DNA of 40,966 nucleotides from assembly GCA_900317585.1 (NCBI GenBank), contig ONHG01000033.1, positions 1 through 40,966 of the forward strand. The letters run 5' to 3'. Made by a program: the position numbers and the translations under genes. The first letter of the stretch is position 1. Each line of letters begins with the position of its first letter. Source of the stretch: an uncultured Lachnospiraceae bacterium. GTDB taxonomy: Bacteria > Bacillota > Clostridia > Lachnospirales > Lachnospiraceae. The notes below the pieces were generated by a model that worked only from the letters and a program-made list of their open reading frames with translations, made no database searches and was not told where the DNA came from. Shown here in pieces: positions 1 through 40,966 of this stretch.

Positions 1-139
1 CCTTGACGTAGCCCGCTACGCCTGCGTTTTTTGACATGCACTCTCGAAACCGCATCCTCGCTCAATGTATCAACAACTTAATTTTCGCTGTACTAGTTTT
101 TGACTAAAAATAAACATAATAGAAGAATAGAGGTAAAAT

Positions 140-997
140 ATGGATTTAATGTCAGGCCTTGACAAATTCGGATTGAATCCTGAAGAGATAAATGACCTGT
201 ACGATGATGAAAAAAAGACGGTCACCGTAAATACTCCGGTGGCAGCTGCTGTTCAGACAGAAGATGAAAGGGATTTTGTATTTGCAAAGAGTGTTACATG
301 TCCAGTGTGCGATGATAACTTTCAAACCTTGACAGTAAAAGCATCTAAGGTGCGTCTTGTTGGTTCTGATGATGATTTCAGACCGGTATATAAGGGGATT
401 GATACAGTAAAGTATGGTGTCACCTCATGCCCGCATTGTGGTTACAGTGCAATGAATGGAGATTTTATACATGTGTCGAATATTCAGATAAGGCTTCTTA
501 AGGAACAGGTTGCCGCTAAGTTTAAGCCCGGCAATAAAAATGCGCCTTTGATATATTCGTATGATGAGGCAATAGACAGATATAAGCTGGCACTTTTTTC
601 GGCAATTGTTAAAAGAGCATCGTACAGCGAAAAGGCATATATTTGCCTTAAGATGTCATGGCTTTATCGTGGCCTTTTGGAAAAGCTTGTGGCTGACGGT
701 GAATCACCGGACAGTGAAGAACTTGTAAATGCACAAAAGTCAGAAAGCTATTATTATGAGCAGGCATTGGATGGAATGACACGGGCTGTTGAGACAGAGC
801 ATTTCCCGATATATGGAATGAACCAGGACACAGTTGATTTGCTCCTGGCCCAGATGAACTTCAGGCTGGAGCACTTGGATGTCGCCTCCAAGCTCATTGC
901 AAGGGTACTTATGTCGAAAAGTGCTTCTAGACACATTAAGGATAAGGCACTTGATTTAAAGAATGAAATTATTAAAAAAATAAGAGATGTGAAATAA
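140..997 (+). CDS. DUF2225 family protein, putative zinc-binding
   Basis: The 285-residue protein matches the uncharacterised DUF2225 family. Two CxxC pairs are visible, C54/C57 (CPVC) and C97/C100 (CPHCGYSA), and probably form one zinc site. The C-terminal half is helical and resembles tetratricopeptide-like packing (regular Ala/Leu/Tyr spacing from about residue 130). There is no signal peptide or membrane segment, so it should be cytoplasmic. The ATG is preceded by GAGGT five bases upstream. It stands alone: the next gene is convergent, and a terminator stem begins inside its last codons. The function of the family is unknown, and nothing nearby suggests a pathway. Confidence 0.8.
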   Translation: MDLMSGLDKFGLNPEEINDLYDDEKKTVTVNTPVAAAVQTEDERDFVFAKSVTCPVCDDNFQTLTVKASKVRLVGSDDDFRPVYKGIDTVKYGVTSCPHCGYSAMNGDFIHVSNIQIRLLKEQVAAKFKPGNKNAPLIYSYDEAIDRYKLALFSAIVKRASYSEKAYICLKMSWLYRGLLEKLVADGESPDSEELVNAQKSESYYYEQALDGMTRAVETEHFPIYGMNQDTVDLLLAQMNFRLEHLDVASKLIARVLMSKSASRHIKDKALDLKNEIIKKIRDVK

Positions 998-1027
998 TTG
1001 TTGTTATTTCACATCTCTTTTTCTTTT
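982..1027. terminator. Bidirectional intrinsic terminator between DUF2225 gene and argG
   Basis: Bases 982-997 pair perfectly with 1004-1019 (16-bp stem, 6-base loop TTGTTG). A T-rich tract follows on the plus strand (1018-1027). On the minus strand the stem is followed by a run of seven T (complement of the A run at 974-980). The stop codon and last five codons of the DUF2225 gene form the 5' arm, so the terminator overlaps coding sequence. It can serve both this gene and the convergent argG. Confidence 0.88.
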
Positions 1028-1041
1028 ATTGGTTGTAACAA

Positions 1042-2268
1042 TTAATTGTTTTTCTTGTTCTCAAGCTCAAGAAGCTTCATTGCACGAACCTTGAGTGGCA
1101 GACCAAATAGTGTGATGAAGCCGTCTGCATCATGGTGATCATATAAATCTCCTGTAGTAAAGCTTGCAAGAGACTCACTGTAGAGTGAATATGGTGAAGT
1201 AGTGCCGGCCTTGATGATATTGCCTTTATATAATTTGAATTTAACTTCTCCGGTTACATATTCCTGTGTTGACTCTACGAAAGCCTGGATTGCTTCACGA
1301 AGTGGTGTGAACCATTTTCCTTCGTATACTACCTGAGCGAGCTTGTTGCCCATTTCTTTCTTGACCTCCATTGTGGCACGGTCAAGGCAGAGCTCCTCGA
1401 GCTGGTCATGTGCCTCCATGAGGATTGTTCCACCCGGAGTCTCATATACACCACGTGATTTCATACCTACCACACGGTTCTCAACGATATCGATGATGCC
1501 GATGCCGTGCTTGCCGCCGAGACGGTTGAGCTCTCTGATGATGTCTGCTACCTTCATCTTTTTGCCGTTGACAGATGTAGGAACACCCTTCTCAAATGTC
1601 ATTGTAACATACTCACCTTCGTCAGGAGCATGCTCAGGTGTGACACTTAATACGAGCAGATGGTCGTAGTTTGGCTCCTGTGAAGGATCCTCAAGCTCAA
1701 GTCCCTCGTGGCTGATGTGCCAGAGGTTACGGTCACGGCTGTAGCTTGAATCTGTGCCGAACGGAAGGTCAATTCCGTGTGCCTTGCAGTACTCAATCTC
1801 AGCCTCACGTGAATCCATTTTCCAGTTGTCCTGACGCCATGGAGCGATTACCTTGATATCAGGAGCGAGCGCCTTGATACCGAGCTCGAAACGGATCTGG
1901 TCATTTCCTTTACCTGTTGCACCGTGGCAGATGGCTACAGCGCCTTCTTTTCTTGCAATCTCTACAAGCTTCTTTGCGATGCCCGGTCTTGCCATTGCTG
2001 TTCCAAGGAGGTATTTGTGCTCATAAACTGCGCCAGCCTGTACACAAGGTACGATATAGTCCTCACTGAACTCATCACAGATATCCTCTATGTAAAGCTT
2101 TGAAGCTCCGGATAATTTAGCTCTCTCATCGAGTCCGTCAAGCTCCTCTCCCTGTCCGCAGTTGATGCAGCAGCAGATTACGTCATAGTCATAAGTCTCT
2201 TTAAGCCATGGAATGATAGCAGTGGTATCAAGTCCGCCTGAATAAGCTAATACAACTTTTTCTTTCAT
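1042..2268 (-). CDS. argG: Argininosuccinate synthase
   Basis: ArgG joins citrulline and aspartate with ATP to make argininosuccinate, the penultimate step of arginine synthesis, in the cytoplasm. The 408-residue length is normal for the family. The N-terminal ATP-pyrophosphatase loop AYSGGLDT lies at residues 8-15, and the family motif [13 protein letters not shown] is near residue 117. The ATG follows AGAGGAC about nine bases upstream. The gene is divergent from argC, and the shared region carries ARG-box-like operators, so arginine repression is likely. argH, which would complete the pathway, is not adjacent. Confidence 0.97.
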
Positions 2269-2358
2269 AAGTGCGTGTCCTCTTTTCGTTTATTCTTTTA
2301 TGATGGTAACCATTAACTGCTTTTGTGTCTAAAAGCCTTGAATAATTACTTTAGAATA

Positions 2359-2387
2359 AATATATACCAGTTCTTTACATATTGCAA
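2359..2387 (-). promoter_or_regulatory. Putative argG promoter
   Basis: Reading the minus strand, a -35 element TTGCAA (2387-2382) and a -10 element TATATT (2364-2359) are separated by exactly 17 bases. An ARG-box-like site begins two bases upstream of the -35. The leader to the argG ATG is roughly 85 bases. This is inferred from consensus only. Confidence 0.55.
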
Positions 2388-2388
2388 G

Positions 2389-2443
2389 TGAAAAAATATA
2401 CATTATTCATGCATAAATATACATAATTTTGTATAATTTTTCT
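2389..2443. promoter_or_regulatory. Three phased ARG-box-like operators (ArgR/AhrC)
   Basis: Against the core ARG consensus TGNATWWWWATNCA, 2410-2423 (TGCATAAATATACA) is a perfect match. Bases 2389-2402 (TGAAAAAATATACA) match at 13 of 14 positions. Bases 2430-2443 match at 12 of 14. Their starts are 21 and 20 bases apart, which places them on one helix face as expected for an ArgR hexamer. They lie between the argG -35 and the argC promoter, so both directions could be repressed by arginine. Known consensus plus inference; the third box is weakest. Confidence 0.62.
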
Positions 2444-2444
2444 C

Positions 2445-2473
2445 TTTACGGATTGAAAATACTGTACTATATT
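2445..2473 (+). promoter_or_regulatory. Putative argC operon promoter
   Basis: TTTACG (2445-2450) and TATATT (2468-2473) are spaced by 17 bases. The third ARG-box-like site ends just before the -35. The predicted transcript starts near 2480, about 60 bases before the argC ATG. Consensus-based only; a TATAAT at 2432-2437 is a possible alternative -10 without a good -35. Confidence 0.42.
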
Positions 2474-2542
2474 ATTATGTATGATGCGTCAGAACCATTT
2501 TATATGGTTATGCAGAAATACAATATGAAAAGAGGAAATACT

Positions 2543-3601
2543 ATGATAAAGGCTGGTATTATTGGAGCCACCGGATATGCCGGAGCAGAGCTCGTGAGAA
2601 TTTTGATGAATCATAAAGAGGTGGAGATTGCATGGTATGGCTCACGAAGCTATGTGGATGAGAATTATGCCGATATCTATGGAAATATGTTTCAGATAGT
2701 TGATGCAAAGTGCATGGATGACAATATGGAGGAGCTTGCAGAGTCTGTTGATGTGATTTTTACTGCGACCCCACAGGGCTTTTTGGCAGGCGTACTCACT
2801 GAGGATATATTAAGTAAGGTAAAGATTGTCGATCTGTCAGCGGACTTCCGTATCAAGGATGTAGCCACATATGAGAAATGGTACAAGATTGAGCACAAGT
2901 CGCCGCAGTTTATTGATGAGGCTGTTTATGGCCTGTGTGAGATAAACAGGGACAAGGTCACAAAGGAGACAAGGCTTGTTGCCAATCCGGGCTGCTATAC
3001 CACATGTTCCATACTTACAGCTTATCCGCTTGTGAAGGAGGGACTTATTGATACAGATACACTTATCGTCGATGCAAAGTCGGGCACATCGGGCGCAGGA
3101 CGTGGTGCAAAGACACCTAATCTGTTTTGTGAAGTAAATGAGAGCATGAAGGCATATGGCGTTGCCTCACACAGACATACACCTGAGATAGAGGAACAGC
3201 TTGGATATGCGGCAGGAAAAGAAATCCTTATCAATTTTACTCCGCATCTTGTTCCGATGAACAGAGGAATCCTCGCTACAGAGTATGCGACACTTAAGAA
3301 AAAGCCTGATGGAACACTTCCTACATATGATGAGATTAAGGCAGTTTACGATAAGTATTATGCAAATGAGAAGTTTGTCAGAGTGCTCAAAAAAGGTGTC
3401 TGCCCTGAGACAAAGTGGGTTGAGGGCAGCAACTATGTGGATGTAAACTTTGTGATTGATGAGAGAACCGGCAGAATTATTATGATGGGAGCTCTTGACA
3501 ATCTGGTAAAGGGTGCTGCAGGACAGGCAGTTCAGAATATGAATCTGTTATTTGGCTTCGATGAGGCAGAGGGACTCAATATGGTTCCTATGTTCCCGTA
3601 A
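2543..3601 (+). CDS. argC: N-acetyl-gamma-glutamyl-phosphate reductase
   Basis: ArgC reduces N-acetylglutamyl phosphate to the semialdehyde with NADPH, the third step of arginine synthesis. The N-terminal Rossmann motif GIIGATGYAGAE starts at residue 5, and the catalytic cysteine is C151 in NPGCYTT. The 352-residue length is typical. I chose ATG 2543 because AGAGGAAA lies four bases upstream and the Rossmann strand starts at once; the frame stays open back to a TTG at 2429, but that would add 38 unrelated residues. First gene of the argC-GNAT-argB-argD operon, downstream of ARG-box-like sites. Confidence 0.97.
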   Translation: MIKAGIIGATGYAGAELVRILMNHKEVEIAWYGSRSYVDENYADIYGNMFQIVDAKCMDDNMEELAESVDVIFTATPQGFLAGVLTEDILSKVKIVDLSADFRIKDVATYEKWYKIEHKSPQFIDEAVYGLCEINRDKVTKETRLVANPGCYTTCSILTAYPLVKEGLIDTDTLIVDAKSGTSGAGRGAKTPNLFCEVNESMKAYGVASHRHTPEIEEQLGYAAGKEILINFTPHLVPMNRGILATEYATLKKKPDGTLPTYDEIKAVYDKYYANEKFVRVLKKGVCPETKWVEGSNYVDVNFVIDERTGRIIMMGALDNLVKGAAGQAVQNMNLLFGFDEAEGLNMVPMFP

Positions 3602-3677
3602 TAATAGGAAAGTAATTATCAGAAAGATGCATTATAATGCTGATAGTTATATAAAAATATAAGGATGATTTAATAAA

Positions 3678-4142
3678 ATGAGTAATGAGAATAAATATGA
3701 AATAAGGGTTATGACGATAGATGACTATGACGAGGTGTACAGCCTCTGGCAGACCATCCACGGCTTTGGAATCCGTTCTATTGACGACTCAAGAGAGGGA
3801 GTGCTTAGATTTCTTAAGAGAAATCCGACTACGAGTGTTGTAGCGGTAGAAGATGGAAAGATAGTTGGAGCCATACTCTGCGGACACGATGGCAGAAGAG
3901 GCTGCCTGTATCATGTGTGCGTGGATGAGCATTATAGAAAATGCGGCATCGGAAAGAGCATGGTGGTTGCCTGCATGAGAGCACTTCAGGCAGAGTATAT
4001 CAACAAGGTGTCAATCATAGCCTTCAAAGTGAATGAGCTGGGAAACCACTTCTGGAAGGAAGAGGGATGGACATTCAGAGAAGACTTAAACTACTATGAT
4101 TTCACACTTAACGAAGAAAATATAACAAGATTTAACAAATAA
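3678..4142 (+). CDS. GNAT family N-acetyltransferase within the arginine operon
   Basis: A 154-residue single-domain GNAT protein of the YpeA/RimI-like type. The acetyl-CoA pyrophosphate loop R-x-x-G-x-G is at residues 87-92 (RKCGIG), following a beta4 strand with [10 protein letters not shown]. It lies 76 bases after argC and 11 before argB, so it is almost certainly co-transcribed with them. No argJ or argA is in the window, so this could supply N-acetylglutamate (a short NAGS-like enzyme). That role is inference from position; it could instead acetylate an amine or a protein. AAGGA lies about 12 bases before the ATG. Confidence 0.85.
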
Positions 4143-4153
4143 GGAGCAGTACA

Positions 4154-5056
4154 ATGGCAGATAAGAACATGGAACAGGTAATGGAAAAGGCACAGGTGCT
4201 CATTGAGGCACTTCCATATATACAGAGATTTAACAGAAAGATTATCGTTGTAAAGTACGGCGGCTCTGCAATGGTTGACGAACAGCTCAAAAAGCAGGTA
4301 ATCCAGGATGTCACACTTCTCAAGCTGGTTGGCTTCAAGCCTATTATCGTACACGGTGGAGGCAAGGAGATCAGCAAATGGGTAGGAAAGGTCGGTATGG
4401 AGCCTGTATTTGTAAACGGACTCAGAAAGACTGATGCTGATACAATGGAGATTGCCGAGATGGTACTGAATAAAGTAAACAAATCTCTCGTCACACTCGT
4501 TGAGGAGCTCGGTGTGCAGGCTGTCGGAGTGAGCGGCAAGGACGGTGGCCTCTTAAAGGTAAAGAAAAAGTATTCAAACGGAGAGGATATAGGCTTTGTC
4601 GGTGAAATCACTGATGTCAATCCAAAGATACTTTATGACCTGTTAGAGAAGGACTTCCTTCCAATCGTGTGTCCAATCGGTCTTGATGACGAATACAATA
4701 CATACAATATCAATGCAGATGATGCAGCATGTGCTATCGCCAGAGCAGTTTCAGCAGAAAAGCTTGCATTCCTCACGGATATCGAGGGTGTATACAAAGA
4801 CCCTTCAGATAAGAATACACTTATTTCAGAGCTTACAGTCTCAGATGCAAAGAAGCTTATAGGTGATGGCTTTATCGGCGGAGGCATGCTTCCTAAGCTT
4901 AACAACTGCATAGATGCCATCGATAACGGAGTTTCAAGAGTACATATTCTTGATGGACGTATCGCGCACTGCTTACTGCTTGAGATATTCACAAACAGAG
5001 GAATCGGAACAGCTATTCTTGGAGATTCGGAGGAAAAATTTAACAATGAGCAATAA
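4154..5056 (+). CDS. argB: Acetylglutamate kinase
   Basis: ArgB phosphorylates N-acetylglutamate, the second step of arginine synthesis. The amino-acid kinase fold is clear: VVKYGGSAM near residue 31, the glycine-rich VHGGGKEIS near 67, YNINADDAA near 185 and [10 protein letters not shown] near 245. An N-terminal helix ending in ALPYIQRF precedes the kinase core. In characterised family members (for example Thermotoga) that helix goes with hexamers that are inhibited by arginine, so this copy is probably feedback-regulated. The start follows AAGGAG with eight bases spacing. It overlaps argD by 11 bases. Confidence 0.97.
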
Positions 5057-6263
5057 TATGGATAAACAGTCATACATTGATGAGGCAGAAAAGGAACTGC
5101 TTCATACCTACAACAGATTTTCACTTGTACTCGATCACGGCGAGGGAGTACATCTTTATGATACAGACGGCAATGCATATCTGGACTTTGCCGCAGGAAT
5201 AGCTGTATGTGCACTTGGTTACAGCAATGAGCACCACAAGGAGGCATTAAAGGCACAGGTTGATAAGCTTTTACATACATCAAACCTTTACTACAATGCG
5301 CCTGTTATCGAGGCGGCAGATAAGGTGCTTAAGGCAAGCAAAATGGACCGTATTTTCTTTACCAACAGTGGTACAGAGGCTATTGAGGGAGCTATCAAGG
5401 CTGCAAAGAAATATGCCTTTACAAGAGACGGCCATGCAGATCATGAGATAATTGCCATGAACCATTCCTTCCACGGAAGAAGCATCGGAGCGCTTTCTGT
5501 TACAGGCAATGCGCATTATCAGGAGCCGTTTGAGCCTCTTATGCCGGGAGTTAAGTTTGCGGATTTCAATGATTTAGAGAGTGTTAAGGCTCAGGTGACA
5601 GACAAAACCTGCGCCATTATTATGGAAACCATTCAGGGTGAGGGCGGTATTTACCCGGCAAAGAAGGAGTTTATCGAGGGAGTGAGAGCTCTCTGTGATG
5701 AAAAGGATATTCTTCTTATCCTTGACGAGATACAGTGCGGCATGGGCAGAAGTGGCGAGATGTTCGCATGGCAGAACTATGATGTGAAGCCTGATATCAT
5801 GACCTGTGCGAAGGCACTCGGCTGTGGTGTGCCTGTTGGTGCCTTTCTCATGACACAGAGGGTGGCAGACAAATCCCTTGCACCGGGCGATCATGGCACC
5901 ACATACGGCGGCAATCCGTTCGTAGGAGCCGCAGTAAGTGCAGTGTTTGATGAGTTTAAGCGTCTTGACATTGTAAGCCATGTAAAGGAGGTTGCACCCT
6001 ACCTGGAGAAAAAGCTTGATGAGCTTGTTGCAAAATACGACTGCCTCACAGCCAGAAGAGGTATGGGATTCATGCAGGGCGTGGAGTGCAGCCTTCCTGT
6101 AGGAAAGGTCTCAGCAGAGGCTTTAAATCAAGGCCTTATAGTCATTACGGCAGGCAGCAATGTGCTTAGATTTGTGCCTCCTCTTGTTATCGAAAAGAGT
6201 GATGTTGACGAAATGATAGAAAAACTTGAAACAACACTTGTAATACTGTCAAAAAGTCTGTAA
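5046..6263 (+). CDS. argD: Acetylornithine aminotransferase
   Basis: ArgD transfers an amino group from glutamate to N-acetylglutamate semialdehyde using pyridoxal phosphate. The 405-residue class-III aminotransferase shows [13 protein letters not shown] near residue 105, [10 protein letters not shown] near 227, and the PLP lysine K256 in MTCAKALG. I placed the start at ATG 5046, 12 bases after GGAGG and overlapping the end of argB; the frame is open further back inside argB, but those residues do not resemble the family. A second ATG at 5058 is too far from the ribosome site. Last gene of the arg operon here; argF and argH are not adjacent. Confidence 0.95.
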
Positions 6264-6266
6264 AAT
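6238..6266 (+). promoter_or_regulatory. Weak candidate promoter for the comEA-like gene
   Basis: TTGTAA (6238-6243) and TAAAAT (6261-6266) are 17 bases apart at the very end of argD. It would give a leader of about 60 bases containing the inverted repeat at 6283-6321. Consensus only, so low confidence. Confidence 0.3.
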
Positions 6267-6282
6267 AGAAACGACATCAATT

Positions 6283-6321
6283 CTCCTTTGAGATTATGAA
6301 TACGTAATATTTCATAAGGAG
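6283..6321 (+). promoter_or_regulatory. Inverted repeat that can hide the comEA-like ribosome binding site
   Basis: CTCCTT (6283-6288) is complementary to AAGGAG (6316-6321), which is the ribosome binding site of the gene at 6332. An inner arm ATGAA (6296-6300) pairs with TTCAT (6311-6315), leaving a seven-base bulge. If folded, the Shine-Dalgarno sequence is fully paired. Regulation is an inference. Confidence 0.42.
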
Positions 6322-6331
6322 ACTATTATTA

Positions 6332-7000
6332 ATGAAAAAAAGAATATTAATTAGTGCGTTAATTATGACAATTGCGTTTGGATTTTGCGGCTGTAAAAAG
6401 GATGATGCCACAGTACATTTTGCTTCTGAAACGGAGCAGAAGGCTGTGGTTTCAAGTGATGTAAACGGACAGAAAGAGGTTTCGGATATCGAAAGCGATT
6501 CTGAAAAAAGCAGTTCTGCAAAGGCTGAATCTGCAGATTCTGATTCTACTGAATGGTGTGTCTATATTTGCGGACAGGTCGCAAACCCAGGAGTGTACAG
6601 AATAAAACCCGGTTCAAGAATATGCGATCTGGTTGATATGGCGGGTGGTATGCTTGAGGATGCAGACAGAAATTTCTGGAATCTTGCTGAGGAGCTTTAC
6701 GATGGCGAGATGTTATATTTCCCAACGACAGAGGAGCTGAAGTCTGATCTGCTTCCGGAGAATGGTCGCCCGGCGGCAGATGACGCGGATACCAAAGCTT
6801 CTGATGGCAGGATAAATATAAATTCTGCTTCCGTTGAGGAGCTTACAACACTTTCAGGTATAGGTGAGAGCAAAGCAAAAAGCATTGTTGACTATCGCAC
6901 CGAGAATGGTGATTTTTCTGCTATTGAGGATATTACCAATGTTTCAGGTATCGGGGAAGCGATGTTTAATAAAATAAAAGATGATATAACAGTAAATTAG
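6332..7000 (+). CDS. comEA: ComEA-like DNA-binding lipoprotein (SLBB + helix-hairpin-helix)
   Basis: ComEA binds double-stranded DNA outside the cell during transformation and hands it to ComEC. Residues 1-21 form a lipoprotein signal with lipobox FCGC (lipidated C21). A low-complexity Ser/Asp/Glu linker follows, then an SLBB domain at about 74-125 (VYICGQVANPGVY) and two helix-hairpin-helix motifs at about 160-222 (LSGIGESKAKSI and VSGIGEAMFNKI). Classic ComEA has a membrane anchor rather than a lipid, so this is a variant. comEC lies three genes downstream. The start follows AAGGAG ten bases upstream. A role in DNA uptake is known for the family, not shown for this strain. Confidence 0.88.
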   Translation: MKKRILISALIMTIAFGFCGCKKDDATVHFASETEQKAVVSSDVNGQKEVSDIESDSEKSSSAKAESADSDSTEWCVYICGQVANPGVYRIKPGSRICDLVDMAGGMLEDADRNFWNLAEELYDGEMLYFPTTEELKSDLLPENGRPAADDADTKASDGRININSASVEELTTLSGIGESKAKSIVDYRTENGDFSAIEDITNVSGIGEAMFNKIKDDITVN

Positions 7001-7010
7001 GAGTATATAA

Positions 7011-7703
7011 ATGGCAAAAAAAGTGCTGGTCGTTGACGACGAAAAGTTAATTGTAAAAGGAATACGCTTCAGCCTGCTGCAGGACGATATGGAGGTGGAT
7101 TGTGCATACGATGGTGAGGAGGCATTGAATCTGGCCAAATCCAATGCTTATGACATGATTCTTCTGGATGTAATGCTTCCGAAGATGGATGGGTTTGAGG
7201 TGTGTCAGGCAATAAGAGAGTTCTCGGAGGTGCCTATAATAATGCTCACGGCAAAGGGCGATGATATGGATAAGATTCTGGGACTTGAGTACGGAGCAGA
7301 CGACTATATCACTAAGCCTTTTAATATACTTGAGGTAAAGGCAAGAATCAAGGCAATAATGCGTCGTACTTCACCGGCAAAGGTAGTAAAAGAGCAGACC
7401 TCTGTGATTGAAAAGGGCGATATAAAGCTTGATTGTGACAGCAGACGCCTGTTCATAAACGATGAGGAAATAAATCTGACAGCCAGAGAGTTTGAGCTGC
7501 TGGAGATTCTTGTCAAGAATGAGAATAAAGTGTATAGCAGAGAGAGTCTTCTCAATCTCGTATGGGGCAAGGATTACCCTGGTGATGTGAGGACTGTTGA
7601 TGTGCATGTCAGACGTCTTCGCGAAAAGATTGAGACAAACCCGAGTGAGCCAAAGTATGTGCATACCAAATGGGGTGTGGGTTATTACTACAACCAGAAG
7701 TAA
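7011..7703 (+). CDS. OmpR/PhoB-family response regulator
   Basis: 230 residues: receiver domain at 1-120 with acidic pocket D9/D10, phosphorylation site D53 (LLDVMLPKMDG), T80 and K102 (TKPF), then a winged-helix DNA-binding domain at about 132-230 with LTAREFELLEILV and a recognition helix around VRTVDVHVRRLREKI. All key residues are intact. It starts ten bases after the comEA-like gene and is followed 33 bases later by its presumed partner kinase. The signal and target genes are not evident; co-transcription with competence and GerMN genes suggests an envelope or late-growth signal, which is inference. Confidence 0.94.
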   Translation: MAKKVLVVDDEKLIVKGIRFSLLQDDMEVDCAYDGEEALNLAKSNAYDMILLDVMLPKMDGFEVCQAIREFSEVPIIMLTAKGDDMDKILGLEYGADDYITKPFNILEVKARIKAIMRRTSPAKVVKEQTSVIEKGDIKLDCDSRRLFINDEEINLTAREFELLEILVKNENKVYSRESLLNLVWGKDYPGDVRTVDVHVRRLREKIETNPSEPKYVHTKWGVGYYYNQK

Positions 7704-7736
7704 TATTTTACAGTTTTTTTACAGAAAGGTTCTCGG

Positions 7737-9188
7737 ATGTTTAAGGGAAAGTTACGATTTGCATTTTTAAAAAGTCTGAGATTCAGACTGATTCTTATGA
7801 TTTTTGTTCTTGTTCTGGTTCCGGAGGTGGTGCTTTGCGTTGGCATATTAAACACCTATGAGTCCAGGGCAATATCTATCCGCGAAAGCGAAGTACTCAG
7901 TCAGGCAAAGATTCTCGCAAATAAGATATCTACAAGTAAATATTTTGACAAAGAGGGCGGCGATTTGAGCAATATCGACGCCCAGATAGATATGCTTACA
8001 ACCATATATGAGGGCCGGGTGCTTATCGTAGACAAAAATTTCAGGATTATAAAGGATACTTATAATCTGGATGATGGAAATACCATAGTTTCGGAGGAGG
8101 TTATAAAGACATTTGCATCATCGGAAATCACAAATTATGATTCAAAAAATCATTATATTGAGTTATCAGTTCCGGTAAGTAATCCCAATGACAAGGAAGC
8201 AAAGATAGAGGGAGCACTTGTGGTGAGTGTTTCAACGGATAATATTTCGCTCAATATGTCATATCTGACTCAGATAGCTGTCACAGTTGCTATAATTGCA
8301 GGTGCTGTGCTGTTATTCTTTGGAATACTTATTCTGCTTCAGATGCTTACTCCGTTAAAAAAGCTCTCTGATGAGATATCTGACATTAAGGATGGCTTTG
8401 GCAAGGAGCAGCTTGATGTAGACAATTATACGGAGACGGCTGTGATAAGTCAGAATTTCAATGAGCTTATCGCCGGAATGAAGGTGATGGATGAGTCCAG
8501 ACAGGAATTTGTATCGAATGTCTCGCATGAGTTAAAGACTCCTCTTACATCCATGAAGGTGCTTGCTGATTCTATAAACTGTATGGGTGATGAGGCTCCT
8601 GTTGAGATGTACAGAGAGTTTATGGGAGATATCACAAACGAGATTGACAGGGAGACAAAGATCATCAACGATCTGCTTTCACTTGTAAAGATGGATAAGT
8701 CAGCGGCAGATCTTAACATTACAAGCGTAAACATCAATGATCTGCTCGAACAGATTCTTAAAAGACTGCAGCCGATTGCTGATAAGCAGCAGGTTGAGCT
8801 TGTATTGGAGAGTTTCAGACCTGTTACGGCGGAGATTGATGAGGTGAAGCTGACGTTAGCGTTTACCAACCTGATTGAAAATGCCATAAAGTATAATGAT
8901 AATGAGAGTGGCGGATGGGTACATGTGTCCTTAAATGCTAATCACCAGTATTTTTATTTAAAGGTTGAGGACAATGGAATTGGAATCCCTGAGGAATCCC
9001 TTGAGCACATTTATGAGAGATTTTACCGGGTTGACAAATCGCACTCCAGGGAAATTGGAGGAACCGGGCTTGGTTTAGCCATTACCAGAAGCTCAATTTT
9101 GATGCACAGAGGTGCAATAAAAGCTCACAGTGTGCTTGGGGAAGGTACCACCTTTGATGTGCGTATACCGCTTAACTATATTGCATAG
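7737..9188 (+). CDS. Membrane sensor histidine kinase
   Basis: 483 residues. Membrane helices at about 17-39 and 179-203 flank an extracellular sensor region of about 140 residues, followed by a HAMP linker (about 204-250). The dimerisation domain has the phospho-acceptor H264 in SHELKTPL. The ATPase domain has the N box NLIENAIKYN, the G1 box DNGIGIP and the G2 box GGTGLGLAI. It should phosphorylate the response regulator immediately upstream. Its stop overlaps the ribosome binding site of the GerMN gene, which suggests coupled translation. The ligand is unknown. Confidence 0.94.
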   Translation: MFKGKLRFAFLKSLRFRLILMIFVLVLVPEVVLCVGILNTYESRAISIRESEVLSQAKILANKISTSKYFDKEGGDLSNIDAQIDMLTTIYEGRVLIVDKNFRIIKDTYNLDDGNTIVSEEVIKTFASSEITNYDSKNHYIELSVPVSNPNDKEAKIEGALVVSVSTDNISLNMSYLTQIAVTVAIIAGAVLLFFGILILLQMLTPLKKLSDEISDIKDGFGKEQLDVDNYTETAVISQNFNELIAGMKVMDESRQEFVSNVSHELKTPLTSMKVLADSINCMGDEAPVEMYREFMGDITNEIDRETKIINDLLSLVKMDKSAADLNITSVNINDLLEQILKRLQPIADKQQVELVLESFRPVTAEIDEVKLTLAFTNLIENAIKYNDNESGGWVHVSLNANHQYFYLKVEDNGIGIPEESLEHIYERFYRVDKSHSREIGGTGLGLAITRSSILMHRGAIKAHSVLGEGTTFDVRIPLNYIA

Positions 9189-9198
9189 GAGGTTTTTC

Positions 9199-10131
9199 AT
9201 GAAAAAAATAATAGCACTTATAGTTGTATGTATCATGATGTTCTCCTTTACAGGCTGTGAAAAAAAGGATGATGGCAATACATTAGACATTTTTTATCTG
9301 AATATAGATGCTACAGCCACCGTGCCTGAGAAGTATGAGCTGAAAGGCAGTGATGAAAGTGTTGATAAACAGGTTGATGAATTGCTGGACAAGCTTTCAT
9401 CAAAGCCTGATGATTCAAAGCTTCGCAAGACTATTCCGGATGATGTTGAGATAAAAAAGCATGAAGAAAACGCGTATTCATGCACTATTGACTTTTCTAA
9501 ATCATATTATGATATGACGGCGGCAGAGGAGGTACTTATGAGGGCCTCTGTTGTAAGGACGCTGACGCAGCTTAAGCAGATAACCTATGTGATGTTTACC
9601 GTTGACAAGGCTCCGCTTATGAATTCTGACGGAGAAGTGATAGGCAGTATGAATGCGGATGATTTTGTGGAGAATCCGGGAGAGCAGATTAATTCCAGTG
9701 TCAAGGAGACTCTGACGCTTTTTTTTGCGGATAAAGAGGGCACCGGGCTTAAAGAACAGACCCGTGTTATACATTACAGCTCAAATATTTCGCTGGAGAA
9801 GCTGGTTGTTGAACAGCTTATTGAGGGACCGAGAGGGTCAAAGCTTCAGGCTACGCTTCCAAATACCACTAAGCTTATCAATATTTCGGTATCTGATGGA
9901 ATATGTTATCTTAATTTTGATTCATCCTTCAGAAATACAATTGATAATAAGCTGACAGAGGATGTCGTGCTGTATTCTCTGGTCAATTCGCTCACATCAC
10001 TGCCTTCGGTTGATAAGGTGCAGATTTCGGTGGACGGAGAGAATGACGGCACACTGCTATACAATTATAAGTTGAATAACATGTATGAATTTAACAAGGA
10101 TATAGTGGATGAAGAAGAATCCACAGAATAA
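9199..10131 (+). CDS. GerMN-domain lipoprotein
   Basis: A 310-residue lipoprotein with signal peptide and lipobox FTGC (C20). Two GerMN-type modules are visible: a divergent one at about 28-160 and a clear one at about 178-300 (LVVEQLIEGP, then VSDGICYLNFDSSF). GerM proteins act at the cell envelope during sporulation, while other GerMN lipoproteins sit beside two-component systems, as here. ATG 9199 follows a perfect AGGAGG; the frame is open upstream from 9130 but that part overlaps the kinase. The role in this organism is unknown. Confidence 0.87.
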   Translation: MKKIIALIVVCIMMFSFTGCEKKDDGNTLDIFYLNIDATATVPEKYELKGSDESVDKQVDELLDKLSSKPDDSKLRKTIPDDVEIKKHEENAYSCTIDFSKSYYDMTAAEEVLMRASVVRTLTQLKQITYVMFTVDKAPLMNSDGEVIGSMNADDFVENPGEQINSSVKETLTLFFADKEGTGLKEQTRVIHYSSNISLEKLVVEQLIEGPRGSKLQATLPNTTKLINISVSDGICYLNFDSSFRNTIDNKLTEDVVLYSLVNSLTSLPSVDKVQISVDGENDGTLLYNYKLNNMYEFNKDIVDEEESTE

Positions 10132-10161
10132 GCATTAAATTAAGCTCGGGAGGAAAAGAAG

Positions 10162-12558
10162 ATTAGTAAAAGACCAATGTTTATGTTTGCATTGGTCTAT
10201 ACTGCAGGAATTGTTGCAAAGGAGTTTGGCAGGCTATACGGATATGGGCTTTTTGTGACATGTGTATGCATCATTTTTTGTGAATGCTTCACAGTCAGGG
10301 AAAAAGTAAATACATACAGGAGAAGGCTTGGGTGCTTTGTCTTTATGTCGATTATGCTTTTTTTTACAGCACAGGCCAGATACAGTGTGAAGTCTGACTT
10401 TCGTGACAGTTATATGCAGTATATGACAGATGATAAGGCTGTCGTTGTCTGGGGAAAGATTACAAAAACTGAATATAAGAACGGCTCATACAGGTTTTAT
10501 CTGTCAGACTGTACAGTTGCAGGGAAAATGTCACCTGATAGTGAGTTCTCTGTGTGTGGCAGTGTTATTTTGTATTGCGATGAGGAAGCGGCAAAGCTTG
10601 GAGATTATGTGAGAGCAGATGGAAATGTGAAGCTTTTTAGCAGTGCGACAAATGAGGGTGAATTTGACAGAAAGGCTTTTTACAGCTCACAGGGAATAGA
10701 CTTTGGCCTGAAAACCGGAAAAATTAAGGCTAAGCTACCGGAATATGCATGGTTTTACCATGGACTTCAAAGGCTTAGAGACAATATGTCAGAGGCACTT
10801 ATTGATGTGACGGATGAGAAGACGGCAGGAGTACTTTCTTCGATGCTGTTGGGCGATAAGGCATTTCTTGATGAGGATATAAAGGATTTATATCAGGTGA
10901 CGGGAATATCGCATATTCTTGCTATTTCCGGACTCCATATATCAATAGTCGGTGTGGCTTTTTACAGGCTTCTAAGGAGAAAAGGAGCAGGCTTTTTTGC
11001 TTCATTTCTTTTTGTGACACCTCTTATATTAAGCTATGCTGTAATGACAGGAAATGCTGTGTCTACAAAGCGCGCAGTCGGAATGTTTATTCTCACTATG
11101 CTTGCGGCTGTTTTCGGACGTACCGGTGACATGCTTAATTCGCTTGGGTTTATGGTTATGGTGATATTGTGGGATAATCCGTTTACTATAGGGTATACCG
11201 GTTTTATCTTTTCAGTTGTGGCAATTCTTGGTATAGGTATTGTAGTTCCTTTTATGATTTCAGATGTCAGGGAAAAGGATAAGAGCAGATGGCTTAAACT
11301 ATCGGACAAATTTTGGAGTTCGGTGGCGATACAGCTTCCAATGCTGCCGGTTGTTGCCATGAATTATTATGAGATTCCGCTCTATGCGGTTTTTGTCAAT
11401 CTTCTGGTCATTCCGCTTTTGCCGGTTATTTTTATTTCGGGGCTGTTTGCCTCGGTAGCCGGCTGTATTGCTGCGATTCCCGGAAAAATACTGGTGCTGC
11501 CCGCTTTTTTTGTGTTAAGATTGTATGAGTTTTTATGTCGGTTTGTTATCATTCTTCCGGGTGCAGACATTATTACAGGAAGTCTGCCATTGTGGAAGTT
11601 TTTTGTGTTTTATACAGGGCTTATGATTTTTATAATAAGTGTTAAGGTATTAAAACGAAAAAAAGATGATAAAAAACAGGAATATATGGTAAAATTAAGA
11701 ATAAGAAGAGTCGTATGCACTGTTTTTTTAATGTGTGTTCTTGTAATAAAGCCGTCACACACAAAAGAGCTTGATGTACTTGATGTAGGACAGGGAGATG
11801 GCATATTTTACAGGTTTGATTCGGGTTGCGAGATTTTTATAGACGGTGGCAGCACGGACAAAAAGCAGGTTGGTCAAAATATCATTCTTCCTTTTTTGAA
11901 ATATAATGGTGTTTCTCACATATCGTACTGGTTTGTGTCGCATGCTGACAACGATCATATAAGCGGGCTTGCAGAAGTGCTTGAATCCGGCTATCAAATA
12001 GAGCATATTGTGGTGGCAGAAACAGCCAGGACGGATGAGGCTATGGCTGAGCTGATTAAAAAAGCACATACATTTGGAGTGGATGTCATTTTTTTGTCGG
12101 CAGGAGACGTGATTGAGATGACACATGTAAATGATGACAATCAAGCTGATAAACAGGAAAGCATAGTGTGTCTATATCCGGGAAATGATGATTTTTATGA
12201 GGACAGAAATGATATGTGTCTGTCGTTTAAGCTTACAGACGGTGATTTCAGCGGCATTTTTGCCGGAGATATTCCCTCTGAAATAGAGCAAAAGCTTGTG
12301 AGTGAGTATGGAGACGGGCTGAAAGCGGATTTTTACAAAGCAGATCATCATGGTTCTAAGTATTCGAGCAGTACACAGTGGCTTGAGGCAATTAATCCAA
12401 AATGGACAGCAGTTTCATGTGCTAAAGAAAACCGCTACGGGCATCCGGCTGACGAAGCGGTTAACAGGATTGAAGCTGCAGGCAGCCGCATTTTCTATAC
12501 AATGGAAAGCGGACAGATTAAATATAAAGAGAGTGCTATATATGAAAACAATAGATAA
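10162..12558 (+). CDS. comEC: ComEC/Rec2 DNA-uptake channel, probable ATT start
   Basis: ComEC forms the membrane pore that takes in one DNA strand. Order: N-terminal DUF4131-type region with membrane helices (about 1-195), Competence domain (about 225-490; HILAISGLHISIVG), then a metallo-beta-lactamase-like domain (about 535-795; LDVGQGDG, SHADNDHISG, ADHHGSKYSS). With ATT 10162 the protein is 798 residues. The only ATG near the N terminus (10177) is 23 bases from GGGAGG (10148-10153), whereas ATT 10162 is eight bases away and gives the family-like beginning (M)SKRP. A TAA at 10141 closes the frame upstream. Overlaps holA by 17 bases. Confidence 0.92.
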   Translation: MSKRPMFMFALVYTAGIVAKEFGRLYGYGLFVTCVCIIFCECFTVREKVNTYRRRLGCFVFMSIMLFFTAQARYSVKSDFRDSYMQYMTDDKAVVVWGKITKTEYKNGSYRFYLSDCTVAGKMSPDSEFSVCGSVILYCDEEAAKLGDYVRADGNVKLFSSATNEGEFDRKAFYSSQGIDFGLKTGKIKAKLPEYAWFYHGLQRLRDNMSEALIDVTDEKTAGVLSSMLLGDKAFLDEDIKDLYQVTGISHILAISGLHISIVGVAFYRLLRRKGAGFFASFLFVTPLILSYAVMTGNAVSTKRAVGMFILTMLAAVFGRTGDMLNSLGFMVMVILWDNPFTIGYTGFIFSVVAILGIGIVVPFMISDVREKDKSRWLKLSDKFWSSVAIQLPMLPVVAMNYYEIPLYAVFVNLLVIPLLPVIFISGLFASVAGCIAAIPGKILVLPAFFVLRLYEFLCRFVIILPGADIITGSLPLWKFFVFYTGLMIFIISVKVLKRKKDDKKQEYMVKLRIRRVVCTVFLMCVLVIKPSHTKELDVLDVGQGDGIFYRFDSGCEIFIDGGSTDKKQVGQNIILPFLKYNGVSHISYWFVSHADNDHISGLAEVLESGYQIEHIVVAETARTDEAMAELIKKAHTFGVDVIFLSAGDVIEMTHVNDDNQADKQESIVCLYPGNDDFYEDRNDMCLSFKLTDGDFSGIFAGDIPSEIEQKLVSEYGDGLKADFYKADHHGSKYSSSTQWLEAINPKWTAVSCAKENRYGHPADEAVNRIEAAGSRIFYTMESGQIKYKESAIYENNR

Positions 12559-13543
12559 TGATATAAAGAATATGGATTTTAAAAAGGCTTATCTTTTGTA
12601 TGGTCAAGAAAGATATCTCATAAAGCAGTATAGGGATAAGCTTATAAAAGCAATGGTAAATGATGGTGACAGCATGAATTTTTCTTCGTTCGAGGGCGAT
12701 GGAATCAATCAGAAGGAAATCATAGATCTTGCTGAAACACTGCCCTTTTTTGCGGATAGTAGAGTTATTCTTATAGAGGATGCAGGGATTTTTTCGAAAG
12801 CAGGTGATGAGCTTGGTGAATATCTGAAGGATTCTCCTGAAAGCACTCATTTTATATTTGTTGAGGAAAGTGTCGATAAGCGTTCAAAGCTCTATAAGGC
12901 GGCCTCGAAATGCGGTAATCCGGTAGAGTTTAAGGAACAGACGGATGATACACTTGCCAGATGGATTGGCATGCGCATTAAAAAAGATGGAAAAGGCATG
13001 AGTCAGGCTGCTTACAATCAGTTTATAGCCAAAACCGGTACCGATATGGAAAATATAGATAAAGAGCTGGAAAAGCTTATTTGCTATTGTATGTATAAAG
13101 ATGTGATTGAGCTGTCGGATGTTGAGGCTGTCACAACTGAGCAGACACAAAATAAGGTGTTTGAGATGGTTGATGCGATAGCCTCGCACAAGAAGAAGCA
13201 TGCGCTTGATCTGTATTATGATCTTCTGGCTCTAAAGGAGCCGCCAATGCGTATAATGTATCTGATTTCACGCCAGTTCAACATATTGATGACAGTAAAG
13301 GCCATGGTCAATAAAGGCTTTGGCAACAAGGATATCGCATCAAAGGCCGGATGCCCGGAGTGGGCTGTACGAAAATATCAGGCACAGTGCAGGGCATATT
13401 CGCTTGATGATTTAAAGCGTGCAGTGCAGGACGGAGTGGCCTATGAGGAGGCTGTGAAGACAGGCCGGATGAATGATCAGATGGCAGTAGAGCTTTTTAT
13501 AGTGAAGTATTCTGCTGATATGACAGATAAGGACACAGAATGA
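12542..13543 (+). CDS. holA: DNA polymerase III subunit delta
   Basis: HolA is the clamp-loader delta subunit that opens the sliding clamp. The 333-residue protein begins with the family pattern FKKAYLLYGQERYLIKQY, has the acidic IDKELEKLICY helix region near residue 175, and ends with the helical collar domain (about 210-333; HKKKHALDLYYDLLALKEPP). ATG 12542 overlaps the end of comEC by 17 bases, a common arrangement in Firmicutes. The frame continues upstream inside comEC without family similarity. Downstream a terminator separates it from convergent rpsT. Confidence 0.92.
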   Translation: MKTIDNDIKNMDFKKAYLLYGQERYLIKQYRDKLIKAMVNDGDSMNFSSFEGDGINQKEIIDLAETLPFFADSRVILIEDAGIFSKAGDELGEYLKDSPESTHFIFVEESVDKRSKLYKAASKCGNPVEFKEQTDDTLARWIGMRIKKDGKGMSQAAYNQFIAKTGTDMENIDKELEKLICYCMYKDVIELSDVEAVTTEQTQNKVFEMVDAIASHKKKHALDLYYDLLALKEPPMRIMYLISRQFNILMTVKAMVNKGFGNKDIASKAGCPEWAVRKYQAQCRAYSLDDLKRAVQDGVAYEEAVKTGRMNDQMAVELFIVKYSADMTDKDTE

Positions 13544-13551
13544 AATAAAAT

Positions 13552-13590
13552 AAACCCCATCGGTATGACGGCACCGATGGGGTTTATATT
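13552..13590. terminator. Bidirectional terminator between holA and rpsT
   Basis: Bases 13552-13564 pair perfectly with 13573-13585 (13-bp stem containing CCCCATCGG, eight-base loop). A T-rich stretch follows in both directions, stronger on the minus strand (rpsT side). It lies nine bases beyond the holA stop. Confidence 0.88.
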
Positions 13591-13605
13591 TATTGCTATA
13601 AAGTA

Positions 13606-13869
13606 TTAAGCTAATCCGTTAACAAGCTTTGTTAAACGAGAAACTTTTCTTGCTACGTTGTTCTTGTGGAAGATACCCTTTGAACCAGCGCTTGCGATAG
13701 CAGAAGTTGCATCCTTTAATGCAGCCTCAGCAGCAGCCTTATCATTTGCAGCTACAGCAGCCTCAACCTTCTTGATTGCTGTCTTAACTCCTGATTTGAT
13801 TGCTTTATTTCTTGCAGCTTTTGTCTCTGTTACTAAAATTCTTTTCTTTGCTGATTTAATGTTAGCCAA
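13606..13869 (-). CDS. rpsT: 30S ribosomal protein S20, TTG start
   Basis: S20 binds 16S rRNA during assembly of the small subunit. The 87-residue protein starts (M)ANIKSAKKRI, is Lys/Ala-rich and has FHKNNVARKVSRL near the C terminus, all family hallmarks. Translation should start at TTG 13869-13867, eight bases after GGAGG (13882-13878). A second TTG at 13884 overlaps the ribosome site and would add five atypical residues. E. coli rpsT also starts with UUG and is autoregulated. A strong promoter and a leader hairpin precede the gene. Confidence 0.96.
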   Translation of the reverse strand: MANIKSAKKRILVTETKAARNKAIKSGVKTAIKKVEAAVAANDKAAAEAALKDATSAIASAGSKGIFHKNNVARKVSRLTKLVNGLA

Positions 13870-13901
13870 CTTGTACACCTCCAAATATTTAATCTAATGT
13901 A

Positions 13902-13929
13902 TGCCAAAACAGACACGGACGCTTTGGCA
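13902..13929 (-). promoter_or_regulatory. Leader hairpin upstream of rpsT
   Basis: TGCCAAA (13902-13908) is complementary to TTTGGCA (13923-13929), with a 14-base loop, in the predicted 5' untranslated region of rpsT (transcript start near 13938). The ribosome binding site lies about 20 bases further on. It could be a feedback site for S20, but that is only suggested by the known autoregulation of rpsT elsewhere. Confidence 0.42.
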
Positions 13930-13944
13930 CAAACATACTAGAAT

Positions 13945-13973
13945 ATAATATGTCAACCTTAAGGCCATGTCAA
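13945..13973 (-). promoter_or_regulatory. Strong rpsT promoter
   Basis: On the minus strand, consensus TTGACA (13973-13968) and TATTAT (13950-13945) are separated by exactly 17 bases. The predicted leader is about 70 bases. This is the best housekeeping-type promoter in the window, as expected for a ribosomal protein. Confidence 0.78.
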
Positions 13974-14050
13974 TACATATTTAAAAAAAAATTGCAAAAA
14001 ATTAACATATATCTGTTTTTTTGAATAGTATACAGTGGAGGTGCATTGAT

Positions 14051-14898
14051 TTGTCTGAAATAGGATGTCCAATCAGAACTGATCTGGCGGTTGAGACGCA
14101 GGAGAGTCTTAAGAAAGCAAATTCTGACATGAGAGGGGTGAAATACAGTGAGAAAAAGCTTGAAAACGGCATTGTTGTAAGTGTTGTGACGATTGATACA
14201 GAGAATGCGGTTAAGGCTACCGGAAGACCGAAGGGCAGATACGTAACAATCGAAGCGGGTCAGATTAATGAAGAGGATGAGGAATGTCTTGCCAGGGCTG
14301 CAAAGGAGCTTTCGAGAGTGCTTAGAGAATTTGTCAGAAGTGTATGTGATAAAAAGATATACCATGCCATTGTGGTGGGACTTGGCAACAGAAATGTAAC
14401 GCCGGATGCTTTAGGGCCGAGAACAGTTGACAATCTGTTTATCACAAGGCATATAGTAAAGGAATACGGAAGGTATGCCTTTGGCAATGAAAACGTGAAC
14501 AGCGTATGTGGTCTTGTTCCCGGAGTGATGGCTCAGACCGGGATGGAGTGTCTGGAGATAATAAAGGGTGTTGTAAAAGAGACAAAGCCTGATTTTGTGG
14601 TGACGATTGATGCTCTTGCGGCGAGAGCGGTGTCGGAAACCATAGAGAGGGCATAAACCGTGAAAATCTTGGCGTTCCCGTCATATCAATCGGTATACCG
14701 ACTGTTATAGATGCTGTCACCATTGTTTCGGATGCGGTAAATGCAAGCAGGGATAATACTAAAAAAATGTTATCACCAAAATTAAACGGGATGTTTGTGA
14801 CACCAAAGGATATAGATGAAAAGGTAAAGAAGCTTAGCGGTCTGATATCTGAGGGCATAAATATGGCATTTTCGAATGATGAGTATGGTGACGAATAA
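14051..14898 (+). pseudogene. gpr: Germination protease GPR, broken by an internal deletion with frameshift
   Basis: GPR degrades small acid-soluble spore proteins during germination. The 5' part (TTG 14051, nine bases after GGAGG, to TAA 14654-14656; 201 codons) carries RTDLAVE, GLGNRNVTPDALGPRT and VTIDALAAR. The 3' part continues in another frame from about 14626 to TAA 14896-14898, reading SGVGN then ENLGVPVISIG. In the family, about 19 residues including ISDTGI and PG stand between AAR and SGVGN; here the two ends are fused with one base shared, so roughly 58 bases are missing. The lost stretch includes the second proposed catalytic aspartate (D193 in Bacillus megaterium numbering). A truncated 201-residue product is unlikely to be active. 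Confidence 0.88.
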
Positions 14899-14962
14899 TG
14901 AGGCGCAGGCGAGCATAGTATTAATTGAAATGGTAACTACATTTTTTGATTGGAGACGTGTC

Positions 14963-16048
14963 ATGAAGAAGAGATTAATTATGCTTGTTGCTTTAATATA
15001 TATTCTGTGTCTGATTTTCGGTGGAGACGGTGTTGGAAAAAGGTTCCTGGAACAAAAGCTTCCGGAACTTACATATTCAGGTTCAAAATGCGTCCATAAA
15101 GAAAACGATGATGAGCATATATTGGAGGATGAGGATACAGCCGGAAGCATATTTACTTATGAAGAGCTTGCTGCAATGGAAAATGAGAATGCCAGTGCAA
15201 AGAATAGTATGATGTCTGACACGGACCAGCTTGCATCGGTCGATGAAGCTGTAAAGGCAGCAGGGGAAGCACAAAATATTTCCAAGGAGAACAAGCCGGA
15301 TATGCCACAGGTGGATATGAGCTTTGAAAATCTGATAAAGAATTATTATCAGGTGGACAAGACCACATACATTGGAGCAGACGAATTGTGTGAAAGTAAT
15401 CTGTTAGGACGTGACATGTCCATAGAGAGGTCGGCAGACGGGCCGGACATACTCATATATCATACACATTCACAGGAGGGTTACTGCGATTCTTCGGACA
15501 ATTCACAGAGTGCTACGGTAGTAGGAATCGGTGACAGGCTTAGTGAGCTTCTGACAAATAAATACGGCTACAAGGTACTTCATCACAAGGGACAATATGA
15601 TGTAAACGACCGTGATCACGCGTACTCAAACTCTCTTCCGGAAATTACGAAAATCATAAATGATAACCCGTCAATAAAGGTTGTTATAGATCTGCACAGG
15701 GATGGGGTGGCTGAGACTACAAGACTTGCTACGACAATAGACGGAAAGCCGATGGCACAGATTATGTTTTTTAACGGGCTGTGCCGTACTGCTGCAAGAG
15801 GCGCAATTGACAGTCTGCCCAATCAGTATCTGGGAGACAATCTGGCATTTTCATTCCAGCTTCAGCTTATGGCAGATGAGTATTATCCGGGGTTTGCAAG
15901 GCGCATTTACTTAAAGGGCTACAGGTACAATATGCATCTGTGTCCCAGATCACTGCTCGTGGAGGTCGGAGCGCAGACAAACACCGTGGAGGAAGCGTAC
16001 AATGCCATGGAACCTCTTGCAGATATACTCGATAAAGTGTTAAAATAA
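14963..16048 (+). CDS. spoIIP: Stage II sporulation protein P
   Basis: SpoIIP is a peptidoglycan amidase/endopeptidase of the DMP complex that thins septal wall during engulfment. The 361-residue protein has an N-terminal membrane anchor (about 2-19), an acidic linker, and the SpoIIP domain at about 160-361 with H167 and E172 in HTHSQEGY, VIDLHRDG near 235 and LLVEVGAQTNTVEEA near the end. ATG 14963 follows GGAG with seven bases spacing; the frame is open further upstream into gpr but lacks a signal there. It lies directly after the broken gpr and appears intact. Confidence 0.93.
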   Translation: MKKRLIMLVALIYILCLIFGGDGVGKRFLEQKLPELTYSGSKCVHKENDDEHILEDEDTAGSIFTYEELAAMENENASAKNSMMSDTDQLASVDEAVKAAGEAQNISKENKPDMPQVDMSFENLIKNYYQVDKTTYIGADELCESNLLGRDMSIERSADGPDILIYHTHSQEGYCDSSDNSQSATVVGIGDRLSELLTNKYGYKVLHHKGQYDVNDRDHAYSNSLPEITKIINDNPSIKVVIDLHRDGVAETTRLATTIDGKPMAQIMFFNGLCRTAARGAIDSLPNQYLGDNLAFSFQLQLMADEYYPGFARRIYLKGYRYNMHLCPRSLLVEVGAQTNTVEEAYNAMEPLADILDKVLK

Positions 16049-16111
16049 TATAGACTTTATTTCACAAATCTGATAAACTTTGATGAGTTATTGAAAGTAT
16101 TAGGAGGACAT

Positions 16112-17923
16112 ATGTCAATAGATCAGAGCAAAATCCGCAATTTTTGTATTATTGCCCATATTGATCACGGTAAATCTACACTTGCGGACAGAATTATAGA
16201 AAAAACAGGCACACTTACCAGCAGAGAGATGCAGGCTCAGGTGCTTGACAACATGGATCTTGAGAGAGAGCGTGGTATCACAATCAAGTCTCAGGCAGTA
16301 CGTATTATATACACTGCAAAGGACGGAGAAGAGTATATTTTTAACCTGATAGATACACCCGGACACGTGGATTTTAATTATGAGGTATCAAGGAGCCTTG
16401 CAGCGTGCGACGGAGCCATACTTGTAGTGGATGCAGCCCAGGGCGTTGAGGCGCAGACGCTTGCAAATGTTTACCTTGCACTGGATCATGATCTGGATGT
16501 ATTTCCTGTTATTAATAAGGTGGATCTGCCGAGTGCACGCCCGGATGAGGTGGCACAGGAGATAGAGGATGTCATCGGAATTGAGGCTATGGATGCACCG
16601 CGTATTTCTGCAAAGACAGGACTCAATATAGAGGATGTGCTTGAGCAGATTGTTAAAAAGATTCCTGCACCTACAGGGGATAAGGATGCTCCGCTTAAGG
16701 CACTTATATTTGATGCAACCTATGATTCCTACAAGGGCGTTATCATTTTCTGTCGCCTGAGAGAGGGCTCTGTAAAGGTAGGAGACACAATAAAGATGAT
16801 GGCCACAGGTGCATCTGATGTGGTTACAGAGGTAGGATATTTTGGCGCAGGTCAGTTTATACCATGTGACGAGCTGTCGGCAGGCATGGTTGGATATATT
16901 GCAGCCAGTATCAAAAATGTCCGGGATACACGAGTGGGTGATACAGTCACACTCGTTGACAGACCTTGTGATGAGGCGCTTCCGGGATATAAGAAGGTCA
17001 ATCCTATGGTTTACTGTGGTCTGTATCCTGCGGACAGTGCAAAGTATCCTGATTTAAGGGATGCGCTTGAAAAGCTGCAGGTCAATGACGCTTCATTACA
17101 ATTTGAGCCTGAGACCTCACTGGCACTTGGCTTTGGCTTCAGATGCGGTTTCCTTGGACTTTTACATCTGGAAATCATTCAGGAGAGACTGGAGAGAGAG
17201 TTTGACCTGGACCTCGTTACCACTGCACCTAGTGTTATTTACAAGATTCACAAGACAAGCGGTGAGGTGATAGATCTGACCAATCCTTCAAATATGCCGG
17301 ATCCGTCAGAGATTGAGTATATGGAGGAGCCGTACGTGTCTGCAGAGATTATGGTCACTAGCGACTATGTCGGTGCGATTATGAAGCTTTGTCAGGAGAG
17401 ACGAGGAGTCTACATCAGCATGGAGTATATAGAAAAGACACGAGCTCTTATAAAATATGACCTGCCTTTAAATGAGATTATCTACGATTTCTTTGATGCT
17501 TTAAAGTCACGCTCTAGGGGATATGCTTCGTTTGACTATGAGATGAAGGATTATGAGCGCTCAGAGCTTGTCAAGCTTGATATCTTAATCAATAAGGAGA
17601 TGGTCGATGCACTTTCATTTATCGTATTCAAGGAGAGTGCATACGAAAGAGGCCGTAAGATGTGCGAGAAGCTTAAAGGTGAGATACCAAGGCATCTGTT
17701 TGAGATACCGATTCAGGCAGCAGTCGGTGGCAAAATCATAGCAAGAGAGACTGTCAAGGCAATGCGCAAGGATGTGCTTGCAAAGTGCTATGGCGGTGAT
17801 ATTTCACGTAAGAAGAAGCTGCTTGAGAAGCAGAAGGAAGGAAAGAAGAGAATGCGTCAGGTCGGTAATGTTGAGATACCGCAGGAGGCGTTTATGAGTG
17901 TTCTTAAGCTTGATGAGGAATAA
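16112..17923 (+). CDS. lepA: Elongation factor 4 (LepA)
   Basis: LepA is a ribosome-associated GTPase that helps translation initiation and recovery of stalled ribosomes. The 603-residue length is standard. Switch and nucleotide motifs are intact: AHIDHGKST at residues 15-23, DTPGHVDF near 83 and NKVDLP near 137; the C-terminal LepA-specific basic region ([18 protein letters not shown]) is present. ATG 16112 follows AGGAGG with six bases spacing; an upstream in-frame start at 16091 is less likely. In the conserved spoIIP-lepA-hemW order. Confidence 0.97.
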
Positions 17924-17995
17924 TCCGGTGGGGATATGTGTTCGAGCCGGACATGGACAGGGCATTTGAGCATAAGTATAGGAGAAATGGATAGT

Positions 17996-19189
17996 ATGAA
18001 AAATCTGGAAATTTATATTCATACACCTTTTTGTGTTAAAAAATGTGAATATTGTGATTTCCTGTCATTCCCGGCTGATGATGCAACCCAGCTTCGCTAT
18101 GTCAAGGGACTTATGGCTGAGATGATATTTTATGGCCCTTTGATGAGGGATTATCAGGTGTCAACGGTTTATATCGGCGGCGGTACGCCGAGCTGGCTGA
18201 ACGAGGAATGGACGGCAGCTTTGATGGAGGGAATATTTGAATGCTTCAATGTGGCTGAGGATGCGGAGATTTCCATAGAGTGCAATCCGGGCACACTATC
18301 AAGAGATAAGCTTCTTTGCTACAGGGATGCAGGTATCAACAGACTTTCTATCGGGCTTCAGTCTGCTAACGCAGATGAGCTTATGCTGCTTGGACGTATA
18401 CATACCTTTGAGCAGTTTGTGACCAACTACGAGGTTGCCAGAAATGTCGGCTTTAAAAATATAAATGTAGACCTGATGTATGGTCTTCCACAGCAGAAAA
18501 AAGAGCATTATTTAAAAACCGTCAACAAAATAACAAGGCTTCAGCCTGACCATATTTCAGCGTATTCACTTATAGTCGAAAAGGGTACACCGTTTTATGA
18601 GAAATACAAGTTTGATATGGTTCGTCAGGAAGCGGGGATGAGAACTGAGTTCCTGCCTAATGAAGATGAGCTTTATGATATGGAAATGGCCGGCCGTGAG
18701 GTGCTTAAGGAAGCCGGATACCGACAGTACGAGATATCAAACTATGCCCAAAAGGGTATGGAATGCAGACACAATATCGGATATTGGACAAGGGAAAATT
18801 ACCTTGGACTCGGAATAGGGGCAGCTTCTCTTATAGAAAATGTCAGATATACAAATACCTCGGATATTGACGATTATCTGTCCGGCTGCAGAAATATTCA
18901 CGATGTCGGAGAGGAAATCTTTAAGAGTAATCTGCATGTATCGGCAGATGTTATAGATAAAAAGGGACAGATGGAGGAATTTATGTTTCTGGGGCTTCGG
19001 ATGAATGAGGGAGTCACCAGAGAAAATTTCGAGAAGGCTTTTGGTATTTCCATCGATGCAATCTATAAGGATACGATGGACAGCTTAAAGAGTCAGGAGC
19101 TGCTTGTGGCAAAGGGTGGTCACATATATCTGAGTGAAAGAGGGAGAGATGTGGCAAATTATGTCATGGCACAGTTTTTGCTGGGATAA
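17996..19189 (+). CDS. hemW: Radical SAM heme chaperone HemW
   Basis: HemW binds heme and inserts it into respiratory proteins; it resembles coproporphyrinogen dehydrogenase HemN but is shorter. The 397-residue protein has the radical SAM cluster motif at C13, C17 and C20 (CVKKCEYCDF), VYIGGGTPS near 60, and a C-terminal HemN_C domain (about 310-390). The HemN-type extra N-terminal cysteine is absent, favouring HemW. I chose ATG 17996, 11 bases after GGAG; ATG 17987 is too close to it. In many Firmicutes hrcA-grpE-dnaK follows, but here a B12-regulated operon begins. Confidence 0.92.
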   Translation: MKNLEIYIHTPFCVKKCEYCDFLSFPADDATQLRYVKGLMAEMIFYGPLMRDYQVSTVYIGGGTPSWLNEEWTAALMEGIFECFNVAEDAEISIECNPGTLSRDKLLCYRDAGINRLSIGLQSANADELMLLGRIHTFEQFVTNYEVARNVGFKNINVDLMYGLPQQKKEHYLKTVNKITRLQPDHISAYSLIVEKGTPFYEKYKFDMVRQEAGMRTEFLPNEDELYDMEMAGREVLKEAGYRQYEISNYAQKGMECRHNIGYWTRENYLGLGIGAASLIENVRYTNTSDIDDYLSGCRNIHDVGEEIFKSNLHVSADVIDKKGQMEEFMFLGLRMNEGVTRENFEKAFGISIDAIYKDTMDSLKSQELLVAKGGHIYLSERGRDVANYVMAQFLLG

Positions 19190-19243
19190 CAAATAAGAAG
19201 GCTTGTAATGCATAGCAGGTGGTTTTCAAAAGTTAAAAATCTG

Positions 19244-19272
19244 TTGAATAATGTTACAGGTTGTAATATAAT
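19244..19272 (+). promoter_or_regulatory. Promoter of the cobalamin operon
   Basis: TTGAAT (19244-19249) and a perfect TATAAT (19267-19272) are spaced by 17 bases. The predicted transcript start near 19279 is about 20 bases before the first riboswitch stem, so promoter and riboswitch fit together well. Confidence 0.68.
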
Positions 19273-19297
19273 AATCCAGACGATTGCGTAAGCAACG

Positions 19298-19518
19298 CAC
19301 AAAGAAACTGAATATGTAGCATAAAGGTGTCGGAGCAGACAAGCATTTGAATCTGATTTATGACAGGCGATGTGAAGCTGGCTCCGGTGAAAAGGGAAAC
19401 AGGTGCAAATCCTGTACGAACTCGTCACCGTAATTAAGGAGTGACGGCCGATAGGTCACTGGGCAACCGGGAAGACGGCCGAAGCAATGATATATAAGCC
19501 GGGAGACCTGCCTTTGTG
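19298..19518 (+). ncRNA. Cobalamin riboswitch
   Basis: The closing stem P1 is CACAAAG (19298-19304) with CTTTGTG (19512-19518). Between them lie the conserved elements of the cobalamin aptamer: AAAGGTGTCGG (19323-19333), AAAAGGGAAACAGGTG (19390-19405), the B12 box region GGTCACTGGGCAACCGGGAAG (within 19453-19475, conserved core CACTG) and GGGAGACCTGCC (19501-19512). Adenosylcobalamin or a related corrinoid should bind and reduce expression of the genes that follow. It is the only B12-box element I see in the window. Confidence 0.95.
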
Positions 19519-19520
19519 TT

Positions 19521-19565
19521 GTACGGAAACAATAGTGTTTCAAGCCACGAGTAACTGGCTGTACG
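19521..19565 (+). promoter_or_regulatory. Riboswitch expression platform, possible three-way junction
   Basis: GTAC (19521-19524) can pair with GTAC (19562-19565). Enclosed are two perfect hairpins: GAAACA/TGTTTC (19526-19531 with 19536-19541, loop ATAG) and AGCCA/TGGCT (19543-19547 with 19556-19560). A further CAGAC/GTCTG pair (19586-19590 with 19611-19615) lies before the terminator. About 120 bases separate aptamer and terminator, longer than a simple switch needs. Confidence 0.4.
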
Positions 19566-19639
19566 TGATGAAATAATTATAATTACAGACAAGGTTATGA
19601 TAGCCGTATAGTCTGGGTTAGAAGGATTTTGACATGTAT

Positions 19640-19678
19640 AGCTCTTTGACATAATAGTACAAAGAGCTTTTATTTTTG
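19640..19678 (+). terminator. Intrinsic terminator controlled by the cobalamin riboswitch
   Basis: AGCTCTTTG (19640-19648) pairs perfectly with CAAAGAGCT (19660-19668), followed by TTTATTTTT. It lies between the aptamer and the first gene, so B12 binding probably favours termination here. Confidence 0.85.
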
Positions 19679-19756
19679 ACGCTTTAAATGTTTTCGTCTT
19701 ACATATTTAAAACATGTGCAGCTTAATAGCTGCAAGGAGAATGAAAAGGAGAAAAC

Positions 19757-20968
19757 ATGAAAAAGAAATTAGTAGTAGTACTGATGGCAGCAGTTATGGC
19801 TATGACAGCAGTGACCGGTTGTGGCAGCAAGGCAGATGATGCAAAGAATGATACACAGGCATCTAAGACTTCAGAGAGTGAGACAAGTGCAAACGCAGAT
19901 CAGGAGGCAGCAATGCATGTGGCAGATTTAATCGATGCAATCTACGTGCAGGAGAGAACAGATGATACAGACAAGCAGTGCAAGGAGTCTAAGGAGGCCT
20001 GGGACAAGCTCACAGACGCGCAGAAGGAGCTTGTAGAGGGAGAAAATGCTGATCCTGACTATTTCGGCAGAGATACAGGCGATGCTTCAAAGGATGATCC
20101 GAGAAACCAGGATGATATCGGCGAGAACGAGATTCTTGTAGTAAGCTTTGGTACATCCTTCAACGACAGCCGTGTGGCTGATATCAAGGGTGTGGAGGAT
20201 GCAATAGCAGCTGCAAATCCTGACTGGTCAGTCAGAAGAGCCTTCACAGCACAGATTATCATCAATCATGTACAGGCAAGAGATGACGAGAAGATTGACA
20301 ATATGGATCAGGCACTTGAGCGTGCAGTCAAAAATGGTGTAAAGAATCTTGTGGTACAGTCTACACACCTGATGCATGGCGCAGAGTATGATGAGCTTTC
20401 AGAGGCTGTAGAAAAGTATAAGGATAAATTTGAGTCTGTAAAGATTGCAGAGCCACTCCTCGGTGAGGTTGGAAGTGATGCAACAGTTGTAAATGAGGAT
20501 AAAAAGGCTGTTGCAGAAATTCTCACAGAGGAAGCTGTAGAAAAGGCAGGCTATGACAGCCTTGATGCTGCAAAGGAAGAGGGCACAGCATTTGTATTTA
20601 TGGGACATGGAACAAGCCATACAGCAAAGATTTCATACAGCCAGATGCAGAGCCAGATGACATCTTTGGGGTATGATAACGTATTTATCGGAACTGTAGA
20701 GGGTGAGCCGGAGGATACATCATGTGAGTCTGTCATTGAGAAGGTGTCAGCCGCTGGTTACAAGAATGTCATTCTTCGTCCGCTTATGGTTGTTGCAGGA
20801 GACCATGCCAACAATGATATGGCGGGAAGTGATGATGATTCATGGCTTTCACAGTTTAAGGCATCAGGAAAGTTCGATAAAATCGATACACAGATTAACG
20901 GACTTGGTGAGATTGAGGGTATCCAGAAGCTTTATGTTGAGCATACAGCGGCTGCCATGAGCAAGTAG
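19757..20968 (+). CDS. cbiK: Lipoprotein CbiK-type cobaltochelatase (surface-anchored)
   Basis: CbiK inserts Co2+ into sirohydrochlorin in the anaerobic B12 pathway and belongs to the ferrochelatase-like fold. The 403-residue protein has a lipoprotein signal with lipobox VTGC (C22), a Ser/Thr/Asp-rich linker, a short helical segment at about 52-95 (AWDKLTDAQKELV, as seen in other surface proteins), then the CbiK domain at about 125-400. Likely metal ligands are present: H204 in QSTHLMHG, E315 in GTVEG and H350 in VAGDHANNDMAG. The export signal implies action outside the membrane, where the usual substrate is not made. Desulfovibrio has a periplasmic CbiK isoform that binds heme, a known precedent. 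First gene after the riboswitch. Confidence 0.92.
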   Translation: MKKKLVVVLMAAVMAMTAVTGCGSKADDAKNDTQASKTSESETSANADQEAAMHVADLIDAIYVQERTDDTDKQCKESKEAWDKLTDAQKELVEGENADPDYFGRDTGDASKDDPRNQDDIGENEILVVSFGTSFNDSRVADIKGVEDAIAAANPDWSVRRAFTAQIIINHVQARDDEKIDNMDQALERAVKNGVKNLVVQSTHLMHGAEYDELSEAVEKYKDKFESVKIAEPLLGEVGSDATVVNEDKKAVAEILTEEAVEKAGYDSLDAAKEEGTAFVFMGHGTSHTAKISYSQMQSQMTSLGYDNVFIGTVEGEPEDTSCESVIEKVSAAGYKNVILRPLMVVAGDHANNDMAGSDDDSWLSQFKASGKFDKIDTQINGLGEIEGIQKLYVEHTAAAMSK

Positions 20969-21025
20969 CAGTTACTTAAATGTATAGTGGGGAAGCTATA
21001 AAATAACAGGAGCAGTATATCAGAC

Positions 21026-21937
21026 ATGAGAAAATTATTAAGAAACAAGTTTACTTATATCGTTGCAATGACACTGGTTTGTGCTATGAGCTTGGCAGCT
21101 TGCGGTAATAAGAATGCAAAAGCTGAAACAGAAAGCAAAAAAGCAGTGCAGGACGCGACAGAGAGCACAAAAAAGGCTGAAAAAACAGAAAAGATAGCAC
21201 TTTCAGATGGTACATATACAGCAGAGTTTACTACAGACAGCTCAATGTTTCATGTGAATGATGCATATGACAACAAAGGTACACTCACCGTGAAGGATGG
21301 CAAGGCAACAATACATGTTGCTCTTACATCCACACACATTGTAAATCTCTTTTTGGGAACAGCAAAGGATGCCTCAAAGGACAAGGCTGAGCTTTTAGAG
21401 CCAACTGTTGAGACTGTGGATTGTGGCGATGGCACAACTGAGGAGGTCAATGCGTTTGATATACCGGTTCCTGTTTTGGATGAGGAATTTGACCTTGCAC
21501 TTATCGGTACAAAGGGCAAATGGTATGACCACAAGGTAAAGGTCTCAAATGTCACACCTGCGGACGCAGATGCAAGCGTATCTGAGAGTGCAGGAAAAGA
21601 GCTTCCTGACGGAACATACAATATCAATCTCGATTTCGAGGGCGGAAGCGGTAAGGCGAGCATTGCATCACCGGCTGAGGTGACTATAAGCGGTGGAGCC
21701 GCTACTGCAACAGTGCAGTGGAGCAGTCCAAACTATGACTATATGATAGTTGACGGACAGAAATACATGCCTGTAAATACAGACGGCAATTCTGTATTTG
21801 AAATTCCGGTTAAGCTTGATACACCTATGCAGGTTATCGGAGATACAGTTGCTATGAGCAAGCCGCACGAGGTTGAGTACACACTCAACTTCCATTCAGA
21901 TTCTGCTACAGAGGTGCTTGGTGAGGATGGAGAATAA
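21026..21937 (+). CDS. Lipoprotein with two NEAT-like beta domains
   Basis: 303 residues with a signal peptide and lipobox LAAC (C26), a Lys/Glu-rich linker, and two related beta-rich domains at about 55-175 and 193-295. Both begin with DGTY, then have a strand of the type TVKDGKATIHV (domain 1) or TISGGAATATV (domain 2), an FDIPV or FEIPV strand, and a final YDHKVKV or PHEVEYTL strand. This layout resembles NEAT heme-binding domains, including SSMFHVNDAY near residue 72, but similarity is weak and I am not certain. Its place between cbiK and an ABC importer suggests binding of a tetrapyrrole, corrinoid or metal at the surface. Confidence 0.72.
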   Translation: MRKLLRNKFTYIVAMTLVCAMSLAACGNKNAKAETESKKAVQDATESTKKAEKTEKIALSDGTYTAEFTTDSSMFHVNDAYDNKGTLTVKDGKATIHVALTSTHIVNLFLGTAKDASKDKAELLEPTVETVDCGDGTTEEVNAFDIPVPVLDEEFDLALIGTKGKWYDHKVKVSNVTPADADASVSESAGKELPDGTYNINLDFEGGSGKASIASPAEVTISGGAATATVQWSSPNYDYMIVDGQKYMPVNTDGNSVFEIPVKLDTPMQVIGDTVAMSKPHEVEYTLNFHSDSATEVLGEDGE

Positions 21938-21944
21938 TTAAGCT

Positions 21945-23177
21945 ATGCATGGAAGAAAAAAGATAATTATATATATATTGATATCAATTATAGGACTGTT
22001 CTGGCTGTCAGGCTGTGACAGTCCTTCTTCCGATTCAGGGAATACCGAATCGAAGGCTGAGGCAGAAGCACAAAACGGTCTTATATATAAGAGCAGCATG
22101 AAGCTTTTATATGCAAAGAATTTTTCTGTTGACTATTATGAGGGTGGATACAAGATACTTATTACAAAGGACGGTACCCAAATACTTACCGTGCCAAAGG
22201 GCAGAAAGACTCCAAAGGATATTGACAAGGATATCATTGTATTGAAGGAGCCTGTAAGTGATTTGTATCTGGTCGCATCAGGGGTGATGGATATGTTTGA
22301 CAAGCTTGATGCAGTGGACACTATTAAATTTTCGGGGCTTGACAGTGATGGCTGGTACATTGACAGTGCAAGAAAGGCTCTTGAAAGTGGCAGAATGCTA
22401 TATGCCGGCAAATATTCAAAGCCCGATTATGAGCTTTTGGTGTCAGAAAACTGTTCTCTTGCCATAGAAAATACTATGATTACCCATTCGCCGCAGGTAA
22501 CGGAAAAGCTTAAAAGCTTTGATATCCCTTCAATAATCGAGTACTCAAGCTATGAGGAGGAGCCGCTCGGCAGAGTGGAGTGGGTGAAGTTTTTTGGAGC
22601 ACTCACAGACAGGGATGAAAAGGCCGATGAGCTCTTTAATGAGCAGGTGGATATTGTAAATCGCATCGCAAAGACAGATGGTACCGATACGGATGATGCC
22701 ACAAAAAGTGATACCTCTATAAAAAGTGATACTGCTGCAAATGATGATAGCAGACCGACAGTTGCATTTTTCTATATCACATCCAATGGACAGGTTCAGG
22801 TGCGCAAGAGCACAGATTATGTGCCAAAGATGATTTCGCTTGCCGGCGGAAAATATATTTTTGATGCATCAAATGACGACGATACAGGCAGGTCAACCAT
22901 GAATATGCAGCTAGAGGATTTCTACAATGGAGCAATAGATGCTGACTATCTGATATATAACAGTGCGATAGACGGCGGTGTGAAGAATATAGCTGAGCTT
23001 TTGGACAAGTGCCCGGTGCTTGCTGATTTTAGGGCAGTCAAAGACGGCAATGTATTTTGCACCACGAACGATATGTATCAGCAGTCTATGTCCATCGGAT
23101 ATATGATTGATGATATGCATTCGATGATTACAGGTGCACCCGACAGCGGCATGAAATATCTGTTTAAGCTCAGGTAA
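21945..23177 (+). CDS. ABC transporter substrate-binding lipoprotein (BtuF/FecB type)
   Basis: 410 residues with lipobox LSGC (C24) and the two-lobe periplasmic-binding fold of the iron-siderophore/heme/cobalamin class: LYLVASGVMDMFDKLDAVDTI near residue 105, IIEYSSYEEEPLGRVEWVKFFG near 200, and DADYLIYNSAIDGG near 325. A low-complexity Asp/Thr/Ser stretch at about 244-265 interrupts the middle. It starts seven bases after the NEAT-like gene and is followed by the matching permease. The cargo could be cobalamin, cobinamide, heme or a chelate; control by a B12 riboswitch favours a corrinoid or cobalt. Confidence 0.88.
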   Translation: MHGRKKIIIYILISIIGLFWLSGCDSPSSDSGNTESKAEAEAQNGLIYKSSMKLLYAKNFSVDYYEGGYKILITKDGTQILTVPKGRKTPKDIDKDIIVLKEPVSDLYLVASGVMDMFDKLDAVDTIKFSGLDSDGWYIDSARKALESGRMLYAGKYSKPDYELLVSENCSLAIENTMITHSPQVTEKLKSFDIPSIIEYSSYEEEPLGRVEWVKFFGALTDRDEKADELFNEQVDIVNRIAKTDGTDTDDATKSDTSIKSDTAANDDSRPTVAFFYITSNGQVQVRKSTDYVPKMISLAGGKYIFDASNDDDTGRSTMNMQLEDFYNGAIDADYLIYNSAIDGGVKNIAELLDKCPVLADFRAVKDGNVFCTTNDMYQQSMSIGYMIDDMHSMITGAPDSGMKYLFKLR

Positions 23178-23277
23178 CTGTGATTTGTGGAATGTATGTG
23201 GTGGGCTGAATTGTTACCGGATATGACAGAATGCAGTAAAATCAATAGCACAAAAAGATAAAAAGCGGAGCTACAAC

Positions 23278-24294
23278 ATGGAAAAAACCAAAAAAATAAG
23301 GTGTTTTACAACATTTATTATTCTTATAATCTTAATTATCGTATTGCTTATCATGAATGTGTGTATAGGAACTGTACACATATCGTTTAAGGCTGCATTT
23401 TCAACACTTTATGACCACTCAGACAGGGTAGGACGTATTGTGTGGGATATCCGCATGCCAAGAGCTATCGCAGCGATGATACTGGGCGGTGCGTTAGCGC
23501 TTGCAGGCTATCTTTTGCAGACTTTTTTCCATAATCCAATCGCGGGACCTTTTGTACTTGGCATATCATCGGGAGCCAAAATGGTCGTGGCACTTGTTAT
23601 GGTATTTTTACTTGGAAATGCCATACGTGTGAGCTCACTGGCCATGATTGCAGCAGCGTTTTTGGGAGCAATGCTTTCAATGGGATTTGTGCTTATCATT
23701 TCAAGAAAGGTAAGCAGCATGTCAATGCTTGTGGTGAGCGGTGTCATGATTGGCTACATATGCTCTGCGGTGACTGAGTTTGTGGTGACATTTGCAGATG
23801 ATTCCGATATAGTAAACCTGCATAACTGGTCAAGGGGAAGCTTTTCGGGCATGACCTGGGACAGCGTTGGGGTGATGAGCATTGTGGTGGGAATCACATT
23901 TATCTTTGTTTTTCTCATGTCAAAGCCCCTTATGGCATATCAGCTCGGAGAGTCATATGCCGTAAATCTGGGTGTAAACATAAAGTGCATCCGGGTACTT
24001 CTGGTTCTGCTTTCAAGCCTGCTTTCCGCATGTATAGTGGCGTTTGCGGGACCGATATCGTTTGTCGGAATAGCCGTGCCACACATAGTAAAAAGCATGC
24101 TAAAGAGCACAAAGCCTATATATATGATACCGGCCTGCTTCCTTGGGGGAGCGGTGTTCTGCCTGTTTTGTGATTTGCTTGCGAGGATGATGTTTGCGCC
24201 TACGGAGCTTAGTATCAGCACGGTTACGGCAGTATTTGGTGCACCGGTAGTGCTGTTTATCATGATAAGACGAAGCAAGGAGAAAAATGTCTGA
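23278..24294 (+). CDS. FecCD/BtuC-family ABC transporter permease
   Basis: 338 residues, almost entirely membrane helices (nine to ten). Family motifs are clear: RMPRAIAAMILGGALALAGYLLQ near residue 56, NPIAGPFVLGISSGA near 85 and FAGPISFVGIAVPHIVK near 245, the last being the ATPase-coupling region. It should form a dimeric channel for the substrate delivered by the upstream lipoprotein. Its TGA overlaps the ATG of the ATPase gene by one base, so translation is coupled. AGCGGAGC precedes the start. Confidence 0.93.
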   Translation: MEKTKKIRCFTTFIILIILIIVLLIMNVCIGTVHISFKAAFSTLYDHSDRVGRIVWDIRMPRAIAAMILGGALALAGYLLQTFFHNPIAGPFVLGISSGAKMVVALVMVFLLGNAIRVSSLAMIAAAFLGAMLSMGFVLIISRKVSSMSMLVVSGVMIGYICSAVTEFVVTFADDSDIVNLHNWSRGSFSGMTWDSVGVMSIVVGITFIFVFLMSKPLMAYQLGESYAVNLGVNIKCIRVLLVLLSSLLSACIVAFAGPISFVGIAVPHIVKSMLKSTKPIYMIPACFLGGAVFCLFCDLLARMMFAPTELSISTVTAVFGAPVVLFIMIRRSKEKNV

Positions 24295-25421
24295 TGGAAT
24301 ATTATTTTACTGCTCAAAAGCTGGCCGTTGGATATGATAACAGGCCGCTTATTGAAAATATTGATTTTTCCCTGAAAAGGGGAGAGATTCTCACATTAAT
24401 CGGGCCAAACGGTGCCGGTAAATCGACTATTTTAAAAAGTATTGCAAGACAGCTTTCGCTTGTGAGCGGTACAATATATCTTGATAAAAGTGATGTAGTG
24501 ACGATGAATGGCAATGAATTTGCAAAGAAAATGGCTGTTGTGCTCACCGATAAGCTAAAGACGGAGCTTATGACCTGCTATGATGTGGTTGCGACCGGCA
24601 GATATCCATACACAGGCCGGTTCGGAGTACTTTCGGATGAGGACAAAAAGGCTGTGGATGAGGCGATGGAGCTGGTCAATGTATCACAGATAAAAGATAA
24701 GGATTTTACAAAGATAAGCGATGGACAAAGACAGCGGGTTATGCTGTCACGGGCCATATGCCAACAGCCGGAGATTATAGTGTTAGACGAGCCTACCTCA
24801 TATCTTGATATAAAGTACAAGCTTGAGTTTTTATCAATACTCCAAAGGCTTAAAAGACAGAAGAATCTTACGGTTATCATGTCGCTCCATGAGCTTGATA
24901 TGGCAAAGCGTGTGTCAGACCATATTTTGTGTATAGATGGCAGATATGTGGACAGATACGGAACTCCCGGGGAGGTATTTACTGACCAATATGTTTCAGG
25001 GCTTTTTGGAATTACGGCAGGAAGCTTTGACGAAACAGGAGAGGATTTAGAGCTGGAAAAACCGGATGGAATGGCGAGGGTATTTGTCATAGCAGGAGGG
25101 GGCATGGGCAGAAAAAGCTTCAGGAGCTTACAGCGAAAGGGTATCCCGTTTGCGACAGGAATCATCTATGAAAATGATCTGGATTATCCTGCGGCAAAGG
25201 CGCTTTCTGCTGAGATTGTCAGCGCAAGAAGCTTTGAGCCTGTAGACGATGCCCTTATTGAAAAGGCAAAGGAGCTTATTGATGCATGCGAGGGCGTTGT
25301 ATGTGACAGAACAGAGTTTGGCACGTATGAGCAGTTTAACAGCAGACTTTATGAGTATGCAGTCTCTACAGGAAAAATTATAAAAATTCCTTTTCTTGAG
25401 GAACAATTGGCACAGCTTTAA
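24294..25421 (+). CDS. FecE/BtuD-family ABC ATPase with extra C-terminal domain
   Basis: 375 residues, versus about 250-260 for ordinary BtuD/FecE. The ATPase core (about 1-255) has Walker A GPNGAGKST at residues 37-45, a signature ISDGQRQRV near 141 (SDGQ rather than SGGQ), Walker B IIVLDEPTS near 161 and a switch histidine in MSLHELD. Residues about 258-375 form an additional alpha/beta domain beginning RVFVIAGGGMGRK, with ATGIIYENDLDYPAAKAL and CDRTEFGTYEQFN; I do not recognise its function. It powers the upstream permease and lies just before the B12 synthesis genes. Confidence 0.92.
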   Translation: MEYYFTAQKLAVGYDNRPLIENIDFSLKRGEILTLIGPNGAGKSTILKSIARQLSLVSGTIYLDKSDVVTMNGNEFAKKMAVVLTDKLKTELMTCYDVVATGRYPYTGRFGVLSDEDKKAVDEAMELVNVSQIKDKDFTKISDGQRQRVMLSRAICQQPEIIVLDEPTSYLDIKYKLEFLSILQRLKRQKNLTVIMSLHELDMAKRVSDHILCIDGRYVDRYGTPGEVFTDQYVSGLFGITAGSFDETGEDLELEKPDGMARVFVIAGGGMGRKSFRSLQRKGIPFATGIIYENDLDYPAAKALSAEIVSARSFEPVDDALIEKAKELIDACEGVVCDRTEFGTYEQFNSRLYEYAVSTGKIIKIPFLEEQLAQL

Positions 25422-25502
25422 GGAAGTTACTGTTCACACTACAGTTTAATATTCATGGTAAAGCAACAGACTACCACATAAATTCAGACAGCAGGTATAG
25501 AT

Positions 25503-27008
25503 ATGGCAAAGGTAATTATGGTACAGGGTACAATGTCCAATTCAGGCAAGAGCTTTCTTGTCGCGGGCTTGTGCCGTATTTTCAGACAGGACGGATACAG
25601 GGTGGCACCGTTTAAATCACAGAACATGGCGCTCAACTCTTATATAACAGACGAAGGACTTGAGATGGGACGGGCACAGGTGATGCAGGCTGAGGCAGCA
25701 GGCATTAAGCCTATGGTGTGTATGAATCCTATTCTTTTAAAGCCTACAAATAATACAGGCTCACAGGTGATTGTAAACGGAAGGGTTCTTAAGAACATGC
25801 CGGCGAGAGAGTATTTTGCATACAAGAAAACTCTGATACCGGATATAAAAAAGGCATTTAAAAAGCTTGAGGAGTATGCTGATATTATAGTGATTGAGGG
25901 CGCCGGAAGCCCGGCGGAGATAAATCTGAAGGAAAATGATATTGTAAACATGGGGCTTGCGCATATGGTGGATGCACCGGTGCTGCTCGTGGGTGATATC
26001 GACAGAGGTGGCGTTTTTGCGCAGCTGCTTGGCACACTTATGCTTTTAACCGATGAGGAAAAGAATCGTGTCTGCGGGCTTATTATCAATAAATTTCGTG
26101 GAGACAAGACGATCCTTGACCCGGGGATACAGATGCTTGAGGAGAGAGGCGGGGTGCCTGTCACCGGAGTGGTGCCATATATGGATGTACAGCTTGAGGA
26201 TGAGGACAGCCTGACAGAGCGCTTTGACAAAAAGACAGATGGGCTTATTGATATAGCGGTCATCAGATATCCGAGAATATCAAATTTCACGGATTTCAAT
26301 GTCTTTGAGCAGATGTCAGAGGTAACAGTGCGGTATGTGTCAACAGTAAATGAGCTGCGTCATCCGGATATAGTATTTCTGCCGGGAAGCAAGAATACGA
26401 TGGGGGATCTTTTGTGGATGAGACAAAACGGACTTGAGGCCGCTGTCAAAAAGCTCTCCTGTGAGATACCTGTTTTTGGAATATGCGGAGGCTATCAGAT
26501 GCTTGGGGCTTCAATAGCCGACCCCGACGGTGTTGAGGAGGGAGGATTTATGCGTGGCATGGAGCTTCTTCCTATAGATACCGTTCTAAAAGACAGCAAG
26601 ACACGGCTTCAGACAAGCGGTGAAATAGCACATGTAGATGGTGTATTGAGCAGGCTTTCAGGCTGTCACTTTCTGGGCTATGAGATACATATGGGTAAGA
26701 GCGCATATAGCACAGCTTTAGATGAGCAGGGGGCTTGTGCTGACAGGAAAAATGAGTTAAATAATGTCATATCTGATGGCAGAAATGTGTATGGCTCGTA
26801 CATCCACGGCATTTTTGATACTGCAGAGGCAGCCAGAGTGATAGTGGATTATATTGCCGATAAAAAGGGCATTGATGTGAATGACAGCGCCATTTTAAGC
26901 TATAAGAGCTTCAAAGAAAAACAGTATGACAGGCTTGCGGATACACTTAGAGAGTATCTGGATATGGATGCAGTGTACGGCATGCTTCGTGAGGCAAAAT
27001 ATGATTGA
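25503..27008 (+). CDS. cobQ: Cobyric acid synthase
   Basis: CobQ (CbiP) amidates four carboxyls of adenosyl-cobyrinic acid a,c-diamide using glutamine and ATP. The 501-residue protein has the N-terminal dethiobiotin-synthetase-like domain ([11 protein letters not shown] at residues 8-19; [12 protein letters not shown] near 39) and the C-terminal glutaminase-like domain with nucleophile C328 (GICGGYQML) and H435 (YIHGIFD). Length and motifs are normal. The ribosome site is weak (CAGGTA). It begins the synthesis part of the operon, 81 bases after the transporter, and overlaps cobT by eight bases. Confidence 0.96.
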
Positions 27009-28092
27009 AAACAATATTATTTCTGACCATTTTACAGTTGAAGAATTAAAAAAATTAAAAATAACTCCACCTGATGCAAAAATGTACAAAAAAATCCGTT
27101 CAAACTGGGATTCTGTGGCAAAACCGCTCGACGGCATGGGTGATTTTGAGTTTTTAACGGCCAAAATCGGCGCTGTTTTGGGAGATGAAAATATAGATAT
27201 CTCAAAAAAGGTGGTCATAATGATGTGTGCGGATAATGGTGTGGTTGCTGAGGGCATCAGCCAGTCCGGACAGGATGTGACACTTGCAGTTGCAAAATCC
27301 ATGGCAAGGAAGGCTTCATCTGTCGGACGCATGGCAATGACTGCAGGGGCTGATACAATTCCTGTGGATATAGGCATAAACAGCGACGAGAGTGTTAAGG
27401 GGCTGCTTCAAAGAAAGGTGCGCATGGGCACGAGAAACTTTGCAAAAGAGCCTGCCATGACAAGGGCTGAGACACTTGAAGCGATTGCAGCAGGTATAGA
27501 AATAGTGCGTGGGTGTAAGGCAGACGGCTGCAGAATTATTGCAACCGGTGAGATGGGTATAGGAAACACCACCACCAGCGCGGCAATGGCAGCCGCCATG
27601 CTAAGGTGTGATGTAGCCACAGTGACAGGAAGAGGAGCAGGCCTAAACGACAGTGGGCTTGAGAGAAAAATCCGTGTAATTGAGAGTGCAATAGAAAAGT
27701 ATGATTTATATAATAAGGACACCTTTGAGATACTTATGACAGTCGGAGGACTTGATATTGCAGGACTTGTCGGAGTGTGTATAGGCGGTGCATTATACCA
27801 TATTCCTGTTGTGCTCGACGGAGTGATAAGCATGGTTTCTGCGTTGGCAGCAGGAAGGCTTCTTTCCGGAGTTACTGATTTTATCATTCCATCCCATGAG
27901 GGCAGGGAGCCTGCAGTGGCGCTTTTGTGTGAGGCTCTTTCCGTAAGGCCTGTCATAAGAGCATCCCTTGCGCTTGGAGAGGGAACAGGTGCCGTGATGA
28001 TGTTTGCGCTTTTGGATATGGCACTTAGCGTATACAAAGGACGGACAACCTTCGACGATATCTCGGTATCACAGTATGAGAGGTACGTATAG
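27001..28092 (+). CDS. cobT: Nicotinate-nucleotide-dimethylbenzimidazole phosphoribosyltransferase
   Basis: CobT activates the lower-ligand base as alpha-ribazole phosphate from nicotinate mononucleotide. The 363-residue protein shows [10 protein letters not shown] at 41-50, [14 protein letters not shown] near 78, a glycine-rich [13 protein letters not shown] near 181 and SHEGREPA near 300. I placed the start at ATG 27001, inside the end of cobQ; the frame extends further back but only as a shadow of cobQ. Its stop directly abuts the cobU ATG. Confidence 0.96.
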
Positions 28093-28719
28093 ATGATTAC
28101 ACTTATAACAGGCGGCAGCGGCAGCGGCAAATCAGCATATGCAGAAAAGTATATTTGTCACGTGTCAAATGAAAAGGGATACAAAGAAAAATATTACATT
28201 GCCACCATGCAGGTATTTGATGATGAGGGACAGCGGAAGATAGACAGGCACAGAAGACTTCGTGCCGGAAAAGGCTTTATTACCATCGAGCAGCCTCGTG
28301 ATATTAAAAAGGCATTTGAAAAGCTGCAATCAGAAAGCAGTTTAAAAACCGGGCGGTCAGCACTGCTTGAGTGTATGTCAAACCTTGTGGCAAATGAGAT
28401 GTTTCCACCTGTAGATGCTTCCGGTATGCAGGCTGCCGAAGCTGAGAAAGAGGCTTTGGATGACCCTGAAAATATGAAGGATTATGAGACTGCTCAAATC
28501 AGCCGTGTGAGTAAAAAGGTGTTAAAAGAGGTAAGTATCTTAAGCGAAAATGTTGCTGAGCTTGTAATTGTGACAAACAATGTATTTGAAGACGGAGTCT
28601 GCTATGATGAATCGACGATGAATTACATAAAGGCAATGGGAATTGTAAACATAGGGCTTGCTGCGATGGCAGAGCGTGTCGTTGAGGTGGTTGCAGGCAT
28701 TCCGGTGACGGTTAAGTGA
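28093..28719 (+). CDS. cobU: Adenosylcobinamide kinase / guanylyltransferase
   Basis: CobU phosphorylates adenosylcobinamide and transfers GMP to it in nucleotide-loop assembly. The 208-residue protein has the P-loop GGSGSGKS (7-14), YYIATMQVFDDEGQRKI, the histidine region DRHRRLR expected to hold the guanylylated His, and LLECMSNLVANEMF. The C-terminal stretch is divergent: the usual EVGxGIVP is replaced by NVFEDGVCYDES, and an insertion with Glu/Asp residues lies at about 115-135. A second CobU-like gene nearby keeps the missing motif. Confidence 0.9.
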   Translation: MITLITGGSGSGKSAYAEKYICHVSNEKGYKEKYYIATMQVFDDEGQRKIDRHRRLRAGKGFITIEQPRDIKKAFEKLQSESSLKTGRSALLECMSNLVANEMFPPVDASGMQAAEAEKEALDDPENMKDYETAQISRVSKKVLKEVSILSENVAELVIVTNNVFEDGVCYDESTMNYIKAMGIVNIGLAAMAERVVEVVAGIPVTVK

Positions 28720-28743
28720 AGCAGTGTGGAGGTTAAGTGTATT

Positions 28744-29508
28744 ATGAAGTTAATAAGGTCGTGCATAGTATCTTTTTCCATGTATTCAAAGATACCTATG
28801 CCACAATTCAAATGGAATGATGATGACATGAAGTACATGCAGGTATTCTTTCCGTGGATAGGAGCTGTGATTGGACTGCTTCTTATGCTTTGGAGATATA
28901 TATACTCTCATTTTGGAGTGGCGGATATCTGCTATGTATGCATAGGGGCATTTATTCCGATAGCGGTTACTGGAGGTTTTCACATAGATGGTTTTATGGA
29001 TACAATGGATGCATTTCATTCATACAAACCGCGGGAGGAAAAGCTTGCAATACTTAAGGATTCACATATAGGAGCGTTTGCCGTTATAATGCTTGCAGCC
29101 TACGGATTATTATTCATGGGAGCTTTTTCTCAGATAATGAATGATAAAGCATTTATTGTTTTTTGTGCAGGCTTTTTCATCGCAAGATGCTTAAGCGGGA
29201 TAGCTGTTGTGTCATTTAAATCGGCAAAAAGCGATGGACTGTTATTTATGTTTGCAGACACTGCACACAGAACGATTGTCAGGGCAGCACTATACATCCA
29301 GCTTGCACTGTGTATAGCTGTTTTACTCATTGTGTCACTGCCTTATGCGGTGGCTATGATTATTGCGGCAGCACTTAGCTTTTGGTATTATTATTTGAAA
29401 ACAAAAAAGGAGCTTGGCGGCATCACAGGCGATACGGCAGGGTATTTTGTGTGTATATGTGAGTGCGCCATGGCAGTGGCTTTGGGTGGTGTCTCTTTTA
29501 TTATTTAG
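28744..29508 (+). CDS. cobS: Adenosylcobinamide-GDP ribazoletransferase (cobalamin synthase)
   Basis: CobS is the membrane enzyme joining adenosyl-GDP-cobinamide and alpha-ribazole (phosphate). The 254-residue protein has six to seven hydrophobic helices and the acidic motif GGFHIDGFMDTMDA at residues 77-90, which binds the metal. ATG 28744 follows GGAGG by 11 bases; an in-frame GTG at 28726 overlaps that ribosome site and is rejected. It lies 24 bases after cobU. Confidence 0.94.
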   Translation: MKLIRSCIVSFSMYSKIPMPQFKWNDDDMKYMQVFFPWIGAVIGLLLMLWRYIYSHFGVADICYVCIGAFIPIAVTGGFHIDGFMDTMDAFHSYKPREEKLAILKDSHIGAFAVIMLAAYGLLFMGAFSQIMNDKAFIVFCAGFFIARCLSGIAVVSFKSAKSDGLLFMFADTAHRTIVRAALYIQLALCIAVLLIVSLPYAVAMIIAAALSFWYYYLKTKKELGGITGDTAGYFVCICECAMAVALGGVSFII

Positions 29509-29596
29509 TATATTTGTTTTGAATATAGGAATGGTACGGATAAGAATTTTGATAAAAGTTGTACTATGAATTTTAAACTTTGGAATTGGAGAAAAT

Positions 29597-30043
29597 ATGA
29601 AGCTTGTGATAGGCGGAGTGGCACAGGGAAAGCTTGATTATGTGCTCGAAAATATGATAGAAAAAACAGAAAAATATGATGTGTATGACTGCTTTTTCCT
29701 AAATCATGATACTTGTGATGATAAGGAATCATACAAGGACTGGCCGTGGGATTTTGTCGTCGATGATGAGAGTATACTCATAATAGATAAATTCCATTAT
29801 TTTATCAGGGCTGTGCTTGAGAAAAATCTTCCACTGCAGGAATATATTTTGAAATTTATGCAATTTGCAGAGGAAAATCCGGATACAATAGTCATTGCTG
29901 ATGAGATTGGAAACGGCATAGTGCCTCTTGATGCGTTTGAGAGAGAGTACAGGGAGCAGACAGGCAGAGCAGAGATACTGCTTGCAAAAAAAGCAGACGA
30001 GGTAGTTCGCGTAATATGTGGAATCGGTCAGAAAATAAAATAA
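29597..30043 (+). CDS. Small CobU-like protein with degenerate P-loop
   Basis: 148 residues. The N terminus MKLVIGGVAQGKLDYV resembles CobU, but the P-loop ends in K-L instead of K-S/T. The His region and about 50 residues of CobU are missing. The C-terminal part IADEIGNGIVPLDAFERE through TGRAEILLAKKADEVVRVICGIGQKIK matches the CobU signature that the upstream cobU lacks (quoted in pieces). It could be a partner or modulator of CobU, a separate guanylyl-binding protein, or an enzyme with altered activity. Its gene overlaps cobC by 28 bases, so it is part of the cluster. Confidence 0.78.
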   Translation: MKLVIGGVAQGKLDYVLENMIEKTEKYDVYDCFFLNHDTCDDKESYKDWPWDFVVDDESILIIDKFHYFIRAVLEKNLPLQEYILKFMQFAEENPDTIVIADEIGNGIVPLDAFEREYREQTGRAEILLAKKADEVVRVICGIGQKIK

Positions 30044-30690
30044 ACTGTATTTTTATAAGACACGGTTGCACCATCTCAAACAGAGAGCACAGATATCTGG
30101 GAAGGACAGATGAGCCACTCGATGAAGCCGGAGTTTTTGAACTTAAAAATGCGCTAAATAATGGTGTATACAAGGCTTTGGAAGAAAATAGCTTAAAGGA
30201 GCAGATAATTATTACCAGCCCAATGAGGCGCTGTAAACAGACGGCAGAGATTATTTTGCCGGTCGCACAGCACAATATAATTCATACCGTAAAAGAGTTT
30301 GCAGAGATGGATTTCGGTGAATGGGAGCTAAAAAGCTATAAGGAACTTAGCACAGATATCCGTTTCAGGGACTCATATCAGGCGTGGATTGACAGTGGTG
30401 GAACACTTGCCTTTCCAAACGGAGAGAGCAGAAAAGAGTTTTGCAAAAGAAGTATATGTGGCTTTGAGAGGGCACTCACACAGGCATTAGAGCTTAAGAG
30501 GGCTATGCCTGATAAAGAGATACAAATAGTATTTTTTGTGCATGGAGGGACTATCATGGCGATAATGAGCCATTACTGTGATATGGATTACTATGATTAC
30601 CAGGTGAAAAACGGCTGTGGCTACTCGTGTGAGGTGGCGGTTGAGGGCAATGAGATTGTGTTTAATGAAATAGTGCCCATATCGCTATGA
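30016..30690 (+). CDS. cobC: Histidine phosphatase, probable alpha-ribazole-5'-phosphate phosphatase
   Basis: 224 residues of the histidine phosphatase (phosphoglycerate mutase) superfamily. Catalytic R15-H16-G17, TSPMRRCKQTA near residue 70, an acidic EMDFGEWELKSYKEL near 98 and a second histidine H176 (FVHGGTIM) are all present. In this cluster it most likely removes phosphate from alpha-ribazole phosphate or adenosylcobalamin phosphate. No other start codon lies between ATG 30016 and the RHG motif, so the 28-base overlap with the preceding gene is real; GAGGT is 12 bases upstream. Confidence 0.9.
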   Translation: MWNRSENKINCIFIRHGCTISNREHRYLGRTDEPLDEAGVFELKNALNNGVYKALEENSLKEQIIITSPMRRCKQTAEIILPVAQHNIIHTVKEFAEMDFGEWELKSYKELSTDIRFRDSYQAWIDSGGTLAFPNGESRKEFCKRSICGFERALTQALELKRAMPDKEIQIVFFVHGGTIMAIMSHYCDMDYYDYQVKNGCGYSCEVAVEGNEIVFNEIVPISL

Positions 30691-30712
30691 TTTATTTAAG
30701 AAGGACTAACAT

Positions 30713-31705
30713 ATGTGTTATCATATTTTTGCATTTATAGCAGGCTTTGTGCTTGATTTATTAATAGGAGATCCGCATTTTATACCGCATCCGGTCAGGC
30801 TTATCGGCTCACTCATTTCTTTTCTCGATAAGAGGCTTAATTGTGATGCCGGATATAATATCTCTGAAAAAAAATTAAATTTAATAAAATATAAAAGAGG
30901 CATGCTTCTTGCTTTTACTGTAATTTTTGCAACTTTTGCAATATCGGTAATTATTATTGTGGCAGCATACAGTATAAATTTATATGCCGGGGTAATAGCA
31001 GAGGCTGTCATGACGTGGCAGATTCTTGCCACAAAGTGTCTTCGTGTGGAGAGCATGAGGGTGTACGATGCGCTAAGGACAGATGGAGTTGATGCAGGAA
31101 GAAGGGCTGTTTCCATGATTGTTGGCAGAGATACATCTGTGCTTGATGCAGCTGGTGTCACAAGGGCGGCAGTTGAGACGATAGCTGAAAATACATCTGA
31201 CGGAGTGATTGCACCTATGCTTTACACGGCAATCGGCGGGCCGGTGCTTGGCTTTGTATACAAGGCTGTGAATACGATGGATTCGATGCTTGGCTACAAA
31301 AATGATAAATATATGTATTTTGGCAGATTTGCTGCAAGGCTTGATGATGTGGTCAATTTCATACCGGCAAGAATCAGTGCATATCTGATGATTGCTGCGG
31401 CATTTATTGGTGGCAGGCAGTTTGATGGAAAAAATGCATACCGCATCTTTAAAAGAGATCGTTTCAATCACGCAAGCCCCAACTCAGCCCAGACAGAGTC
31501 CGTATGTGCGGGAGCTTTAAGGGTGCAGCTTGCGGGTGATGCAGTGTATTTTGGGAAGCTTGTGAAGAAAAAATACATAGGAGACGGCCTGCGTGAGATA
31601 GAGTACGATGATATAAAGCGTGCAAACAGGCTGATGTATATTACTGCGTTTTTGTGTGAGCTTTTATCTGTGGCGGTTATGAGTCTTGTTTTAATATTGC
31701 TTTGA
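30713..31705 (+). CDS. cbiB: Adenosylcobinamide-phosphate synthase
   Basis: CbiB attaches aminopropanol phosphate to adenosylcobyric acid. The 330-residue membrane protein begins with the family pattern LDLLIGDPHFIPHPVRLIG, and has VGRDTSVLDAAGVTRAAVETIAEN (given in part), GGPVLGFVYKAVNTMDSMLGY in the centre and SPNSAQTESVCAGAL near residue 255. Four to five membrane segments are visible. AAGGA precedes the ATG. cobD, which makes its aminopropanol phosphate substrate, follows directly. Confidence 0.94.
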   Translation: MCYHIFAFIAGFVLDLLIGDPHFIPHPVRLIGSLISFLDKRLNCDAGYNISEKKLNLIKYKRGMLLAFTVIFATFAISVIIIVAAYSINLYAGVIAEAVMTWQILATKCLRVESMRVYDALRTDGVDAGRRAVSMIVGRDTSVLDAAGVTRAAVETIAENTSDGVIAPMLYTAIGGPVLGFVYKAVNTMDSMLGYKNDKYMYFGRFAARLDDVVNFIPARISAYLMIAAAFIGGRQFDGKNAYRIFKRDRFNHASPNSAQTESVCAGALRVQLAGDAVYFGKLVKKKYIGDGLREIEYDDIKRANRLMYITAFLCELLSVAVMSLVLILL

Positions 31706-31744
31706 ATATGGAAGAATTGATGTAAGAATTGATGGAGGACTTGA

Positions 31745-32806
31745 ATGAAAAGCATCCATGGCGGTGACATATACAACAATAAAGTAAATATGGATTTTTC
31801 GGTAAATATCAATCCTCTTGGCATACCGCATTCTGTTAAAGAGGCTATGAGTGATGCACTGTCGTATGCAGACAGATATCCCGACATGGCATGCAGTGGC
31901 CTTAAAAAAGCGATATCAGAGTATTTCACACAGCAAGGCTGCAGCATGCAAAGCGAGGATGTAATTCCCGGAAACGGAGCTTCAGAGCTTTTTATGGCGG
32001 TAGCTCATGCCATAAAGCCCAAAAAAGCAGTGCTTCTGGCCCCGGGCTTTTTCGGCTATGAGCATGTGCTTCGTGCAGTCGGCTGTGATATCGGATATTT
32101 CCTGTTGGATGAGCAGAGTGATTTTTCTCCTGCTGCACGGCTGGATGCTTTAATGGATATGCTTACAGATGATACAGATATATTTTTTATCGCAAATCCA
32201 AACAATCCGACAGGGTATCTTGCAGACAGCACTTTCATGAAGCAAATAATAGGGCATTGCAAAGAAAAGCATATTTATGTGGTGGCAGATGAATGCTTCA
32301 TGGGCTTTTGTGAAAAAAATTATTCTGTTTTGTCACTTTTATGTGACTATGACAATCTGATTGTTGTAAGAGCCTTTACCAAGCTTTTTGCTATTCCGGG
32401 AGTAAGGCTTGGATATATGCTCAGTAAAAGTGATACAATAAGACAAAAGGTTCAAAGGAATCTGCCGGAGTGGAACGTGTCTGTCCTGGCACAGATGGCA
32501 GGAGAGGCATGCATTAGGGAATCAGAGTATATTAAAGAAACGACATCGTATGTGAGCAGACAAAGAAGGCTGCTGTCAGATGGACTAAAAAAGCTTGGCT
32601 TTAAGGTATATAAAAGTGATGCTGATTTCATACTGTTTTACAGCAAGCTTCCATTATATGATATACTTCTTAATAAGGGAATACTGATACGGGACTGCTC
32701 CAACTATGTGGGGCTTTCGGAAGGGTATTTTCGTGTGGCAGTAAAGACTTATGATGAAAATGTAAGATTATTGAAAGTGATAGGTGAGTGTATTGAAAAA
32801 AATTAA
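31745..32806 (+). CDS. cobD: Threonine-phosphate decarboxylase
   Basis: CobD is a PLP enzyme that decarboxylates threonine phosphate to (R)-1-amino-2-propanol phosphate for the nucleotide loop. The 353-residue class-I/II aminotransferase fold shows DFSVNINPLG at 18-27, GNGASELF, IANPNNPTGY, VVADECFMGF and PLP lysine K213 in FTKLFAIPGVRLGY. CbiB upstream uses its product. ATG follows GGAGG with six bases spacing. Its end overlaps cbiC. Confidence 0.92.
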   Translation: MKSIHGGDIYNNKVNMDFSVNINPLGIPHSVKEAMSDALSYADRYPDMACSGLKKAISEYFTQQGCSMQSEDVIPGNGASELFMAVAHAIKPKKAVLLAPGFFGYEHVLRAVGCDIGYFLLDEQSDFSPAARLDALMDMLTDDTDIFFIANPNNPTGYLADSTFMKQIIGHCKEKHIYVVADECFMGFCEKNYSVLSLLCDYDNLIVVRAFTKLFAIPGVRLGYMLSKSDTIRQKVQRNLPEWNVSVLAQMAGEACIRESEYIKETTSYVSRQRRLLSDGLKKLGFKVYKSDADFILFYSKLPLYDILLNKGILIRDCSNYVGLSEGYFRVAVKTYDENVRLLKVIGECIEKN

Positions 32807-33434
32807 ACAGTTAGAGCCGATGGAGATTGAAAAGAGGAGCTTTGAGATAATTTCACATGAGCTGTCTGAAATGCAGATTACGCTGCCTGCTGATCAGGAG
32901 ATGATAACAAAAAGAGTCATACACACGAGTGCTGATTTTGATTATATACAGACGCTTAAATACTCTAAGGACGCCGTTGCTATTGCAAAAAGGCTGATAT
33001 CAGAGGGCGCTGATATAGTGACTGATACCAATATGGCTCTTTCAGGCATAAATAAAAAATATCTGGCAAAATTCGGCGGACAGGCGCACTGCTTTATGGC
33101 TGATGATGAGGTCGCTCTTATTGCAAAGGAGAAAAAGACAACGCGCGCGGCAGTAAGCATGGAGTTTGCATCAAGGATAGAAAAGCCTGTAATTTTTGCG
33201 ATAGGAAATGCACCGACAGCGCTTATAGAGCTGTACGATATGATAGAAAAAGGAATATATGAGCCTGCATTTGTAATCGGTGTGCCGGTGGGCTTTGTCA
33301 ATGTGGAGGCAGCCAAGGAGCTAATTATGGAGACAGGCGTGCCGTATATCGTCAATGTCGGACGAAAGGGTGGCAGCAATATTGCGGCTGCCATATGCAA
33401 TGCGCTGATTTACAGTCTGGTTGATAGAGGCTGA
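32793..33434 (+). CDS. cbiC: Cobalt-precorrin-8 methylmutase
   Basis: CbiC moves the C-11 methyl group to C-12, giving cobyrinic acid. The 213-residue protein has PMEIEKRSFEII near the N terminus, the catalytic-histidine region RVIHTSADFDY near 32, and ITDTNMALSGI-like and GNAPTALIEL motifs. Start choice: TTG 32793 sits five bases after AGGTGA (32782-32787); GTG 32784, three codons earlier, is the alternative but has a poor ribosome site. Either start overlaps the cobD stop. Confidence 0.93.
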   Translation: MKKIKQLEPMEIEKRSFEIISHELSEMQITLPADQEMITKRVIHTSADFDYIQTLKYSKDAVAIAKRLISEGADIVTDTNMALSGINKKYLAKFGGQAHCFMADDEVALIAKEKKTTRAAVSMEFASRIEKPVIFAIGNAPTALIELYDMIEKGIYEPAFVIGVPVGFVNVEAAKELIMETGVPYIVNVGRKGGSNIAAAICNALIYSLVDRG

Positions 33435-33450
33435 TGCATGAGGAAATTTA

Positions 33451-34605
33451 GTGATTATGAGATACGGATTTACCACAGGAAGCTGTGCTGCGGCGGCATC
33501 AAAGGCGGCGGCATATATGCTTTTAACCGGAAAGGCTAAAAACAAAATAACGATTCAGACACCTAAGGGAATAGCTTACACGGCTGATATCACCGACATA
33601 AAAAGAAGTGAAAACGATGTAAGCTGTGCTGTGATAAAGGATGGAGGGGATGACCCGGATGTGACCACAGGAGCCTATATATATGCTTCTGTACGGATTT
33701 TGCATTCCGATACATCTGCTTTATGCAAAAAAAGGCAGGATTTGGTTATAATAAATATAGACGGTGGTGACGGAGTGGGAAGAGTCACCAAACCCGGATT
33801 AGACCAGCCTGTCGGAAACGCGGCTATCAATCATGTGCCGCGTGAGATGATTGAAAAAGAGGTAAGGGAGGTCTGTGAGCTTTTGGATTTTAAGGGGATA
33901 CTTGACATCACAATCTCGGTTCCAAAGGGAAAGGAGCTTGCAGAAAGGACCTTTAATCCAAGGCTTGGGATAGTTGGTGGTATATCAATTCTCGGCACAA
34001 GCGGTATTGTTGAGCCCATGAGCTCACAGGCTCTTATTGATACGATAAGGGTGGAGCTTAGGCAGAGATATTCGTTTGGGTATGATTATGTGGCGGTTGC
34101 TCCGGGAAATTACGGTCTTGACTTTATGAAGGAAAGCTATGGCTATGATCTGGACAGGAGTGTCAAATGCTCCAACTTTATCGGCGAAACAATTGATATG
34201 GCAGCAGATATGGGGTTTAAGAGGATACTTTTGACAGGACATATAGGAAAGCTCATAAAGGTAGCAGGAGGCATCATGAACACTCATTCGAGGGAGGCAG
34301 ACTGCAGGATAGAGCTTTTGACGGCATTTGCGTTTAAGTGTGGTGTAGCGCCCGAATACATAAAGCGCATTATGGACAGCCTTACGACAGAGGAGGCCCT
34401 GGCGGCACTTAATGAAAGCGGCAGGCTGTATGAGGTAATGGATTATGCGATGGAGCGCATATGCTTTTATCTGGATAAGAGGGCAAGGGGCAGACTTGAG
34501 ATAGACTGTATCATGTATTCAAATGAATTTGGTGAGCTTGCAAAAAGCAGAAAGGCAGAAAAATGGTTTACTTTGTTGGCGCAGGAACAGGCGCAGCGGA
34601 TTTAA
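33451..34605 (+). CDS. cbiD: Cobalt-precorrin-5B (C1)-methyltransferase
   Basis: CbiD methylates C-1 after ring contraction in the anaerobic pathway. The 384-residue protein opens with RYGFTTGSCAAAASKAA, contains DGGDDPDVTTGA near residue 64, GVGRVTKPGLDQPVG near 110 and GTSGIVEPMS near 180. GTG 33451 is six bases after GAGGA; ATG 33457, two codons later, is the alternative. The 3' end overlaps cbiF by 43 bases. CbiD marks the cobalt-early rather than oxygen-dependent route. Confidence 0.94.
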   Translation: MIMRYGFTTGSCAAAASKAAAYMLLTGKAKNKITIQTPKGIAYTADITDIKRSENDVSCAVIKDGGDDPDVTTGAYIYASVRILHSDTSALCKKRQDLVIINIDGGDGVGRVTKPGLDQPVGNAAINHVPREMIEKEVREVCELLDFKGILDITISVPKGKELAERTFNPRLGIVGGISILGTSGIVEPMSSQALIDTIRVELRQRYSFGYDYVAVAPGNYGLDFMKESYGYDLDRSVKCSNFIGETIDMAADMGFKRILLTGHIGKLIKVAGGIMNTHSREADCRIELLTAFAFKCGVAPEYIKRIMDSLTTEEALAALNESGRLYEVMDYAMERICFYLDKRARGRLEIDCIMYSNEFGELAKSRKAEKWFTLLAQEQAQRI

Positions 34606-35339
34606 TAACAGTACGCGGAATGCGTCTTTTACAAAAGGCAGATGTGATAATTTATGCGGGCTCGCTTGTTAATCCAGAGCTTTTGGACTATGCAAGGGAG
34701 AACTGTGAAATATATAACAGTGCAAAAATGACACTGGATGAGGTCATCGCAGTTATGAAAGCTGCTGAGGCTGACGGAAAAATGACTGTGCGCCTGCACA
34801 CGGGAGAGCCAAGCATATACGGCGCAGTGCGCGAGCAGATGGATGAGCTTGATACTCTTTTAATACCATATGAGAGCTGTCCGGGCGTGAGCGCGTGCTT
34901 TGGCGCTGCTACATCGCTCAACATTGAGTACACGCTCCCCGGTATTTCACAGTCGCTCATCATCACACGCATGGAGGGGCGCACGAAGGTGCCGCCTAAG
35001 GAGAGCATAGCAAGCTTTGCCGCACACCACGCTTCCATGGCGATTTACTTAAGCACCGGGCTTTTAGAGAAGCTTACTGAAAGCCTTATTGAGGGAGGAT
35101 ACGCGGCAGATACACCTGCTGCAATTGTATACAAGGCAACCTGGCCACAGGAGGAGGCATACGTGTGCACTGTCGCTACACTGGAGCAGACTGCGAGAGA
35201 GCACAATATCACAAAGACAGCGATTGTGCTTGTGGGGGATGTCATAGCTCACCGGCATTACGAGAAATCAAGACTTTACGCACCGGATTTTTCGACAGAG
35301 TATCGCAAGGCTTCAGTAGAGTCAAAGGATAACGATTGA
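34563..35339 (+). CDS. cbiF: Cobalt-precorrin-4 C11-methyltransferase
   Basis: CbiF uses S-adenosylmethionine to methylate C-11. The 258-residue tetrapyrrole methylase has VYFVGAGTGAADLITVRG at the N terminus, YAGSLVNPELL near 31, LHTGEPSIYGA near 79 and CPGVSACFGAA near 103, which together identify CbiF/CobM. The ATG lies within cbiD, giving a long overlap and likely translational coupling. All conserved glycine-rich loops are intact. Confidence 0.95.
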   Translation: MVYFVGAGTGAADLITVRGMRLLQKADVIIYAGSLVNPELLDYARENCEIYNSAKMTLDEVIAVMKAAEADGKMTVRLHTGEPSIYGAVREQMDELDTLLIPYESCPGVSACFGAATSLNIEYTLPGISQSLIITRMEGRTKVPPKESIASFAAHHASMAIYLSTGLLEKLTESLIEGGYAADTPAAIVYKATWPQEEAYVCTVATLEQTAREHNITKTAIVLVGDVIAHRHYEKSRLYAPDFSTEYRKASVESKDND

Positions 35340-35372
35340 AAAAAGGCGTGAATATATAAATATGGGAAATAT

Positions 35373-36515
35373 ATGGAAACTGAAAATATGAAAATTTGTA
35401 TTGTAAGCTTCACAAAAAAGGGCTATGAGCTGTCATGTTACATTGCTCATAAGCTTGAAAAAAGTGCATATGAGGTGGAGGTTTTTACCAAGTGCTCGAG
35501 ATTATCGGATGAGAATATTAAAAATTCCACCGATGAAAATTTTAGAAATACCGGCTACATATCACAAAATATATCAGACTGGACAGCTGTACAGATGAGT
35601 GAAAAAAAGGCTCTGATTTTTATCGGGGCATGCGGTATTGCAGTGAGGGCTATAGCTTCTTCTGTTAATAACAAGCTTAAAGACAGTCCTGTTATTGTGA
35701 TAGATGAGCTGGGGCAGTTTGTTATTCCGATTCTTTCAGGGCATGTGGGAGGTGCCAATGAGCTTGCGGTATTATTAGCAGCACTGATGAATGCAACACC
35801 TGTTATAACAACCGCTACTGATATCAATAATAAATTTGCAGTTGATGTTTTTGCAAAGAAATGCAGGCTTGCAATAGTCAATAAAGATGGCATCGCCAGA
35901 GTGTCATCAAAGGTATTGGCGGGGGAAGTGGTTACGATGTCGGTCGACTGGGAGCACATCCCGGCTAAGCACAGAAGCCTTATAAAGGCATTTTTAGATG
36001 AAGCTGATATGAGTGCTGATGCAATAAAAACAGTGGATTTCCCACCTGTTTACGGAGTTGATATTGTAGTATCATGCGAAAAAGCAAAGGACCCTAAAAA
36101 TGGCAGTATTTACTTAAAACCCACACAATTTGTACTTGGTATTGGGTGCAGAAGGGATACAGCGTTTGAAAATATTGACAGGGCAATCAGACAAAGTCTT
36201 TTAAAGCTGCAAATAGATATTTCGGATATAGACATGATCGCATCAATAGATGTGAAAAAAGATGAACCGGGAATAAAAGAATTTTGCGAAAGAAACAGGA
36301 TAGATATTGTCACTTATACCGCGGATGAGCTCATGGCGGTGCAGGGAGAATTCAGTGCCTCGCAGTTTGTCAGGGAGCATGTTGGAGTGGACAACGTGTG
36401 CGAGCGTGCAGCAGTGCTTGCATGCAGCAGGGAATGTAATAAAGCAGGAGAACTTATCTATAAAAAACATAAATATGACAGGGTAACGGTTGCGGCAGCA
36501 AGGTATCCTGATTAA
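35373..36515 (+). CDS. cbiG: Cobalt-precorrin-5A hydrolase
   Basis: CbiG opens the ring-A lactone and releases acetaldehyde, completing ring contraction. The 380-residue protein has the CbiG N domain (about 5-90; LIFIGACGIAVRAIA), a central region with GHVGGANELA and TTATDINN, and the C-terminal CbiG_C domain (about 245-370; LGIGCRRDTAFENI, MAVQGEFSASQFV). ATG 35373 is five bases after GGGA; ATG 35388 is possible. A 97-base gap with a strong hairpin separates it from cbiH. Confidence 0.93.
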   Translation: METENMKICIVSFTKKGYELSCYIAHKLEKSAYEVEVFTKCSRLSDENIKNSTDENFRNTGYISQNISDWTAVQMSEKKALIFIGACGIAVRAIASSVNNKLKDSPVIVIDELGQFVIPILSGHVGGANELAVLLAALMNATPVITTATDINNKFAVDVFAKKCRLAIVNKDGIARVSSKVLAGEVVTMSVDWEHIPAKHRSLIKAFLDEADMSADAIKTVDFPPVYGVDIVVSCEKAKDPKNGSIYLKPTQFVLGIGCRRDTAFENIDRAIRQSLLKLQIDISDIDMIASIDVKKDEPGIKEFCERNRIDIVTYTADELMAVQGEFSASQFVREHVGVDNVCERAAVLACSRECNKAGELIYKKHKYDRVTVAAARYPD

Positions 36516-36521
36516 TCATAA

Positions 36522-36551
36522 ATGAGGGGCAAAATACCTTTTGACCCTCAT
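36522..36551 (+). other. Intercistronic hairpin between cbiG and cbiH
   Basis: ATGAGGG (36522-36528) pairs with CCCTCAT (36545-36551), then a single G-A mismatch, then CAAAA (36530-36534) pairs with TTTTG (36539-36543), leaving loop TACC. No T tract follows, so it is not a standard terminator; it may affect mRNA processing or stability. Confidence 0.6.
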
Positions 36552-36612
36552 ATCATTAAAAAATTGCAAATAGCTGCGTGGTTATATAAAATTAGTAGAG
36601 ATGGAGATTAAC

Positions 36613-37344
36613 ATGAATAAAATTTACATAGTAGGTATGGGGCCGGGCTTTGAAAGCATGATGACAAAGCAGGCGATTGACGCCCTGGAAGCGAGTGATG
36701 TCATAGTGGGATACACCGTATATATAAAGCTGCTTGGAGAAAAATTCCAGACAAAAGAGCTTTTGACCACTCCGATGCGTCAGGAAAAACAAAGATGCCA
36801 CCTGTGCTTTAAAAAGGCACTTGAGGGCAAAACAGTCTCCCTTGTATGTAGTGGTGATGCCGGAATATACGGACTGGCCTCTCTTATGTATGAGATTGGG
36901 CAGGAATACGATAACGTAGAGCTTTCGGTAATACCCGGCATTACAGCGGCAAACAGTGGTGCGGCAGTGCTTGGAGCACCATTAAACCATGATTTTTGTA
37001 CCATCAGCTTAAGTGACCTGCTCACGCCGTGGGATAAGATTGAAAAGCGCCTTGTGGCTGCTGCAGAGGGTGATTTTGTCATAGCACTGTACAATCCGTC
37101 AAGTCACAAGAGAAAGGATTATCTGATGAGAGCCTGTGATATTCTGCTTCGTGCGATAGAGCCGGATAGAGCCTGCGGCTATGTCGAAAATATTGGACGT
37201 GAGGGAACAAGCTATACGGTCTGTACCCTCGGTGAGCTCCGCAGTGCACAGGTCAACATGTTTACGACAGTATTTATCGGCAATGAGGGTACACGAATAA
37301 TTGACGGAAAGCTTGTCACAAGGAGAGGATATCAGATTGAGTAA
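36613..37344 (+). CDS. cbiH: Cobalt-precorrin-3 C17-methyltransferase
   Basis: CbiH methylates C-17 and contracts the ring with S-adenosylmethionine. The 243-residue protein has IYIVGMGPGF at the N terminus, VCSGDAGIYGLA near residue 81, PGITAANSGAAVLGAPLNHDF (in part) near 112 and ALYNPSS near 156, all typical of CbiH/CobJ. ATG 36613 lies five bases after GGAG; an ATG at 36601 is the source of that ribosome site. It overlaps the following fusion gene by eight bases. Confidence 0.95.
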   Translation: MNKIYIVGMGPGFESMMTKQAIDALEASDVIVGYTVYIKLLGEKFQTKELLTTPMRQEKQRCHLCFKKALEGKTVSLVCSGDAGIYGLASLMYEIGQEYDNVELSVIPGITAANSGAAVLGAPLNHDFCTISLSDLLTPWDKIEKRLVAAAEGDFVIALYNPSSHKRKDYLMRACDILLRAIEPDRACGYVENIGREGTSYTVCTLGELRSAQVNMFTTVFIGNEGTRIIDGKLVTRRGYQIE

Positions 37345-39391
37345 AATACTGATTTTTGCAGGAACAACAGAGGGACGTAAGCTATCAGAGCATCTGTGTG
37401 AAAGAGGCATAGAGCATACGGTTTGTGTGGCAACAGAATACGGTGAAATCGTGCTGCATGAAAATTCGTTTGCGCATGTTCATATGGGGCGTATGGACAG
37501 CGAAGGCATGAGAAGCTTCTTTGCGGAACAAAAATGTAAGCTTATAGTGGATGCAACCCATCCGTATGCAGCCGTTGTTACCGAAAATATAAAGCAGGCA
37601 GTTTATGCGTTTAACGAGGCACATGCTGTTACAGACAATCAGGCGGATAGCAGCATATCAGAAAATATCGAATATGTGCGTCTAAAAAGAGATACGGATA
37701 TATCAGTAGATTATGATAATATCCGCTATTTTGAGGACAATGAAGCATGTGCAAAGGAACTTAACAATACAGACGGAAATATACTGCTCACAACAGGAAG
37801 CAAGGAGCTGTCAGTGTATTGTAAAACCTCAGCTGTCAGGGAAAGATTGTATGTGCGCGTGCTTCCGGGGATTGAGAGCATAAGCTTGTGCATGCACAAT
37901 GATATTACAGGAAAGCACATTCTGGCAATGCAGGGACCGTTTAGCACACAGCTTAATGAGGCGCTTATTGACCAGTATGATATCAGATGTCTGGTCACCA
38001 AAAAAAGCGGTGCGGCCGGTGGCTTTATTGAGAAAATAGCTGCTGCAAAAAATAAAAATATTCCGGTCTATATTGTGGGGCAAAGCGTGCAGGATGATGG
38101 AATGTCATTTGAAGCTGTTTGTGAATATATTGACAGGAAATATAACAGGCTTCATATCATGCTTGCCGGCATTGGAATGGGAAATGATGCTTGCATGACA
38201 AAAGCTGTTTCAGATACAATAGAAAGCGCTGATATTATACTTGGCGCAAGCCGCATGATAGAAAAATACAGTGCGAAGATAGACAAAAAGCCGTATTATC
38301 TTGCAGAACAGATTATTCCTTATCTATACGAAATTTGTGCAGATACTGCAAAAATCAGTAATGTTCTTATATTATTCTCGGGAGATACAGGCTTTTACAG
38401 TGGAAGCAAAAAGCTGTATCTGGCGATAAAAAATGAAATTGCAGAAGGAAAATTAAATGCGGACGTGTCAATCTTTCCTGGAATTTCATCTGTGTCATAT
38501 ATGGCGGCAGCGGTCGGTGAAACCTACAGCGATGCATATATTTGCAGCATCCACGGAGTAAAGCTTTCTAATATCACATCACGGATTAGCTACCATGCAA
38601 AAACATTTATGCTGATGTCAGGTGTAAAGGATGTGAATATGCTTGGACACCTATTAAGCAGTGACGAAAGGTATGGTTTACAAAAAAGCTCGGTAACTGT
38701 AGGATACCAGCTATCCTATCCGGATGAAAATATATCAGTTCTTTCGCCGCAGGAGTGCACAAAGCTTAAAAGGGAGGGACTGTATATCTGCATGATAAAA
38801 AATCCCAATCCGGTTGCAAAAAATGTTACACCGCAGCTAAGTGATGCAGCATTTATCCGTGAAAAGGTTCCGATGACCAAAGAGGAAATAAGGCATGTAA
38901 GCATCTGCAAGCTTCATTTGAAATCGGATTCAGTGCTTTATGATGTGGGAAGCGGAACCGGCTCCATAGCGGTAGAGGCCGCATCACTTTCCGATGATAT
39001 GGAGGTCTATGCCATCGAGCAGAAGGAAAATGCCGTGCAGCTTATCACGCAAAATAAAGAAAAGCATGGACTTGAAAATATCCATGTGATAAAAGCAAAG
39101 GCTCCTGACGGGATGGACAATCTTCCGGTGCCGACACACGCATTTATCGGAGGCAGCAGTGGCAATCTAAAGGAAATAATAGAGACTCTTAAAGTAAAAA
39201 ATCCACATATCCGTATAGTGATAAATGCAATTTCCATGGAAACAATTTGTGAGATGAAGGAAATATTGTCGGCATATGATGTGAAAAATGAGGATATCGT
39301 GCAGCTGCAGGTCAGCCGCTCAAAGCAGATAGGACATTACCATCTGATGCAGGCAGAAAATCCGGTGTGGATATGTTCGTTTGAATTTTAA
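37337..39391 (+). CDS. cbiJET: CbiJ-CbiE-CbiT fusion: precorrin-6A reductase plus C5 and C15 methyltransferase/decarboxylase
   Basis: 684 residues joining three enzymes in one frame. Residues 1-265 are CbiJ/CobK (ILIFAGTTEGR at 4-14; DATHPYA near 76; LTTGSKEL near 153). Residues about 272-480 are CbiE (IMLAGIGMGND; ILFSGDTGFYSGSK; FPGISSVSYMAA). Residues about 500-684 are CbiT (YDVGSGTGSIAVEA near 536; FIGGSSGNLKEI), the SAM-binding decarboxylating methylase. CbiE-CbiT fusion equals CobL; adding CbiJ is less usual. Start is TTG 37337, seven bases after AGGAGAGGA and inside the end of cbiH; an in-frame start further upstream would lie within cbiH. The symbol is descriptive. Confidence 0.92.
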   Translation: MSKILIFAGTTEGRKLSEHLCERGIEHTVCVATEYGEIVLHENSFAHVHMGRMDSEGMRSFFAEQKCKLIVDATHPYAAVVTENIKQAVYAFNEAHAVTDNQADSSISENIEYVRLKRDTDISVDYDNIRYFEDNEACAKELNNTDGNILLTTGSKELSVYCKTSAVRERLYVRVLPGIESISLCMHNDITGKHILAMQGPFSTQLNEALIDQYDIRCLVTKKSGAAGGFIEKIAAAKNKNIPVYIVGQSVQDDGMSFEAVCEYIDRKYNRLHIMLAGIGMGNDACMTKAVSDTIESADIILGASRMIEKYSAKIDKKPYYLAEQIIPYLYEICADTAKISNVLILFSGDTGFYSGSKKLYLAIKNEIAEGKLNADVSIFPGISSVSYMAAAVGETYSDAYICSIHGVKLSNITSRISYHAKTFMLMSGVKDVNMLGHLLSSDERYGLQKSSVTVGYQLSYPDENISVLSPQECTKLKREGLYICMIKNPNPVAKNVTPQLSDAAFIREKVPMTKEEIRHVSICKLHLKSDSVLYDVGSGTGSIAVEAASLSDDMEVYAIEQKENAVQLITQNKEKHGLENIHVIKAKAPDGMDNLPVPTHAFIGGSSGNLKEIIETLKVKNPHIRIVINAISMETICEMKEILSAYDVKNEDIVQLQVSRSKQIGHYHLMQAENPVWICSFEF

Positions 39392-39472
39392 CCAGGGCTT
39401 TTATGCTACAACCCGTAATAAATCATCGAAGGCTAATACTTTAAGGTATATGATGAAATAAAGGATGAATAC

Positions 39473-40891
39473 ATGAAAATAAATCGTTTTATGATAGCCG
39501 CGCCAAAAAGCGGCAGCGGAAAAACAATGATAACCTGCGCTTTACTGCAGTTATTAAGGGATAGCGGAAAAAACGTATTGTCATATAAGTGCGGACCTGA
39601 TTATATTGACCCAATGTTTCACAAAAAGGTGCTTGGCGTATCATCCAAAAATCTCGATACGTTTTTTACGGACGAAAAGACAACAGTGCAGCTTTTCTTA
39701 GATGAAAGAGCCGATGGTGATTTTGTAGTGCTTGAGGGCGTGATGGGATTATATGACGGGCTTGGCGGAATATATGAGCAGGGTTCGTCATACCATCTGG
39801 CAAAGGTGACGCAGACTCCGATAATACTCGTGGTGGACGCAAAGGGAATGGGAAAGTCAGTGCTTGCTCTTATAGCAGGTTTTTTGCAGTATGACACGCA
39901 CCACTTGATTAAGGGGGTTCTGCTCAATCGGATGTCGAAGGGCTATTATGACATCATAAAGCCTCTGATAGAGAAGGAGCTTTCAGTAAAAGTAGTCGGA
40001 TATTTCCCGGAACAGAAGGATATCGTGCTTTCAAGCAGACATCTGGGGCTTGTCATGCCGGATGAGCTTTCAGATATAAAAAAACAGCTCAATGAAACTG
40101 CCGACAGACTAAAAAAGACAATAGATATGGATTTGTTTATAGATATAGCAGAAGCGGCAGATGAAATTGGTGACAGCGGAAGTGCAGATAAAGATAAGCG
40201 TCAAACCTTAAAAAATGCAGAGCTGATGAGGCTTCAAGGCCAAAATAATACCGTAAACATAGCTGTTGCCATGGACGAAGCCTTTTGCTTTTATTATGAA
40301 GATAATTTGAAGCTTCTTGAAAAATGCGGTGCAAAATTACAGTATTTTTCGCCATTGCATGATACAGAACTACCTGATAACTGTGATGCATTGCTGCTGG
40401 GTGGCGGTTATCCTGAACTGTATGCAAAGGAACTGAGTGAAAATATATCTATGAGAAAGTCAATAAAAACCGCATTTGAAGCAGGTCTGCCCACGGTTGC
40501 CGAGTGTGGAGGGTTTATGTATCTTCACACATATATCCATAATCAAAATTGTGTTTTTGATATGACTGGAGTACTTGGTGGGTGGTGCCGTTTTAAGGAA
40601 AAACTGGTCAGATTCGGGTATATTGAACTGGAAGAAAAGCATAGCAATTTCCTGCCGTCGGATGAAAAGATAAGAGCACATGAATTTCATTATTATGACA
40701 GCACCGATAACGGAACGGATTGCATTGCGACCAAACCTGCTACAGGAAGGAAGTATGACTGTGTGATAAGTAGGGATAATTACTGGCTTGGATTTCCTCA
40801 TATTTATTATCCGTCAAATCCGCATTTCGCTGAGAATTTCGTAAAGAAAGCGCAGGAGTATGAAAGGAATAAGTTTGAAACAAATAAGTAG
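39473..40891 (+). CDS. cbiA: Cobyrinate a,c-diamide synthase
   Basis: CbiA amidates the a and c carboxyls of cobyrinic acid with glutamine and ATP. The 472-residue protein has an ATP-binding N-terminal domain (APKSGSGKTMIT at 9-20; KCGPDYIDPMFH near 39; EGVMGLYDG near 88) and a C-terminal glutaminase domain with C345 (AECGGFMYL) and a late histidine in HEFHYYDS. Length is normal. It follows the fusion gene by 81 bases with only a weak ribosome site (AAAGGATG). Last complete gene of the window. Confidence 0.95.
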   Translation: MKINRFMIAAPKSGSGKTMITCALLQLLRDSGKNVLSYKCGPDYIDPMFHKKVLGVSSKNLDTFFTDEKTTVQLFLDERADGDFVVLEGVMGLYDGLGGIYEQGSSYHLAKVTQTPIILVVDAKGMGKSVLALIAGFLQYDTHHLIKGVLLNRMSKGYYDIIKPLIEKELSVKVVGYFPEQKDIVLSSRHLGLVMPDELSDIKKQLNETADRLKKTIDMDLFIDIAEAADEIGDSGSADKDKRQTLKNAELMRLQGQNNTVNIAVAMDEAFCFYYEDNLKLLEKCGAKLQYFSPLHDTELPDNCDALLLGGGYPELYAKELSENISMRKSIKTAFEAGLPTVAECGGFMYLHTYIHNQNCVFDMTGVLGGWCRFKEKLVRFGYIELEEKHSNFLPSDEKIRAHEFHYYDSTDNGTDCIATKPATGRKYDCVISRDNYWLGFPHIYYPSNPHFAENFVKKAQEYERNKFETNK

Positions 40892-40966
40892 AAGACAGCC
40901 AAGAAATAAAGGGCATAGCAAATAAACCATCTTTCGGTGGTATAAAAATCAAATATAAATATAGAC

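Follow-up and report, generated by a model that had tools for sequence, protein, structure and literature searches.

Composition of the locus

The window, a 40,966-nucleotide stretch of DNA from an uncultured Lachnospiraceae bacterium, contains a five-gene module located 3' of a cobalamin riboswitch and forming the head of a cobalamin-synthesis operon. Its features are as follows.

19359..19529, + strand: cobalamin riboswitch aptamer (RF00174, 88.1 bits, whole model 1-189)
19757..20968, + strand: exported CbiK chelatase with a lipoprotein signal (Cys22), an N-terminal extension and the CbiK domain at residues 126-401 (PF06180, 6.5e-72)
21026..21937, + strand: lipoprotein with two NEAT-type domains (about residues 59-178 and 191-296)
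21945..23177, + strand: substrate-binding lipoprotein, BtuF/FecB-like (PF01497, 6.6e-20; lipobox recognised by eye in the translation)
23278..24294, + strand: BtuC/FecCD-type permease (PF01032, 2.3e-80)
24294..25421, + strand: ABC ATPase with a C-terminal extension of ~125 residues (PF00005, 1.8e-30; NF007082, 213 bits)
25503..40891, + strand: downstream cob/cbi genes (Pfam/NCBIfam)

The last region comprises, in order, CbiP, CobT, CobU, CobS, a second CobU-like protein, CobC, CbiB, CobD, CbiC, CbiD, CbiF, CbiG, CbiH, a CbiJ-E-T fusion, and CbiA, where the TP-methylases, the phosphatase and the aminotransferase have their individual letters provisionally from gene order and family. The five-gene block and its riboswitch agree with the preliminary description in every component, namely the RF00174 and PF06180 matches, the lipobox, the metal ligands, the NEAT domains, and the PF01497, PF01032 and PF00005 matches. 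No TonB-dependent receptor was found among the genes at 19757-25421 by profile search.

The exported CbiK

A set of 200 genomes, of which 120 carry cbiD, was used for comparison. An exported CbiK is present in 67 of them, including the window's own; 43 genomes have exported CbiK only, 24 have both types, and 47 have non-exported CbiK only. The CbiK of the window is the sole CbiK of its genome and has a full-length domain (PF06180 at 242.4 bits, cut-off 26.2, profile positions 3-261 of 262). A lipobox is recognised by motif in this protein and in 65/67 exported loci, and the export predicted from it argues against a cytoplasmic location. The metal ligands E89, H145, and H207 are kept in 69/69 exported sequences, and in 73/73, 72/73, and 72/73 non-exported sequences, respectively. 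The exported proteins form one separate clade (SH-aLRT 97). The closest solved relative is 9b86, a chain named 'Heme-binding protein FetB' (1.1e-38), and the CbiK-family chain 2xvx is also matched (8.8e-33). The window CbiK scores 194 bits with the sirohydrochlorin cobaltochelatase equivalog NF047852, below its cut-off of 400, as do two non-exported CbiK of the family (290 and 273 bits). CbiK is described as needing neither ATP nor accessory proteins, with a Km(Co) of 0.79 nM with sirohydrochlorin (PMC10206600).

An internal start in the window cbiK (ATG at 19913, with a perfect Shine-Dalgarno sequence) could yield a cytosolic form. Such a form is possible in this genome but not general; a contiguous Shine-Dalgarno match of at least 5 is found at an internal start in 15/139 exported genes and at the main start in 105/139.

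The NEAT-type protein and the importer

The NEAT beta fold was found in the window lipoprotein by fold search, and most of the NEAT structures it matched bind heme; domain 1 has no separate entry among the matches listed. With PF05031 the window protein reaches 30.1 bits against 32.8, and 34/36 aligned sequences match this profile at E<=0.001 (best 5.4e-9). A sequence search of solved structures with the NEAT lipoprotein gave nothing useful, and a PDB sequence search with the substrate-binding lipoprotein gave no match at E<=0.01.

The importer is of the three-part FecCD-family type (PF01497, PF01032, PF00005). Its permease matches hemin HmuU (4g1u, 1.5e-48), FhuB (7lb8, 1.4e-45), and BtuC (1l7v, 7.4e-45) alike, and scores under the NCBIfam cut-off for BtuC. 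The best NCBIfam match of the ATPase is NF007082, a corrinoid ABC transporter ATPase, under its cut-off of 537.

Recurrence across genomes

Conservation of the block across genomes was a test set beforehand, and the block passed it. A cobalamin riboswitch lies upstream in 61/67 exported-CbiK genomes (and at 74/80 loci), a NEAT domain is adjacent or fused to the exported CbiK in 65/67, and BtuF and BtuC follow downstream in 44/67. CbiK and NEAT are fused outright in 19/67 and 25/80 exported loci. The preliminary description had also asked whether riboswitch, CbiK lipobox and NEAT-like gene co-occur; they are seen at 61/67, 65/67, and 65/67 exported loci, respectively. Among 48 non-exported CbiK loci, a riboswitch was seen in 2, NEAT in 1, and BtuF with BtuC in 2. 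All 67 exported-CbiK genomes carry cbiD, compared with 120/200 overall.

BtuF and BtuC were not found near exported CbiK in 23/67 loci, at some of which the contig ends, and exported loci lacking BtuFCD have no consistent alternative neighbour (ten proteins, six loci). Six of the 67 exported loci (L048, L056, L073, L075, L109, L113) have no riboswitch directly upstream by the model used here; an Rfam rescan of the first four found none in L048, L056, and L073, and one further upstream in L075. B12 control is not unique to exported CbiK, because 7/74 non-exported CbiK genes are also preceded by a cobalamin riboswitch at no more than 1.5 kb, and 13/74 at no more than 5 kb.

Fusion partners separate the two modes of CbiK: exported proteins are fused to NEAT, and non-exported ones to CbiO (7 loci), HemC (1), a CbiL-type methylase (2), or CbiH (1). 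A literature search of titles and abstract openings returned no paper recognisable as dealing with exported CbiK in Firmicutes.

Accompanying gene losses

CbiM over cut-off was found in 0/43 exported-only genomes vs 30/47 non-exported-only genomes (Fisher 4e-12, relatedness ignored), and CbiN in 0/43 vs 24/37 (the 37 include G088, later moved to the class with both types). Cobalt uptake was scored by CbiM and CbiN. HemB, HemC, and CobA are all missing from 28/43 exported-only genomes, whereas this holds for 2/47 non-exported-only genomes; 27/43 lack SirC in addition, the early steps being counted on HemB, HemC, CobA, and SirC. CbiL is missing from 18/43 vs 0/47, and 12/43 exported-only genomes lack all of HemB, HemC, CobA, SirC, and CbiL.

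A scavenged ring is not needed by all of these bacteria, since 13/43 exported-only genomes, including the window's own, retain HemC and CobA. HemC, CobA-HemD, and SirC are present in the window's own genome, and HemB was not found in this 86.6% complete assembly. The genome retains HemC, CobA, and SirC and is therefore no clean salvager; the pattern of a precorrin-2 salvager, with early steps missing and corrin steps present, was not found in it. In genomes that retain HemC and CobA, SirC might insert cobalt.

Genomes with both CbiK types have CbiM in just 5/24, so its loss is not tied only to a missing cytosolic chelatase. Equivalent losses are seen in 5/6 cbiD genomes without any CbiK, and the losses can thus arise without the module. 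In two exceptions, G051 and G127, HemC and CobA are missing although the CbiK is non-exported. HemB loss was rejected as a sole marker of salvage; HemB is missing in 17/47 non-exported-only genomes, 14 of which have HemC and CobA. CbiX was likewise rejected as a hidden second chelatase: the matches listed coincide with CbiK by eye, except G069:C28 and G042:C44, the latter a CbiX-like match (26 bits) elsewhere in an exported-only genome.

In a pair test on the best CbiD tree, CbiM loss went in the same direction in 8 of 14 disjoint pairs, in the opposite direction in 0, and was equal in 6 (p 0.008). Restricted to well-supported branches, 6 pairs remained (4 same, 0 opposite, 2 equal; p 0.125), and this strict relatedness test lacks power.

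Proposed mechanism and alternatives

The account we favour, at a confidence just short of even, is that of a surface module under B12-riboswitch control, by which an early corrin precursor receives its cobalt outside the membrane before being imported. At low cobalamin, the riboswitch would permit operon expression. The NEAT-type domains, adjacent to CbiK or fused with it, would hold a scavenged metal-free ring of sirohydrochlorin type, into which the lipoprotein CbiK would insert Co(II) without requiring ATP. The product would be Co-sirohydrochlorin or, in genomes without CbiL, Co-factor III; the BtuFCD-type proteins would import it, and the corrin operon would complete B12. This would take the place of cytosolic CbiK and of cobalt import by CbiMNQO, and in many of the genomes of HemB/HemC/CobA/SirC and CbiL as well. 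From the predicted exported CbiK with intact ligands, the riboswitch, the fused or adjacent NEAT domains, the importer, the corrin operon, and the gene losses, all displayed by the genomes, we infer the substrate, the direction of the metal reaction, and the import of the product.

The preliminary description had suggested that a tetrapyrrole or corrinoid is captured at the surface and its metal added or removed before import. This suggestion is partly supported. Comparative evidence (the triad in 69/69, the NEAT fusions, CbiM in 0/43, and the fact that most exported-only genomes have lost sirohydrochlorin synthesis) favours tetrapyrrole capture with addition of the metal, and nothing in it speaks for removal. 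That description left the Iht system unnamed and stopped at uptake, whereas the module is linked to synthesis of the corrin ring (cbiD 67/67).

An unlikely alternative is that CbiK and NEAT have turned into plain binding domains, capturing complete or almost complete corrinoids (cobinamide, cobalamin) at the surface for an ordinary BtuFCD importer, with no metal insertion. The upstream B12 riboswitch, the BtuFCD-like importer genes, the downstream genes serving corrinoids, and the ATPase match to a corrinoid transporter, though under cut-off, would all fit. However, binding alone would not require the metal-ligand triad, and uptake of finished corrinoids predicts no cut of the kind seen, in which cbiD is always kept, the preceding steps are lost in most exported-only genomes, and CbiM is gone.

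Still less likely, the module serves cobalt acquisition in place of CbiMNQO, with CbiK holding Co(II) or loading any tetrapyrrole carrier, so that the metal matters and not the ring. CbiM is indeed scarce where CbiK is exported (0/43 and 5/24, vs 30/47 in the genomes with no exported form), also in the genomes that retain HemC and CobA, and CbiK is given a KD for Co(II) of 14 nM (PMC10206600). This explanation leaves the losses of HemB/HemC/CobA (28/43) and of CbiL (18/43) unaccounted for. FecCD-type importers are known for the transport of chelates and not of bare metal ions, which also counts against it.

A role in supplying iron or heme through metal exchange on heme or porphyrin, which has been proposed for IhtB/FetB of P. 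gingivalis and for the periplasmic Desulfovibrio CbiK, is improbable: the closest solved relative is FetB, the matched NEAT structures mostly bind heme and the permease is nearest to the hemin permease HmuU, but a cobalamin element is in control, exported CbiK occurs only in cbiD genomes, and cob/cbi genes continue the operon.

Implications

In many gut bacteria, the cobalt-insertion enzyme seems to have moved outside the cell, where it sits beside proteins that bind the ring and, in many cases, an importer. Perhaps surface cobalt insertion lets B12 be built from rings scavenged from neighbours. In a more specific form, held with clearly greater reserve than the general account, gut Firmicutes may use a CbiK-NEAT surface enzyme to add cobalt outside the membrane to sirohydrochlorin or 20-methylated factor III from other microbes, and import the ring to start corrin synthesis. 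The imported ring would then be a shared precursor and a cobalt carrier at once, and would have reached the factor III stage already in the 12/43 exported-only genomes lacking HemB, HemC, CobA, SirC, and CbiL.

Precursor salvagers have been predicted from missing genes, and the available text names no entry route for a ring at the sirohydrochlorin level. Such a route would be provided by a riboswitch-controlled chelatase with domains for ring binding and an importer. The module would also explain the many common gut bacteria that have most of the B12 pathway but not its beginning, and would imply a trade in early tetrapyrroles in the gut. For annotation, de novo B12 synthesis may be overestimated if every CbiK is counted as a cytosolic cobaltochelatase.

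Comparison with known systems

The tetrapyrrole precursor salvagers of Shelton et al. 2019 (PMC6461909) share retained corrin genes and missing early tetrapyrrole genes; the precorrin-2 salvager class is put at 0.6% in a review (PMC8123684). That study tested ALA dependence, and its available text names no uptake system or exported chelatase (PMC6461909).

The cytosolic CbiK of the anaerobic B12 pathway (S. enterica, 1qgo) shares the domain and the three metal ligands. The exported form differs in its lipoprotein signal, N-terminal extension, and own clade, in fusions to NEAT and not to CbiO/HemC/CbiL/CbiH, and in the lack of CbiM in exported-only genomes. The chain 2xvx is presumably the periplasmic CbiK of Desulfovibrio vulgaris, a bacterium with two membranes in which the protein was reportedly described by Lobo et al. 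in 2008; we know of no NEAT or riboswitch module associated with it. NEAT hemophores (Isd/IsdX, Hbp2, Shp) share the NEAT fold and, for 34/36 aligned sequences, the PF05031 match. They are under iron control and anchored by sortase, and the window NEAT protein differs in being tied to cobalamin control and CbiK.

The closest known system is Iht/FetB of Porphyromonas gingivalis, whose IhtB we take to be identical with FetB, the protein of PDB entry 9b86. In Iht (IhtA-E), too, a CbiK-like lipoprotein, IhtB, is accompanied by a dedicated binding protein, permease, and ATPase (PMC10913741). A chelatase role has been described for FetB, with Mn-protoporphyrin as its product in P. gingivalis (PMC13402209), an organism that lacks the steps leading to precorrin-2 (PMC6461909). 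Iht has an outer-membrane TonB receptor and is discussed for heme/iron; in contrast, the block described here has no TonB receptor and is distinguished by its cobalamin riboswitch, NEAT fusion, and cob/cbi operon.

Module in the window and its genome

A full cobalamin riboswitch is followed by five co-directional genes, which run on into fifteen cob/cbi genes as far as 40891. The preliminary description had placed a CbiK lipoprotein, a NEAT-like lipoprotein, a binding lipoprotein, a permease and an ATPase after a cobalamin riboswitch, and all five genes and the full riboswitch were confirmed:

19359-19529, cobalamin riboswitch, full (88.1 bits)
19757-20968, CbiK lipoprotein, same strand as the four genes after it
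21026-21937, two-domain NEAT-type lipoprotein
21945-23177, PF01497 binding lipoprotein
23278-24294, FecCD permease
24294-25421, ATPase

The window is the entire contig C43, and its CbiK is the sole PF06180 gene found in the genome (86.6% complete). CbiL lies on another contig (G000:C23), which also bears a TwoAYGGAY RNA motif (L142 9998-10165, 127.8 bits). SirC, HemC and CobA-HemD form a separate cluster on C38 (L143 4773-8310), and the adjoining gene resembles, by eye, a homocysteine/O-acetylhomoserine sulfhydrylase. HemB was not found in this 86.6% complete genome; HemC without HemB is common among the sampled family genomes. In the window, a single 696-residue protein (37301-39391) combines CbiJ, TP-methylase (CbiE-like) and methyltransferase (CbiT-like) domains, and a short second CobU-like protein (29597-30043) lies near the full CobU (28093-28719). 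Within cbiK, a perfect Shine-Dalgarno and in-frame ATG occur at 19902-19915, 3' of the signal peptide. This internal start could yield a cytosolic CbiK in this genome; among 139 exported genes, just 15 have an internal start with a contiguous match of at least 5.

Conservation of the block

CbiK was present in 120 of 200 genomes of the family, the window's own included, and most CbiK regions were fetched and called exported or non-exported from the N-terminus, by motif and by eye. Exported-class CbiK occurs in 67 genomes, with a lipobox in 65; that of G088 has an ordinary signal peptide instead, and that of G104 (L067) has no recognisable signal, yet is placed inside the exported clade. By match counts, 43 of the 67 have no other CbiK (exported-only) and 24 have a non-exported copy too. 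A further 47 cbiD genomes have non-exported CbiK only, a group including two contig-edge fragments with unseen N-termini (G110, G174) and two genomes whose second copies were not fetched (G012, G017).

The co-occurrence of the block across genomes, raised in the preliminary description, was borne out. Beside the 65 lipoboxes, a riboswitch lies upstream of exported CbiK in 61/67 (59/67 under a stricter distance rule), by a sequence model trained on the window and eight relatives confirmed by Rfam, nine loci that match by construction. NEAT adjoins or is fused to CbiK in 65/67 (fused in 19), and BtuF and BtuC follow in 44/67 and were not seen nearby in 23, several loci being cut by contig ends. 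In a species-genome scan, 80 named loci, biased toward close relatives because they are the best 80 of at least 559, have a riboswitch in 74, NEAT in 79 (25 fused) and BtuF and BtuC in 62; taxa among them are Eubacterium ramulus, Pseudobutyrivibrio, Butyrivibrio, Blautia, Faecalibacterium, Gemmiger and Fournierella.

As a control, 48 non-exported CbiK loci with flanks of up to 5 kb have a riboswitch directly upstream in 2, NEAT in 1, and BtuF and BtuC in 2. When 26 short-flank loci are added, riboswitches lie within 1.5 kb upstream in 7/74 and within 5 kb in 13/74, several about 2-3 kb off, by a model that was trained on exported-type loci and may miss others. B12 control is therefore partly common to both classes. 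The exported class stands apart by its NEAT partner and, in the majority of loci, its importer. At L085 (G014, 4655-4838) a strong exported-type riboswitch (126 bits by our own model) stands directly before a non-exported CbiK.

Gene losses by CbiK class

Table. Genes in 120 cbiD genomes (exported-only; both forms; non-exported-only; without CbiK)
CbiM over cut-off: 0/43; 5/24; 30/47; 0/6
HemC and CobA both present: 13/43; 24/24; 44/47; 1/6
None of HemB, HemC, CobA: 28/43; 0/24; 2/47; 5/6
CbiL missing: 18/43; 1/24; 0/47; 5/6

Weak matches over Pfam cut-offs (HemC in G006, 28 bits; HemB in G127, 24 bits) were scored absent; scoring them as present changes 44/47 to 45/47 and 2/47 to 1/47. CbiL matches 0.3 to 4 bits under the cut-off (G007, G051, G175, G194) were scored present. 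HemB, HemC, CobA and SirC are all missing in 27/43 exported-only genomes, 12 of which also lack CbiL. CbiN, the other cobalt-importer component counted across these genomes, parallels CbiM (0/43 vs 24/37). CbiM was over the cut-off in none of 40 tested genomes without cbiD (of 80 such genomes), so it goes with B12 synthesis, and it lies within 6 kb of non-exported CbiK in 18 of the 30 CbiM-bearing genomes with that form only.

Exported CbiK forms one clade (SH-aLRT 97; 70 rows, the non-exported CbiK of G051 among them) in a quick tree, and the long-extension type E1 is nested in E2. E1 proteins (L032-L082) have shorter end branches than non-exported CbiK and are far more alike from genus to genus, as if they had spread laterally or were under stronger constraint. 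On the best CbiD tree (78 genomes), at least 15 switches between exported-only and non-exported-only are needed, and CbiK class is thus scattered over lineages. The Fisher value for CbiM (4e-12) ignores relatedness. Path-disjoint pairs were drawn with our own greedy script over all branches of the CbiD tree; CbiD is a proxy and may travel with the operon. As means over 300 random pairings (same/opposite/equal), CbiM loss gave 8/0/6 (p 0.008), HemC and CobA loss 8.7/0/5.3 (median p 0.004), HemB loss 9.6/0/4.4 and CbiL loss 4.7/0/9.3 (p 0.06). The mean of opposite pairs is 0.0 among the results listed, with single ones in a few random pairings for one ring-synthesis trait. Well-supported branches leave 6 pairs (CbiM 4/0/2, p 0.125), and this strict test is underpowered.

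Fusions

The partners of the two forms differ. Exported CbiK is fused to NEAT, in L071 in the order CbiK-NEAT-CbiK. In the non-exported form the fusion partner is an ABC ATPase at seven loci, HemC at one (L121), a CbiL-type methylase at two (L123, L131) and CbiH at one (L026); the full set is L011, L021, L024, L027, L030, L083, L094, L121, L123, L131 and L026. The ATPase is CbiO, of the cobalt importer, by TIGR01166 over cut-off in both of two tested. These fusions tie cobalt import, synthesis of the ring and the corrin steps together within single proteins. In both forms the fusion partners are thus those expected from the supposed route: for cytosolic CbiK, import of cobalt and synthesis of the ring; for exported CbiK, a ring binder at the surface.

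Proposed route

Where a genome retains the ring-contraction genes (cbiD and its neighbours) and lacks all earlier steps, a ring has to be taken up at the level of sirohydrochlorin or factor III. The module is the same-operon candidate for holding, metallating and importing it. We put it at slightly under an even chance that the module loads cobalt into a scavenged ring outside the membrane, with import and completion of B12 to follow; binding, chemistry and transport are all inferred from gene content. CbiK would suit this place, as it needs no ATP or accessory proteins and, with sirohydrochlorin present, its Km for Co(II) is 0.79 nM (PMC10206600). Cobalt would enter as a ring complex and CbiMNQO would not be needed, which matches CbiM in 0/43. 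With CbiL lost in 18/43, some genomes are predicted to use a ring already C20-methylated.

Several genomes fit less simply. Of the exported-only genomes, 13, that of the window included, retain HemC and CobA; in these the module could do no more than add to the supply, or SirC could be the enzyme that inserts cobalt, inside the cell. Genomes with both CbiK forms mostly lack CbiM (5/24 have it). The same early losses are seen in five of the six CbiK-less cbiD genomes (G031, G077, G109, G121, G173), in which neither CbiK nor HemB, HemC or CobA was found; ring uptake, should it occur, would thus be possible without the module. G127 (L108) has non-exported CbiK and CbiM and lacks HemC/CobA, as if a metal-free ring were imported. 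G051 (L135) has an exported-clade CbiK that has lost its signal peptide, and lacks HemC and CobA. The exported-only G042 has a weak CbiX-like match elsewhere in its genome.

Comparison with known systems

The preliminary description had named the arrangement its best candidate for an undescribed system. In the literature consulted, no description was found of a cobalamin-controlled, NEAT-fused exported CbiK tied to corrin synthesis, lost cobalt import and lost early ring synthesis. Exported CbiK alongside an importer is itself known, from the P. gingivalis Iht system and a rumen-genome report. The CbiK-like protein of P. gingivalis appears as IhtB and as FetB, which we take to be the same protein. 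The Iht system comprises the TonB receptor IhtA, the CbiK-like lipoprotein IhtB, a binding protein, a permease and an ATPase; it is thought to release iron from heme, and IhtB is reported as outside PgFur control (PMC10913741). FetB is described as a maker of Mn-protoporphyrin (PMC13402209). The rumen study notes a sirohydrochlorin cobaltochelatase and BtuFCD together in one genome and, citing Desulfovibrio work, credits the enzyme with both transport and metallation of sirohydrochlorin (PMC12654859). The class of tetrapyrrole precursor salvagers was defined by Shelton et al., who tested three species for ALA dependence; by the same paper, P. gingivalis lacks the steps to precorrin-2 (PMC6461909). 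That gap would fit the ring-scavenging reading, a link drawn in the present analysis.
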